The position numbers and the translations under genes are program-made. Shown here piece by piece: positions 1 to 64,000 of a DNA stretch of 64,000 nucleotides. The DNA is from Verrucomicrobiota bacterium (GTDB lineage: Bacteria > Verrucomicrobiota > Verrucomicrobiia > Opitutales > Opitutaceae). A model generated the notes under the pieces. It was not told where the DNA came from. It saw only the letters and a program-made list of their open reading frames with translations, and ran no database searches. Positions within the stretch are counted from its first letter, which is position 1; the number at the start of each line of letters is the position of its first letter. Where the stretch lies: the NCBI GenBank assembly GCA_018239845.1, contig JAFEGO010000010.1, positions 1-64,000 on the forward strand. The letters are read 5' to 3'.

Positions 1-53
1 GGCCACGGCGGGCCTGACAAGAGGGAATTTGCGCCAATCAAGACAGTTTGATT

Positions 54-175
54 AACCGCGAATGCACGCGAATGGTCGCGAATGGAAAACCCGCTGATTG
101 ATGCGAGGCGTCGTGGCAGGGTCAGGCCGATTGCCCGGATTTGGAATTCGCGTGGATTCGTGTCCATTCGCGGTT
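54..175. repeat. Intergenic inverted repeat of decamer triplets
   Basis: Two 30-nt arms (54-83 and 146-175) are imperfect inverted copies. Each arm is three tandem decamers of the form ATTCGCGTCC and ends in GGTT. The element lies just downstream of the DUF362-like gene. No gene is visible in bases 1-188 apart from this repeat. The same architecture recurs at about 14.7, 20.2, 21.1, 27.9, 30.6, 32.4 and 47.6 kb. Confidence 0.75.
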
Positions 176-188
176 CCTCCCCCCAACT

Positions 189-1241
189 TTACTGGTCCAC
201 GTTGACGATCTTCGCCTGCTTCGACTGGGCGGAGCCCACGCCGAGCGTCTCCGCAAACTGGAGCGTGCGGATGTCCTCCGAGATGGGCTCGAAGCCCGTC
301 TGCTTGCGGTGCAGGTCGATGCGGTCGCGCATCATCGCATCCATCATCACCGGGTCCGTGCTGAGCCAGACGACGGGCTCGGAGACGGTGTACAGCGAGT
401 TGAAGAACGGTCCGCCGATGAACTGGTAATGCTCAAGGCTCGCGATGGTGAAGATCCACGTCTCGCGCAGCTCGGGGATGGCGCTCATCTCGGCGACGGC
501 CGCGGGCGCGTTGGCGGGCGAGCGGAAGAAGCGCGCGGTGTTGGAGGCGTTCCACAGCGTGGCGTTCACGAGCGCGCCGTTGACGCCGAGCGTGTTGTGG
601 TCGGTGTACACCGGCAGGTTGATCCAGAAATCGGTGTCGAGGAAGAGCGGCGTCGCGAGGAAGCTCTTGCGGTCCTCGTCCTTGGTCGAGGTGTTGGAGT
701 CGTTCTTGGTCTGCGCGGCGGCGAAGATCGGGTCGAAGCGCTGGGGCAGCGGCGAATCGTAAAACCACACCGGGTCGTAGAACTTGCCCGACTCGAGCAC
801 GTACACGGGCTGGCCCTTGAAGGGCGTCTCGCCCGTCACGAGCGACGGCAGGTAGCCGGTCATGCGGAGGCGGAGCTGGTTGAGGCCGACGAGGAAGATG
901 TTCTTCGACTCGTAGCCGCGGCGCTCGAGCGCGGTGATCACGGCGCGCACGAGCGGCAGCGGCGTGGCCATGCCGGGGCCGGAGTCGGTGTAGATTTTCA
1001 GGCCGACCTTTTTCTTCGCGCCCGGGGCGATCTTGCGGCCGGTGTTCTGCTCGAAGCGGGAGATCAGCGCCTCGACCTCGCGGGTGTAGCTGGCGTCGTC
1101 GTAGGCGGCCAGCCGCGCCTCGTAAACCGGGGCCGTGGGGGCCACCGGCTCGAGCTCCGGGGCCGGCGCCGCCGCGCGCAGGGCCGCAGCCGCGAGCGCG
1201 CCGAAGATGATGGCTGGGAGCCGGAAGAGGGAGTGCCGCAT
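189..1241 (-). CDS. Secreted DUF362-like protein
   Basis: This 350-aa protein begins with a clear signal peptide (basic start, then a hydrophobic Ala/Leu run ending near AAA at about residue 24). Residues 60-100 contain VGLKIYTDSGPGMATPLP followed by a predicted helix, which resembles the start of DUF362 domains (Gly/Thr-rich loop, then VVRAVITAL). DUF362 proteins are often iron-sulfur or envelope proteins of unknown role; no CxxC cluster motif is visible here. The ATG at 1241 is chosen because it starts the signal peptide; an upstream in-frame start at 1328 would add 29 non-hydrophobic residues. The gene diverges from dnaG across 113 bp. The family call is by eye and only moderately certain. 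Confidence 0.6.
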   Translation of the reverse strand: MRHSLFRLPAIIFGALAAAALRAAAPAPELEPVAPTAPVYEARLAAYDDASYTREVEALISRFEQNTGRKIAPGAKKKVGLKIYTDSGPGMATPLPLVRAVITALERRGYESKNIFLVGLNQLRLRMTGYLPSLVTGETPFKGQPVYVLESGKFYDPVWFYDSPLPQRFDPIFAAAQTKNDSNTSTKDEDRKSFLATPLFLDTDFWINLPVYTDHNTLGVNGALVNATLWNASNTARFFRSPANAPAAVAEMSAIPELRETWIFTIASLEHYQFIGGPFFNSLYTVSEPVVWLSTDPVMMDAMMRDRIDLHRKQTGFEPISEDIRTLQFAETLGVGSAQSKQAKIVNVDQ

Positions 1242-1354
1242 GTTAGAGAGTATGTCGCCCGGAAACCGCCAATGTTTCCTGCATGAGCCGCGAAACTTGA
1301 CAGCCCCCCGGGCCGGTTGAAAGTGCATTCTTCGCCCAGCGCGCTCCGCCGTTC

Positions 1355-3226
1355 ATGCCTGCCATCAAGCCTACCTGTGTCCGCGACATCAAGTTGCGGG
1401 TGAATATTGCCGACGTCATTTCGCGCGTAGTGACGCTCCGCAAGGCCGGAGGTAACCGCCTGAAGGGCCTCTGCCCTTTCCACAACGAGAAGACGCCTTC
1501 CTTCAACGTCGATCCCGACAAGGGCTTTTACAAGTGCTTCGGCTGCGGCAAGGCCGGCGACGCCATCACCTTCGTCCGCGAGACCGAGCAGCTGACGTTC
1601 ACCGAGGCCGTCGAGGCGCTGGGCCAGCGCTTCGGCATCGTCATCGAGTACGAGGAGGGTGCGGGCGGACCGAGCCGCGAGGAACGCTCGCTGCGGCAGG
1701 AGATATTCGACCTGCACGAGCAGGCGGCGGAGCATTTTTACCAGGCCTTCAAGGCCAACGAGCCCGCCGGCGAGTACATGCGGAAATACTGGGTCGAGAA
1801 ACGTCGCTTCACCCCCGAGCTCGCCGACGAGTTCAAGATCGGCGTCGCCGACGCCGCGGGCAGCGGGCTCGGCCACGCACTGATGAAGCGCAAGTACTCC
1901 GAGGAGGCGCTGCGGCGTTGCGGGCTGTTTTTCATCTACGACGACGCGCAGCTCACCCTGCACGCGCTGCGTCCGCGTTTCCGCGGCCGCCTGATGATCC
2001 CGATCCGCGACCACCAGGGACGCGTCGTGGCGTTCACCGCGCGCCAGACCGACCTCACGCCCGACGACGATCCGGCGAAGGAGGCCAAGTACGTCAACTC
2101 CCCCGAGACGCCCATCTTCACGAAGGGCAATTTGCTCTTCAATCTCGACCGCGCGCGCAGCCATGTCGGCGAGGGCAAGCCCTTCGTCATGGTCGAGGGC
2201 CAGCTCGACGCCCTGCGCTGCTGGTCCGTCGGCCTCAAGACCGCGATCGCCCCGCAGGGCACGTCGATCACGGAGTCGCAACTGATCTTGCTCCGCCGCT
2301 ACCACACGCAGGTCGAGTGCTTCTTCGACAGCGACAGCGCGGGGCAGAAGGCCTCGCTGCGTTTCCTGCCGATGGCGCTCAAGGCCGGGCTCGAGGTGCG
2401 TTTCCTCACCCTCGCGGGTTCCGAGAAGATCGACCCCGACCTGCTCTTCCTCGAACGCGGCCTCGCCGCCTACGACGAGGTCCGACGCGGCGCACTCAAC
2501 GCCATGGCGTTCGCCAGCCGCGCCGTCCTCCCCGACCCGGCCACCGCCTCGCCCGAGCAAAAGGCCCGCGCCGCGCAGGGTCTCTTCGACATCGTCTCCG
2601 CCGCCGAGAGCGAGATCGCCCGCACGGGCTTCGTCACCGAGGCCGCCACGCACCTGCGTCTCGCACCGGCTGCGTTGCTCAAGGATTTCCAGGCTTACAC
2701 CGCCCGCCAAGGCCGGCAGGCCGCCGCCCGTCCCGCCAATGCTAACGCCGAGCCAGCCGCGCCCGTCTCCGCCCCGCAGGCCGCGCACACCTCGGAACGC
2801 GACCTGCTGTTGATCTGCCTGCACTTCGAGTACCTCGGCCCCCGGCTCAGCTCGGCTTTGCCCCACGATTGGATCGATACCACCCATGTTTCCGGGGTGC
2901 TGTTGAACCGGTTTTTGGGCGAATTCGAGCACCAGACCTGGCCCGGCAAGGATCATCTCGAAGGTTTGCTGGAAACACCTGATGAACAGAAGCTTGCCGC
3001 CTCCCTGCTTTTCGATACCCCCAGTTTCGACGACCCCGTCAAGGTCGCCTGCGAGGGCTTGCGCCAGCTCCGGGCCCGCGCCCTCGAGCCGCGCCTGCGG
3101 CAAATAGAACTTGCTTTGGCCAACTCCCCTACGGACAGTAACTCTGACCCAATTTCACTCTTAAAGGAACGTGTAGATATCCAGCGTCAGCTACGCCAAC
3201 CGATCCATTTGCCCTCGGCCGAATAG
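1355..3226 (+). CDS. dnaG: DNA primase DnaG
   Basis: DnaG synthesises RNA primers at the replication fork. The 623-aa protein starts with a CHC2 zinc ribbon (C40, H43, C61, C64), followed by the primase catalytic core with a TOPRIM domain: the acidic E281 sits in MVEGQLD, and D325 and D327 in FFDSDSAGQKA. The C-terminal third (from about residue 440) is the variable helicase-interacting region. Length is typical of the family. The ATG at 1355 sits directly before the conserved start of the domain, and no Shine-Dalgarno motif is visible. It lies 29 bp upstream of rpoD, reproducing the dnaG-rpoD part of the macromolecular synthesis operon of other bacteria, without rpsU. Confidence 0.97.
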   Translation: MPAIKPTCVRDIKLRVNIADVISRVVTLRKAGGNRLKGLCPFHNEKTPSFNVDPDKGFYKCFGCGKAGDAITFVRETEQLTFTEAVEALGQRFGIVIEYEEGAGGPSREERSLRQEIFDLHEQAAEHFYQAFKANEPAGEYMRKYWVEKRRFTPELADEFKIGVADAAGSGLGHALMKRKYSEEALRRCGLFFIYDDAQLTLHALRPRFRGRLMIPIRDHQGRVVAFTARQTDLTPDDDPAKEAKYVNSPETPIFTKGNLLFNLDRARSHVGEGKPFVMVEGQLDALRCWSVGLKTAIAPQGTSITESQLILLRRYHTQVECFFDSDSAGQKASLRFLPMALKAGLEVRFLTLAGSEKIDPDLLFLERGLAAYDEVRRGALNAMAFASRAVLPDPATASPEQKARAAQGLFDIVSAAESEIARTGFVTEAATHLRLAPAALLKDFQAYTARQGRQAAARPANANAEPAAPVSAPQAAHTSERDLLLICLHFEYLGPRLSSALPHDWIDTTHVSGVLLNRFLGEFEHQTWPGKDHLEGLLETPDEQKLAASLLFDTPSFDDPVKVACEGLRQLRARALEPRLRQIELALANSPTDSNSDPISLLKERVDIQRQLRQPIHLPSAE

Positions 3227-3238
3227 CCTATATATAGG
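3227..3238. promoter_or_regulatory. 12-bp perfect palindrome between dnaG and rpoD
   Basis: CCTATATATAGG is a perfect palindrome that starts immediately after the dnaG stop codon and ends in the purine stretch AGGGAG preceding rpoD. It could be an operator, or an AT-rich promoter element giving rpoD its own transcription. No direct evidence separates these possibilities. Confidence 0.35.
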
Positions 3239-3255
3239 GAGACCTTTCACACCAC

Positions 3256-5121
<1,866 letters not shown>

Positions 5122-5197
5122 CCAAGCCCGGCGGGCGGCCCGGCGGCAAAACCGCTTTACCGCTTTACAGTTCAACCCTTCGGCCTACCTTTAATCC

Positions 5198-5443
5198 ATG
5201 TACATTTCATCGCCGCTCATTGCCGGTCTCGTTCCCGGCGGTTGGGAACTGGTCGTCATCCTTTTCATCATCCTCCTCCTCTTCGGCGGCGCTAAACTCC
5301 CGCAGCTCGCCAAGGGCCTCGGCCAGTCCATCAAGGAATTCAAGAAGGCCGCCAAGGAAGACGACGAGCCGACGAAGCCCGAGGCCAAGGCCGCGACCGA
5401 GGCCAAGAAGCCCGAGTCCTCCGCGACCCACGGCTCCAACTGA
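5198..5443 (+). CDS. tatA: Twin-arginine translocase subunit TatA
   Basis: TatA forms the size-adjustable pore of the Tat system that exports folded proteins. The 81-aa protein has an N-terminal transmembrane helix (about 14-31, [17 protein letters not shown]), the conserved FGGAKLP hinge, and an amphipathic helix ([18 protein letters not shown]), followed by a charged Lys/Glu/Ala-rich tail. TatA and TatE/B-type proteins are alike; the length and FGGAKLP hinge favour TatA. It stands alone, without tatB or tatC, 76 bp after rpoD, and is followed by a strong intrinsic terminator. Confidence 0.93.
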
Positions 5444-5468
5444 GGCCATCCTCTCCCACCCAATCTTC

Positions 5469-5497
5469 AAGCGCGCCTTAATCGGCGCGCTTTTTTT
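5469..5497 (+). terminator. Rho-independent terminator after tatA
   Basis: A 9-bp perfect stem (AAGCGCGCC at 5469-5477 with GGCGCGCTT at 5484-5492) closes a 6-nt loop and runs into seven T residues (5491-5497). It ends the rpoD-tatA transcript and sits before the convergent antiporter gene. Confidence 0.9.
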
Positions 5498-5532
5498 GTG
5501 CCCCGCCTTCAGCGTTCGACGTTCGACCTTAT

Positions 5533-9001
<3,469 letters not shown>

Positions 9002-9074
9002 CCGGGCCTGCGCTCGGTTCCTCGGAGGCCGGGCGGCGGCTTGGCTGCATTGCCTCATCCGCCCGCGCCGGCCT

Positions 9075-13151
<4,077 letters not shown>

Positions 13152-13203
13152 AAAACGCACGCTAAGTGCCTACGGGCTGCCGATTAAAACGCAAGGGACC
13201 ATC

Positions 13204-13217
13204 CGGCCTATAGGCCG
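13204..13217. other. 14-bp perfect palindrome between kinase and antiporter genes
   Basis: CGGCCTATAGGCCG is its own reverse complement. It sits in the 76-bp gap between the antiporter stop and the upstream end of the kinase gene. It may be an operator or a weak transcription end; there is no T tract. Confidence 0.3.
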
Positions 13218-13227
13218 TTTGGATACG

Positions 13228-14673
13228 TTAAAAAATCATGAAAACCGCACCCATGACCACCGTGGGCAGCAGCGCGCCGAGGAAAAGCCCCAGCGGCGAC
13301 ACCCCCGACGGGAAGTACCGCTGCAAGATCGTCTGCCCTGCCGGGTTAGGCGCGTTGGCGATCACCGTGAGGCCGCCGCCGGTCACCGCACCGGCGACCA
13401 CCGCGTACTTCAGCCCTTCGGTGAAGCCCGGCACCAGCGTCGCGAGGTAGGTGATAGCGGCGTTGTCGTTGACCGCCGTGAGCGCCGTCGCCCCGAGGAA
13501 GAGCGGCAGCTCGCCCAGCCGGGAGAGCACCGGCTCGATCCACCAGCCTTGCAGGCCGCCGTGCACCACGAGGCCCGCGAGGAAGAACCCGACGAGCAGC
13601 GCGGGCCGCAGGTCGAGCTTGCTCTGGTGATGCGCGGTCGCCTGCGCAAATGCCAGGTAGAAGAGAAATGCGCCGATGAACAGCGCCGGGTAGTGCGCCA
13701 CGAACACCGTCAGCGCCATGAAGCCCAGTTGCACGCCCGTGATCCACGCCGGTATCGGTCCGCGCGAGGTGTTTGCCTCCGCCTCGGTTTTCTTCGCCGC
13801 GTCGAGCGCCGCGAACTCCTTCCGGAAAGTCACGTAATAGATCAACGTCGCGACCACGATGCCGATCAGGGCCTTCCACCCGAAGTGTTCGAACATGAAG
13901 GCGAGGTCCCACTTCCATGGCGCGGCCACCATCAGCACCGGCGGCGCCGCGAAGTGCGTGAACGTGCCGCCCACCGACACGTTGACGAAGAGCAGCCCGA
14001 GCGTCGCATAGCAGAAGCGCGGCGAGGGTTTCAGCGCGTAGAACTGCCGCGCCAGCAGCAGCGCCGCGATCGTCATCGCCGCCGGCTCCGTGATGAACGA
14101 GCCCAGCACCGGCGCCACGATCAGGATCGTCAGCCACCACGCCGCCGTCGAGCCGCGCCCGAGCGACGCCACCGCCCGCAGGCCCTGCTCGGCAAACACC
14201 AGCACCGGCCGCGTCGAGGCCAGCGCCATGATCACCACGACGAACATGGGCTCCGTGAAATTCACCCGGTGCCCGATGTAGTCGGTCATCACGCCCCAGC
14301 CCTTGCTCCAGGCGATCGCGCCGAGCAGCACGAGCGCCCAGATGCCGAACACCGCCTCGACCTCGCCGAGGAAATGCAGCACCTGGCCCTTGAAACACAC
14401 CTGGTCCGGCACGCCGTCATCATCCGTGTCGGCTTGCTCCCCGGGCTTGCGCCCCAGCCGTGCCGCGTGCGCCTCCTCCGCCTCGTGGGCCCAGTGCCGG
14501 AATTTCGACGTCAAAAACGTGTGCCCGATCGCGAGCACGAAAATCACCGTCGCGACGAGGTTGAACGGATCCGCGTGGATGCGTCCTGCCAGCACCTGGC
14601 CGACCTGCGCGACCGCGCCATCGCCATAACTTTCCAGCGGCAGGGGAAACGGCGTGATTGGTACCGTACTCAT
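13228..14673 (-). CDS. Putative Na+/H+ antiporter (PF07399-like)
   Basis: This 481-aa polytopic inner-membrane protein has about 11-12 predicted helices. It shows ion-transporter-fold loop motifs such as APVLGSFITEPAAMTIAALL (about 180-200), FVNVSVGGTFTHFAAPPVLM and TALTAVNDNAAITYLATLVP, which together are typical of the uncharacterised putative Na+/H+ antiporter family. A hydrophilic loop at about 60-90 carries an acidic patch (DTDDDGVPD) that resembles a calcium-binding loop. The ATG at 14673 is the only plausible start. It is the second cation/proton antiporter in this window. Substrate and direction are inferred from the family only. Confidence 0.82.
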   Translation of the reverse strand: MSTVPITPFPLPLESYGDGAVAQVGQVLAGRIHADPFNLVATVIFVLAIGHTFLTSKFRHWAHEAEEAHAARLGRKPGEQADTDDDGVPDQVCFKGQVLHFLGEVEAVFGIWALVLLGAIAWSKGWGVMTDYIGHRVNFTEPMFVVVIMALASTRPVLVFAEQGLRAVASLGRGSTAAWWLTILIVAPVLGSFITEPAAMTIAALLLARQFYALKPSPRFCYATLGLLFVNVSVGGTFTHFAAPPVLMVAAPWKWDLAFMFEHFGWKALIGIVVATLIYYVTFRKEFAALDAAKKTEAEANTSRGPIPAWITGVQLGFMALTVFVAHYPALFIGAFLFYLAFAQATAHHQSKLDLRPALLVGFFLAGLVVHGGLQGWWIEPVLSRLGELPLFLGATALTAVNDNAAITYLATLVPGFTEGLKYAVVAGAVTGGGLTVIANAPNPAGQTILQRYFPSGVSPLGLFLGALLPTVVMGAVFMIF

Positions 14674-14686
14674 TTCGGAAGGGTTT

Positions 14687-14766
14687 TTACACGAATTACA
14701 CTAATTGCCACGAAAGACTTCTGCGTCAGGGGATCCATTCGTGGAAAATTCGTGCGATTCGTGTCC
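14687..14766. repeat. Intergenic inverted repeat of decamer triplets
   Basis: The right arm (14737-14766) is three tandem decamers built on ATTCGTGNNN. The left arm (about 14687-14715) is an imperfect inverted counterpart that reads TTCGTGGCAATTAGTGTAAT on the other strand. It fills the 99-bp gap between two minus-strand genes. Confidence 0.65.
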
Positions 14767-14772
14767 GCCTTA

Positions 14773-15414
14773 TCAGAGGCGCTCCAGCAGTTCGTCGAGC
14801 GAGTGGATGAAGACCGCCGCGCCCGTCCGCACTTTCTCGCGCGCCACGTAGCGGCCGAAGCCGACGAAGAGATCCACGCCCGGCTTGGTCTCGAGGTCGC
14901 TCACGCCGTCGCCCACCATCACGATGCGCTCCGGCTTCAATTCGTTTTTGAGCTGCGTCATGATCGCCGGCTTACCGCCCGACCGCGTGGTCGGAAACTG
15001 TTCGTCGTACCCGCGGTACGCGCCCGCGTCGTCAAACCACAGGTCCACCGCCTCCACGCGCGCGATGCCGAGCACATCCGCCAGCGGCCGGATCGCGGGG
15101 CGAAAGCCGCCGCTCACGATCACCACCGTCCAGCCCCGCGCTTTCAACGCCGCCACCGTAGCCTGCGCCGTGGGCTCGATCGTCTCGATGTACTGCCGTC
15201 CCACCGCCAGCGCATCCTGACGCCGCGGCTGGATGATCTCGAGCCGCCGGCCGAAGACTTCCTCGACGCGCAGCTTCCCGTTCATCGCGTAGTTGGTCAT
15301 GGCCTCGACGCGGGCGAAGATCTCCGGCCCGCGCACGCGGGCCAGCTCGTCGATGCCCTCGATGGCGCTGAGCGTGCTGTCGCAGTCAAAACAGATGAGC
15401 TTCGGGGGATTCAC
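14773..15414 (-). CDS. HAD-family phosphoserine phosphatase-like hydrolase
   Basis: This 213-aa haloacid dehalogenase-fold phosphatase resembles SerB. Motif I is FDCDSTLS with nucleophile D10 and acid/base D12. Motif II Ser lies in VVIVSGGF (about 108), and motifs III/IV are GKPAIM and MVGDGVSDLE. SerB makes L-serine from phosphoserine, but related HAD-IB enzymes act on other phosphomonoesters. I place the start at GTG 15414: the longer frame opens with TTG at 15468, inside the terminator hairpin of the upstream L31 gene. The nearest GGAGG is 16 nt upstream of the GTG, so initiation is not certain. Confidence 0.82.
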   Translation of the reverse strand: MNPPKLICFDCDSTLSAIEGIDELARVRGPEIFARVEAMTNYAMNGKLRVEEVFGRRLEIIQPRRQDALAVGRQYIETIEPTAQATVAALKARGWTVVIVSGGFRPAIRPLADVLGIARVEAVDLWFDDAGAYRGYDEQFPTTRSGGKPAIMTQLKNELKPERIVMVGDGVSDLETKPGVDLFVGFGRYVAREKVRTGAAVFIHSLDELLERL

Positions 15415-15451
15415 CGGTTCAAAAACGCCGCCTCCCCGCGGCGCGGGCAAC

Positions 15452-15481
15452 AAAAAAGCCCTCCGCAAGGGAGGGCTTTTT
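15452..15481 (-). terminator. Rho-independent terminator after the L36-L31 genes
   Basis: An 8-bp GC-rich stem (AGCCCTCC at 15457-15464 with GGAGGGCT at 15470-15477) is flanked by an A run on one side and a T run on the other. It can therefore terminate in both directions. On the minus strand it ends the rpmJ-rpmE transcript. Confidence 0.85.
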
Positions 15482-15507
15482 GAAAATAAACGCGGATCGC
15501 GGTGAGC

Positions 15508-15762
15508 TTACTTGCTCGCGGCGCTGCGGCGGAACTTCGAGGTGAACTTCTCGACGCGGCCGGCGGTGTCGACGAGGCGCTTCTCGCCGGTGTAGGCGGG
15601 ATGCGAATCCATCGTGACGTCGCGGGCGACGACGAAGTACTCCTGACCATCGATCTGCTCCTTGCGGGCGGACTTCATGGTCGACTTGGTGAGGAAGCGC
15701 CTGCCGGTTCCGATATCGAGGAAGCAGACGTTGTTGAGGACGGGATGGCCTTCGGCTTTCAC
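15508..15762 (-). CDS. rpmE2: Ribosomal protein bL31 type B (zinc-free)
   Basis: This 84-aa large-subunit protein has the type B L31 pattern: GHPVLNNVCFLDIGTG near the N-terminus, RFLTKSTM, and a C-terminal DTAGRVEKFTSKFR. Only one cysteine (C13) is present, so the CxxC zinc site of type A L31 is missing. Translation starts at GTG 15762, which fits the family's N-terminus. It is 19 bp downstream of the L36 gene and is followed by an intrinsic terminator. Confidence 0.93.
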   Translation of the reverse strand: MKAEGHPVLNNVCFLDIGTGRRFLTKSTMKSARKEQIDGQEYFVVARDVTMDSHPAYTGEKRLVDTAGRVEKFTSKFRRSAASK

Positions 15763-15781
15763 GGGAGGAATGGAGGGTTAA

Positions 15782-15907
15782 TCAGCCTTGGCGCGCCTTG
15801 TAACGCGGCTCGACCTTGTTGATGACGTAAATCTTGCCCTTGCGGCGGACCACCTGGCAGGCCGGGTGACGCTTCTTGGCGGATTTGATGGAGGACACGA
15901 CTTTCAT
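15782..15907 (-). CDS. rpmJ: Ribosomal protein bL36, zinc-free type
   Basis: This is a 41-aa large-subunit protein reading [20 protein letters not shown], then [20 protein letters not shown] and a final Gly. It matches the cysteine-poor L36 paralogue (E. coli YkgO type) rather than the zinc-ribbon form: a single Cys and no CxxC. It is the first gene of a two-gene unit with L31. No Zur-like palindrome is visible in the 54 bp upstream, so this pair is probably the constitutive form here. Confidence 0.93.
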
Positions 15908-15961
15908 AAAAGAGTTCAAAACAGAGGGCTCACGCACCCCTGTCAACCGAAATGTCCCGTC

Positions 15962-16516
15962 TTAGTTCAACCCCGGCTCATCCGGCTCATAGGCAAGGAG
16001 CTGCCAATCCCCGCCGAGGTCGCTCAAGACCTTGCGCCACAGGGCGTCGCCGGGCTGCTGCGTGAGCAGGTCCGGCGGCACTTCGGCCACCACCCACGTG
16101 TTGGCCTTCATCTCCTGCTCCAGCTGCCCGGCCGACCAGCCCGAGTAGCCCAGAAATGCCCGCACTTCCGCCTCGCCGCCCGCCAGCAGCTCGGCCGCCT
16201 TGTCCGGATCGAGGCCGAAGTGCAGGCGGAATCCCTCCTCGTGCTCCTCCCACGCCACGAGCAGCAGCTGGTCGGTCTGCACCGGGCCGCCCGCATACAT
16301 CGCGATGCCCGCCAACGGCCCGTACGTGAAATCCCCGTTCGCCTCGCCGAGGCGTTTGCCGAGCGGGCGGTTGAGCACGAGGCCCATCGCACCCTCGGCG
16401 TTGTGCGCCGACATCAGCACCACCGCCCGGCGGAAATTCGGGTCCTTCAACCCCGGGTGCGCTAGCAGCAGCGAGCCCGCCAGGCTGGCTTTCTTGCTTT
16501 TCCGGGTCGGTTGCAT
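15962..16516 (-). CDS. YqgE/AlgH family protein
   Basis: This 184-aa protein of the UPF0301 family shows the family's landmarks: GSLLLAHPGLKDPNFRRAVV near the N-terminus, GAMGLVLNRPLG, YAGGPVQTDQLL and AFLGYSGWSAGQLEQE. YqgE structures are known, but the molecular role is not settled; AlgH was first linked to alginate regulation in Pseudomonas. The ATG at 16516 gives the conventional length. It is the upstream neighbour of the L36-L31 genes on the same strand, with 54 bp between. Confidence 0.92.
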   Translation of the reverse strand: MQPTRKSKKASLAGSLLLAHPGLKDPNFRRAVVLMSAHNAEGAMGLVLNRPLGKRLGEANGDFTYGPLAGIAMYAGGPVQTDQLLLVAWEEHEEGFRLHFGLDPDKAAELLAGGEAEVRAFLGYSGWSAGQLEQEMKANTWVVAEVPPDLLTQQPGDALWRKVLSDLGGDWQLLAYEPDEPGLN

Positions 16517-16550
16517 GGTGCGGGAGGCGGGGCGGCGGACGCGCGCGGGG

Positions 16551-17024
16551 TTAAAGCTTCAATATCTTGACCCCGGCCTCCGCGAGGAGTGGCGCGACGA
16601 GTTCGTCGTTTTTGTAATCCAGCCGGTAGCGGATCTCGGCGATGCCGGCCGAGGCCATGATCTTCGCGCAGTTGATGCAGGGGTAGTGCGTCACGTAGGC
16701 GACGCAGCCCTCGACGGAGCTGCCGCGACGCGCGGCGTCGGCCATGGCGTTCTGCTCGGCGTGCACCGTCGCCTGCTCGTGGCCGTCGCGCACGCGCGAG
16801 TGGTGCGGCGTGCCGGGGAGGTAGCCATTGTAGCCGGCCGCCACGATGCGGTTCTTGCGGGTGCCGCCCGTCACCACCACGCAGCCCACGTGGAGGCGCT
16901 CGCAGTTCGACCGGGTGGCCAGCAGCACGGCCGTCGCCATGAAGTACTCGTCCCACGAGGGACGGTGCGGGAATTGCTCCGCGGCGGCGGCGATCAGGTC
17001 AACGGGGGTCTGCGGGTCACTCAT
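16551..17024 (-). CDS. dCMP deaminase / ComEB-like deaminase
   Basis: This 157-aa zinc deaminase supplies dUMP for thymidylate synthesis if it acts on dCMP. The catalytic HAE (H88, E90) and the zinc PCINC motif (P115, C116, C119) are both present, along with GCVVV and AGYNGYLPG substrate-loop segments typical of the dCMP/ComE operon protein 2 group. The start ATG 17024 leaves a 58-bp divergent spacer to the methyltransferase gene; the longer frame to 17306 would run into that gene. It lies 34 bp upstream of yqgE on the same strand. Confidence 0.92.
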   Translation of the reverse strand: MSDPQTPVDLIAAAAEQFPHRPSWDEYFMATAVLLATRSNCERLHVGCVVVTGGTRKNRIVAAGYNGYLPGTPHHSRVRDGHEQATVHAEQNAMADAARRGSSVEGCVAYVTHYPCINCAKIMASAGIAEIRYRLDYKNDELVAPLLAEAGVKILKL

Positions 17025-17082
17025 GGAAAATGCGACGCACTCTGGACAGCCGGCCGCATTGCGGCAATCTTCCTCTCTCGTC

Positions 17083-17727
17083 ATGCAGCGCAAGCCCCAG
17101 CCCGAACTGCTCGACTCGCTGCCGCCGCACCATCCCGATGCGCTGCACAACCGGCGCGACATCCACCTCACCAACCGGATCATGGGCAACCATCGCTGGC
17201 TGCTCCGCACGCTCCCGCCCCTGCTCCGCCCCGGCGACGCTGCCCTCGAGCTCGGCGCCGGTACCGGCGAGCTTGCCTTCGGCCTGCAAGCCGCGGGCCT
17301 CGCCATCGATGCGCTCGATCTCTGGCCGCCGCCGGAGCACTGGCCCGCCGCGCACGCCTGGCATCGCAGCGATCTCCGCGCATTCCCGTACTATGGCCGC
17401 TACGCGGTCGTCTTCGGTAATCTTATCTTCCATCAGTTCACCGACGACGAGCTCGCCGAACTCGGCGCCCGGCTCCGGTCCTCAGCGCGGCACATCGTCG
17501 CCTGCGAACCCGCCCGTTGGCGCAAGTCCCAGTGGCTCTACCGCCTCCTCGGCCCGCTCTTCGGGGCCAACCAAGTCAGCCTGCACGACGCCCACGTGAG
17601 CATCGGCGCCGGTTTCATCGGCGAAGAACTGCCCCATCTGCTCGGCCTCGATCCCGCCGAGTGGACGTGGCAGTGCGCCACCACCAGCTGGGGCGCCTAC
17701 CACATGGTGGCCAGCCGTCGCGCATGA
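17083..17727 (+). CDS. SAM-dependent methyltransferase of the type III PKS operon
   Basis: This 214-aa class I methyltransferase has the SAM-binding motif LELGAGTG at residues 55-62, an acidic second motif (DALDL), and a C-terminal Rossmann remainder. The N-terminal segment with LHNRRDIHLTNRIMGNHRWL is characteristic of small methyltransferases found beside type III polyketide synthases. Its stop overlaps the next gene's start (ATGA), so the three genes 17083-19774 are probably translated together. By analogy with srsB in Streptomyces it may O- or C-methylate a polyketide phenol; this is inference from context. Confidence 0.83.
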   Translation: MQRKPQPELLDSLPPHHPDALHNRRDIHLTNRIMGNHRWLLRTLPPLLRPGDAALELGAGTGELAFGLQAAGLAIDALDLWPPPEHWPAAHAWHRSDLRAFPYYGRYAVVFGNLIFHQFTDDELAELGARLRSSARHIVACEPARWRKSQWLYRLLGPLFGANQVSLHDAHVSIGAGFIGEELPHLLGLDPAEWTWQCATTSWGAYHMVASRRA

Positions 17728-18737
17728 CCGCGCTCCGCCCCATCGAGATCGTCGGGGGCGGACTCGCGGGCCTGTCCCTTGGCCTCGCCCTGCGCCGCAC
17801 CGGGGTGCCAGTCACGGTCCTCGAGGCCGGCACGTATCCACGCCACAAGGTCTGCGGCGAATTCATCGCCGGTCTGTCCGGCAAACCCATCGCGCGCCTC
17901 GGCCTCGCACCTTTCCTCACCGACGCCCTGCGGCTGGGTGAGATCGCGTGGTTTATCGACGGAAAGGTCGCCCGCCACCAAAGTCTCCCTGCGCCCGCCC
18001 TCGGCCTCAGCCGCCACACCCTCGACGCCCGGCTCGCCGCCGCCTTCACCGCCGCCGGGGGCACCCTGCGTACCCACACCCGGGCCACGCTCGACCCCGC
18101 GCCCGGCCGCGTGATCGCCACCGGCCGCCGCCGGGAAACCGACTCCCCGTGGATTGGCCTGAAAGTCCACGCCCTCGGCCTGCCGCTCGCGCGCGACCTC
18201 GAACTCCACCTCGGCGCCGACGCCTACGTCGGCCTCGCCCGCCTCCCCGACGACCGCGTAAACATCTGCGGCCTCTTCCGCCGCCGCGAACTCTGCGCCA
18301 AGGGCTCCGACCTCCTCCTCGGATACCTCCAGGCCGCCGGCCTCGTCGCGCTGGCCAAACGTATTGTTAATATAGATACTCAATCTTTCAGCGCCGTCGT
18401 CGCCCTCGGGTTTGACGCCCGCCTGCCCGCCTACGATGGCACGCTCCGGCTCGGCGACGCCGGCGCGCTGATCCCGCCATTTACCGGCAATGGCATGGCC
18501 ATGGCCTTCCAAAGCGCGGAGCTCGCCCTCGATCCGCTGCTCGCCTACGCCCGCGGCGACACCGCGTGGCCGGATGCGTGTCTAGCCGTACACCGCGCCT
18601 TGCGCCGGCACTTCCGGCTCCGCCTCGCCGCCGCGCACACCTTACACCCCTTCCTCCACCACCCGCCCCGCCAGCGGACCCTCGCCCGCCTCGCGCCGTT
18701 GCTCCCGCTGCGGCCGCTCCACGCCGCCTTGCACTGA
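17724..18737 (+). CDS. FAD-dependent oxidoreductase of the type III PKS operon
   Basis: This 337-aa flavoprotein is related to geranylgeranyl reductases and aromatic hydroxylases. The FAD-binding GGGLAG lies at residues 11-16. The segment PRHKVCGEFIAGLSG (about 38-52) carries the conserved Cys-Gly-Glu of the geranylgeranyl reductase group, and LRLGDAGALIPPFTGNGM (about 240) is the second FAD motif. It overlaps the upstream methyltransferase by 4 nt and the downstream synthase by 1 nt. It may hydroxylate or reduce the polyketide product, like SrsC in the srs operon; the substrate is unknown. Confidence 0.86.
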   Translation: MTALRPIEIVGGGLAGLSLGLALRRTGVPVTVLEAGTYPRHKVCGEFIAGLSGKPIARLGLAPFLTDALRLGEIAWFIDGKVARHQSLPAPALGLSRHTLDARLAAAFTAAGGTLRTHTRATLDPAPGRVIATGRRRETDSPWIGLKVHALGLPLARDLELHLGADAYVGLARLPDDRVNICGLFRRRELCAKGSDLLLGYLQAAGLVALAKRIVNIDTQSFSAVVALGFDARLPAYDGTLRLGDAGALIPPFTGNGMAMAFQSAELALDPLLAYARGDTAWPDACLAVHRALRRHFRLRLAAAHTLHPFLHHPPRQRTLARLAPLLPLRPLHAALH

Positions 18738-19774
18738 TGTACCTCCACGCCCTCGCCACCGCCGTTCCGCCCGCGCGCTACACGCAGGCCGAGTGCTGGG
18801 AAACCCTCCAGCGCACCGGGGCCATCGCCCCGCTCTCGCGGCGCTCCACCCTCATCCTCCGCACCCTGCTGCGCGGCGACCACGGCATCGCCACGCGCCA
18901 CTTCGCCGCGCCCGATCCCTCGCGGCTCTTTGCGCTCAGCGCCGACGAACTTAATGCCACCTTCCGCGTCGCCGCTCCCGCGCTCGCCGCCCGCGCCCTT
19001 TCCGGTGCCCTCGCTCGCGCCGGCCTGAATCCTGCCGACCTCGACGCCCTGCTCATCTGTACCTGCACCGGCTACCTCTGCCCCGGGATCACGAGCTACG
19101 TCGCGGAGCAGCTCGGCCTGCGCTCCAACACGTTTCTCCAGGATCTCGTCGGCCTCGGCTGCGGCGCCGCAATCCCCACCCTCCGCGCCGCGAGCCATAT
19201 CCTCGCCGCCCAGCCCGAGGCCACCGTCGCATGTATCGCCGTGGAGATCTGCTCCACCGCCTTTTACCTCGACGACGACCCCGGCGTGCTCATCAGCGCG
19301 TGCCTGTTCAGCGATGGCGCCGCTGCCACGATCTGGCGCGCCACTCCGGGCGCCGCCACGCCGCGTTGTTTCGGTTTCGACACCCTGCATCGCCCCGCCG
19401 ACCGCGATAAACTCCGCTTCGAGCAGCGCAACGGCCGTCTCCGCAATCTCCTCCACCCCACCGTCCCCGACCTCGCCGCCGGGGCCGTGCGCGAACTCTG
19501 GCAACGCCGCGGCCCGCGCCCCGTCGCCGGCGTGGTCGCCCACTCCGGCGGACGCGATGTGCTCGCCGCCCTCGCCCCGGTGGTCGCCCCGCACTCCCTC
19601 GACGCCAGCGCCCGCATCCTGCGCGACTGCGGCAACATGAGCAGCCCGTCTGTCCTCTTCGTCCTCGATGAAACGCTAAAAGCCCATTCTCCCACCGCCA
19701 CCCCCGGCGACTTGTGGCTCGTCAGTTTCGGTGCCGGCTTCAGCGCCCACGCCTGCCGACTCGCTTTCTCGTAA
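18737..19774 (+). CDS. Type III polyketide synthase (chalcone/stilbene synthase-like)
   Basis: This 345-aa thiolase-fold homodimer condenses an acyl-CoA starter with malonyl-CoA. The full Cys-His-Asn catalytic triad is visible: C142 (LVGLGCGAAIP), H269 (VVAHSGGRDV) and N300 (DCGNMSSPSVLF). The GFGPG loop near the C-terminus is replaced by SFGAGFSAH. At 345 aa it is a little shorter than plant chalcone synthases. Bacterial relatives make alkylresorcinols, alkylpyrones or tetrahydroxynaphthalene. The start ATG shares one base with the upstream stop. The bases that would set starter length cannot be read with confidence. Confidence 0.93.
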   Translation: MYLHALATAVPPARYTQAECWETLQRTGAIAPLSRRSTLILRTLLRGDHGIATRHFAAPDPSRLFALSADELNATFRVAAPALAARALSGALARAGLNPADLDALLICTCTGYLCPGITSYVAEQLGLRSNTFLQDLVGLGCGAAIPTLRAASHILAAQPEATVACIAVEICSTAFYLDDDPGVLISACLFSDGAAATIWRATPGAATPRCFGFDTLHRPADRDKLRFEQRNGRLRNLLHPTVPDLAAGAVRELWQRRGPRPVAGVVAHSGGRDVLAALAPVVAPHSLDASARILRDCGNMSSPSVLFVLDETLKAHSPTATPGDLWLVSFGAGFSAHACRLAFS

Positions 19775-19816
19775 GCCCGGAACGAGCCGGCGGACCCGCA
19801 GTCTGATTCCTGCCCC

Positions 19817-20203
19817 ATGAAAACGCTCCTGCTCATCGTCGCCCTCGCGGCCGGTCCGGTTTACGGCGAGGAGCCGCCTCAGACCCTCAGCGAAAAAGTC
19901 CGGGCTCGCCTGTTTGAAACCGCTCCGCCGCCCGCATCCGTCGTCGTGCGGCCCGGGCCGGTGAAAAAGCCCGATCCCGTCGCCGAATCAGACGAGGTGG
20001 TGGTGCTGCACCCCATGATTGTCCGCGCGCCCTTTGCCCAGCGTGAGTTCGACGCGTTTATGGAGCGCCAGGAAAAGCGCGCCGCCGCCGAGCGATTCAC
20101 ATTGATCAAAGGCGGCACGATCTACCAATCCAAGGACGGGCGGTTTCAGGTCGGCGCCTGGGGCGAACTTGGGGGCTGGGCCTTGCTGAAATTCAAGTGG
20201 TGA
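19817..20203 (+). CDS. Secreted hypothetical protein
   Basis: This 128-aa protein has a signal peptide (MKTLLLIVALAAGPVYGEEP, cleavage near residue 18). The middle is Pro/Val-rich, and the C-terminal half contains a charged helix (EFDAFMERQEKRAAAERFTL) followed by a short Gly/Trp-rich strand region. I recognise no family. It follows the type III PKS by 42 bp and could be in the same transcript, but nothing links it to that pathway. Confidence 0.65.
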   Translation: MKTLLLIVALAAGPVYGEEPPQTLSEKVRARLFETAPPPASVVVRPGPVKKPDPVAESDEVVVLHPMIVRAPFAQREFDAFMERQEKRAAAERFTLIKGGTIYQSKDGRFQVGAWGELGGWALLKFKW

Positions 20204-20209
20204 GTTTGG

Positions 20210-20278
20210 GACAGAATGGACAAAATTTACGGAATAACGGATTCAGTTCCTCATTCGGCAAATTCTGTCCATTCTGTC
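20210..20278. repeat. Intergenic inverted repeat of nonamer units
   Basis: Left arm GACAGAATGGACA (from 20210) pairs with TGTCCATTCTGTC (ending 20278). Read on the plus strand, the right half is three 9-bp units ATTCGGCAA, ATTCTGTCC and ATTCTGTCT. It is closely similar to the element at 47590-47651 and follows the same three-unit plan as the decamer repeats. It fills the gap before the Nif3 gene. Confidence 0.75.
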
Positions 20279-20291
20279 TAAAACCCACCCG

Positions 20292-21044
20292 ATGCCCACC
20301 CTCTCAGACCTCGTCGCGTACTGCGACCGCCGCACCCGCCGCACCGCGTTCACCGACTACCCCGGCTCCGTCAACGGCCTGCAGGTCGCCAACTCCGGCC
20401 GCGTCACCAAGATCGGCGCCGCGGTCGATGCGGGCGTCGTCCCGTTCCGCTCGGCCGTCGAGGCCGGCGTGGATTTTCTCATCGTGCACCATGGCATGTA
20501 CTGGGACATGCCCAAGCCTCTCACCGGCCACGTTTATGACCGCGTCGCCACCCTCATCCACGGCGACTGCGCGCTCTACTCCAGCCACCTGCCACTCGAT
20601 GCGCACCCCGTGATCGGTAACAACGCCCTGCTCGCCCGCCAGCTCGGCCTCAAGGCCCACCGCACCTTCATCCCGAGCGATGGTGGCGACGTCGGCTGCA
20701 TCGCCCCCGCCAAATTCACCCGCGCCGCGCTTCGTGCCCGCCTGGAAAAACTCTACTCCCGCGTCATCGCCATCGAGTACGGCTCCGCCTCGCCCAAGGA
20801 GATTGCGTTTTGCAGCGGCAGCGGCGCGAGCGCGATGGCCCATGTGCTCACTTCCGGCGCCGACACCTTTGTGACCGGTGAACTCCGCGAGGAACACTTC
20901 AACGTCGCCCAGGAGCGCAAGCTCAACCTCTACATCTGCGGCCACTACGCCACCGAGGTCCACGCCGTGCAGGCCCTCGCCGCCGAGCTCGCAAAAAAAT
21001 TCCGCCTCCCCTGGCAGTTCATCGCCACCGAGAACCCGCTCTAA
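20292..21044 (+). CDS. Nif3-like dinuclear metal-centre hexameric protein
   Basis: This 250-aa member of the Nif3/YbgI family forms hexameric rings with a dinuclear metal site. The metal ligands are visible as HHGMYW (H66, H67), LDAHPVIGNN and, near the C-terminus, GHYATEVHAVQ. The single-domain length (about 250) matches the short form without the inserted PII-like domain. Biological function is unsettled; some homologues are annotated as GTP cyclohydrolase I type 2. Start ATG 20292 directly opens the conserved domain. Confidence 0.93.
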   Translation: MPTLSDLVAYCDRRTRRTAFTDYPGSVNGLQVANSGRVTKIGAAVDAGVVPFRSAVEAGVDFLIVHHGMYWDMPKPLTGHVYDRVATLIHGDCALYSSHLPLDAHPVIGNNALLARQLGLKAHRTFIPSDGGDVGCIAPAKFTRAALRARLEKLYSRVIAIEYGSASPKEIAFCSGSGASAMAHVLTSGADTFVTGELREEHFNVAQERKLNLYICGHYATEVHAVQALAAELAKKFRLPWQFIATENPL

Positions 21045-21060
21045 AAATACATCTTCCCCC

Positions 21061-21090
21061 TTTCGTGTATTTCGTGTGTTTCGTGGTTAC
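21061..21090. repeat. Single-arm nonamer repeat
   Basis: Three tandem units of about 9 bp, TTCGTGTAT, TTCGTGTGT and TTCGTGGTT, sit in the 61-bp gap between the Nif3 and aroQ genes. No inverted partner is seen, so this is a half-site of the dispersed repeat family. Confidence 0.7.
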
Positions 21091-21105
21091 TCTTCCGCCT
21101 CCTCG

Positions 21106-21537
21106 ATGAAAAAAATCGCCATCCTCCACGGCCCCAACCTCGACCGCCTCGGCAAGCGCCAGCCCGAGATCTACGGCCGCGCCACGCTCAAGGACCTCGA
21201 GCAGCTCATCCGCACCGAGGCGAAAAAAATCGGCTTCACGACCACGTTTTTCCAGTCCGCCCACGAGGGCGCGCTCGTGGACAAGATCCACGCGCTCACC
21301 GACCGTGGCATCGACGCCTTCATCGTCAACTTCGGCGCGTACTCCCACACGAGCATCGCCCTCCGCGACGCCCTCTCCGCCTCCGACAAACCCGCCATCG
21401 AGGTCCACATCTCCGACATCAAGAAGCGCGAGAAATTCCGCCACACTTCCATGACCGCCGGTGCCTGCCGCGCCATGATCTGCGGCAAGGGCTTCCCCGG
21501 CTACGTCGAGGCGCTGCAACTCCTGCGTAAGCTCTGA
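21106..21537 (+). CDS. aroQ: Type II 3-dehydroquinate dehydratase
   Basis: AroQ catalyses the third step of the shikimate pathway, 3-dehydroquinate to 3-dehydroshikimate. The 143-aa protein starts with the family signature ILHGPNLDRLGKRQPEIYG, in which Y23 is the catalytic tyrosine. It continues with FFQSAHEGALVDKIH, NFGAYSHTSIALRDAL and EVHISDIKKREKFRHTS, which carries the catalytic His and substrate-binding residues. The usual NPG after the start is DRLG-shifted but readable. The ATG at 21106 fits the family. It lies directly upstream of the NusG paralogue (5-nt gap). Confidence 0.96.
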   Translation: MKKIAILHGPNLDRLGKRQPEIYGRATLKDLEQLIRTEAKKIGFTTTFFQSAHEGALVDKIHALTDRGIDAFIVNFGAYSHTSIALRDALSASDKPAIEVHISDIKKREKFRHTSMTAGACRAMICGKGFPGYVEALQLLRKL

Positions 21538-21542
21538 GCCGC

Positions 21543-22046
21543 GTGACCGACCCCGTCCCCGAGTCCGTCTGGCTCGTCTGCCACACCCGGCCGCGCTGCG
21601 AAAAAAAATTCGCCGCGCTCATGGCCGCCGAGCACTTCGAGCACTACCTCGCGCTCATCACCAGCGTCCGCCGCTACCGCAACCAGACGAAGCGTTTCAC
21701 CAAGCCGCTGTTTCCCGGCTACGTCTTCGCCCGCGTGCCCGTCGCGCTGAAGCCCCGCATCTTCCAGCAGGACCTGCTCGCCCGCGCCATCCCGGTCGCG
21801 CACGAGGGGGAATTCCTCCGCCAGCTCGAGGACGTGAAGGCCATCGTCGCCTCGGGCCTCGAGCTGAGCGTAATGCCCCTCCTTACCAAGGGCCGGCGCG
21901 TCAAGGTCGTCGGCGGCCCCCTCCACGGCCTCGAGGGTCTGGTGGACGATCCGAGCAATCCGCAGGGGGTCATGATCACCGTGGATGTGCTCCAGCAGGG
22001 TCTCCTTGTGCGCATGCCCGCGGAACATTTGCTGGTTTTGCCGTAA
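21543..22046 (+). CDS. NusG/RfaH-type specialised transcription elongation factor
   Basis: This 167-aa protein has an N-terminal NGN domain (about 8-100; WLVCHTRPRCEKKFAALM and the conserved PLFPGYVFARV) and a C-terminal KOW motif (KGRRVKVVGGPLHGLEGLV, about 115-135). RfaH and UpxY paralogues bind RNA polymerase and promote transcription of long surface-polysaccharide operons. Housekeeping NusG genes normally sit with secE and rplK, which are absent here, so this is probably a paralogue. It starts at GTG 21543, coupled to aroQ. Its targets are not evident in the window. Confidence 0.87.
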   Translation: MTDPVPESVWLVCHTRPRCEKKFAALMAAEHFEHYLALITSVRRYRNQTKRFTKPLFPGYVFARVPVALKPRIFQQDLLARAIPVAHEGEFLRQLEDVKAIVASGLELSVMPLLTKGRRVKVVGGPLHGLEGLVDDPSNPQGVMITVDVLQQGLLVRMPAEHLLVLP

Positions 22047-22055
22047 TTAAGAGAG

Positions 22056-22985
22056 GTGGACCCCCGCCACCGCATCCTCCGCTGCACCGCCCTCCTCCTG
22101 GGATTGATCGCGTGCGCTTCCGGCGCGTGGGCCGGCGACGATCTGACTCTCGTCTCCACGGGCACCGACCGCTCCGCCGATCCGCCCGGCGCCTTCGGCG
22201 AGTTGCTCGACCGCATCCCGAATTTCGGCGCGTTGGAGCTCCCCGGTTTCATCCCGAGCGGCATGCTCCGGTTTTATAGCAGCCCGCATTTCGGCGACCT
22301 GATCCACCGCGACTATCTCCGCGTGCCTGTGGGCATCCGGGCCAAGGTCACCCAGGAACTCGAGTTGCACACCGAGGTGGAGGGCTACTTCACCCATGGG
22401 CTCGGCGACACCGACAACGGCTACGGCCTCGACCGCCTCCGCGTCGGCGGCAAGTACGAGCCGACGCCGCGCACAAAAATGGACACCGCCTGGAGCTACG
22501 GCGCGGATTTCGAGACGCCCGTCAGCCGCCCGCCGCTCGAGCTGAGCGACGGCCACCGGCACTTCATGCCCTACGTCGCCGCGACCAGGCCCATTTTGCG
22601 CACGTGGAAACCCGCCTGGAAACTCACCGGCTACGGCAGCGTCGGCGCCGACATCCTCGCGCACTCACCGCTGCCGCCGAACTTCGCCTTCAACCAGCTC
22701 CACACGAACGCGCTCTCGGCGGTCGCCGGCGTCGCCCGCGACTGGCGCTATTTCAATGGCTCGTTCAGCGTCACCTACGCCACCTCGTCGCTGATCAGCG
22801 ACGAGCACGGGCAGGTCTTCTCGCTGCGCCCCACGATCCAGATACCACTGACCAAACTGGAGGGCCGCTACACCCGCCTCATCCTCATCCTCGGCGCCCG
22901 CTCCACGTGGGGCCCCGATGGCAACGAGCTCGGCGCCAGCGGCAGCCTCCGCGTCGAATTCCGCGTCAACGGCAGCAAAAAATAA
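22056..22985 (+). CDS. Putative outer-membrane beta-barrel protein
   Basis: This 309-aa protein has an N-terminal signal peptide (LRCTALLLGLIACASGAWAG, cleavage near residue 26). The mature part has alternating hydrophobic/polar strands rich in Tyr, Gly and Arg and ends with SGSLRVEFRVNGSKK, consistent with a beta-barrel. Motifs such as VGIRAKVTQELELHTEVEGY look like long antiparallel strands. I recognise no named family. It starts at GTG 22056, 9 nt after the NusG paralogue, so the two may be cotranscribed. Confidence 0.65.
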   Translation: MDPRHRILRCTALLLGLIACASGAWAGDDLTLVSTGTDRSADPPGAFGELLDRIPNFGALELPGFIPSGMLRFYSSPHFGDLIHRDYLRVPVGIRAKVTQELELHTEVEGYFTHGLGDTDNGYGLDRLRVGGKYEPTPRTKMDTAWSYGADFETPVSRPPLELSDGHRHFMPYVAATRPILRTWKPAWKLTGYGSVGADILAHSPLPPNFAFNQLHTNALSAVAGVARDWRYFNGSFSVTYATSSLISDEHGQVFSLRPTIQIPLTKLEGRYTRLILILGARSTWGPDGNELGASGSLRVEFRVNGSKK

Positions 22986-22994
22986 CCGCCCGCC

Positions 22995-23516
22995 TCACGC
23001 CCCAAACCGCAGCCACGCCCACTGCGCCGCGTGCATTGTCGCGCACGCCGCCAGCGCCGCCGCCAGGTCGTCCACGACCACGCCCCAACCCGCGGGCAGG
23101 TCCTGGAGTTTGCTGATGCCAAAGGGCTTGGTGATGTCGAAGAGCCGGAACAGCGCGAAGCCCGCGATGAACACGCCCCATGCCGGCACCGGCCCGACGA
23201 GGTGCTCCCAGCCGAGGAAGCACAGCGGCATCGCCACAAACTCGTCGAGGATCACCTCGCCCGGGTCCTTGCGCCCCATCCGAAACTCCGCCTCGCCGCA
23301 CAGCGCCACCGCGAAGTAGCTCGCGACCGCCGTGAGCAGCAGCGTGCCGACGATCCCGAAGCGTCCGGCGAAAAACACCGTGAAATACATCAGCCCCGCC
23401 ACCGAGCCCCACGTGCCCGGTGCGGGCAGCTTGCGGCCGATCGGCCCCAGCGTGGCGCAGGCCAGCACGGTGCGGGTCGGCAGAAATCTCGGCCAGATGG
23501 GTTGCTGCAGGCGCAT
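22995..23516 (-). CDS. pgpA: Phosphatidylglycerophosphatase A
   Basis: PgpA removes the phosphate of phosphatidylglycerophosphate to make phosphatidylglycerol. The 173-aa membrane protein carries the family motifs GTWGSVAGL (about 35-43), KDPGEVILDEFVAMP with the acidic metal-binding residues (about 83-97), and ALFRLFDITKPFGI. About four hydrophobic helices are visible. It lies 3 nt downstream of pgsA on the same strand, so the two successive phosphatidylglycerol enzymes form an operon. Confidence 0.94.
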   Translation of the reverse strand: MRLQQPIWPRFLPTRTVLACATLGPIGRKLPAPGTWGSVAGLMYFTVFFAGRFGIVGTLLLTAVASYFAVALCGEAEFRMGRKDPGEVILDEFVAMPLCFLGWEHLVGPVPAWGVFIAGFALFRLFDITKPFGISKLQDLPAGWGVVVDDLAAALAACATMHAAQWAWLRFGA

Positions 23517-23519
23517 CGC

Positions 23520-24122
23520 TCAGTCCCGCACCACGTGCCCGTGCTTGCGGAAATACGTCCAGCCCGAGGTCAGCGCGAGGATCGCCGACAGCACGAAGAA
23601 CGTCACGCCGGTCCAGTGCACCGCCACGACCTGCCAGCGGTCGTCGCGGCCGAAGAGCTCCGCGTGGTCCCGCGTAAGCATCCGCGTGCCGAGGAGCCAG
23701 CCGATCGCGTTGAGCTGGAGAAAGGTCTTCAGTTTCCCGCTCGCGTCGGCCTCGACCACGATGCCCTTCGTCGCCGCCAGCATACGCAGGCCCGAGATCA
23801 TGAATTCGCGCGCGATGATGCACAGCACCACCATCATCGCCGTGATGCGGTAGCTGCCGAAATACCCGCCGTTCACCAGCGCCACGAGCAGGCCGATCAC
23901 CATCACCTTGTCGATCACCGCGTCCATGAACCGTCCGAAGGTGGACACCTGCCCGCTCTGGCGCGCCAGCTTGCCGTCGAGCCAGTCCGACAGCGCCGCC
24001 ACGATGAACAGCCAGAACGCCGCCGTCGCCGCCCACTGCACGTCCGCGCACATCAGCGCCACGATGATGAACATCAGCGGTACGCGTGAGATCGTGAGCA
24101 GGTTGGGCAGGTTCAGTTTCAT
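23520..24122 (-). CDS. pgsA: CDP-diacylglycerol-glycerol-3-phosphate 3-phosphatidyltransferase
   Basis: PgsA condenses CDP-diacylglycerol with glycerol-3-phosphate. The 200-aa membrane protein has the CDP-alcohol phosphatidyltransferase signature, read as [11 protein letters not shown], then [10 protein letters not shown] (about 45-72). About five hydrophobic helices follow. ATG 24122 begins [20 protein letters not shown], the conventional N-terminus of PgsA; the longer frame to 24257 runs into the divergent pyrH promoter region. It forms an operon with pgpA. Confidence 0.95.
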
Positions 24123-24246
24123 CCGGAGCGAAGGGCCCGTTATGGACACCGCTTTCGACGCAAGCAACCACGGAACGGTTACTTCCACGGAATACGCGGC
24201 GAGCGAAGGATTGACGCGGATTTTGCCGTCCCGTTTCCTGACTGCC

Positions 24247-24987
24247 ATGCCTGACACGAAACCGGGAGACTCTCGCGTCCGTTACAAACGTATCGTCCTC
24301 AAATTGAGCGGCGAAGTACTGCGCGGGGGCAAGTCCGGCGATCCGATCGACGCCGCCACCCTCGAGAAGGTCTGCGCCCAGGTGAAGGAGATCCATGACC
24401 TCGGCGTGCAGGTCGGCGTCGTCATCGGCGGCGGAAATATCTTCCGCGGCCTCAACGGCGAGAAGAAGGGCGTGGACCGCACCACCGGCGACTACATGGG
24501 CATGCTCGCCACCGTCATCAACGCCCTCGCCCTCATGGACTGCCTCGAGAAAATGGGCGTCACCACGCGCGTCCAGAGCGCCATCCCGATGAACCAGATT
24601 GCCGAGCCCTTCATCCTCCGCCGCGCCATGCGCCACCTGGAAAAGGGCCGCGTCGTCATCTTCGCCGCCGGCACGGGCAACCCCTACTTCTCGACCGACA
24701 CCACCGCCGCCCTCCGCGCCTCCGAGATGCACGCCGACATCATCATGAAGGCCACCAAGGTCGACGGCATCTACAACAAGGACCCGAAGAAATTCCCCGA
24801 CGCCGTCAAATACGACGAGCTCACCTTCATCGACGCCCTCAAGCAGCGTCTCTCCGTCATGGACTCGACCGCGTTCTCGCTCTGCCTCGACAACAACGTC
24901 CCCATCCTCGTCTTCGATCTCAACGATCCCCACGCCATCCAGCGCGCCGTCCTCGGCGAAAAGGTCGGCACCCTCGTGCACAACTGA
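24247..24987 (+). CDS. pyrH: UMP kinase
   Basis: PyrH phosphorylates UMP to UDP. The 246-aa amino-acid-kinase-fold protein shows [16 protein letters not shown] near residues 15-30, [31 protein letters not shown], the uridine site [18 protein letters not shown], and [15 protein letters not shown] 24247 gives the expected length with a short N-terminal tail. It diverges from pgsA. In most bacteria frr follows directly; here a PEP-CTERM gene lies between pyrH and frr. Confidence 0.97.
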
Positions 24988-25025
24988 GCCGGCGCGCGGG
25001 CCGGGTAGTTGAAAGTCAGATACCA

Positions 25026-25056
25026 CCCTTGGCGCACCCTATGCCAGCGCCAAGGG
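25026..25056. terminator. Hairpin after pyrH
   Basis: A perfect 10-bp stem CCCTTGGCGC (25026-25035) with GCGCCAAGGG (25047-25056) and an 11-nt loop lies 38 nt after the pyrH stop. There is no T tract, so it may be a processing or pausing hairpin rather than a strong terminator. Confidence 0.45.
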
Positions 25057-25202
25057 GCGGAAACAGCGCGGAAAGCGTAACGCAAAGCGTTTTCATTCAT
25101 CCACTAAGCCGTTGACCCCGGGCCGTCCACGGCTAGCAATCGCGTTGTCCGCACTACGTGCCCCGCCTGGTCCAGACGTCTTCAACCCCAGCCGTTCCAG
25201 CC

Positions 25203-25931
25203 ATGAAATTTCGCCTGCTGCTCACCGCCGCGCTGCTCACCAGCGCTTCGCTCTCCGCCCAGACCCTGATCCACGCCTATGATTTCAGCGGCGGCACCGT
25301 CACCGATCTTGTCGGCTCGGCCAACGCCACGCTGATGAACGGCGCCACCGTGAGCAACGGCCATCTCGCGCTCGATGGCGTCAACGACTACGCGATCTTC
25401 GACACGCAGATCGTGCCGACCGGCGGCACGGCCTTCACCGTGATGATCTCCGCGCAAGCCGATGGCCCGCTCAACTTGGTCGGCCATCACGCGCTGCTCG
25501 GCCAGGGCAACTACGGCTCCCCCGCCGGGTTTTTTATCGGCTACCACACGGACAACGGCCATATGCGGGCCGGCGATTCGTGGGAAGATATCGGTGTGCC
25601 GTATCCGACGGATGGTCTCTGGCACTCCTACGTTGTGACGTACGAGGGGACGACCACCAGTTTCTATCTCGACGGCACCATCGTCGGCTCCCACCAGTAC
25701 GCCAATCCCATTGCGAGCGCGGATAGCGCCAACACGGTTCTGGGCGCGGCGATCTACGGCGGTAACGAGTATTTCAAAGGCTCCATCGCCAACGTGCAGA
25801 TCTACAACGGCGCGATGTCCGCCAGCCAGGTCGCCGCCGCCGTGCCCGAGCCGGCCACCACCGCCCTCGCCGCCGCCGGGCTCGCTCTCGGCGTCGTGCT
25901 CCTGCGCCGCCGCCGCGCCGTCGCCGCCTGA
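25203..25931 (+). CDS. PEP-CTERM-anchored LamG-domain surface protein
   Basis: This 242-aa exported protein has a signal peptide (MKFRLLLTAALLTSASLSAQ) and a concanavalin/LamG-like domain (about 20-210) with HAYDFSGGTVTDLVG, ALDGVNDYAIF and HSYVVTYEGTTTSFYLDG, typical of LamG_3 repeats. The C-terminus is a classic PEP-CTERM sorting signal: VPEPATTALAAAGLALGVVL followed by an Arg cluster. Exosortase (XrtA-like) is expected to cleave there and attach the protein to the surface or matrix. ATG 25203 is selected because it starts the signal peptide. It is unusual in sitting between pyrH and frr. Confidence 0.9.
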   Translation: MKFRLLLTAALLTSASLSAQTLIHAYDFSGGTVTDLVGSANATLMNGATVSNGHLALDGVNDYAIFDTQIVPTGGTAFTVMISAQADGPLNLVGHHALLGQGNYGSPAGFFIGYHTDNGHMRAGDSWEDIGVPYPTDGLWHSYVVTYEGTTTSFYLDGTIVGSHQYANPIASADSANTVLGAAIYGGNEYFKGSIANVQIYNGAMSASQVAAAVPEPATTALAAAGLALGVVLLRRRRAVAA

Positions 25932-26021
25932 TCGCCGGGTCAGCGCGTCAGGGTTTCCCTCAATCTTGGGATTGATGCCTGGGGGCTTGCGCGCTCATCC
26001 TGTGCGTTCAACCTTCCCCTC

Positions 26022-26567
26022 ATGAGCCATCCCATCGTCAACGAGACCCAGACCAAGATGAAAAAAGCCGTGGACTACACGCTCCACGAGTTCAGCGCCA
26101 TCCACACGGGCAAGGCCACGCCCGCCATGGTCGAGGGCGTGATGGTTGACGCCTACGGCTCCCAGATGCGCCTCAAGGACTGCGCCGCCATCTCCACGCC
26201 CGACGCCCGCCTCATCCAGATCCAGCCGTGGGACGCCGGTCTCCTCAAGGCCATCGTCAAGGGCATCCAGGAGGCCAACCTCGGCTTCAACCCCGTCCCG
26301 GACGGGAAGGTCGTGCGCATCCCCCTCCCCGAGATGAGCCGTGAGCGCCGCCAGGAATTCGTGAAGACCGCCCACCGTCTCGCCGAGGAGGGCCGTGTGC
26401 ACGTCCGCACCGTGCGCCGCGACTCCTTCGAGGCCGTGAAGCGCGCCAAGCTCCCCGAGGATCAGGTTAACCGCCTGGAGAAGGACATCCAGACCCTCAC
26501 CGACAACTTCATCAAGTCGATCAACGAGCACCTCGCCCACAAGGAAAAGGACCTCCTCGCCGTCTGA
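26022..26567 (+). CDS. frr: Ribosome recycling factor
   Basis: Frr, with EF-G, splits post-termination ribosomes. The 181-aa protein shows the family's VNETQTKMKKAVDYTLHEFS start, HTGKATPAMVEGVMVDAYGS, IQIQPWDAGLLKAIVKGI, NPVPDGKVVRIPLPEMSRER, and a C-terminal helix with KDIQTLTDNFIKSINEHLAHK. Length is normal. It is separated from pyrH by the PEP-CTERM gene. Confidence 0.97.
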   Translation: MSHPIVNETQTKMKKAVDYTLHEFSAIHTGKATPAMVEGVMVDAYGSQMRLKDCAAISTPDARLIQIQPWDAGLLKAIVKGIQEANLGFNPVPDGKVVRIPLPEMSRERRQEFVKTAHRLAEEGRVHVRTVRRDSFEAVKRAKLPEDQVNRLEKDIQTLTDNFIKSINEHLAHKEKDLLAV

Positions 26568-26582
26568 GGCAGGGCTCCGTGG

Positions 26583-26601
26583 CACGGGCGTCCCGCCCGT
26601 G
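26583..26601. repeat. Short GC-rich palindrome after frr
   Basis: CACGGGCG and CGCCCGTG form a perfect 8-bp stem around TCC in the 69-bp gap between frr and proB. It may be a terminator without a T tract or one of the compact GC palindromes also seen at 27774, 54861 and 56869. Confidence 0.5.
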
Positions 26602-26636
26602 GGTTTGAGAATCCGCTTCGTTCCGTCCTTCCGTCC

Positions 26637-27767
26637 ATGGCCTCCAGCCTCCCGCTTCCTGCTGCCCGCAAGCAGCGCGTGATCGTCAAGCTCGGCACCG
26701 GCGTCCTCACGACCGGTGTCGGCCAGCTCGACACCACGCGCATCGCCGCCGTCTGCGCCGAGGTCTCCGCCCTCCGCGCCAAGGGCCACGAGGTCATCAT
26801 CGTCAGCTCCGGTGCCGTCGGCCTCGGCATGGGTGCCCTCCAGCTCACCAAGCGCCCGAAGGATGTCTCCAAGAAGCAGGCCTGCGCCGCCATCGGCCAG
26901 AGCCTCCTCATGCAGACGTGGCAGGCCGGCTTCGCCCCCCACCGCCTGACCGTCGCGCAGGTGCTCCTCACCCATGAGGACCTCCGCGCGCGCGACCGCT
27001 ACCTCGGCATCAAGCACTGCCTCAGCCAGCTGATCGAGTACGGCACCATCCCCATCATCAACGAGAACGACACCGTCAGCGCCGCCGAGATCCAGGCCAT
27101 GCTCCGCTTCGGCGACAACGACACGCTCTCCGCCATGGTCGCGAGTCTTCTCGGCGCGCAGTACCTCGTCATCCTCTCCACCGCCCCGGGCCTCATCGAT
27201 ATGCAGGGCACCAAGGAGATTGTCCCCGTCGTCGAGCGCATCACGCCGGAAATCGAGGCCATGGCCGGTGGCACCAGCAGCGAGACCGCCGTCGGCGGCA
27301 TGGTCTCAAAAATTTCCGCCGCCAAGCTCGCGACGCGCGCCGGCTGCGGCGTCTTCATCGCCAGCGGCTCCGAGCCCGACGTGCTCACCCGCCTCCTCTC
27401 CGGCCGCGGCCCCGGCACCTTCTTCGTCCCCAACGGCCTGCCCCTCGCCGCCCGCAAACGCTGGCTCGCCTACTTCCAGCGCCCCGCCGGCATCATCCAC
27501 GTCAACGAGTGCGCCGTGCCCGTCCTCCGCGAGCAGGGCCGCAGCCTCCTCGCCGTCGGCGTCACGCACGCCTTCGGCACCTTCGGCGTCGGCGAGATCG
27601 TCAACATCGCGGGCCCCGACGGCGCCATCTTCGCGCGCGGCAAGACCGGCTTCGCCAGCGAGGACATCCCCGCCCTCGCCGGCCAGCAGGGCCCCGCCGT
27701 CCGCGCCCTGCACCCCACCCGCAAGCGCCTCGAAGTCGTCCACCGCAACGACCTCGTCCTGCTCTGA
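26637..27767 (+). CDS. proB: Glutamate 5-kinase
   Basis: ProB makes gamma-glutamyl phosphate in proline synthesis. The 376-aa protein has an amino-acid-kinase domain (RVIVKLGTGVLTTG, EVIIVSSGAVGLGMGAL, IINENDTVSAAEI, GTSSETAVGGMVSKISAA) and a C-terminal PUA domain (about 280-370; HAFGTFGVGEIVNIAGPDG), the domain order usual for bacterial ProB. ATG 26637 precedes the first strand by 14 residues, with no Shine-Dalgarno motif visible. No proA is adjacent. Confidence 0.96.
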   Translation: MASSLPLPAARKQRVIVKLGTGVLTTGVGQLDTTRIAAVCAEVSALRAKGHEVIIVSSGAVGLGMGALQLTKRPKDVSKKQACAAIGQSLLMQTWQAGFAPHRLTVAQVLLTHEDLRARDRYLGIKHCLSQLIEYGTIPIINENDTVSAAEIQAMLRFGDNDTLSAMVASLLGAQYLVILSTAPGLIDMQGTKEIVPVVERITPEIEAMAGGTSSETAVGGMVSKISAAKLATRAGCGVFIASGSEPDVLTRLLSGRGPGTFFVPNGLPLAARKRWLAYFQRPAGIIHVNECAVPVLREQGRSLLAVGVTHAFGTFGVGEIVNIAGPDGAIFARGKTGFASEDIPALAGQQGPAVRALHPTRKRLEVVHRNDLVLL

Positions 27768-27773
27768 CGCAGG

Positions 27774-27796
27774 GGCGTCCCGCTCAGCGGGACGCC
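27774..27796. repeat. GC-rich palindrome after proB
   Basis: GGCGTCCCGCT (27774-27784) and AGCGGGACGCC (27786-27796) form a perfect 11-bp inverted repeat with a one-base centre, just after the proB stop codon. There is no T tract. It could act as a transcription barrier or as a mobile palindromic unit. Confidence 0.55.
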
Positions 27797-27850
27797 AGTC
27801 ACCTCCTTCCACCCCAAGCGCCCCCGCCGCAGCTCGCCTCCGCCCGCCTT

Positions 27851-27883
27851 CATTCGCGCCCATTCGCGTCCATTCGCGGTTAA
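27851..27883. repeat. Decamer triplet repeat, single arm
   Basis: CATTCGCGCC, CATTCGCGTC and CATTCGCGGT are three tandem decamers followed by TAAAAATCC. The same ending follows the element at 32497-32529. It lies 14 nt upstream of the GNAT start codon. Confidence 0.75.
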
Positions 27884-27896
27884 AAATCCCACCTCC

Positions 27897-28349
27897 GTGA
27901 GCCCACCGCCCTTCACGCTCGCCCCCGCCACCCTCGCCGACCGCGAGCGGCTCTGGCGCATCAAGAAAAACTGCCTCCGCCACTACGTGGAGGAGACCTG
28001 GGGCTTTTGGGAGGACATCAGCCAGCGCGCCCATTTCGACCAGAACTACGACCTCGACGAGATCCGCCTCATCCTGACCGACGACGGCCAACTCGCCGGC
28101 TATATCGCCTGTGCGCGCACGCCGCCGGAGATCGCGCTGCACAACATCATGATCTCCCCGGGGTATCAGAACCGCGGGCTCGGTACGGCCGTGCTCAAAA
28201 ACCTCCTTGCCGAGGCCCGCGCACAAAAGCTCTCGGTCCGCCTGCAGGTGCTGCGCGTCAACCCCGCCCGCCAGCTCTACGAGCGCCTCGGCTTCACCAT
28301 TTACGAGGAGACGCCGACGCACTTCCGCCTGCGGTGGCAGCCAGCCTGA
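27897..28349 (+). CDS. GNAT-family N-acetyltransferase
   Basis: This 150-aa protein has the Gcn5-related acetyltransferase fold: an N-terminal alpha/beta part, the acetyl-CoA pyrophosphate-binding loop ISPGYQNRGLGTAVLKNLL (about 82-100), and a C-terminal VLRVNPARQLYERLGFTIYE strand-helix typical of RimI-like enzymes. It starts at GTG 27897, just downstream of a decamer repeat. The substrate cannot be told from sequence. Confidence 0.87.
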   Translation: MSPPPFTLAPATLADRERLWRIKKNCLRHYVEETWGFWEDISQRAHFDQNYDLDEIRLILTDDGQLAGYIACARTPPEIALHNIMISPGYQNRGLGTAVLKNLLAEARAQKLSVRLQVLRVNPARQLYERLGFTIYEETPTHFRLRWQPA

Positions 28350-28358
28350 TGCCTTGAA

Positions 28359-28426
28359 GGTAGGAGCGTGCTTGCACGCGATGTTCGGCCCGAGCCGCAG
28401 CCATCGCGTGCAAGCACGCTCCTACC
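28359..28426. repeat. Perfect 25-bp inverted repeat between convergent genes
   Basis: The arm at 28359-28383 (GGTAGGAGCGTGCTTGCACG and five more bases) pairs perfectly with 28402-28426 around an 18-nt loop. It lies between the convergent GNAT and GH127 genes. A related half-copy is at about 30492-30520. It could be a bidirectional terminator or a mobile palindromic repeat. Confidence 0.75.
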
Positions 28427-28449
28427 CCAAGCCGCCCTACCTAACCCCC

Positions 28450-30357
28450 TCACCCCCGCTTCAGCCACACCGCCATCGCCGACGGTCCGCGGTTGGCCCA
28501 CGTGTAGTACGGGATCTCCGTGATCGTCTTCGTCGCGGCGCCCGCGCCGTTCTCGATCGTCAGGATGGTCACGCCTTCGAACAGATCCGGCGCGGCCTTC
28601 GCCTCGACCTTCGCTCCCGCCTTTACGACGAGGTCCGCCGGCACCGTCTGCTTCTCCGGGTCTTCGACGCAGTAAACCACCGGGCCGCGCTCAAAGGCCA
28701 CGCGCCCCTCCTCCGCCGCGATGCGGGTATCGCCGTGCACGGCACGCACCGGCATCGGCAGGTCGAGTTCCACCGTGTCGCCCGCCTGCCAGGCCCGCGC
28801 CAGGCTCACGTAGCCGCCGTCCGCCTGGGCCGGCACCGCCGCGCCATTCACGCGCACGGTCCACGCCGTCGGCGTGGCATCGTCGTAACCATACAGGCCT
28901 GACGCCACCGGCCGGCCCTGCGCCCAGCCCGGGATACGCAGCTTGAGGGTAAACGTCGCCGCCTTCTCCGGCGTCACCGTGAGCTTCACCTGGCCGCTCC
29001 ACGGATAATCCGTCGTCTGCGCCAGCTTCACCTTCGTACCCGCCACACTGGCCTCGCCTTCGCTCTGCGCGTAGAAGTTCACATGCAGCGCGTCGCCGCG
29101 CACCGCGTAGAAATAGCCGGTGATCGCCGCGAGCGTGCGCATGACATTCGGCGGGCAGCACGCGCAGCCGAACCACGGCGCGCGGCCCTCGAAGCCGTGA
29201 TTGAATTTCTTCACGCCGTCGCAGATCAGCGGATTCGGATAGAGGAAGCGGTCGCCCGAGAGCGACACGCCGCTGATAAACCCGTTGAAGCACACGCGCT
29301 CGAACACGTCCATGTAGCGCGCCTCGCCCGTGAGGAGGAACATCCGGTGGTTCCACATCATGAACGCGATGGCCGCGCAGGTCTCGTTGTAGCCGTCCTG
29401 CGGCAGCTCGTAGTCCGCGCCGTAGGCCTCGCCGTGCTGCAGCGCGCCGACGCCGCCGGTCAGGTACATCTTCCGCTCCGCCGCGCTCTCCCAGATTTTC
29501 TTGATCGCGGAGACGTAGCGGGCGTCGCCCGTCAGCGCCGCGATGTCCGCCATGCCGGCGTACATGTAGTTCGCGCGCACCGCGTGGCCCACCGCCTCGT
29601 CCTGGTCCACCGCGAGCTTGTGCTGCTGGCTGTAAACCTTGCCGCCCGGCCCGCGGGCCTCGATGAAGATCTGCGCCAGCTCGAGCCAGCGTTTGTCGCC
29701 GGTCACGTGATAAAGTTTTGCCAAGCCGATCTCGATCACCTGGTGCCCCGGCGCGATGCGCAGCTTGCGGTCGCCAAAGTCGTGCCAGACGAGCTCGGCG
29801 CTCTTCAGGCACACGTCAAGCAGCGTGCGTTTGCCCGTGGCGAGGTAGTGCGCCACGCCCGCCTCGTACATGTGGCCGAGGTTGTAGAGCTCGTGGCTCA
29901 GGTCGGGGTCCTTCAGCCAGCGCTGCGGGTCGATCCACTCATGCGCCGGCGTGTCCGGGTGCATCGTGCGGAAGGTGTAGATATAGCCATCCGGCTCCTG
30001 TGCCGCCGCGATGCGCGCGATCCAGCCGTCCAGCGCCTGGTCGAGCGCCGGGTCGGGCCGCATGCTCAGCACGTAGGACGCGCCTTCGATCACCTTGAAC
30101 ACATCCGAGTCGTCGAATGGGTACAGCGTCGCCGGCTTGTTTTGGAAGGTCTTCTCGCCCGCCGCGCGCCGGCGCAGCGTCTCCGCCGCGAGGTCGAAGT
30201 TCTTCATGCGGTTCGTGTCCTCGCATTGCTTGAGCGCGAAGGGCGTGGTGACCGCGCGGTTGGTCTCCTGGCGCTTTTGCCAGAAGCCGCCCGTGATACG
30301 GACGGCGGTGAACGGGACCGGCTGAACCGGGTAATCGGAGGTCGGGGAGGCGCTCAT
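28450..30357 (-). CDS. GH127-family glycoside hydrolase (beta-L-arabinofuranosidase-like)
   Basis: This 635-aa protein has an (alpha/alpha)6-barrel core and C-terminal beta domains. In the GH127 enzyme HypBA1 a zinc ion is held by one Glu and three Cys, and one Cys is the nucleophile. The equivalent residues appear here as E325-T-C327 (YNETCAA) and C400-C401 (FGCACCPPNVMRT), with C398 in addition. It begins MSASPTSDYPVQPVPFTAVR with no signal peptide, so it probably acts in the cytoplasm. The longer frame to 30690 covers a repeat-rich intergenic stretch. Role: release of arabinose from glycan fragments, inferred from the family. No transporter or regulator lies beside it. Confidence 0.88.
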   Translation of the reverse strand: MSASPTSDYPVQPVPFTAVRITGGFWQKRQETNRAVTTPFALKQCEDTNRMKNFDLAAETLRRRAAGEKTFQNKPATLYPFDDSDVFKVIEGASYVLSMRPDPALDQALDGWIARIAAAQEPDGYIYTFRTMHPDTPAHEWIDPQRWLKDPDLSHELYNLGHMYEAGVAHYLATGKRTLLDVCLKSAELVWHDFGDRKLRIAPGHQVIEIGLAKLYHVTGDKRWLELAQIFIEARGPGGKVYSQQHKLAVDQDEAVGHAVRANYMYAGMADIAALTGDARYVSAIKKIWESAAERKMYLTGGVGALQHGEAYGADYELPQDGYNETCAAIAFMMWNHRMFLLTGEARYMDVFERVCFNGFISGVSLSGDRFLYPNPLICDGVKKFNHGFEGRAPWFGCACCPPNVMRTLAAITGYFYAVRGDALHVNFYAQSEGEASVAGTKVKLAQTTDYPWSGQVKLTVTPEKAATFTLKLRIPGWAQGRPVASGLYGYDDATPTAWTVRVNGAAVPAQADGGYVSLARAWQAGDTVELDLPMPVRAVHGDTRIAAEEGRVAFERGPVVYCVEDPEKQTVPADLVVKAGAKVEAKAAPDLFEGVTILTIENGAGAATKTITEIPYYTWANRGPSAMAVWLKRG

Positions 30358-30491
30358 GGGGTGGATCGTGGACAGAGAAATTTCCGGCCGCCCATCCCGC
30401 GCGGTCCCGCCGCCTCCATCAAGGCTTAAAGCAGTATCATTCAGTGATGACGCACCGAACGCGGCACTCCACCCGAGCGCAATAAGCCCGA

Positions 30492-30607
30492 GGTAGGTTG
30501 CGTGCTTGCGCGCAACGACGCTGCCCCTCCGCCGGTGGCTCAGCTCCAACCATATTACGCCAAGAAGCCTCGCGCCCATTTCCGTGTCTTCCGTGTGTTC
30601 CGTGGGC
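30492..30607. repeat. Repeat remnants between GH127 and DUF885 genes
   Basis: Within the 256-bp gap (30358-30613), positions 30492-30520 resemble one arm of the 28359 palindrome (GTAGGTTGCGTGCTTGCGCG). Positions 30579-30607 hold three 9-bp units TTCCGTGTC, TTCCGTGTG and TTCCGTGGG. I see no gene here. Confidence 0.6.
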
Positions 30608-30613
30608 CACAAC

Positions 30614-32392
30614 TCACTGCGCAAACCGCCACGAGGCCTTGTAGTCCGCGGGCAGCTTGTCGCCGCGGAGGCGAGCCCGGACCATTTCAATCGGCATCGG
30701 TCCGCCTTGCATGATGCGGTCGTGAAATTCCTGCAGCGGCATCCCGCCCTTTTCCACGAGGTCGTGGTGCAGCGCGCGGAGTTGCAGCGCGCCCATCATG
30801 TAGCCGACCTGGTAGAGCGGCGACCACGAGCCGTTGAACGAGCGGCGCACTTCGCCCGTCGCCGTGTGCCGGTCGTGGCCCACGCGGTCCACGAGGAAGT
30901 CGATGCACTGCTGCGGCGTCCATTTGCCGAGGTGGAAGTTGAGCGAGAAGATGATGCGCGCGCAGCGGTGCGAGCGCCAGAAGAGCGCCCCCGCGCGGTC
31001 CAGCGGGTCCTTTGAGGTGTAGCCGCGATCGTACATCTGGAACTCCCACCAGAGCGCCCAGCCTTCCATCCAGAAGGGCGTCTCGAAGATCTTCCGCTGC
31101 GGCTGGTAGCGCGCCGACATGAAGAACTGCAGGCTGTGGCCCGGCACCAGCTCGTGAAACACCGTGGCCTTCGCGAGGTGGATGTTGTTTGCCCGCAGGC
31201 TGTCGAGCTTGGCCTGCTGCGTCATGTCCGAGGTGGGGAACGAGACCCAGATCTCCTCGCCGCCCAGGAAGAAGGGCGCCGTCTTCTGCTCCTCCGGCGT
31301 CATCATCTTCATCCGCCACGTGTCCGCCGCGAGCGGCGGGATCGTGATCATCTTGTTTTTCGTCACGTAATCAATCGCCTCGCGCGCGAGGTCGCGCACC
31401 AGCTCCGGCTGACGGCCCGGCGCCACGTAGTCGTTCTTCATCTTCTCCAGCGCGGCCTTCCAGTCGTCGCCGAGGCCGAGCTCCTTCGCCGTGCGTTTCC
31501 ACTCCTTGTCGCACCACTCGAACTCGCGGTTCGCGATCTCCAGCAGCTCCTCCGGCGTGTAGGCGATCTGTTCGTGCTCCAGCTCCTCCATCAGGCCTCC
31601 GCGCCCCACCGGGTCGCCGACGATCGGGTCGTCCTCGCCTTTCTTCACCCCCACGATCTTCTCGCGCAGCACGGCCTTGTAGTCCTTCAGCCCGTCGCTG
31701 AGTTTTTGATACGGGTCCTTCGCCCACCAGCTGAAGAGCGGGTCGTAGCCATCGTAGAATTTGTACCAGTCCTCCAGCGCATCGCCCAGCTCCCCGAGCT
31801 TCCCCGCCGCCCGCAGCGCCACGATCTTCGTCACGCCCGGTGACGATTTCTCCAGCCCGGCCTCAACCGCCTTGCGCGCATCGGCGAGCTGCTGGCTGAG
31901 CTTGTTCAGCGTCACCGCCGCCGCCTTCGGGTCCATCGCCGTCAGCAGCCGCCGCGACTCCTGCAACTCCGCGATGCCCTCGGCAAACGGCAGCAGCGCC
32001 GCCATCTCCTCGCCCTTCTTCCGCTCACGCGCGAGCACGCGGAGTTCGTAAGTGATCTCCGAGCGCAGCAGCACGTAGTCCACGCGGCCCTCGACGCCGA
32101 GTCCGTCAACCGGCACCGCCGCGAGCTTCTGCTGCCACGTCTCAAAAAATGCCTGGAAGGTCTTATCGTAGCTCGCCGAGTGCGTGACACTGTAGAACCG
32201 CTGCAGCCGCTCGTGGTCCTCCGTGTACCGCTCCACGAGTTCCCGCAGCTCGCTCACCTGCCCTTTCGGCGTCACCGCGAGATCCGGCACGTAAGCCGCC
32301 GGATCGCGCGACGCCAGCGTCGGATAAGTTTCTGCCGCAACCGCCGCGGACGTGAGGGTAAGCAGGGCCAGGGCGAGCCGGGGATAAAGCAT
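30614..32392 (-). CDS. Secreted DUF885-family putative zinc metallopeptidase
   Basis: This 592-aa protein begins with a signal peptide (MLYPRLALALLTLTSAAVAA). The helical body matches the DUF885 family, with the putative zinc motif HELVPGHSLQ (about residue 420) followed by PFWMEGWALWWEFQMYDRGY, whose Glu could be the third ligand, and the C-terminal YQVGYMMGALQLRALHHDL. DUF885 proteins are generally treated as gluzincin-like carboxypeptidase relatives without a defined substrate. ATG 32392 starts the signal peptide; the ten extra upstream residues are not hydrophobic. Confidence 0.83.
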   Translation of the reverse strand: MLYPRLALALLTLTSAAVAAETYPTLASRDPAAYVPDLAVTPKGQVSELRELVERYTEDHERLQRFYSVTHSASYDKTFQAFFETWQQKLAAVPVDGLGVEGRVDYVLLRSEITYELRVLARERKKGEEMAALLPFAEGIAELQESRRLLTAMDPKAAAVTLNKLSQQLADARKAVEAGLEKSSPGVTKIVALRAAGKLGELGDALEDWYKFYDGYDPLFSWWAKDPYQKLSDGLKDYKAVLREKIVGVKKGEDDPIVGDPVGRGGLMEELEHEQIAYTPEELLEIANREFEWCDKEWKRTAKELGLGDDWKAALEKMKNDYVAPGRQPELVRDLAREAIDYVTKNKMITIPPLAADTWRMKMMTPEEQKTAPFFLGGEEIWVSFPTSDMTQQAKLDSLRANNIHLAKATVFHELVPGHSLQFFMSARYQPQRKIFETPFWMEGWALWWEFQMYDRGYTSKDPLDRAGALFWRSHRCARIIFSLNFHLGKWTPQQCIDFLVDRVGHDRHTATGEVRRSFNGSWSPLYQVGYMMGALQLRALHHDLVEKGGMPLQEFHDRIMQGGPMPIEMVRARLRGDKLPADYKASWRFAQ

Positions 32393-32446
32393 ACCCCCGT
32401 TAAACACACCCCGACCCCGCACGTCAAAGCCGGGAATTACCAGTCC

Positions 32447-32529
32447 TTAACCACGGATGGACGCGGATGCACACGGATAAAGGAATGAGCGGTTCGTATC
32501 CGTGTGCATCCGCGTCCATCCGTGGTTAA
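32447..32529. repeat. Perfect 33-bp inverted repeat of decamer units
   Basis: Arms 32447-32479 and 32497-32529 are perfect inverted copies around a 17-nt loop. The right arm reads as three decamers of the type ATCCGTGTGC, ATCCGCGTCC and ATCCGTGGTT, then AA. It lies between the divergent DUF885 and Lgt-like genes and is the best-preserved copy of the dispersed family. Confidence 0.9.
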
Positions 32530-32586
32530 AAATCCGTCCTTCCCCTCCGCCGCCCCAGCCGCAACGCTCCTCGTACTCACCCCGCC

Positions 32587-33354
32587 ATGACGTTTCCTGT
32601 TTACGTCAATCTCTTCGGCCGGCCGCTCCACCCTCACCTTGTGTTCGAGGCGCTCGGCTATTTCGCCGGCGCGCGGCTCTACTTCTCCCTGCGCCGCCGA
32701 CAGCGTGAGGCCGCCCTGCCCCTCGAACAAAATCTGTGGCTCCTCGTCGGCTGTGTCTTCGGCGCCTGGCTCGGCTCCAAGCTTCTCGCCTGGGTCGAGT
32801 CGTTTCACCACTACCTCGGTCTCCTGCACACCGACCCCGCCGCCCTCATGGGCGGCAAGACCATCGTCGGCGGCCTCCTCGGCGGCTGGGCCGGCATCGA
32901 GTTCGCCAAGGCCCGCCTCGGCCTCACGCGCTCCACGGGCGACACCTTTGTCTGGCCGCTCGCCGTCGGCACCGCCATCGGCCGGCTCGGGTGCTTCTTC
33001 ACCGGGCTCTCCGACCAGACCTACGGCATCGCCACTTCCCTGCCGTGGGGCGTGGACTTCGGCGACGGCGTCCTCCGCCACCCCACGCAGCTCTATGAGA
33101 GCGGCTTCGTCCTGCTGCTCGCCTTGGCGATTCATTTCGGTACGCGCCATCGCCCGCTGCCGGCCGGGGCGCGTTTCCGGCTCTACTTCGCGGGCTACTT
33201 CGCCTTCCGTTTCTGCATCGAGTTCCTGAAGCCCCGCGAAACGCCCCTCGTTTTCCTCAGCGCCATCCAGCTCGCCAGCCTTGTTGGCGTAATCCTCGCC
33301 CTCACCTCGCTCCGCCGCCTCCCATGGACCGCCCCTACCTCTACGCCGAACTGA
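32587..33354 (+). CDS. Lgt-like polytopic membrane protein (divergent prolipoprotein diacylglyceryl transferase homologue)
   Basis: This 255-aa protein has about seven hydrophobic helices. Lgt-family motifs are clear: GRLGCFFTGLSDQTYG (about 137-152) and HPTQLYESG (about 166). The loop that in E. coli Lgt reads SFHGGL, with essential His103, reads here GGKTIVGGLLGG, so that His is absent. The helix that carries Arg239 in E. coli reads IEFLKPRE. It is therefore probably not the lipoprotein-modifying Lgt but a paralogue acting on another lipid. It overlaps the radical SAM gene by 31 nt, which implies translational coupling. The E. coli residue numbers are from memory of the published enzyme. 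Confidence 0.83.
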   Translation: MTFPVYVNLFGRPLHPHLVFEALGYFAGARLYFSLRRRQREAALPLEQNLWLLVGCVFGAWLGSKLLAWVESFHHYLGLLHTDPAALMGGKTIVGGLLGGWAGIEFAKARLGLTRSTGDTFVWPLAVGTAIGRLGCFFTGLSDQTYGIATSLPWGVDFGDGVLRHPTQLYESGFVLLLALAIHFGTRHRPLPAGARFRLYFAGYFAFRFCIEFLKPRETPLVFLSAIQLASLVGVILALTSLRRLPWTAPTSTPN

Positions 33355-34748
33355 CCAATTCCCTTTGCTCGCACTGCCTGCGCAAGGTCGAGGCCAAGGT
33401 CATCATCCAGGACGACCGCGTTTACCTCGACAAGCGCTGCCCCGAGCATGGCCGCGAGCGCGTCCTCATCTCCACCGATGTCGAGTACTGGCACCAGACG
33501 CGCCGCTTCCTCAAGCCCGGCCAGCTCCCGCGCAAGTTCAACACCCCCATTTTGCACGGCTGCCCCTACGACTGCGGCCTCTGCGCCGACCATGAGCAGC
33601 ACTCCTGCCTGACGCTCCTCGAGGTCACCGACTCCTGCAATCTCTCCTGCCCCATCTGCTACGCCGAGTCCTCGCCGAAGCGCACCACCCACCGCACGCT
33701 GAAACAGATTGAGTTCATGCTCGATGCCATCGTCCGCAACGAGGGCGAGCCTGACATCGTGCAGATCTCCGGCGGCGAGCCCACGCTGCACCCCGAATTC
33801 TTCGCCATCCTCGACGCCGCGAAGCGCCGTCCGATCAAGCACCTCATGCTCAATACGAACGGCCTCCGCATCGCGCAGGACGCCGAGTTCGCCAAGCGTC
33901 TCGCTGACTACGCTCCGGGCTTCGAGATCTACCTCCAGTTCGACTCCCTCCGGCCCGACCCCATCCGCGTCCTCCGCGGCGCCGACCTGCTCGACATCCG
34001 CCGTCGCGCCCTCGACCGGCTCAACGCCCTCAACCTCTCCACCACGCTCGTCTGCACCTTGAAAAAGGGGCTCAATGACCAGGAGCTCGGCGAGATCGTG
34101 GACTTCGCCCTCACCCAGCGCTGCGTCCGCGGCGTCACCTTCCAGCCGATCCAGCATGCGGGCCGCTCCGAAAATTTCGACCCCGCCCGCGACCGCCTCA
34201 CGCTCTCCGAGGTCCGCCAGAATCTCCTCGCGCAGTCCAAGATCTTCCGGCCCGACGACATCATCCCTGTCCCCTGCCACCCCGACTGCCTCGCGATGGG
34301 CTACGCCCTCAAGCTAGGTGGCAAGGTCACGCCCCTCACCAGCCTGATCCCCCGTGACACCCTGCTCCGCGGCGAGGGCAGCACCATCGTCTATGAGCGC
34401 GACCCGGAGCTGCGCTCTGCGGTCTTCAACCTTTTCTCGACGCACCACTCGCCCGAGAGCGGGGCCGACGCCCTCCGCCAGCTCCTCTGCTGCCTGCCCC
34501 TCGTGCAGGCTCCCGCCGCCCTGAGCTACGAGAATATCTTCCGGGTGCTCATCATCCAGTTCCTCGATGCGCACAACTTCGACGTCCGCAGCGTGAAGAA
34601 GAGCTGCATCCACATCGCGCACCCCGACGGCCGCATCATCCCCTTCGACACGTACAACCTCTTCTACCGCGACGGCAAGGAGGCCGCCTGGCGCCAGGCC
34701 GTCAATCCCACCCCACCCGCCCATGGACACGCCCCCGCCCCCGTCTGA
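33324..34748 (+). CDS. Radical SAM enzyme of the COG1964 (Tes/MJ0619-like) family
   Basis: This 474-aa protein has an N-terminal metal-binding module (C15, C18, C39, H42). A second cluster follows (HGCPYDCGLCADHEQHSC; C80, C84, C87), then the radical SAM motif CNLSCPIC (C105, C109, C112) and the SAM-binding GGEP (ISGGEPTLHPE). Further cysteines (CHPDC, CCLPL) lie in the C-terminal part. This order matches COG1964 proteins, which include MJ0619-type methylases and archaeal tetraether synthase Tes; Tes joins lipid tails through carbon-carbon bonds. Pairing with an Lgt-like protein suggests a membrane lipid substrate. The actual reaction is unknown. Confidence 0.88.
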   Translation: MDRPYLYAELTNSLCSHCLRKVEAKVIIQDDRVYLDKRCPEHGRERVLISTDVEYWHQTRRFLKPGQLPRKFNTPILHGCPYDCGLCADHEQHSCLTLLEVTDSCNLSCPICYAESSPKRTTHRTLKQIEFMLDAIVRNEGEPDIVQISGGEPTLHPEFFAILDAAKRRPIKHLMLNTNGLRIAQDAEFAKRLADYAPGFEIYLQFDSLRPDPIRVLRGADLLDIRRRALDRLNALNLSTTLVCTLKKGLNDQELGEIVDFALTQRCVRGVTFQPIQHAGRSENFDPARDRLTLSEVRQNLLAQSKIFRPDDIIPVPCHPDCLAMGYALKLGGKVTPLTSLIPRDTLLRGEGSTIVYERDPELRSAVFNLFSTHHSPESGADALRQLLCCLPLVQAPAALSYENIFRVLIIQFLDAHNFDVRSVKKSCIHIAHPDGRIIPFDTYNLFYRDGKEAAWRQAVNPTPPAHGHAPAPV

Positions 34749-35025
34749 ACCACCGCCGGTCGCCCCCCGCTCCCGCGGACCCATCCTCGGCGGTTTTCTC
34801 GTCGGTGCGGTGATCTGGCTACTCCCGCCCGCAGTCGCCTTGCTACAGCCGAAGGACGGTTACGCGGTGCTCCCTTTCCTGATCTTCGCGTCGCTACTGC
34901 TTCCGCCCGTCAGCCTCATCCTTGCACTTATACCCAACACCCGGCGCGTCGGCCTCGGCCTGCTCCTCGCCTGTGGCCTCGGCTGGCTGATCCTCGGCGC
35001 CATGTGCGGCGGCCTCATTCGTTAA
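34723..35025 (+). CDS. Small Pro-rich membrane protein A of the radical SAM operon
   Basis: This 100-aa protein has a Pro-rich N-terminus (DTPPPPSEPPPVAP) and three predicted transmembrane helices (about 22-42, 48-70 and 77-97). It overlaps the end of the radical SAM gene by 26 nt. I recognise no family. The next gene has the same plan (Pro-rich start, then helices), and the two may be diverged paralogues. Confidence 0.68.
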   Translation: MDTPPPPSEPPPVAPRSRGPILGGFLVGAVIWLLPPAVALLQPKDGYAVLPFLIFASLLLPPVSLILALIPNTRRVGLGLLLACGLGWLILGAMCGGLIR

Positions 35026-35037
35026 ACCGTACAACCC

Positions 35038-35337
35038 ATGAGCGACGATCCCGCCAAACTCAGCCCGGCAGAACCACCGCCGCTCCCGCCGAAAAAGGAC
35101 CCCGGCTCCGTCATCGCCGGCATCGTAATCTACATTGTGTCTTTGGTGCTGATGGCTGCCATGGCCCAAATCCGCTACTTCAATCTTGTCCCGCCGGTTC
35201 TTTTCGTCGCCCTGGTCATTTATGATATTTCCAGCGGCGGCTGGAATCGCACCCACACGGGCATCCTGATCGGTCTCCTGCTGACCGGCGGCGCGCTTTT
35301 GCTGCTCTTGAGCATCTGCGGCGGCCAACATTACTGA
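35038..35337 (+). CDS. Small Pro-rich membrane protein B of the radical SAM operon
   Basis: This 99-aa protein begins SDDPAKLSPAEPPPLPPKKD and then has about three hydrophobic helices (about 23-43, 48-65 and 75-93). It lies 12 nt after the previous small membrane protein and ends before a hairpin terminator. I recognise no family. Its position makes it the probable last gene of the Lgt-like/radical SAM unit. Confidence 0.66.
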   Translation: MSDDPAKLSPAEPPPLPPKKDPGSVIAGIVIYIVSLVLMAAMAQIRYFNLVPPVLFVALVIYDISSGGWNRTHTGILIGLLLTGGALLLLLSICGGQHY

Positions 35338-35342
35338 ACGAT

Positions 35343-35368
35343 GGCCGGCCCGTCCGTCCGGGCCGGCC
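35343..35368. terminator. Hairpin between convergent genes
   Basis: GGCCGGCCCG (35343-35352) and CGGGCCGGCC (35359-35368) form a 10-bp stem with a 6-nt loop between the radical SAM operon and the convergent TonB receptor gene. There is no T tract; it could serve both directions. Confidence 0.6.
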
Positions 35369-35376
35369 TGAACAAC

Positions 35377-37281
35377 TCAGAACTTCCACTCGGCACCCGC
35401 AAACACCGCGCAGCCGGGCGAAGGATAGCCGTTCACCGCTTCGTACTTCTCATCGAGCGCGTTTTCGATCCGCGCCTTGAGCGCGAGCCGCGGGTTCACC
35501 TGCCACGCCACATAGACGCGCGCGACGGTGCAGTCCTCGGCCTTGATCGTGGCAAACGTGGCCGCATCCACATCCTGCCGGTCGGCCATGAAGCTCAGGC
35601 CCGCGCCCGCGCTCACGCCGTGGCCGAAGTCGTGCCACAGGTCCGAGGTAAACGAGTGCCGCGGCCGGCGCAGCAGGCGCGCGTGCGTGCCCAGATTTTC
35701 CGCTTCCAGATAGGTGTACGCCGTGCGCAGCTCCACCGCGCCGGGCAGCGCGAGCTTGGCGCTCAGTTCCACGCCCTGCGTGCGGGCGCGGTCGGCGTTG
35801 ACCACCGTGCTCGGGTAGGCAGCGAAGTCGTATACGATCAGGTCCGAGTACGTCGTCTCAAACCACGTCGCGCTCAGCGTGCCGCGTTTCTCCGGGAGGT
35901 AGAAATCGACGCCCGCATCCCAGCCGTGCGCCTTCTCCGACCGCAGGTGCGGGTTGCCGACGTAGTAGGCGTCCGTGCCGTAGAGGTCCAAAAAGCTCGG
36001 CGCGCGAAACGCCGTGCCGTAGCTCGCGCGCAGCTTCACCGTCTGCTGCGCAATGAGCCAGGCCGCCGTCGCCCGCCCGGTCGTGGCGCGGCCGAAGGTG
36101 TCGTAGTCGTCGCTGCGCAGGCCCGCCGTGAGGAAGACGTTTTCCACCGGCGTGAACTCATCCTGCGCAAAAAACGCGAGCAGCGACTGCCGTTTGTCGA
36201 TCAGGCCGAAGCCGTCGGTCTTCGTGTGCGTCGCCTCGCCGTTGACGCCCGCCGTGATGCGGTGGCCTTCGAGGCCCTTGTACGTCGTCTGCCAGTCGAG
36301 CACCGCGCGGCGGTTGCGCAGCGTGGTCGTGGCCGAGGGTGAGCCGTACGGCGGATTCGGCGCCGGGGTCTCCGTGACGAACCGGCGTTCCTGGTCGCCC
36401 AGCGTCAGCCGGCTCGACCACTGCTCCGAGGGATCGAACTCCGCGAACACCGTCGCGAGCACGTTGTTCTCGCGCTCGCGGTTGTTGGGGTCGTCCGTGT
36501 AGCGGTCACCCGGGTCCTCGTAGTCGCTGCGCAGCCAGCGGAGCGTGGCGCTGACGTTGACCGTCGAGGTCACCGTGCGGTCAAGCCGCAGGGCCGCGTT
36601 CGTCGAGGTGAAATCGTTGTTCGCGCGCTGGTTTTCCGTGGTGCCGCCGCTGACCGACACCGCGTAGCCCCACGCGTCCTGCGCGCCTTGCGCGGTGAGC
36701 GCGCCGTTGACCGTGCCAAAGCTGCCGGCCTCGGCCGACACGCTCGCCGTCGGCGCGCCCCGGCCGCGCTGCGTGCCGATGGCCACCACGCCGCCGACCG
36801 CCTCGCCGCCGTAGAGCGTGCTCTGCGGCCCGTGCACGACTTCGACGCGGTCGTTGGCGCCGAGGCGCGCACCGCCGAGGAAGACCTGGTAGTCGGCGTT
36901 GGGGTCGTTGAGGCGGATGCCATCGACCATGAAGAGGGTTTGGTTGGAATTCGCCCCGCGCATGAAGAGCGAGGTGATCGAGCCGGCCGCGCCGCTCGGC
37001 GTCGGCGGTGCGCCGGTGACCAGGCCGAGCAGGTCGCTGACGCGTGTGACTTGCATGCGGTCCGCGTCGGCGGCGGTCACGACGTCCGTGACGGCCCCGA
37101 GGTGTTTGGCGGGCTCCGTCGTGCGCGTGGCGGTGACGGCATAGTCGTCGAGCACCGTCGGCGGCGCATCGGCGTTTGATCCCGGCGGCGCGGTCTGGCC
37201 GCGGGCCGTGAGGAGCGTCGCTGCGACGCACAATAGAGGTACGATCCGTCCCGGCAGGCGGGACAGCAGGTGGATTTTCAT
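35377..37281 (-). CDS. btuB: TonB-dependent outer-membrane receptor, BtuB-like (cobalamin uptake)
   Basis: This 634-aa outer-membrane receptor imports corrinoids through the TonB system if the riboswitch association is right. It has a signal peptide (about 1-27), a TonB-box-like YAVTATRTTEPAK, a plug domain (about 50-165; LFMRGANSNQTLFMVDGIRL, VEVVHGPQSTLYGGEAVGGV), and a 22-strand beta-barrel ending in aromatic KF (GAEWKF). The length matches BtuB-like receptors. ATG 37281 starts the signal peptide. It is preceded by a cobalamin riboswitch and diverges from metH. Confidence 0.9.
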   Translation of the reverse strand: MKIHLLSRLPGRIVPLLCVAATLLTARGQTAPPGSNADAPPTVLDDYAVTATRTTEPAKHLGAVTDVVTAADADRMQVTRVSDLLGLVTGAPPTPSGAAGSITSLFMRGANSNQTLFMVDGIRLNDPNADYQVFLGGARLGANDRVEVVHGPQSTLYGGEAVGGVVAIGTQRGRGAPTASVSAEAGSFGTVNGALTAQGAQDAWGYAVSVSGGTTENQRANNDFTSTNAALRLDRTVTSTVNVSATLRWLRSDYEDPGDRYTDDPNNRERENNVLATVFAEFDPSEQWSSRLTLGDQERRFVTETPAPNPPYGSPSATTTLRNRRAVLDWQTTYKGLEGHRITAGVNGEATHTKTDGFGLIDKRQSLLAFFAQDEFTPVENVFLTAGLRSDDYDTFGRATTGRATAAWLIAQQTVKLRASYGTAFRAPSFLDLYGTDAYYVGNPHLRSEKAHGWDAGVDFYLPEKRGTLSATWFETTYSDLIVYDFAAYPSTVVNADRARTQGVELSAKLALPGAVELRTAYTYLEAENLGTHARLLRRPRHSFTSDLWHDFGHGVSAGAGLSFMADRQDVDAATFATIKAEDCTVARVYVAWQVNPRLALKARIENALDEKYEAVNGYPSPGCAVFAGAEWKF

Positions 37282-37399
37282 GGCAGGCTTGCTGTGGCTT
37301 GGGCAAGGGCCCGCGCGCCGCCGTCGCCGGCCGCGCACCTGCCCTCACGCTTCATTTTTTGCGATGAAGTTTTGGCGGCCGGCGCGCGCAATCGCACCG

Positions 37400-37605
37400 T
37401 CCGCGTGAGCAACCCCGGGCCAGATATTCGGACTCCGCATGTGTGGTCGTTGATGACGACCGCCTCGCCCGCGCCTTCACCCCGACCGAAGTCGGGATTG
37501 GCTTTGCCCACGCCGTCAGCGGACGTGGTGCAGGTTTGTGATGCGATACCGCAGCGCAACTGTGGCCGGTTCCCACGGCCTTCCCTGATTCCCGTGATTC
37601 TCTGA
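37400..37605 (-). promoter_or_regulatory. Cobalamin riboswitch upstream of btuB
   Basis: On the minus strand the leader contains the conserved elements in order: AGGGAAGGCCGTGGGAAC (around 37570-37586), GTTGCGCTGCGGTA (37547-37560), then the B12 box AGTCCGAATATCTGGCC (37418-37434). A possible expression platform lies between the box and the gene: CTTCAT/ATGAAG pairing at 37350-37369 flanked by GC-rich arms. In this RNA class cobalamin binding normally represses the downstream gene. Confidence 0.88.
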
Positions 37606-37739
37606 AAGAACGCTGACGCCACCCATCCCGCGCACGCTTCGCGCCGGCCGCAAGGGCAATCTTTAGCATACGCATCAACGCATCACAATTTGTAGATATG
37701 ATGACTTGCCAACCATCCCGCGATCGATAGTGTCCGATA

Positions 37740-41552
<3,813 letters not shown>

Positions 41553-41562
41553 GGCGCGGACC

Positions 41563-42294
41563 ATGTCCTCCGTCCAAGCCCACTACGATCAGCTGCTCGG
41601 CCCGGTCTACACGTGGATGGCCGGCGGCTGGAACGCTGCCCTCGCGCGCAACTGCGCCCTGCTCGACTCGCTCGGTCTCGCCACCTGGCCGCGCGGCACT
41701 GCCGTCGATCTCGGCTGCGGCTCCGGCTTCCAGACCATCCCGCTCGCCGACGCCGGCTTCGACGTCCTCGCCCTCGATCTCTGCGCCTCCTTGCTCGCCG
41801 AGCTGCGCACCCGCGCCGGTGCCCGCTCCATCCATACCGTCCAGGGCGACCTGCTGAACTTTCCCGCCCATCTCACCGGCAATGCCGCGCTGATCGTATG
41901 CATGGGCGACACCCTCACGCACCTCCCCTCCGTCGGCGCGGTCGCCGCCCTCATCCACTGCGCCGCCGCCTGCCTCGCGCCAGGCGGCCGGCTCGTCCTT
42001 GGTTTCCGCGACCTCGCAACCCACGAGCTCCAAGGCCCGCAGCGTTTCATCCCCGTCCGCAGCGAGCCCGTCCGTATCTTCACCTGCTTCCTCGACTACC
42101 GCCCGGATCATGTCGAGGTCAGCGACCTCATCCACACCCGCAACGGCGACCAGTGGCAGCTCGCCAGCAGCACCTACCGCAAGCTCCGCCTCACCGCCGC
42201 CCAAGTCGGCGCGTTGCTCACCACCGCCGGCCTCACCCTCGAGCACAGCTCCACCGAGCAGGGTGCCGTCCGCCTCGTCGCGTTGCGATCCTGA
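41563..42294 (+). CDS. SAM-dependent methyltransferase
   Basis: This 243-aa class I methyltransferase has the motif I AVDLGCGSGFQTI (about 47-59), motif II LALDLC (about 70), and motif IV VCMGDTLTHLPS, followed by a C-terminal beta-rich half. It follows metH by only 10 nt and is probably cotranscribed, so it would consume the SAM produced downstream of methionine. The substrate is unknown. Confidence 0.82.
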   Translation: MSSVQAHYDQLLGPVYTWMAGGWNAALARNCALLDSLGLATWPRGTAVDLGCGSGFQTIPLADAGFDVLALDLCASLLAELRTRAGARSIHTVQGDLLNFPAHLTGNAALIVCMGDTLTHLPSVGAVAALIHCAAACLAPGGRLVLGFRDLATHELQGPQRFIPVRSEPVRIFTCFLDYRPDHVEVSDLIHTRNGDQWQLASSTYRKLRLTAAQVGALLTTAGLTLEHSSTEQGAVRLVALRS

Positions 42295-42414
42295 GCCTGA
42301 TTGTTCCCGCTGTCGCCGGAAAATAGTACAACGCGCCGGCGAACCTGACGCTTCGACCCGGGTCCGTGGCAGAGGGAGCAAATCCCTCAACCCTCAAACC
42401 AAAGGAGAACCGTC

Positions 42415-42591
42415 ATGCTACGCTGGGCACTCATATTCTTTATCGTGGCCATCATCGCCGGTCTGCTCGGCTTCACCGGTATCGCCGGTGCCGCCGCCAG
42501 CATTGCGAAGATCATCTTCATGATCTTCGTGGTTCTGCTGCTCATCGCGCTCCTCGCGGGTGCGCTCAGCGGCAAGCCGCCGGCGCCCTGA
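42415..42591 (+). CDS. DUF1328-family small membrane protein
   Basis: This 58-aa two-helix membrane protein begins [20 protein letters not shown] and continues [20 protein letters not shown], the standard DUF1328 pattern of an Ala/Gly-rich hinge between hydrophobic helices. It has one of the clearest ribosome-binding sites in the window (AGGAG, 7 nt before the ATG). DUF1328 proteins are common in stress-related loci, with no defined function. Confidence 0.85.
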
Positions 42592-42612
42592 GTCAGCCAC
42601 GACTGACTTGCC

Positions 42613-42679
42613 TTCACCCCAAGGCCGCAAAGGCCGGCGGAGATTCATGCCTCCGCCCGCTCCGCGGCCTCGGGGTGAA
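42613..42679. repeat. Long imperfect hairpin after the DUF1328 gene
   Basis: TTCACCCCAAGGCCGC (42613-42628) pairs with GCGGCCTCGGGGTGAA (42664-42679), and inner GGCGGAG/CTCCGCC sequences can extend the fold. It fills most of the gap before the next small gene and may be a terminator or structured RNA element. Confidence 0.55.
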
Positions 42680-42737
42680 TTCCTTTGACCACACTGCGCG
42701 CTTGACGGCGGCGGCGATTGCGGGAGCCCTTGGCCCC

Positions 42738-42977
42738 ATGAGTACGCCGACCGAGGAGAATTTTAAGGACTACAAGCGGGCCGAGAAAAAGGCCTTGGAG
42801 CTCCTGCGCGAGATGCAGGCCGTGAGCCCCAAGAAAAACGACATCGAGCTCGCCCTGCTCGTCGCGATCTTCGAACTGCACAAGGGTGCCCTGCCCCCGC
42901 AGACCGTCGCTTCGGTGATCCAAGGTCACCTCAAGCAACTGCTGCCCTTCTACGCCGGCAAGCCCGCCACGGGCTGA
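42738..42977 (+). CDS. Small hypothetical protein
   Basis: This 79-aa soluble, helical protein (EENFKDYKRAEKKALELLRE, then ELALLVAIFELHKGALPP) has a charged N-terminal half and a hydrophobic C-terminal helix pair. I recognise no family. The ATG at 42738 begins the part with normal composition; the same frame continues upstream into the preceding hairpin region, which I do not count. Confidence 0.55.
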   Translation: MSTPTEENFKDYKRAEKKALELLREMQAVSPKKNDIELALLVAIFELHKGALPPQTVASVIQGHLKQLLPFYAGKPATG

Positions 42978-43074
42978 GCGTCCCTTGTTTGTGAAACGCC
43001 TGTAACCCCTTCAGGTCAAAGGGCTTCACATTTGTACTGCATCCGGCACGACGAGTGCTCAGGGTGAGGTCATC

Positions 43075-43557
43075 ATGACCGCCTTCACCCTGTTTCACGT
43101 GGCGCTGAGTCTGGTTGGTATCATCACGGGGTTTGTCGTGGCCTTCGCCATGCTCTCCTCCCGTTCGAACCCCCGCATGGTCGCTGTCTTCCTGTGGACC
43201 ACCCTGCTCACCTCGGTGACGGGCTTCTTCTTTCCCTTCCACAGTTTCACGCCGGCGATCGGCGTCGGCATCCTCTCGATCCTCCTTCTCGCCCCGGTCT
43301 TCTACGCCCTCTACTCGCGCAAGCTCGCGGGCTCGTGGCGCTGGATCTACGTGATCGGCTCTCTCGTGGCGCTCTACTTCAATTTCTTCGTTCTGATCGT
43401 GCAGTCTTTCCTGAAGATCCCCGCGCTGCACGCGCTGGCACCGACCGGCCAGGAACCGCCCTTCGCCGCCACCCAAGGCCTCGCGCTCATCGGCTTCATC
43501 GTGCTGATCGTCCTCGCGACCAAGCGTTTTCACCCCTCCGCCCCGGCCGCCGCCTAA
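43075..43557 (+). CDS. Hypothetical integral membrane protein
   Basis: This 160-aa protein has about five predicted transmembrane helices (for example AFTLFHVALSLVGIITGFVV, VFLWTTLLTSVTGFFFPF, GVGILSILLLAPVFYALY). I recognise no named family. It begins after a 97-bp gap rich in short direct repeats and ends before the convergent methyltransferase gene. Confidence 0.65.
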   Translation: MTAFTLFHVALSLVGIITGFVVAFAMLSSRSNPRMVAVFLWTTLLTSVTGFFFPFHSFTPAIGVGILSILLLAPVFYALYSRKLAGSWRWIYVIGSLVALYFNFFVLIVQSFLKIPALHALAPTGQEPPFAATQGLALIGFIVLIVLATKRFHPSAPAAA

Positions 43558-43570
43558 GCGGACCAGCGCC

Positions 43571-44221
43571 TCAGTTTTTCACCACGTAGGTCAGCCACCA
43601 GCGCGGCCGCTCGTAGCGGATCACCAGATTCTCCGCATAGGGCCGCAACAGCTCCTGGAGTTCCTCCGAAGTGAAATACGTCTTCACGATCTCGTAGGTA
43701 CCGCCTTCCGGCAGACGACGGATCTCGTAGGAGTCGTGCGTCGCGAGCTTGCTATAGTACGGGTCCGCATCATCCGGCCGCCGGATATCGTCGGCCAGCA
43801 GCACCCGCGCCCCCGGTTTCAGTCGCGCGTGAAACACCGTGAAAAACTCGCCCCAGCGCGCCAGCGGGATGTGCGACACCCAGTGCATCGCAAAACCAAA
43901 GTCAAAGCGCCCTTCCCTCACACCTGCCAGCGCATACGCATCCTCCCGTTGAAACCGCGCCCGCTCGATCTGCTGCCCCTGCGCGATGGCCAGCATCTCC
44001 TCCGAAAAATCCGTGGCCATCATCTCGCTCGCACCAGGAGCGACAAACCGCGTCCAGTAACCCGTGCCGCACGCGATCTCCAGCACCGCACGTCCGGCCG
44101 ACTCCGCCCGCAGCGCAGTGACAATCTCCAGCAACTGACCCGCCGGCGGAGTCGCGAGGCCCTTGGCCATATGCGGCGCCCGCGCATTGTAGTAGGCCTG
44201 CATCGAATCAGGGGCGCTCAT
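43571..44221 (-). CDS. SAM-dependent methyltransferase
   Basis: This 216-aa class I methyltransferase has motif I VLEIACGTGYWTRFV (about 45-59), acidic MATDFSEEMLAIA, and MHWVSHIPLARW near the centre. The start at ATG 44221 is chosen from the run MSAPDSMQAYYNARAPHM; M7 (44203) is an alternative. It is downstream of the DUF1579-like gene on the same strand (43-bp gap), so the two may be cotranscribed. The substrate is unknown. Confidence 0.8.
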   Translation of the reverse strand: MSAPDSMQAYYNARAPHMAKGLATPPAGQLLEIVTALRAESAGRAVLEIACGTGYWTRFVAPGASEMMATDFSEEMLAIAQGQQIERARFQREDAYALAGVREGRFDFGFAMHWVSHIPLARWGEFFTVFHARLKPGARVLLADDIRRPDDADPYYSKLATHDSYEIRRLPEGGTYEIVKTYFTSEELQELLRPYAENLVIRYERPRWWLTYVVKN

Positions 44222-44264
44222 CCGACTAGCTGACCCTGAGGCTCCCACCTTGGCGATGCGCAAA

Positions 44265-44756
44265 TCACCCGCCCGCCACCTCGGTCGAGCGCGGAATGAA
44301 CTCCATGGTCCAGTTCGTTTCCCACGTCGCACCGCCATCGTCGGAAAACGCCTGTTCCCACCGCGGCATCGGCGTCGTGGTTTGCGTCCAACGGAAGCGC
44401 ACGCGCGTCGGTTTCCCCTTAAACATCATCTCGGCGTAAAACTCCCCGACGCCCTCGGCAAAACGCCCGCGCACCGGCGTATCCAGTTCCGTCGGTTGCC
44501 GCCCGTCGAGCCACCAGATCGACCATTGCCCGGTCTGCGCGTCGTAGGCTCGCAGGGTGGCTGCGCAATAGTGCCCGTCCGGCAGTTCGAGATAATTGTC
44601 GTCCACATTCGCCGCCCCGCCCAGCAGGCGCTGCGCCCGGCACACGCCGCCAAACTTCGCCCACTCCGTGCAGCCCGCGAGCCGCTCCTTCAGGCGGTCA
44701 TGCCGCACCCACCAGGTGCCGTGGAGAAAATCAAAATCCCGTGATCCGTCATTCAT
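44265..44756 (-). CDS. DUF1579-like small protein
   Basis: This 163-aa protein begins DFDFLHGTWWVRHDRLKERL and has repeated Trp-rich strands (SIWWLDGRQP, RFRWTQTTTPMPRWEQAFS), a lipocalin-like pattern typical of DUF1579 proteins. I see no signal peptide. The family call is by resemblance only. The gene diverges from the ArsR-type regulator across 115 bp that hold a likely operator. Confidence 0.55.
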   Translation of the reverse strand: MNDGSRDFDFLHGTWWVRHDRLKERLAGCTEWAKFGGVCRAQRLLGGAANVDDNYLELPDGHYCAATLRAYDAQTGQWSIWWLDGRQPTELDTPVRGRFAEGVGEFYAEMMFKGKPTRVRFRWTQTTTPMPRWEQAFSDDGGATWETNWTMEFIPRSTEVAGG

Positions 44757-44840
44757 CCCGGCATGCTACCGCTTCGGCCTGACAGCATTATGTCAGCAGT
44801 GAACATCTCCCGGCGACGACCTATTATTTTAGTTCTTGCT

Positions 44841-44862
44841 TAATTAAGTTATCACTTAATTA
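44841..44862. promoter_or_regulatory. Putative ArsR operator
   Basis: TAATTAAGT (44841-44849) and ACTTAATTA (44854-44862) form a perfect 9-bp inverted repeat with a 4-nt spacer, ending 9 nt before the regulator's ATG. An AT-rich operator overlapping the promoter is typical for ArsR-type repressors that control their own operon. Confidence 0.65.
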
Positions 44863-44871
44863 ATAGCCGTC

Positions 44872-45213
44872 ATGCAGAGCCTCGCTGCCATCGCCGACCC
44901 CACCCGCCGCCGCATCATCGAGCTGCTCGCTGTGCGCGAACGCACCGCGGGCGAGCTGGTCGATGAGTTTGATATGAGCGCCCCGGCCATTTCCCAGCAC
45001 CTCAAGGTCCTGCGCGAGGCCGGCCTCGTCACCACCCGCGCCGAAGGCCAGTCGCGCATCCAAGCCCTCAATCCCGACGGCTTCGGCGATCTGGAGGACT
45101 GGCTCAATCGCACCCGCTCCATCTGGTCCAGCCGCCTCGATGCCCTCGAGCGTGAGCTCCGCGCGGAAGACGCCGCCAACGCCAAGGCTGCCGCCCGGAA
45201 GAAAAAGTCCTGA
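44872..45213 (+). CDS. ArsR-family transcriptional regulator
   Basis: This 113-aa winged-helix regulator covers IADPTRRRIIELLAVRERTA, the recognition helix region SAPAISQHLKVLREAGLV (about 43-60) and a wing. There is no Cys-based metal site of the ArsR/SmtB kind, so it likely responds to another signal. Two nucleotides separate it from an AHSA1 gene. ArsR-AHSA1 gene pairs are common and the regulator is usually an autorepressor. The operator is proposed at 44841. Confidence 0.9.
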   Translation: MQSLAAIADPTRRRIIELLAVRERTAGELVDEFDMSAPAISQHLKVLREAGLVTTRAEGQSRIQALNPDGFGDLEDWLNRTRSIWSSRLDALERELRAEDAANAKAAARKKKS

Positions 45214-45215
45214 CC

Positions 45216-45677
45216 ATGACCCAGCCCGTCCACGCCATTGTTTTGCACCGCTTCGCCGCCTCAGCCGAGCAGGTCTTCGCCGCGTGGTTCGACCCCGTTT
45301 GGCTCGGTCGCTGGATGTTCGGCCCGGGTGTGCGCGACGAGCGCATCGTGCGGCTCACGCTGGATGCGCGGGTCGGCGGCCGTTTCTCGTTCATCGTCGA
45401 GCGCGAGGGTCGGGAGATCAATTATGTCGGCGAATACCTCGAGGTCGAGCGCCCCCGCCTGCTCGTTTTCACGTGGGGGTTGCGCGAAGATCTACCCGAC
45501 ACGAGCCGCGTCATTGTCGAACTTACGTCGCTCGACCGCGGTTGCGAGCTGAAGCTCACCCACCTGATGGGGGCTCAATGGTCCGCCCAGGCCGATCAAG
45601 TCGCAGATATCTGGACCCGGATGCTCGACGCCCTCGCGGAAGCCCTTCGGCAGGACGACAGCGCTGCAAAACTTTAA
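45216..45677 (+). CDS. AHSA1/SRPBCC-domain protein (copy 1)
   Basis: This 153-aa START-like hydrophobic-cavity protein starts with VLHRFAASAEQVFAAWFDPV, and has WMFGPGV and GGRFSFIVEREG followed by GEYLEVERPRLLVFTWG, the AHSA1 pattern. Ligands for this group are unknown. It is the second gene of the ArsR operon and is 2 nt upstream of the second AHSA1 gene. Confidence 0.88.
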   Translation: MTQPVHAIVLHRFAASAEQVFAAWFDPVWLGRWMFGPGVRDERIVRLTLDARVGGRFSFIVEREGREINYVGEYLEVERPRLLVFTWGLREDLPDTSRVIVELTSLDRGCELKLTHLMGAQWSAQADQVADIWTRMLDALAEALRQDDSAAKL

Positions 45678-45679
45678 CC

Positions 45680-46267
45680 ATGAAAAACGAAAATCAAAAA
45701 CCCGGCAAATTCACCGGACCCGCGGAAGTGCGCATCGTGCGCAACCTGCCCGGCCCCATCGAGCGCGTCTGGCAATACCTCACCGATCCGGAAAAGCGCG
45801 CCCGCTGGTTCGCCGGCGGCAGCACGGAGCCAAAGGTCGGCGGCAAGATGGAGCTCTTCTTCCAGCACAAGAACATTGCGCCCGGCGAGACGCCGCCCGA
45901 ATCCCACAAGCACATCCAGGACCCCGGCGTCAAAATGCCGTGCACCGTCCTGCGCTGGGAGCCGCCCCATGTGCTGAGCTACACCTTCGACGACGAGTCC
46001 GACGTCACCTTCGAGCTCAGCGTGCAGGGCAAGGACGTGCAGCTTGTTCTCACCCATCGCGCCCGCGGCACCGACATCCCCTTCCTCTCCGGCTACGCGA
46101 GCGGCTGGCACGTCCATCTTGATATCCTCATCGCCCTGCTGGAGGGCGCTGCGCTGCCTCCGTTCTGGTCAACCCACGCCCGGCTCAAGGCCGAGTACGA
46201 AAAACTCCACGGCACCGAAATGCTCAACCGCTGCGCCACCCGCCAACCCGACTCCCATGAAAAATAA
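45680..46267 (+). CDS. AHSA1/SRPBCC-domain protein (copy 2)
   Basis: This 195-aa protein of the same fold shows VRIVRNLPGPIERVWQYLTD, RARWFAGGSTEPKVGGKMEL and LSYTFDDESDVTFELSVQG. It lies directly after copy 1 and overlaps the DUF899 gene by 11 nt. The long reading frame from 45140 is antisense-like upstream and I do not use it; ATG 45680 begins MKNENQKPGKFTGPAEVRIV. Confidence 0.86.
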   Translation: MKNENQKPGKFTGPAEVRIVRNLPGPIERVWQYLTDPEKRARWFAGGSTEPKVGGKMELFFQHKNIAPGETPPESHKHIQDPGVKMPCTVLRWEPPHVLSYTFDDESDVTFELSVQGKDVQLVLTHRARGTDIPFLSGYASGWHVHLDILIALLEGAALPPFWSTHARLKAEYEKLHGTEMLNRCATRQPDSHEK

Positions 46268-47000
46268 CCCCACCACCCAACCCGCCATCGTCTCCGCCGA
46301 CCAGTGGCGCGCCGCCCGCCTCGAATTCCTCCGCGAGGAAAAGGAATTCACGAAACTCCGCGACCGCCTCGCCGCCCACCGCCGCGCCCTCCCTTGGACT
46401 CCCGTCACGACGCCCTACGGTTTCACCTCCACCTCCGGCTCGGTCTCGCTCGCCGACCTCTTCGCCGACCGCAACCAACTCATCGTCTATCACTTCATGC
46501 TCGGACCCGGCTGGGAGGAAGGCTGCCGCGGCTGCTCCTACGTCTCGGATCACTTCGACGGCGCCATCCCCCACCTCCAGGCCCGCGACATCACCTTCGT
46601 CGCCGTCTCCAGCGCCCCACTCGCGGAGATCCTGCCCTTCAAGGCCCGCATGGGTTGGAAATTCGACTGGGTCTCCTCCGCTGGCACGACCTTCAACCGC
46701 GACTTCGGCGTCGCCTTCACCGAGGAAGAGGTCGCCTCCGGCCGCCCGCTCTACAACTTCGGTCTCAACCCCGCCAACCTCGACGAGCTCCCCGGCCTCA
46801 GCGTCTTCGCCCGCGGTGCCGACGGCCAGGTGTACCGCACCTACTCGACGTATTCGCGCGGCCTCGACGCCTTGGTGGGCGCCTACCAGCTCATCGACCT
46901 CACCTCAAAAGGCCGCAACGAGGACCCCGAGGCTCCGATGAAGTGGGTCCGCCACCGCGACCGCTACGACCAGCCCGCCGATGCCGTCGCCGCACACTAA
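46257..47000 (+). CDS. DUF899 thioredoxin-like protein
   Basis: This 247-aa protein shows the DUF899 signatures ARLEFLREEKEFTKLRDRLA, LPWTPVTTPYGFTS, YHFMLGPGWEEGCRGCSYVS (the EGC-x-x-C segment, candidate redox cysteines) and MGWKFDWVSSAGTTFNRDFG. The fold is thioredoxin-like. Its place after two AHSA1 genes is a frequent arrangement. The function is unknown. The start ATG 46257 overlaps the previous gene. Confidence 0.9.
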   Translation: MKNNPTTQPAIVSADQWRAARLEFLREEKEFTKLRDRLAAHRRALPWTPVTTPYGFTSTSGSVSLADLFADRNQLIVYHFMLGPGWEEGCRGCSYVSDHFDGAIPHLQARDITFVAVSSAPLAEILPFKARMGWKFDWVSSAGTTFNRDFGVAFTEEEVASGRPLYNFGLNPANLDELPGLSVFARGADGQVYRTYSTYSRGLDALVGAYQLIDLTSKGRNEDPEAPMKWVRHRDRYDQPADAVAAH

Positions 47001-47241
47001 GCCCCTCCGCCGTGCCGTCCGCTGGCTCCTGCCGGCGGCGGCGCTCGCCCTCGCACCGAAGTGCCTGCTCTGCGTGCTCGCCTACACCGGCCTCGCCACC
47101 GCCCTCGGCCTCGTCGGCCCCGAGCTCTGCGGCCCGCCCGCCAGCCCGCACCCTGGGACTACATTCCTTGCTTTCCTCGGTGTTATCTGCGGCAGCGGCT
47201 ACATTCTCGCGATCGCCCGCCGCAAATTTCTGCATCGATAG
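46981..47241 (+). CDS. Small membrane protein
   Basis: This 86-aa protein has two to three hydrophobic helices. The segment APKCLLCVLAYTGLATALGL has a CxxC pair inside the membrane and resembles membrane proteins related to the MerC/DUF-type mercury or cysteine-rich families; I cannot name it firmly. It overlaps the DUF899 end by 20 nt. Confidence 0.6.
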   Translation: MPSPHTKPLRRAVRWLLPAAALALAPKCLLCVLAYTGLATALGLVGPELCGPPASPHPGTTFLAFLGVICGSGYILAIARRKFLHR

Positions 47242-47269
47242 GCCCGCTCGCGACGGTTTGTTTTCCCGC

Positions 47270-47578
47270 ATGCTCGAACTCCGCCCCACTTGCGAGAACT
47301 GCAATTGCTCCCTGCCGCCCGCCGCCAAGAACGCCCGCATCTGTTCCTACGAATGCACCTTCTGCTCCGACTGCGTGGAACGCGTGCTCTTCAACGTGTG
47401 CCCCAACTGCGGTGGCGGTTTCACCCCACGCCCGATCCGTCCGACGAAAAACTGGAAAGGCAACAACTACCTCGGCGCCGACACCGCCTCCACCACCGTC
47501 AAGCACCGCCCGGTCAACGCCGCCGCGCACGCCCAGTTCAGCGCCGAGCTCAGCCTGATCCCGCCCGAGTCACGCTGA
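47270..47578 (+). CDS. DUF1272-family zinc-ribbon protein
   Basis: This 102-aa protein matches DUF1272: MLELRPTCENCNCSLPPAAK, then ARICSYECTFCSDCVERVLF and CPNCGGGFTPRPIRP. Eight or more cysteines in CxxC pairs predict two zinc sites. The ATG at 47270 opens the conserved domain; the long frame from 46304 is antisense to nothing but is not gene-like upstream. It closes the ArsR-led cluster. Confidence 0.86.
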   Translation: MLELRPTCENCNCSLPPAAKNARICSYECTFCSDCVERVLFNVCPNCGGGFTPRPIRPTKNWKGNNYLGADTASTTVKHRPVNAAAHAQFSAELSLIPPESR

Positions 47579-47589
47579 TTCGGTTTTTA

Positions 47590-47651
47590 GACAGAATGAA
47601 CGGAATGCATCGAATCCGAATCTTCATTCGGTAAATTCGGTTCATTCTGTC
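47590..47651. repeat. Intergenic inverted repeat of nonamer units
   Basis: The left arm starts GACAGAATGAACGGAAT (47590). The right arm reads ATTCGGTAA, ATTCGGTTC and ATTCTGTCG. The same three-unit plan as the element at 20210 is clear, with GACAGAATG ends in common. It lies between the DUF1272 and rhomboid-like genes. Confidence 0.75.
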
Positions 47652-47714
47652 GAAACTCAGCCCGTTGCGCGCTTGCCCCAACGCACCGTGCCGCCAACGG
47701 TGAGGCCGTCTCCG

Positions 47715-48521
47715 ATGCGCGACTTCACCGCCAACGAACAGCAGCCGCTTTTCTGGATGAACGGCCGGCCCATTTACGCCGCCCTGCTCATCGTGCTCGT
47801 GTATGTGGCCACATTGCTGGTCACGACCATCCTGATGGGATTGCAGATCTACGCACCGCTTGAATGGATGATTTATTCCAGCGAGGCGGTGCTCCGGGGC
47901 GAAGTTTGGCGCATCCTCACCTATGGGCTCTGGAATCAGCCCAGCCTCCGGTTCGTCATCGATATGTTCATGATCGCGTGGTTCGGGCGTGAGCTCGAAA
48001 AGTTTTTCGGACGACGTCTTTTCCTTCTTTTTTTCACCGGTCTCTACCTGCTGACACCGCTGCTTTTCACCGCCATAGGTACTTGGTTTCCCCAGCACAT
48101 GGCGGGCGAAGTGGGTTCTCTCGCCATTTTCGTAGCCTTCGCGACGCTTTATCCCGAGGCCGAGATGTACTTCGGCCTGCTCGCCAAGTGGATCGCGCTG
48201 ATCTTTGTCGGTCTCTACACGCTGATGTTCATCGCCAACCGCGATACCGCCGGCCTCATCTCGCTCTGGGCCACCACTGGTTTTGCCTACGCCTTTGTCC
48301 GCTACCAGCAAGGCAGCCTCACCCTGCCCCGCTTCAGGTTCCGCCGCGCCGCCGCCCAGAAGGCCACCCCGGTCAAACCCGCCGCGCCCGCCGTCGATGA
48401 CCTCGACGCCGTGCTCGACAAGATCGCCCGCTCCGGCATCGCCAGCCTCACCGCCGCCGAGCGCGCCCGCCTCGAAGCCGGCCGCGCCGCCCTCCTCCGC
48501 CGCAAAGACTCGAGCCGCTGA
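47715..48521 (+). CDS. Rhomboid-like membrane protein, probably without protease activity
   Basis: This 268-aa protein has about six helices in rhomboid order (LEWMIYSSEAVLRGEVWRIL, YGLWNQPSLRFVIDMFMIAW). The segment aligned with the catalytic loop reads GEVGSLAIFV rather than the GxSG serine motif, and I see no helix with the matching His. The C-terminus (about 215-268) is charged (DDLDAVLDKIARSGIASLTA, AERARLEAGR) and resembles DUF6576-type tails of rhomboid-family proteins. ATG 47715 is the chosen start; an upstream frame to 47673 adds 14 residues. Confidence 0.75.
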   Translation: MRDFTANEQQPLFWMNGRPIYAALLIVLVYVATLLVTTILMGLQIYAPLEWMIYSSEAVLRGEVWRILTYGLWNQPSLRFVIDMFMIAWFGRELEKFFGRRLFLLFFTGLYLLTPLLFTAIGTWFPQHMAGEVGSLAIFVAFATLYPEAEMYFGLLAKWIALIFVGLYTLMFIANRDTAGLISLWATTGFAYAFVRYQQGSLTLPRFRFRRAAAQKATPVKPAAPAVDDLDAVLDKIARSGIASLTAAERARLEAGRAALLRRKDSSR

Positions 48522-48665
48522 GAAGACTATCTTCTTTGCGCCGGACGTTTTATTAGAGCTTACATTATACAGCCCGGGTGCTTCCCCTAAGGGAAATCCT
48601 GAGGTGCGCCGAATCCATTGGAATTGAGCTTAGCCGGACGTCCGATTTGCTACGGGCTTCCGGCT

Positions 48666-50087
48666 GTGCTCTTCAACTCGCTGACCTTCATTGTGTTCTT
48701 CGTGGTGGTCGTGGGCGCCTATTGGGCGCTTCGGTCATGGGAGACGCGTAAAAACCTGCTGCTGGTCGCCAGCTATATCTTCTACGGCGCGTGGAATCCG
48801 CCGTTCGCGCTGCTGCTCTTTGGCACCACCGCGCTGGATTTCTACCTTGGCAGCCGTATCGCCTCGGCCGTGACACCCCGCGCCCGCCGCGGCTGGATGA
48901 TCGCCAGCGTGACGTCCAACCTGAGCATGTTGGGCTTTTTCAAATACGGCAATTTCCTGCTCGAAAACTTCCAGTGGCTGCTCGCGCGGGCCGGCGTCGC
49001 CTATCAGCCGCCTCACCTCGATATCTTCCTGCCGATCGGTATCTCATTCTACACGTTCCACTCCCTCTCCTACACGCTCGATGTCTATCGCGGTGTGTGC
49101 GCGCCCACCAAGTCCCTGCGCGACTTCACGCTGGCCGTCTCCTTCTTCCCGCAGCTGGTTGCCGGTCCGATCGTGCGCGCCGCGGACTTTTTGCCCCAAC
49201 TCGTCACCGCGCCGAAGCTGCGACCGGGCCAGTTCGGCTGGGGTCTCCTGCTGATGACCCTCGGCATGTTCGAGAAGATCGTCCTCGCCGATGCCCTGCT
49301 GGCCGACTCCGCCGATGCGGTCTTCGGCTACGGCGGTCCGCTCCCTGCGCTCGATGCCTGGGGCGGCACGCTGGCCTTCGCCGGGCAGATCTTCTTCGAC
49401 TTCGCCGGCTACTCCACCTGCGCCATCGGCGCCGCGCTCTGCCTCGGCTTCCATCTGAAGGACAACTTCCGCTTCCCGTACGCCGCCGTGGGCTTTTCGG
49501 ACTTCTGGCGGCGCTGGCACATTTCCCTTTCCACCTTCCTCCGCGACTTCCTCTACATCCCGCTCGGCGGCAACCGCTCCGGTCCCGCGCGCGCCGCGGT
49601 CAACCTGATGATCGTGATGTTCATCGGCGGCCTCTGGCACGGCGCCGCGTGGACCTTCGTCGTGTGGGGCCTGATCCACGGCGTCTTCCTCGTGATCGAG
49701 CGGCTCGTCAAGGGTGCCGCAGGCGAGGCCCCGTGGACGCAGACCTTCGCGATCAAGTTCCTGATCGGCCTCGGCACGTTTGCGGTCGTCTGCCTTGCGT
49801 GGGTCTTCTTCCGCGCGGCGGACTTCGCCACCGCCGCCCGCCTCGTCAAAGCCATGGTCGGCGCCGGCGCACCCAGCGACGCCCTGCTGACCACCCGCGA
49901 GCTGCTCCAGGTCGGCAGCGTCACCGCCGGCCTCCTGCTCGCCCACTGGAGTCTGCGCGATACCTCGATCGAGGCCGTCGTCGGCAAAATGCCGCGCTGG
50001 CTCGTCGTCGCCCTCTGGACGCTGATGCTCAGCGCCATCATCCTCACGCAAGGAAACGGCCATGCCTTCATCTACTTCCAGTTTTGA
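48666..50087 (+). CDS. MBOAT-family O-acyltransferase (AlgI-like)
   Basis: This 473-aa polytopic membrane protein of the membrane-bound O-acyltransferase family starts at GTG 48666 (VLFNSLTFIVFFVVVVGAYW), the usual N-terminus of AlgI-like proteins. Key segments are FKYGNFLLENF, DIFLPIGISFYTFHSLSYTL, DFWRRWHISLSTFLRDFLYI and the catalytic-His motif GGLWHGAAWTFVVWG (H325). Such proteins pass acyl groups across the membrane for polysaccharide O-acetylation. It overlaps the SGNH gene by 26 nt, and the two are one unit. A TTG start at 48618 would add 16 residues. Confidence 0.93.
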   Translation: MLFNSLTFIVFFVVVVGAYWALRSWETRKNLLLVASYIFYGAWNPPFALLLFGTTALDFYLGSRIASAVTPRARRGWMIASVTSNLSMLGFFKYGNFLLENFQWLLARAGVAYQPPHLDIFLPIGISFYTFHSLSYTLDVYRGVCAPTKSLRDFTLAVSFFPQLVAGPIVRAADFLPQLVTAPKLRPGQFGWGLLLMTLGMFEKIVLADALLADSADAVFGYGGPLPALDAWGGTLAFAGQIFFDFAGYSTCAIGAALCLGFHLKDNFRFPYAAVGFSDFWRRWHISLSTFLRDFLYIPLGGNRSGPARAAVNLMIVMFIGGLWHGAAWTFVVWGLIHGVFLVIERLVKGAAGEAPWTQTFAIKFLIGLGTFAVVCLAWVFFRAADFATAARLVKAMVGAGAPSDALLTTRELLQVGSVTAGLLLAHWSLRDTSIEAVVGKMPRWLVVALWTLMLSAIILTQGNGHAFIYFQF

Positions 50088-51138
50088 AAGCTTCGAACGG
50101 GTCATTCCCGACCTGCCGTGGCGCCGCCTGGCGTTGATCGTCACGGCGCTGACCTTCCTCGCCGCGGTCGGTTGGGAGATCCGGTGCCGCGCCTGGGGCT
50201 ACGCGCCGACGCTGAACGACACGCCCGACCTCTGGGCCCAGCAACGCCGGGCCGTGCGCCCGGACTCGATCGTCATCGTCGGCGACTCCCGCGCGCATTT
50301 TGACCTCGATCTCGACGAGTTGGAAAAAGGCCTCGGCTCCCGTCCGATCCAGCTCGCGCTCGATGGCAGCTGCCCGTACCCGGTTTTCGCCGACCTCGTA
50401 AACGACGAGAGCTTCCACGGCACGGTGATCGCCAGCCTCGTGCCCGGCATGTGGCTGGCCCCCGGCGGCCCGCTGCTGAAAAACTCCGAGCGCGCCCTGG
50501 AGCGCTACCACAAGCAGACTTGGGCCCAGCGCTCCGGTCATGTGCTCGGCATGTTGCTCGAGGAGCACATCGCCTTCCTCAAGAAGGACGACCTCACCCT
50601 GCCCAAGCTGCTGGGCCGCATTCCTCTTCCGCCGCGCGACCACACTGAAGGCCCGCCGTTGCCACCCTATTTCGGCTCAGTCGACCGCGAGCGCCGTACG
50701 CGCATGATCGACGCCTGCGCCCAACCCGGCCCGCTGCAGGACCGCATCAAAAACGGCTGGCCCCTCCTCTTCACGCCGCCTCCGCCGCCCAGCTACATCC
50801 CGCGCGAGGCCTTCCTCAAGGGCATGGGCGCCGCCATCGAGAAACGTTTTCAGGACACCGCTGCCGCTGTGAAAAAGCTCCGCGCCCGCGGCGGCAAGGT
50901 CGTGTTCGTGCGCTTCCCCTTCACCGGCAAGGTCCGGGAACTCGAGGACGCCGGCACGCCTCGCGCCGGTCCTTGGACCCGCATCATCAACGAGTCCGGC
51001 GCCCCTAGCATCTACTTCACCGACTACCCGGAGCTCGCGAATTTCCAGTGCCCCGAGTCGTCCCACCTGTCGGCGCCCGATTCCGTGGAATTCACCCGCC
51101 GCCTCGTGCCGCACCTGAAGGCCGCGCTCGCGCAGTAA
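50062..51138 (+). CDS. SGNH-hydrolase-like partner of the MBOAT protein
   Basis: This 358-aa protein has one N-terminal transmembrane helix (about 22-42) with the rest outside the cytoplasm. The SGNH-type block I nucleophile is S76 in VIVGDSRAHFD, and the C-terminal block has SSHLSAPDS with a possible catalytic His. AlgX/AlgJ-like SGNH proteins finish the transfer of acetyl groups to exopolysaccharide, and the overlap with MBOAT supports this role here. No polysaccharide synthase is beside it. Confidence 0.82.
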   Translation: MPSSTSSFESFERVIPDLPWRRLALIVTALTFLAAVGWEIRCRAWGYAPTLNDTPDLWAQQRRAVRPDSIVIVGDSRAHFDLDLDELEKGLGSRPIQLALDGSCPYPVFADLVNDESFHGTVIASLVPGMWLAPGGPLLKNSERALERYHKQTWAQRSGHVLGMLLEEHIAFLKKDDLTLPKLLGRIPLPPRDHTEGPPLPPYFGSVDRERRTRMIDACAQPGPLQDRIKNGWPLLFTPPPPPSYIPREAFLKGMGAAIEKRFQDTAAAVKKLRARGGKVVFVRFPFTGKVRELEDAGTPRAGPWTRIINESGAPSIYFTDYPELANFQCPESSHLSAPDSVEFTRRLVPHLKAALAQ

Positions 51139-51184
51139 GCGTTTGGCGCTTTTCCCCGCTCCGTATCGCCGTCAGCGTACGGCC

Positions 51185-52198
51185 ATGAAACCATCGGTCG
51201 CCCTGCCTCTGGTCTTGTTTGCGCTCCTGGCGTTGCTCGCGCTTCCGGTCCGCGCCGAGTTCAAGCGCCCCGATGCCGCCGGCCGCGCCCAAGCCCTCGG
51301 CGACATCTCCGCGGAGCCCGAGCCGCTCCGCCGCCTGCTGGAGCCCGACGGCGATTTTTATCCCATCACCTTGCCGCGTTCCAACGACTGGCTCGGCGTG
51401 CACTACGAGCCGGGCCAGACCTTCGCCGCCTACCGCGCCGCCAAGCCCAACCGCCCCGACGCTACGCGCCGCGTCATCTATCTGCTGCCCATCGGTGAGT
51501 TCGACGAGGACACCAGTCCGCCGCTCGACGAAATCCGCGCCTATGCCGCGGCGTATTTCCAGCTGCCGGTGAAAATCCTCCCGGCCTACGATCCGCACGA
51601 CCTCGAGTTCGAGCCGCGTAAAAATCCACGTTCCGGTCAGCGCCAGATCCTCACCACGAGCGTCGAGGCCTTTCTAAAAACGCGCCTGCCTGACGACGCC
51701 TACTGCCTGCTCGGTGTCACGATGACCGATCTCTATCCGTCGCCGAAATGGAATTACGTCTTCGGCGAAGCTACGCTTGTTGACCGCGTCGGCATCTACA
51801 GCTTCGCGCGCTACGACCCCGCCTTCAGGGGTGATGAGCGCGGCGCCGATTACCACGATCTCATCCTCCGCCGCGCCTGCAAGGTGATGACCCACGAGCT
51901 CGGCCATATGTTCGGCCTCGAGCACTGCATCTACTACGACTGCCTGATGAACGGCGCCAACGACCTCGAGGAGATGGATGGCACGCCGCGCAGCGTCTGC
52001 CCTGTCTGCCTGCGCAAGCTGCATGAATGCATCGGCTTTGACGCCGTGAAACGCTACGAGCAGCTCCTCGCCCTCTGCGAACGGCACCACTGGTACAATG
52101 ACGTCGATTGGATCAACGCCCAGCTCGCTAAGGTCCGTCCGCCGGCCAAACCCGCCGCCAGGGCGTCGCGGGAGGACGCCCCGGCGACGAAGACTTAG
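51185..52198 (+). CDS. amzA: Archaemetzincin-like metalloprotease with a signal peptide
   Basis: This 337-aa zinc peptidase has the active motif HELGHMFGLEHC (H237, E238, H241, H247, C248) and, downstream, YDCLMNGANDLEEMDGTPRS with CPVCLRKLHEC, giving the extra cysteines of archaemetzincin's second zinc site. The N-terminus is a signal peptide (MKPSVALPLVLFALLALLAL, then PVRA), so the enzyme should act outside the cytoplasm, whereas archaeal archaemetzincins are short and cytosolic. The gene overlaps the convergent PhyH gene by 4 nt. Confidence 0.9.
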   Translation: MKPSVALPLVLFALLALLALPVRAEFKRPDAAGRAQALGDISAEPEPLRRLLEPDGDFYPITLPRSNDWLGVHYEPGQTFAAYRAAKPNRPDATRRVIYLLPIGEFDEDTSPPLDEIRAYAAAYFQLPVKILPAYDPHDLEFEPRKNPRSGQRQILTTSVEAFLKTRLPDDAYCLLGVTMTDLYPSPKWNYVFGEATLVDRVGIYSFARYDPAFRGDERGADYHDLILRRACKVMTHELGHMFGLEHCIYYDCLMNGANDLEEMDGTPRSVCPVCLRKLHECIGFDAVKRYEQLLALCERHHWYNDVDWINAQLAKVRPPAKPAARASREDAPATKT

Positions 52199-53019
52199 GC
52201 CTTGCCCGCTTCTTCGTTGCTGACGGGCTTGAAGTTCGGGCGGCCGTAGCGCTGGGTCGGGACGGTGCCGTAGGGATTAAGGTGGAACTCGTCCACGCCA
52301 CGGCAGAGGTACACCTTGAAGTTGGGGTTCACGCTCATGTCGTTCTTCACGTTGGTGCCGGAGTAGCGGATCGTGAGACCCGCGCGACGACGGTCGGAGG
52401 GATTGGCGGGCGAGCCGTGGATCGCGCGGTCGTCGTGCAGGGAGCACTCGCCGGCCTTAAGGCGGAATTGCACGGCTTTGTCGGCGTTGAAGTCCGAGCC
52501 GTCCTCCAGCTCGAGCGTGAGCACGGAGGAGGTCTGGGTGGAGCGCTTGTGCTTGATGATGCCGCCGCGATGCGAACCGGGGAGCAGCTTCATGCCGCCG
52601 TTGACCTCGTCCACATCGTCGAAGGCGAGCCAGACGGTGACCGAGTTGTGCGGAGCCATCGGCCAGTAGTACGCGTCCTGATGCCAGCCGACGGTGGACT
52701 CGTTGCGCGGCTCCTTGATGAAGAAGTTGCTCGCCCAGAAATAGAAGTTGGGCCCGAGGATGCCTTCGACGAGGTCGAGGATCTTCGGGTTCATCGCGAT
52801 CTCGTAGAGATACGTGCTCGTCTCGTGCCATTCGCGGATGTCCTTGGTCGTCTCGCCCGGCTGGAGGAGCGCGAGGAGATTGGGCAGCTCGGCGTTAATG
52901 CGCGCCATTTCCTCGCGCGTGTAGATCGGCGGCAGCCCGAGGAGGTAGCCGTTTTCGTGATAAAACTTCTGCTGGGCAGAAGTCAGCTTGTAGGGATTGG
53001 TCGCGGTAGCGGTGGCCAT
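52195..53019 (-). CDS. PhyH-family Fe(II)/2-oxoglutarate dioxygenase (copy 1)
   Basis: This 274-aa dioxygenase belongs to the phytanoyl-CoA hydroxylase-like family. Iron ligands are H and D in TVGWHQDAYYWP, and a later His in DDRAIHGSPANPSDRRRAG. NGGMKLLPGSHRGG is also typical. The protein is strongly similar along its length to the next gene (for example GYLLGLPPIYTR, NAELPNLLALL, DIREWH, RRAGLTIRYSGTNVK), so they are a recent tandem duplication. The substrate is unknown. Confidence 0.92.
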   Translation of the reverse strand: MATATATNPYKLTSAQQKFYHENGYLLGLPPIYTREEMARINAELPNLLALLQPGETTKDIREWHETSTYLYEIAMNPKILDLVEGILGPNFYFWASNFFIKEPRNESTVGWHQDAYYWPMAPHNSVTVWLAFDDVDEVNGGMKLLPGSHRGGIIKHKRSTQTSSVLTLELEDGSDFNADKAVQFRLKAGECSLHDDRAIHGSPANPSDRRRAGLTIRYSGTNVKNDMSVNPNFKVYLCRGVDEFHLNPYGTVPTQRYGRPNFKPVSNEEAGKA

Positions 53020-53044
53020 GGTGATATGGGTTTAAAGTTGAAAC

Positions 53045-53884
53045 TTACTTGGCGGCGGCGACGGGATTGAGGCCGTAGCCTTCGGCGGTCGCCTCGCCAC
53101 GGCGGTAGTCCTTCCGCGCATAACGCAGCGTGGGCGCAGGCGCGTAGGGGGTGTGACCGTAGGTGTCGACGCCGCGGCAGAGATGCGCGACGAAGTCGGG
53201 GCTGATGCTGAGGTCGGCCTTCACGTTGGTGCCGGAGTAGCGGATCGTGAGACCGGCGCGGCGGCGGTCCGAGGGATTGGCCTGCGAACCGTGGATCGCA
53301 CGGTCGTCGTGCATCGAGACCTCGCCGGCCTTGAGGCGGAACTGCACGGCCGAGGCCGTGGAGAAACCCGAGCCGTCGGCGAGGCCGAGGCTGAGCGTGG
53401 CGTTGGCGTCGTCAGTCGTGCCGTGCTTCATGAGGCCGCCCTTGTGCGAGCCGGGGATGAGCTTCATGCCGCCGTTGACCTCGTCCACGTCGTCGAAGGC
53501 GACCCACACGGTGACGGTGTTGCAGGGCGAGAGCGGCCAGTAGTACGCGTCCTGGTGCCACGGCACGGTGCCGGCGCTGCGCGGCGGCTTGATGAAGAAG
53601 TGGCTGCCCCAGACGTAGAAATTAGGCCCGAGGATGCCCTCGACGAGGTCGAGGATGCGCGGGTTCATCACGATGTCGTAGAGATAGGTGCTCGTGTGGT
53701 GCCACTCGCGGATGTCGCCCGAGGTTTCGCCGGGCTTGAGGAGCGCGAGAAGGTTGGGCAGCTCGGCGTTGATCGCATCCATCTCGGCACGCGTGTAGAT
53801 CGGCGGCAGGCCGAGCAGGTAGCCTTGGTCGGCGTAGGCCTGCTTTTGCGATTCGGTGAGACGGGCGGGAGGAAGGGGTGCCAT
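53045..53884 (-). CDS. PhyH-family Fe(II)/2-oxoglutarate dioxygenase (copy 2)
   Basis: This 279-aa paralogue of copy 1 keeps iron ligands in VPWHQDAYYWP and DDRAIHGSQANPSDRRRAG. It lies 25 nt upstream of copy 1 on the same strand, and they are probably one transcript. ATG 53884 is preferred to 53902, since MAPLPPARLTESQKQAYADQ aligns with the copy 1 N-terminus. It diverges from the AraC regulator gene; the 115-bp spacer holds an inverted repeat. Confidence 0.92.
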   Translation of the reverse strand: MAPLPPARLTESQKQAYADQGYLLGLPPIYTRAEMDAINAELPNLLALLKPGETSGDIREWHHTSTYLYDIVMNPRILDLVEGILGPNFYVWGSHFFIKPPRSAGTVPWHQDAYYWPLSPCNTVTVWVAFDDVDEVNGGMKLIPGSHKGGLMKHGTTDDANATLSLGLADGSGFSTASAVQFRLKAGEVSMHDDRAIHGSQANPSDRRRAGLTIRYSGTNVKADLSISPDFVAHLCRGVDTYGHTPYAPAPTLRYARKDYRRGEATAEGYGLNPVAAAK

Positions 53885-53946
53885 GAAGGGTAAGCGGAGC
53901 ATGATAGCGCGATCAGCGGCTGGGCGCGTCCAGAATTTTTGGTGGA

Positions 53947-53966
53947 AATGTACAGAATATTACATT
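53947..53966. promoter_or_regulatory. Putative operator between PhyH and AraC genes
   Basis: AATGTA (53947-53952) and TACATT (53961-53966) form an inverted repeat with an 8-nt AT-rich spacer in the divergent promoter region. The position between a regulator and its likely targets makes it a candidate binding site. Confidence 0.45.
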
Positions 53967-53999
53967 CCCTGTTAAAAAAACACCCTCCACCCGCCGGCC

Positions 54000-54863
54000 A
54001 TGAAAGTCCTCCGCGATCCCCAGATCATCAGCGGCTTTGTCTACGACGCCCCCGTGGACGAGCTGCCGCAGCTCACCCACTGCGGCGAGGCGCTCTGTTG
54101 CCGCGGCCACTACCGGAAGCCGCATGCGCACACGGGCTTTGAGTTTCTCTACCTCTCGCGCGGCTGCGCCTCGTGGAAGGCCGACGGAGAAGTGACCGCG
54201 CAGGCGATGGGTGACCTCTACATCGCCTACCCCAACGAAAAACACGGCACCGGCCCCGTGCCCAATCCCGAAAACCACCACCTCTGGGTCGGCCTCAAGC
54301 TCGACACCTTCGGGCCGGCGGCGGTGAAGCTGGCCAAAATCCTCCGCACTGCGCGCCTGCGCAACCTCACCGGCGTACCTGAGGTCGAGCCCGTGCTGCG
54401 CGGCCTCGTCGCACAGGTCGTGGCGCACCACCCGCACCGGCTCCAGGCCGTGCGCTCATACCTTGATCTCTTCATCGCGCTCGTGACGCAGCGCCTGCTG
54501 GCCGACCAGCAGCCCGCACCGGCCCAAAGCGCCCTCCCCTACTCCTACCCCGTGCAACGCGCCATCGCCTACATGGAGCGCCAGCTCGACCGCCGCCTGC
54601 CGCTGCGCGACCTCGCAGCCATGGCGACGGCGCGGAGCGTGCCGCATTTCTGCGCACTCTTCCGCCGCGAGGTCGGCGTGAGCCCGGCGGCTTACCACCT
54701 GCAGCTGCGCGTGCGCGCGGCGCGGCAGGCGCTGCGCCAGCCGGACTTCGACATCACGAAGGTGGCACTGCAGCACGGCTTCAGCTCATCGCAGCATTTT
54801 TCCACGGTGTTTCGCCGCGCGTTTGGCGTGACGCCACGGGAGTGGCGGCAGGCAAAGGCGTAG
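54000..54863 (+). CDS. AraC-family transcriptional regulator
   Basis: This 287-aa regulator has an N-terminal cupin-like sensing domain (PHAHTGFEFLYLSRG about 42-56, with His residues as in AraC-type cupins) and a C-terminal pair of helix-turn-helix motifs (about 190-285; RRLPLRDLAAMATARSVPHF and DITKVALQHGFSSSQHFSTV, ending FGVTPREWR). It diverges from two PhyH genes and is convergent with a third, so those three dioxygenases are its likely targets. The stop codon lies inside a palindromic repeat. Confidence 0.92.
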   Translation: MKVLRDPQIISGFVYDAPVDELPQLTHCGEALCCRGHYRKPHAHTGFEFLYLSRGCASWKADGEVTAQAMGDLYIAYPNEKHGTGPVPNPENHHLWVGLKLDTFGPAAVKLAKILRTARLRNLTGVPEVEPVLRGLVAQVVAHHPHRLQAVRSYLDLFIALVTQRLLADQQPAPAQSALPYSYPVQRAIAYMERQLDRRLPLRDLAAMATARSVPHFCALFRREVGVSPAAYHLQLRVRAARQALRQPDFDITKVALQHGFSSSQHFSTVFRRAFGVTPREWRQAKA

Positions 54864-54917
54864 CGCCGGCATCTTGCCGGCACGCGTGAACCGATGGCCG
54901 GCAGGATGCCGGCGCTA
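54861..54917. repeat. GC-rich inverted repeat overlapping the AraC stop codon
   Basis: TAGCGCCGGCATCTTGCCGG (from 54861) pairs with the segment ending CCGGCGCTA at 54917 with one mismatch, around a 15-nt centre. The TAG of the repeat is the stop codon of the AraC gene. It separates convergent genes. Confidence 0.75.
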
Positions 54918-54919
54918 CT

Positions 54920-55933
54920 TTACTTTACCGGCGTCGCCGACTGTTTCCAACGGCCGTACGCCGAGAACGACGACTTGGTCTGATCGTACACCGCACGGCG
55001 GCGGACGAATTCCGCGTAATCCGTGACGGCCTCGGGGGTCTTTTTGCTGTGCACCAAAAAATCGGCCTCGGGCGGGTAGCAGGCCACGTTGACCTTCTCG
55101 TAGAAGGCCGCGTCCGCCTGACCGGCCGCATCGATGGCCTCGGGCCAGAGACCGACATTGTTCGGCGCCTCGGCGGACTGATAGCGCAGGTCCACGCTCC
55201 AGCGGATGTGGTCGGAGTAGTTGGGCGTCGAGCAGTGGGGCGTGCGGTTGGTCATGAAGACCACGCCGCCGCGCGGGCAGGCCGCGGTGATGGCCTTGCG
55301 CGGATCGTCCGGCAGGTCCTGGTCCTCGATGACGAGAAAACCCGCGTTGCCGCCGGTGCGGTGATTGGACACCTCGCCGCGGTGCGTGCGCGGGAGGATC
55401 TGCATGCAGCCGTTTTCCACGGTCGCATCGACCAGCGGGATCCAGCAGGTGATGATCATCTGCTTGTCGCAGTGCGTCGCGAGGTATCCGCTGTCCTGAT
55501 GCCACGGCACCACGCCGCGGCCGATGTTGGGCAGCTTGGGCCGCAGGCGGTAAACGGACGAGGACACGATCTCCTCGGTGCCGAGCAGCGAGGCGACCTT
55601 GGCCATGAGCTTCGGGTGCGCGATGACGTCGAACATCTCCGGCGCATGAAACCCGCCGCCGCGCAGACCCTCGAGGTGCCGCATAATGGCCTCGCCGTTT
55701 TCCTTGGAGTCGCGGTAGATCGCCGCCAGGCGGCGGTCGAAATCGAGCTCGGCGTGGAGCTGCGTGAGCTTGCCCTCGGCCTGCAAGGCGCGGGCCTTGG
55801 CATCGATCGCGACCGCCATCTCGCGGCGCAGGGGCTCGAGATCGGCCGGGTCGAAGACATCCGGCACGATGAGGTAGCCTTCCTCGTGGAAGAACTGGAC
55901 TTGCTGGGCGGTGAGCGGGGACGGGGTCGTCAT
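54920..55933 (-). CDS. PhyH-family Fe(II)/2-oxoglutarate dioxygenase (third, distinct)
   Basis: This 337-aa dioxygenase is more distant from the other two. Iron ligands lie in VVPWHQDSGYLATHCD and in TNRTPHCSTPNYSDHIRWSV. VENGCMQILPRTHRGE is the family's loop. The C-terminus is longer, with FAAEPVN-free segments such as SKKTPEAVTDYAEFVRRRAV. Start ATG 55933 is chosen over GTG 55936. It lies between the AraC gene and a divergent SDR gene; the substrate is unknown. Confidence 0.9.
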   Translation of the reverse strand: MTTPSPLTAQQVQFFHEEGYLIVPDVFDPADLEPLRREMAVAIDAKARALQAEGKLTQLHAELDFDRRLAAIYRDSKENGEAIMRHLEGLRGGGFHAPEMFDVIAHPKLMAKVASLLGTEEIVSSSVYRLRPKLPNIGRGVVPWHQDSGYLATHCDKQMIITCWIPLVDATVENGCMQILPRTHRGEVSNHRTGGNAGFLVIEDQDLPDDPRKAITAACPRGGVVFMTNRTPHCSTPNYSDHIRWSVDLRYQSAEAPNNVGLWPEAIDAAGQADAAFYEKVNVACYPPEADFLVHSKKTPEAVTDYAEFVRRRAVYDQTKSSFSAYGRWKQSATPVK

Positions 55934-56065
55934 CACCGCCAGTGTCGCATTTTTCTCCTATTTTGCCAATGGCCCTTAGTCACCATCAGTGGTAAATAAA
56001 CCGCCTATTAGCGGAAAGTCTCGGCCCTCGACGAGCGTGAATAAGCAAACCTAGGATAAGGCTCC

Positions 56066-56866
56066 ATGACCTTCTCCGGCAAAGTCGTTTGGATCACGGG
56101 CGCCTCCTCCGGCATCGGCGAGGCGCTGTGTTATGCGCTGGCCCGCGAAGGTGCCCGGCTCGTGCTATCGAGCCGGCGGCGCGAGGACTTGGAGCGGGTG
56201 CGGCTGGCCTGCGCGCAACCCGATGCGCATCGGTGCGTGCCGCTCGATCTCGCGGAGAGCCGAGACTTCCCTGCCCTCGCGGCCGAGGTCGAGCGCACGT
56301 TGGGACCGATCGACCTTCTCATTAACAACGGCGGCGTGAGCCAGCGGGCGCTGGCGGCGAAGGCCGACCTCGCAGTCGAGCGCGCGCTGATGGAGGTGAA
56401 CTACTTTGGCACCATCGCGCTGACCAAGGCCGTGCTGCCGGCGATGCTCGCGCGGCGGCGCGGGCACATCGCGGTCGTGAGCAGCGTCATGGGCTACGTC
56501 GGGACACCGGGCCGCTCGACTTATGCGGCGTCAAAGCACGCGTTGCACGGCTACTTCGATTCGCTGCGCGCCGAGGTCTGGCGCGAGAACGTGCAGGTCA
56601 CGCTCATCTGCCCAGGCTACGTGAAGACCAAGGTCTCCGACAACGCCGTCGGTGCGCACGGTGAGAAACACGGGCAGACCGACCCCACGCACCAGCGCGG
56701 CATCTCCGCCGAGCGTTGCGCGGATGCCATCGTGCGCGGCCTCGCCCGCGGCCGCGAAGAGATTCACGTCGGCGGTTTCGAAGTGGCCGCGATCTACCTC
56801 AAGCGCCTCGCTCCGTGGCTGTTTTCCCGGATCGTGCGGCGGGTAAGGTTTTCGGTGGGGAAATAA
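56066..56866 (+). CDS. Short-chain dehydrogenase/reductase
   Basis: This 266-aa classical SDR has the cofactor motif TGASSGIG (about 11-18), NNGG (about 90-93), catalytic SSVMGYVG Ser and YAASK (about 153-157), and a C-terminal hydrophobic tail (AIYLKRLAPWLFSRIVRRVR) that may sit at the membrane, like DHRS7-type SDRs. ARLVLSSRRRE suggests NADP(H) preference. It diverges from the third PhyH gene; the substrate is unknown. Confidence 0.9.
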   Translation: MTFSGKVVWITGASSGIGEALCYALAREGARLVLSSRRREDLERVRLACAQPDAHRCVPLDLAESRDFPALAAEVERTLGPIDLLINNGGVSQRALAAKADLAVERALMEVNYFGTIALTKAVLPAMLARRRGHIAVVSSVMGYVGTPGRSTYAASKHALHGYFDSLRAEVWRENVQVTLICPGYVKTKVSDNAVGAHGEKHGQTDPTHQRGISAERCADAIVRGLARGREEIHVGGFEVAAIYLKRLAPWLFSRIVRRVRFSVGK

Positions 56867-56868
56867 AA

Positions 56869-56893
56869 TAGGCCGGGCATAAAGCCCGGCCTA
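56869..56893. terminator. Palindrome between convergent SDR and rhamnose isomerase genes
   Basis: TAGGCCGGGC (56869-56878) and GCCCGGCCTA (56884-56893) form a perfect 10-bp stem with a 5-nt loop, 2 nt after the SDR stop. It is also one of the compact GC palindromes in the window. It could terminate either transcript. Confidence 0.6.
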
Positions 56894-56920
56894 CGTTGGA
56901 GAGGGACTGGCGAACTAACC

Positions 56921-58120
56921 TTACGCGAAGCTGCCGCCGCGGGAAATACCCATGGCCTTGCGGCGGGCGTTGCGGTCGGCGGCGGCCTTCTTCTCGTAGC
57001 CGCTGCGGCGGTGCTCGGCGAGCGGGTCGGCCGGGAGCTTGTTCTGCTTGCGCCACTGGGCCAGCGCGGGGGCGACGTCGGTGAAGAACGCATTCTTCAG
57101 GATCAGCTCGGCGTCGATCACGCTGTTGTTCGCCTGGGCCTTGCGGAGCGCGGCGTGGTCTACGAGCGCGGCCTTGGCGTAGAGTTCCTGCGCCATGACG
57201 ACGGTCTGGATCATCGCCTCGACCTTCGCCTTCTCATTGTGGCACTGGTCCACCATGTAGGCGATGTTGGGCATCTTGCCGCGGTCGGCGGCGTACGAGT
57301 GGATCTCGTGGAAGATGCGGAAAACCTGGTAGGGATCGATCGAGCCGAGCGTGAGGTCGTCGTCAGCGTAGCGGCGGTCGTTGAAGTGGAAGCCGCCGAG
57401 CATGTTCTCATCGAGGAGCCACGCGACGATCTGCTCGATGTTCTGCGCGTTGTAGTGGTGGCCCGTGTCGACGAGCACCTTGGCGCGCGGACCGGCTTTC
57501 TTGGCGTAGAGGAAGGCCATGCCCCAGTCGGCGATGTCGGTCGCGTAGAAGGCGGGCTCGAAGGGCTTGTACTCCACCAGCATCGTCTGGCCGGAGCCCA
57601 GCTTGCCGTGGAGCGACTTGAGGCAGGACTCGAAGTAGCCCTTGCGCTCGCGGATGCTGCCCTGGCCGGGATAATTGGTGCCGTCGGCAAACCACAGGGA
57701 GAGGTACTCGCTGCCGGTCGCCTTCATGATGTCCACGGAGTCGTAGCAGTGCTGGAGGGCCTGCTTGCGGACGGCGGCGTCATTGTGGCCGAAGGAACCC
57801 CACTTGTACTCCTGGTCCTGGAAGAGATTCGGGTTGATGGCGCCGATCTTAACGCCGTGCGAGCGAGCGAGCTTGCCGACCTTGGCGGCGTCCTCGCCCT
57901 TCTTGAAGTCCCAGAGCACGTGCACCGCGACGGTCGGGCAGCAGCCGGTGACGGCGTGGACCTGACCCGCGTCGGCGAGCTTGTCGTTCATGTCGATCGC
58001 GGCGGCGTCCTGGAAGAACTTGCCGAAGCGGGTGCCGGTGTCGGCGAAGCCCCAGCTGGGCGTCTCGACGTTGAAGGAATCGAGCGCCTCGACGGCGCGG
58101 CGGAGAAGTTTGGGGCTCAT
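56921..58120 (-). CDS. rhaI: L-rhamnose isomerase, RhaI type
   Basis: This 399-aa TIM-barrel metal isomerase converts L-rhamnose to L-rhamnulose. Segments NVETPSWGFADTGTRFGKFF, LWFADGTNYPGQGSIRERKG, LVEYKPFEPAFYATDIADWG (with metal-binding Glu), VLVDTGHHYNAQNIEQIVAW and FHFNDRRYADDDLTLGSIDP are typical of the RhaI group rather than RhaA of E. coli. ATG 58120 gives the usual length. No rhamnulokinase or aldolase gene is adjacent; the AraC gene 3 kb away is not obviously linked. Confidence 0.92.
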   Translation of the reverse strand: MSPKLLRRAVEALDSFNVETPSWGFADTGTRFGKFFQDAAAIDMNDKLADAGQVHAVTGCCPTVAVHVLWDFKKGEDAAKVGKLARSHGVKIGAINPNLFQDQEYKWGSFGHNDAAVRKQALQHCYDSVDIMKATGSEYLSLWFADGTNYPGQGSIRERKGYFESCLKSLHGKLGSGQTMLVEYKPFEPAFYATDIADWGMAFLYAKKAGPRAKVLVDTGHHYNAQNIEQIVAWLLDENMLGGFHFNDRRYADDDLTLGSIDPYQVFRIFHEIHSYAADRGKMPNIAYMVDQCHNEKAKVEAMIQTVVMAQELYAKAALVDHAALRKAQANNSVIDAELILKNAFFTDVAPALAQWRKQNKLPADPLAEHRRSGYEKKAAADRNARRKAMGISRGGSFA

Positions 58121-58301
58121 GGTAGAGGGTGTGTTGTGCGAAAGCGGCGCGGAGTTGTCAGTCTTGAAATTTTCCGTTCCTATGAAAATTCCATGTGCGA
58201 CCTCTGTCTTTCGCTCGGCACCCCGTGGCTGCCCGGTCTCCACGGCGGCAAGCCGCGGCCGCGGGCGAAGCGCGTGATCAAGCGCCCGCGGGTGGTGCCG
58301 C

Positions 58302-59978
58302 TTACTCCGCCGCCGGCTCCGGCTCCGCGGGCACGGGCAAAACGCCGGACTTGAGCAGGGCGTAGCCGAAGAGCGCGAGACCCGCACACACCGCGATGAA
58401 CCAGTCGCCGTGGGCGACGTAGGCGCTCTCGCGCCCGATCCAGCGGAAATCGCGGGTGACATTGATGGCCTTGTAGCCGCGGAAATAAATCGAGTCCTTG
58501 GAGTTCACCAGCGTGCTGCGGATGTTGCCAAACTCGTCGATCCAGCCGCTCCAGCCGGCATTGCCGCAACGCAGGACCGGACGACGCGTCTCCACCGCGC
58601 GGAGCACGGAGTGCGCCGCATGCTGATAGGCCGCCCCACCCTCGCCGAACCAGCCGTTGTTGGTGAGCACGGTCAGCGCGTCGCAGCCTTCGTGCACGCT
58701 GTCCCGCGCGAGGCCCGGATAGATGTCCTCGTAGCAGATCAGCGGCGCGAGCGTGACGGACTTGTCGTTCACCGTGAGGGTGAGCGGAGCCGGCGCGGTG
58801 CCATGGGCGAAGTCGTCGCCGATGGGAACGAACTTCGAGAGCCAGCCGAGCACCGGCCGCAGCGGGACGAATTCACCGAAAGGCACGAGCTTGCGCTTGG
58901 CGTAGTAAGCCGATTGCAGGCCGGTCTTCGGATCGACGAGAAACGCCGCGTTGAACCATTGCTCGTCGGGCTGACCGCCGTGCTCGATCGCGATGGAGCC
59001 GAGCAGAATCGGCGTCCGCGCGCGGGCCGAGAGCGACTCGACGAAGGCCTTGGCGTTCTCCTCGCCGCGCACGGCCCACGGCGTCGTCGCCTCGGGCCAG
59101 AGCAGCAGGTCGGGCCGCGTGCTGGCGGCGGCCTCCATGGTGGTCTTTTCGAGGATGCGCAGGATCTCCGGCCCGCGGTCGGCCTCCCATTTCACCGCCT
59201 GCGGGATCGCCGGCTGCACCATCGTGACCTTGAGGAAGGGCACGGTGAAACCGCCGCGGTTGAAGGTCTCCGTGACGTGCACGCTCAGGCACACGAGCAG
59301 CAAAAACATCCCGAGGAAAAACTCCTGGCTGCGCTTCCGCAGGCCGCGCGCCTTCTCGCAAAACAGCCGGTGGGCGTACGCCGCGAAGCCGATGTTCATC
59401 GCCACGAGCACAAACGAGACACCGGCCGAGCCCGTGTAAGCCGCGATCTGCAGGATGCTCACGCGCTCCCACTGGCTCGCCGCCATCGGCAGCCAGGGAA
59501 ACCCGCCGAGCAGCCATGTGCGCGTCCACTCGATCACGACCCACGCGGCCGCGAGGCCGAGCATGGCCATCAGGCGGACCGGCGTCGGCCGGCCGACCAT
59601 GCGCGGCATGGTCCACCACGCCAGCAGGTACCATGAGCCGACCCATGCGCCCACAAAGGGCCCGAGCAAAAACAAGCCGACCCAGGTGACATTGTGCAAC
59701 CAGCCCAGGATGATCGTCCAGGCCACGGCCTGCGCGGCAAACATGGTCCACGCGTAGAGTTTCAGCCCCGGCCGCAGGTAGGCCCAGAAGATGCCGGGCA
59801 CGAGCATCGCGTACGCCGCCTCCGGGATGTGGTACGGCGGAAACGAAATCACTGTGAGCAGGACCGTGGCGACGAACACCAGGGCAACGTTGATCTTCTG
59901 CGGGTGCTTCGAATAAAACGAAGGCACCGGCGCGTAGGGATCGTAAGCAGGCTCAGACACGGGCGCGGAGTCGGACAT
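58302..59978 (-). CDS. lnt: Apolipoprotein N-acyltransferase
   Basis: Lnt adds the third acyl chain to lipoproteins at the inner membrane. The 558-aa protein has a hydrophilic N-terminal extension of about 30 residues, six or more helices (about 30-260) and a nitrilase domain with the triad E296 (LLWPEATTPW), K363 (KRKLVPFGEF) and C415 (APLICYEDIYP), plus a C-terminal helix. The ATG at 59978 is used because the longer frame starts with TTG. It lies 95 bp downstream of secA on the same strand. It is the second lipid-linked lipoprotein enzyme fold in the window after the Lgt-like gene. Confidence 0.95.
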   Translation of the reverse strand: MSDSAPVSEPAYDPYAPVPSFYSKHPQKINVALVFVATVLLTVISFPPYHIPEAAYAMLVPGIFWAYLRPGLKLYAWTMFAAQAVAWTIILGWLHNVTWVGLFLLGPFVGAWVGSWYLLAWWTMPRMVGRPTPVRLMAMLGLAAAWVVIEWTRTWLLGGFPWLPMAASQWERVSILQIAAYTGSAGVSFVLVAMNIGFAAYAHRLFCEKARGLRKRSQEFFLGMFLLLVCLSVHVTETFNRGGFTVPFLKVTMVQPAIPQAVKWEADRGPEILRILEKTTMEAAASTRPDLLLWPEATTPWAVRGEENAKAFVESLSARARTPILLGSIAIEHGGQPDEQWFNAAFLVDPKTGLQSAYYAKRKLVPFGEFVPLRPVLGWLSKFVPIGDDFAHGTAPAPLTLTVNDKSVTLAPLICYEDIYPGLARDSVHEGCDALTVLTNNGWFGEGGAAYQHAAHSVLRAVETRRPVLRCGNAGWSGWIDEFGNIRSTLVNSKDSIYFRGYKAINVTRDFRWIGRESAYVAHGDWFIAVCAGLALFGYALLKSGVLPVPAEPEPAAE

Positions 59979-60073
59979 TGGCAAGAGTGTGCCGCCGGGA
60001 GCGGCGGTGATTCAAGCCGGTTTACAGGGCCGAGGCAGGTCGGGTCCGAAACCCGCCCTGCTTCAAGCCACGC

Positions 60074-63000
60074 TCACTTGCCGTGGCACTGCTTGTACTT
60101 CTTGCCGCTGCCGCAGGGGCACGGGTCGTTGCGGCCGACCTTCGGGGCCTCGCGGCGGATCGTGACCTTGGGCAGCTCGATCTCCGCCTCGGGGGCGGGC
60201 GCGGCACCACCACCACCGCCGTGCGTCACGGTCGTAGTCACCTGCGGCGCAGGCGCAGCGGGGGCAACGGGATCGGCGGGGCCGACGGCGCGGGCGGTGC
60301 GGCTGAGGAGCGAGAGCATGTTCTCAAAGCTCTCGAGATTGGAAGCGCTGCGGAAGAGGCCGGTGCAGATCTGCAGGCGCACGTTGGCCATCAGCTCCTC
60401 GAAGAAGCGATAGGCCTCGGCCTTGTACTCCACCAGCGGGTCCTTCTGGCCGTAGCTGCGGAGACCGATGCTCTTGCGGAGGTCCTCCATCTCGGTGAGG
60501 TGCTCCTGCCAGTGGTGGTCGATCGCGTTGATCACCACGTAGCGCTCGAGCGAGCCGAGCGCCTCGGGATTTTCCACGCTCTCCTTCACGGCATAGGCCT
60601 GCTTGATGCGGCCGAGCAGCGCGGCGGTCAGCGTCTCGGTGTTGCCGGTGGCGAGTTCCTCGGCCCGGAGACTGATGGGGAAATGCGCGTTGAACCAGCC
60701 GACCACGCCTTCCAGCGCGGTCTGGCTCATGCCGCCGCGGTTGTCGACGCCGGCGGTCTCAAGGCGCGTCATGATCTCCTCCTCGATCTGCTCGAAGATA
60801 ATGTCCTTCGGGCGGTCGGCGTGGATCGCGCCGTTGCGGATGCCATAGACGACCTCGCGCTGCTGGTTGAGCACGTCGTCGTACTGGAGGAGGCGCTTGC
60901 GCTGCGCGTAATTCTGCTGCTCGACCTTCTTCTGCGCGCTCTCGATGGAGCGGTTGAGCCACGGGTGCTCGAGCTCCTCGCCCTCCTGCATGGAGCCTTC
61001 CATGAGCTTCGAGGCGAGGTTGCCCTGCAGGAAGAGGCGCATAAGGTCATCCTCGAGCGAGAGGAAGAACTTCGTGAGACCGGGGTCGCCCTGACGCGAG
61101 CAACGGCCGCGGAGCTGGCGGTCGACGCGGCGCGACTCGTGGCGCTCGGTGCCGATGACGAAGAGGCCGCCGAGTTCGCGGACGCCCTCGCCGAGTTTGA
61201 TGTCGGTGCCGCGGCCCGCCATGTTGGTGGCGATGGTGACGGCGCCGCGCTGGCCGGCGCGCGAGACGATCTCGGACTCCTGCTGGTGGAACTTCGCGTT
61301 GAGCACCGTGTGGATCACGCCGGTGCGCTTGAGCATGCGCGAGAGCACCTCGGAGGACTCGACGCTCACGGTGCCGACGAGCACGGGCTGGCCGCGCTTG
61401 TTGGCCTCCTCGATCTGCTTCACGACGGCGGCATACTTGTCGCGGCGGGTCTTGAAGATGGAGTCGTTGCGGTCGATGCGGATGCAGGGTTTGTTCGTCG
61501 GGACGACCTGCACGCCGAGACGGTAGATGTCGTTGAACTCGGTCGCCTCCGTCTCCGCGGTGCCCGTCATGCCCGCGAGCTTCTCGTACATGCGGAAATA
61601 GTTCTGGATCGTGATCGTGGCGTACGTGCGCGTCTCGCGCTCGATCGTGACCCCCTCCTTGGCCTCGACCGCCTGGTGCAGGCCATCGGACCAGCGGCGG
61701 CCGGGCATGACGCGGCCGGTGTTTTCATCGACGATCATCACCTTGCCGTCCTGCACGACGTACTCGACGTCGCGCTCGTAGAGCGAGTAGGCGCGGAGGA
61801 GCTGGGAGATGGCGTGGATGTCCTCGGAAACCTCGGCGAAGCGGTTTTGCGCGGCGAGCTTGCGGGCCTCGCGCTCCTCGGGCGTGAGCGTGGTGTCCTT
61901 GTCGAGGTCGCTGAACTCCGTCGCGAGATCGGGCAGCATGAACGCGTCGGGATTGTCGGGACGCAGCTTGTTGCGGCCGATCTGGGTGAGGTCGGCCTGA
62001 TGCTGGCGCTCGTCGATCACGTAGAAGAGGTCTTCCTTGAGGCGGTAGAACTCATCCTTGTTGAGGTCGGAGTTCATCTCCGTCTCGACCTTGTCGAGCA
62101 GTTTGCGCCACTCGGGCTTCTCCATCACGCGGAGGAGCTGCTTGTTCTTCGGATGGCCCGTCTTGACCTGCAGGAGCTTCCGGATGGCGGCATCGCGCTC
62201 CTCGTTCTTGAGGTCGGGCTTTTCCAGGATCGCCTGCGCCTCGCTGACGATGCGGTTGCAGAGGCGGATCTGGTCGTTGACGAGGCGGTCCACCGGCGGG
62301 AGCAGGCGGGTGAAGGGCTGCTCGCGCTCGATCGGCGCCGGGCCGGAAATGATCAGCGGCGTGCGCGCCTCGTCGACGAGGATGGAGTCGATTTCGTCCA
62401 CGATGCAGTACCAGTGGTCGCGCTGCACCTGGTCCTCCTTGCGCGTGGCCATGCCATTGTCGCGGAGGTAGTCGAAGCCGAACTCGCTGGCCGTGCCGTA
62501 GGTGATGTCGCGGCCGTACATCTCGCGGCGGACATCGGGGGCCATCTGCTGCTGGATGCAGCCGACGGAGACGCCGAGGAAATTATAGAGGTAGCCCATC
62601 CACTCGGAGTCGCGGCGGGCGAGGTAGTCGTTGACGGTGACGAGCTGGGTGTTCCGCCCGGAAAGGGAGTTGAGATAAAGCGGGAGCGTGGCGACGAGGG
62701 TCTTGCCCTCGCCGGTGGCCATTTCGGAAATCTTGCCCTGGTTGAGCGCGATGCCGCCGATCAGCTGGACGTCGAAGTGCACCATGTCCCAAGTCAGCTC
62801 GTGCTCGCATACGATGCCCTTGGTGCCGACGAGGCGGCGGGCGGCGTTTTTTACGGCGGCAAACGCCTCGGGGAGGATCTCATTCAGCGCGGCTTTCTTG
62901 TCGGTGGCGGCGGCCACGCGGGCACGAAACTCCACGGTCTTGGCCCGCAGCTGCTCGTCGGTCAGCGCCTGGTAGGAGACCTCCAGCTCATTAATACGCG

Positions 63001-63076
63001 CGACGATGGGGCGGCAGGACTCGAGGAACTTGCGATAGTGCCGGCCGGAAAACCGTTTGAAGAGAAAGGAGAACAT
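60074..63076 (-). CDS. secA: Preprotein translocase ATPase SecA
   Basis: SecA drives proteins through SecYEG. The 1000-aa protein has the DEAD-box motor with Walker A at 122-126 (GEGKT), DEID of motif II, the preprotein cross-linking region, and a long linker (about 850-980). The C-terminus carries the zinc SEC-C motif [17 protein letters not shown] (C986, C988, C997, H998). An insert of about 100 residues (about 270-380) sits within NBD1, as in several Bacteroidetes and Verrucomicrobia SecA proteins. ATG 63076 begins [20 protein letters not shown]; the longer frame to 63232 is intergenic. Confidence 0.97.
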
Positions 63077-63172
63077 GAAAGGGCTCAAGCGTAGGCCCCC
63101 CTCCCCCCTTGGCAAATGAAGAATCTGCCCCGCTGGGGGACAATTGGGTGACGGGCTGTCCGGGGGGCGCGT

Positions 63173-63233
63173 AGTGGCTGCGGCGTCCTCGCCGCAGATT
63201 CTCCCATTCCTGCGGCGAGACGCCGCAGCCACT
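63173..63233. repeat. GC-rich inverted repeat between secA and the UXS-like gene
   Basis: AGTGGCTGCGGCGTCCTCGC (from 63173) pairs with the segment 63210-63233 ending GCCGCAGCCACT, with a single-base gap, around a 12-nt loop. It lies 2 nt after the end of the UXS-like gene on the minus strand and could terminate it. Confidence 0.7.
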
Positions 63234-63235
63234 CT

Positions 63236-64000
63236 TCAAACGCGGCCGCGGAAGTAAGCGATCGTGCGCTGGAGGCCCTCTTCGAGCGGCACCTTGGGTT
63301 CCCAACCACCGAGCACCTTCTTGGCGAGGGTGATGTCGGGGCGGCGCTGCTTCGGGTCGTCAGCCGGGAGGGGTTTGTGGACGATCTTGGACTTGCCGCC
63401 GACGAGCTTGAGCGTGAGCTCGGCCAGTTGGAGCATCGTGAACTCGCCGGGGTTGCCGAGGTTCATCGGGCCGACGATTTCGGTCTGCGCCATGAAGCGC
63501 AGGAAACCCTCGATCAGATCATCGACGTAGCAGAACGAGCGGGTCTGCGAGCCATCGCCGTAGATCGTGATATCCTGCCCGCGGAGAGCCTGCACGATGA
63601 AGTTGGAGACCACGCGGCCGTCGGCCTCGTGCATGCGGGGGCCGTAGGTATTGAAGATGCGGACGACGCGGATATCGACCTTGTTCTCGGTGTGGTAGTC
63701 GAAGAACAGGGTCTCGGCGCAGCGCTTGCCCTCGTCGTAGCAGGAGCGCTTGCCGATGGGGTTGACGTTGCCCCAGTAGCTCTCGGGCTGCGGATGCACC
63801 GCGGGATCGCCGTACACCTCGCTCGTACTCGCCTGGAACACCCGCGCACGCACGCGCTTGGCGAGGCCGAGGCAGTTGATCGAGCCCATCACGGATGTCT
63901 TGATGGTCTTGATCGGGTTGTACTGGTAGTGCGGCGGCGAGGCCGGGCAGGCGAGATTGTAGATCTGGTCCACCTCGAACTTGAAGGGGTCGATGATGTC
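63236..64000 (-). CDS. UDP-glucuronate decarboxylase (UXS)-like SDR, partial
   Basis: The reading frame of this extended-SDR enzyme continues past the end of the window (the last codons read [20 protein letters not shown]), so the N-terminal cofactor domain is missing. Visible are [20 protein letters not shown], the [11 protein letters not shown] catalytic Thr/Ser region, YDEGKRCAE (YxxxK active site) and the substrate-side [20 protein letters not shown] with [11 protein letters not shown]. This matches UDP-xylose synthase, which makes UDP-xylose from UDP-glucuronate for surface glycans. About 255 residues are visible. Confidence 0.92.

Follow-up and report, generated by a model that had tools for sequence, protein, structure and literature searches.

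An Lgt-like/radical SAM gene cassette with Cys-tailed small membrane proteins, present in about ten bacterial phyla and possibly engaged in membrane modification

Introduction

Why should the gene for a relative of the prolipoprotein diacylglyceryl transferase Lgt overlap that of a radical SAM (rSAM) enzyme resembling Tes, and what might their products do together with the small membrane proteins encoded beside them? The question is raised by four adjoining genes in a 64,000-nucleotide stretch of DNA from a Verrucomicrobiota bacterium, referred to here as the window (Table 1). Bacterial Tes homologues have no established function and are listed as candidate makers of brGDGTs, which serve as climate proxies (PMC8941075, PMC11868695). 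A search of the open-access literature returned no description of the Lgt-like/rSAM pair or triplet. An earlier reading of the locus, made from the sequence alone (the original prediction), proposed that the pair may modify a membrane lipid or a lipid-anchored molecule through radical chemistry, with tail coupling, methylation or tether formation as candidate reactions.

Results

A recurrent gene module

The reported overlap of 31 nt between the Lgt-like and rSAM genes is exact according to the ORF coordinates, and the first small protein, whose Pro-rich start was also confirmed, overlaps the rSAM frame by 26 nt. The four ORFs were regarded as real genes because the same four-gene layout recurs in another genome (G023), in identical order and at 74-80% identity to the window genes; together with the recurrent pairing in relatives, this rules out chance ORFs and coincidental overlap. 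In the window the cassette is neighboured by metH, and a scan of positions 26000-44000 for a cobalamin riboswitch near metH yielded none above Rfam cut-offs.

Table 1. Position and assignment of the cassette features within the window.
Feature	Position	Strand	Basis
Lgt-like integral membrane protein, 255 aa; rSAM-linked clade	32587..33354	+	PF01790, AF2 model, residue table, tree
GGKTIVGGLLGGWA, residues 89-102 of the Lgt-like protein; corresponds to the HGGL arm-2/TM3 motif of Lgt	32851..32892	+	Alignment
Tes-family (COG1964 / class D) radical SAM enzyme, 474 aa	33324..34748	+	PF04055 + PF23545, NCBIfam, 7tol match, fold
Small Pro-rich membrane protein 1, 100 aa, C-terminal ..NTRRVGLGLLLACGLGWLILGAMCGGLIR, Cys near C-terminus	34723..35025	+	ORF, family pattern, G023 orthologue
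Small Pro-rich membrane protein 2, 99 aa, C-terminal ..NRTHTGILIGLLLTGGALLLLLSICGGQHY, Cys near C-terminus	35038..35337	+	ORF, tandem copies in relatives

Linkage was assessed among the 80 closest relatives of the window rSAM in GTDB genomes (60-81% identity). An Lgt-like gene lies nearby on the same strand for 74 of these, in 60 cases within 60 nt or overlapping, and for five of the six remaining relatives the genome has a paralogue elsewhere (79/80). Across 194 cyanobacterial genomes, the rSAM gene occurs in 8, the paralogue in 7 and both in 7 (Fisher p 4e-12), and this co-occurrence within one phylum refutes a coincidental neighbourhood. Recurrent co-occurrence of the two genes, which the original prediction had set as its own test, is thus strongly supported, and it is near certain that the gene module itself is real.

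The cassette is present in about ten bacterial phyla, with near-obligate linkage, and its hosts include cyanobacteria, Paenibacillus and Xanthomonadales; it is no peculiarity of Verrucomicrobiota. Its spread is proposed to have been horizontal, and the rSAM tree gave no support for or against a single origin of Lgt linkage. On mycobacterial plasmids, genes annotated as 'prolipoprotein diacylglyceryl transferase family protein' and 'radical SAM protein' (about 32% rSAM identity) flank two small ones; the gene order in the mycobacterial and f40 loci differs from that of the window. At four loci the cassette contains an ICMT/PEMT-like methyltransferase, which suggested a CaaX-like methyl-ester step; because nearly all other loci lack this gene, the idea was given little weight.

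An Lgt fold with the phospholipid-site residues and no His103

The Lgt-like protein scored 92.4 bits against Pfam LGT (PF01790), above the gathering score of 24.9, and 48.7 bits against NCBIfam lgt (TIGR00544), below the cut-off of 118.9. Its AF2 model (pLDDT 92.4) aligned with E. coli Lgt (5azb) over 237 of 255 residues (Z 14.8, rmsd 4.4); in Foldseek/VIA-align comparisons with this model nothing but Lgt stood out, the rhodopsin and prenyltransferase matches (Z about 5-6.6) being taken as helical-bundle background. In the tree, the Lgt-like paralogues form one clade apart from housekeeping Lgts (SH-aLRT 100). The window genome also encodes a stronger-scoring housekeeping Lgt, and a stronger-scoring Lgt was found besides the paralogue in 26 of 27 genomes.

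In Lgt, His103 is the proposed activator of the acceptor thiol. The corresponding position is His in none of the 81 paralogues (V 69, I 6) and H in 20 or Y in 9 of 31 housekeeping Lgts. Its replacement in the window protein, by Val within GGKTIVGG, was correctly recognised from the start and holds after alignment with these 31 sequences; across the paralogues the region forms a G-[KR]-[TS]-x-x-G-[GA] motif with a conserved Lys/Arg-Thr/Ser. Loss of Arg239, also claimed originally, is ruled out by the alignment: this residue is present in the window protein and, like Arg143 and Tyr235, in 81/81 paralogues. The window motif Y-x3-R-x3-E-x2-K (YFAFRFCIEFLK) aligns residue for residue with Y235-x3-R239-x3-E243-x2-R246 of E. 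coli, the E243 position being D/E in 80/81 paralogues and the R246 position K/R in all 81. All five residues are essential in E. coli Lgt (PMC4728403). The residue table further shows that Glu151 is lost and Asn146 replaced by Cys.

A Tes fold without Tyr459

The window rSAM carries the Pfam domains Radical_SAM (PF04055) and Zn_ribbon_HMPTM (PF23545) and consists of an N-terminal rubredoxin-like ribbon, an N auxiliary cluster, the CX3CX2C motif and a remodelled C-terminal cluster domain. Its predicted kinship with Tes proved sound in sequence (7tol, E 8e-64; profile 6.7e-90) and in fold over the whole protein (TM 0.81/0.77 to 7tom), whereas peptide maturases matched the model in the core only (TM about 0.4). 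Among NCBIfam models, TrsS (NF045646) scored best, with 330 bits over residues 11-452 (below its cut-off of 490), and Tes (NF045702) reached 284 bits (below 450). Related rSAM genes that sit beside a class I methyltransferase gene (M. vanbaalenii, Haloarcula plasmids) have no Lgt-like neighbour.

The rubredoxin, [4Fe-4S]N and CX3CX2C ligands are each conserved in 83/83 members of the window's rSAM group, but ligands of the N site are lost in more distant Lgt-linked rSAMs, where the C80 position is still Cys in 25/32 and the H83 position still His in 24/32. C-cluster positions are changed, Tes C470 being Asp in 18/32 and C338 non-Cys in 11/32. Tyr459 and Met439 are completely conserved in archaeal Tes, the former across about 1000 archaeal homologues (PMC9433317); in the window's group the Tyr459 position is Ile in 83/83, and the Met439 position is Met in 55, Val in 21, Ile in 5 (the window protein among them) and Leu in 2. 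Because the M439A variant of Tes retains activity (PMC9433317), variation at Met439 weighs little and it is the loss of Tyr459 that counts, so that Tes-type tail coupling cannot be assumed. PADLOC was also run on the cassette proteins: only the generic radical SAM core matched viperin models (47.6 bits, residues 100-195) and the other proteins gave no match, and an anti-phage defence system was rejected.

A conserved cysteine in the small membrane proteins

The small proteins beside the pair, whose presence had been noted correctly, are more than neighbours: they recur as the third part of the cassette and conserve a Cys near the C-terminus. They are very short, with a variable N-terminus, and no Pfam family scored over threshold; at 20/80 loci no adjoining small membrane protein was detected. 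A Cys 5-17 residues from the end occurs in 57/60 rSAM-adjacent small proteins, against 13% expected, as their one Cys and with no further conserved ligand. Relative to this Cys, 56 of the 57 have K/R at -28 to -16 and 54 are uncharged from -14 to -1, with L at -5 (88%), N at -3 (56%) and A/G at -2 (74%) and -1 (72%); only 5/57 match the strict lipobox pattern. A tandem second copy occurs in the window, in G023 and at loci L069, L114, L128 and L129.

Discussion

We tentatively propose a self-contained, mobile three-component membrane-modification cassette, in which the Lgt paralogue would lipidate the small-protein Cys and the rSAM enzyme would modify the lipid or the conjugate. Joint action of an Lgt relative and a Tes-like rSAM at the membrane, the core of the original prediction, is favoured by the near-obligate pairing, the retained phospholipid-site residues and the preservation of most Tes metal-ligand positions; as to the chemistry, we infer the acceptor, the group transferred, the type of radical reaction and the sequence of steps. 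The paralogue, having the fold and phospholipid site of Lgt, would be a phospholipid-dependent transferase, and its dedicated acceptor the Cys that ends the small protein's last transmembrane helix. Much as in a lipoprotein signal peptide, this Cys would be preceded by a positively charged loop in the cytoplasm, a hydrophobic segment and small residues. A (diacyl)glyceryl group could be placed on this Cys at the outer leaflet; the cytosolic Tes-type rSAM may take up a hydrophobic chain in a putative tunnel and carry out radical C-H chemistry (coupling, methylation or cross-linking) on the donor lipid, the small protein or the conjugate, giving a lipid-modified mini membrane protein or a short lipopeptide. 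Against lipidation, the Lgt site is expected to face outward and the rSAM to be cytosolic, leaving a shared substrate unexplained, and the absence of His103 may mean that no thiol serves as acceptor. The rarity of strict lipobox matches (5/57), the different gene order in the mycobacterial and f40 loci and the 20/80 loci at which no adjoining small protein was detected also count against it. The narrower proposal of an undescribed lipidation, whereby a His103-less Lgt paralogue loads a phospholipid-derived group on the Cys of a polytopic mini-protein and a Tes-type rSAM then alters the chains, creating a bacterial lipopeptide or membrane anchor of a new kind from a cassette mobile over about ten phyla, is possible but doubtful.

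Similar doubt attaches to the idea that the paralogue and the rSAM make, for example, a tail-coupled or tail-methylated phospholipid, the small protein being a non-substrate recruiter of the rSAM and its Cys a nucleophile or a metal/cluster ligand replacing His103. Retention of the phospholipid-site residues with loss of the acceptor-activating His is consistent with it, as are the shortness and variable N-terminus of the small protein and the fact that Tes has free lipids as its substrates and can bind phospholipids of bacteria, those of E. coli having been found inside its tunnel (PMC9433317). However, the charged, hydrophobic and small-small-Cys layout is more signal-peptide-like than metal-site-like, given a single Cys and no other conserved ligand, and divergent tandem copies are no less expected of substrates than of subunits. 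Small peptides are the substrates of many rSAM enzymes, and the small proteins are encoded next to the rSAM and sometimes occur in duplicate; they might thus be RiPP-like substrates, with a dead Lgt paralogue (His103 and Glu151 lost, Asn146 changed to Cys) as scaffold or chaperone for their C-terminal helix. This is unlikely, since a dead scaffold would not hold Arg143, Tyr235, Arg239, Glu/Asp243 and Lys/Arg246 near-invariant and the rSAM is Tes-like over its full length.

It is more improbable still that the rSAM is a bacterial tail-coupling enzyme of the tetraether/brGDGT type and the paralogue incidental. Bacterial Tes homologues are among the suggested candidates for that role (PMC8941075, PMC11868695), and the homology in sequence and fold and the rubredoxin, N-cluster and radical SAM ligands, fully conserved in the window's group, agree with it; against it stand the near-obligate linkage to the Lgt paralogue, the Tyr459 to Ile change, the variable Met439 and the differing C-cluster positions. 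The Pfam family and fold, the same as those of Lgt, would also suit a second housekeeping isoform in a coincidental neighbourhood, a reading rendered hardly credible by the separate clade, the disappearance of His103 from all members, the low NCBIfam score (49 vs 119 bits) and the stronger Lgt elsewhere in the genomes. The tetraether-type role also sits poorly with the hosts, as we know of no membrane-spanning lipids in cyanobacteria, Paenibacillus or Xanthomonadales.

A large group of bacterial Tes relatives is thereby set apart by its context, namely a dedicated Lgt paralogue, a Cys-tailed membrane protein and the absence of Tyr459. Lgt linkage can serve as a marker for sorting bacterial Tes matches, and the cassette offers an alternative to a membrane-spanning-lipid role for such relatives. 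It is a compact, testable three-gene system found in easily grown bacteria, Paenibacillus and Neobacillus being culturable carriers, and, were the lipidation reading true, would represent a new branch of bacterial lipoprotein chemistry.

Comparison with known systems

With E. coli Lgt (5azb) the paralogue shares the fold, the start of the GRxG signature, the HPTQLYE motif and the Arg143/Tyr235/Arg239, Glu-or-Asp243 and Lys-or-Arg246 set. It differs in the exchange of His103 for Val/Ile preceded by a conserved Lys/Arg-Thr/Ser, in Tyr26 to His in most paralogues, in an added Lys that is invariant where Lgt has A117, in Asn146 to Cys (a change that some single-copy Lgts share) and in forming a separate clade linked to an rSAM.

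Like Tes (GDGT-MAS, MJ0619; 7tol/7tom), the window rSAM has the whole-length Tes fold, and its group keeps the rubredoxin C-C-C-H, the [4Fe-4S]N C-C-C-H and the radical SAM cluster. Unlike Tes, the group lacks Tyr459, has no fixed Met439, shows altered C-terminal cluster positions and has a near-obligate Lgt-like partner; to our knowledge, hosts of window-type rSAMs contain no archaeal lipids, unlike Tes hosts. Likeness to TrsS consists in the top NCBIfam score, though under the cut-off. Finally, the small-protein helix recalls a lipoprotein signal peptide in that it opens with K/R and runs through about 15 uncharged residues to small ones and the Cys, but departs from a lipobox in that this Cys sits at the C-terminus, about 5-17 residues from the end, in that position -3 is usually Asn and in that a strict fit is rare (5/57).

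Organisation and spread of the gene pair

Four head-to-tail genes occupy positions 32587-35337 of the forward strand in the window, beginning with a paralogue of prolipoprotein diacylglyceryl transferase (Lgt) and a radical SAM enzyme (rSAM). The two small proteins that follow matched no Pfam family above threshold; another genome of the same family (G023) carries the same four genes, and there too each small protein ends a few residues after a Cys. A perfect inverted repeat lies just upstream; its 19-nt core recurs at 23 genome sites, against none for the reversed control, and it is therefore a dispersed REP-like repeat.

Features of the cassette in the window and of related loci
Feature	Locus	Position	Strand	Length	Remarks
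Perfect inverted repeat	window	32451-32525			29-nt arms CCACGGATGGACGCGGATGCACACGGATA, 17-nt spacer
Lgt-like protein	window	32587-33354	+	255 aa	Pfam LGT, 92.4 bits
rSAM protein	window	33324-34748	+	474 aa	31-nt overlap with Lgt-like gene; Pfam Radical_SAM and HMPTM zinc ribbon
Pro-rich membrane protein, first	window	34723-35025	+	100 aa	26-nt overlap with rSAM gene
Second small membrane protein	window	35038-35337	+	99 aa	starts 12 nt past 100-aa gene
ICMT/PEMT-like gene	L036	10090-10746	-		
ICMT/PEMT-like gene	L038	10353-10955	-		
ICMT/PEMT-like gene	L037	10641-11537	-		
ICMT/PEMT-like gene	L065	6022-7011	-		
Small membrane protein with zinc-ribbon-like segment	L102	8425-8925			
Small membrane protein with zinc-ribbon-like segment	L037	9157-9939			
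rSAM and methyltransferase	L179	4971-7339			Mycolicibacterium vanbaalenii plasmid
rSAM and methyltransferase	L182	3974-6177			Haloarcula plasmid
Two Tes-like rSAM genes	L064 (G372:C198)	344-9698			unlinked

The pairing of the Lgt-like gene with the rSAM gene is general beyond the window. One genome per GTDB species was scanned with an rSAM profile and the best 80 loci (60-81% identity) were taken; they fall in Bacillota, Cyanobacteriota, Pseudomonadota, Acidobacteriota, Planctomycetota, Bacteroidota, Verrucomicrobiota, Elusimicrobiota and Melainabacteria, part of them being MAGs whose taxon labels are possibly wrong. Co-occurrence in other genomes, which the original prediction had named as a check, was recurrent, a same-strand Lgt-like ORF being present in 74/80 loci and overlapping the rSAM gene, or lying at most 60 nt away, in 60 of these. 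For the remaining six, the paralogue was elsewhere in the genome or at a contig end in five of the six genomes. Among 194 cyanobacterial genomes, eight carried the rSAM, seven the Lgt paralogue and seven both (Fisher p 4e-12). The same gene set (rSAM identity ~32%) occurs on plasmids of Mycobacterium branderi and M. avium, which adds Actinomycetota to the hosts. No description of the pair was found in the open-access literature searched.

Carriers are a minority in both phyla sampled, at ~4% of cyanobacteria (8/194) and, for the Lgt-linked type of rSAM, ~3% of Verrucomicrobiota (roughly a dozen of 387 genomes); the rSAM search in the latter phylum gave 17 carriers, and Lgt-like genes adjoin or are near most of the closer rSAM relatives. 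At the metH-TonB-receptor locus, the cassette is present in the window and in the related genome G023 and absent from G008. Together, minority carriage and this presence/absence fit an accessory, horizontally moving unit.

Methyltransferase genes were also observed near such enzymes: an ICMT/PEMT-like membrane methyltransferase within the cassette at four Verrucomicrobiota loci, and a class I methyltransferase immediately after a Tes/TrsS-like rSAM gene on two plasmids.

The Lgt paralogue

A second, stronger-scoring Lgt was found in 26 of the 27 carrier genomes tested (135-280 bits versus 55-112 for the rSAM-linked copy), and likewise in the genome of the window. All rSAM-linked sequences, the mycobacterial one included, lie on one side of a single branch (SH-aLRT 100). 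The AF2 model of the window's paralogue (pLDDT 92.4) has E. coli Lgt as its only strong structural match (Z 14.8 over 237 residues).

Residues were compared between 81 paralogues and 31 housekeeping Lgts, using E. coli numbering. In E. coli Lgt, Arg143, Tyr235, Arg239, Gly154, Glu243 and Arg246 are indispensable or close to it (PMC4728403); the first four are invariant in all 81 paralogues, the Glu243 position is Asp/Glu in 80 and the Arg246 position Lys/Arg in 81. The original prediction had both His103 and Arg239 lost: His103 is indeed found in no paralogue, its segment reading G-[KR]-[TS]-x-x-G-[GA], and the claimed loss of Arg239 has to be withdrawn. The Asn146 position is Cys in every paralogue, a residue common to many single-copy Lgts and so not diagnostic. 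Given the kept residues and the lost His103, the paralogue appears to have preserved phospholipid binding and changed its handling of the acceptor.

In some relatives, a housekeeping-type Lgt is embedded in a far longer open frame, of 638 aa at L011 (G047) and 488 aa at L013 (G148), possibly a fusion or merely an open upstream frame.

The small membrane protein

In 60/80 loci, the gene immediately following the rSAM gene specifies a small protein for which two or more TM segments are predicted. A Cys stands 5-17 residues from the C-terminus in 57/60, against 13% expected from how often Cys occurs elsewhere in these proteins (p ~5e-46 assuming independent loci, which they are not). It is preceded by a K/R-rich stretch (56/57) and then an uncharged helix (54/57), with Leu at -5, Asn frequent at -3, and Ala/Gly in both positions next to the Cys (-2 and -1), a pattern retained in the mycobacterial and Persicobacter proteins. 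By the positive-inside rule, this Cys would lie near the outer leaflet, the side faced by the Lgt site. At L102 and L037, a small membrane protein beside the cassette has an extra N-terminal CxxC..CxxC segment, zinc-ribbon-like by eye.

Possible mechanism

A tentative proposal, for which we would claim somewhat less than an even chance, is that the Lgt paralogue lipidates the near-C-terminal cysteine of the small protein and that either the lipid or the lipid-protein conjugate is the substrate that the Tes-type rSAM modifies. Its acceptor, donor, reaction and step order are putative, set beside a gene linkage, clade, fold and residue patterns that are observed. The main difficulty is topological, the rSAM being expected in the cytosol and the Lgt site facing outwards. 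The main rival, in which only a lipid is modified and the small protein acts as a subunit, is rated only a little less likely.

Comparison with known systems

The region around the small protein's Cys resembles a lipoprotein signal peptide, yet it is placed at the C-terminus, and a strict lipobox fits only 5/57 of the cysteines.

The window's rSAM matches Tes, the archaeal tetraether lipid synthase, in sequence (E 8e-64) and in fold over its whole length (TM 0.81/0.77), whereas other rSAM enzymes reach only ~0.4. Its NCBIfam scores stay below the cut-off for Tes and for TrsS alike, and it is thus filed as neither. Every ligand of the rubredoxin, N-cluster and radical SAM sites is kept across the 83 sequences of its group, N-site ligands being missing in more distant Lgt-linked members. 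Unlike in Tes, however, Tyr459 is replaced by Ile in 83/83, and Met439 is Met in 55 and Val in 21. The further invariant cysteines C318, C389 and C390, together with the change of Tes C470 to Asp in 18/32 Lgt-linked sequences, suggest from the alignment that the C-terminal cluster may be remodelled.

Bacterial Tes homologues occur in organisms without known biphytanyl-chain synthesis (PMC9433317); they have been proposed as brGDGT makers (Zeng et al., PMC8941075) and were cautiously applied as brGDGT candidates in a metagenome survey (PMC11868695). At L064, two Tes-like rSAM genes, one keeping the Tyr459 equivalent, occur without an Lgt-like gene, next to two short-chain dehydrogenases, a FabA-like protein, two ketoacyl synthases and an acyl carrier protein (fatty-acid-synthase-like), a candidate bacterial lipid-coupling cluster. 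The split between Lgt-linked and unlinked homologues could serve to re-sort the brGDGT candidates.
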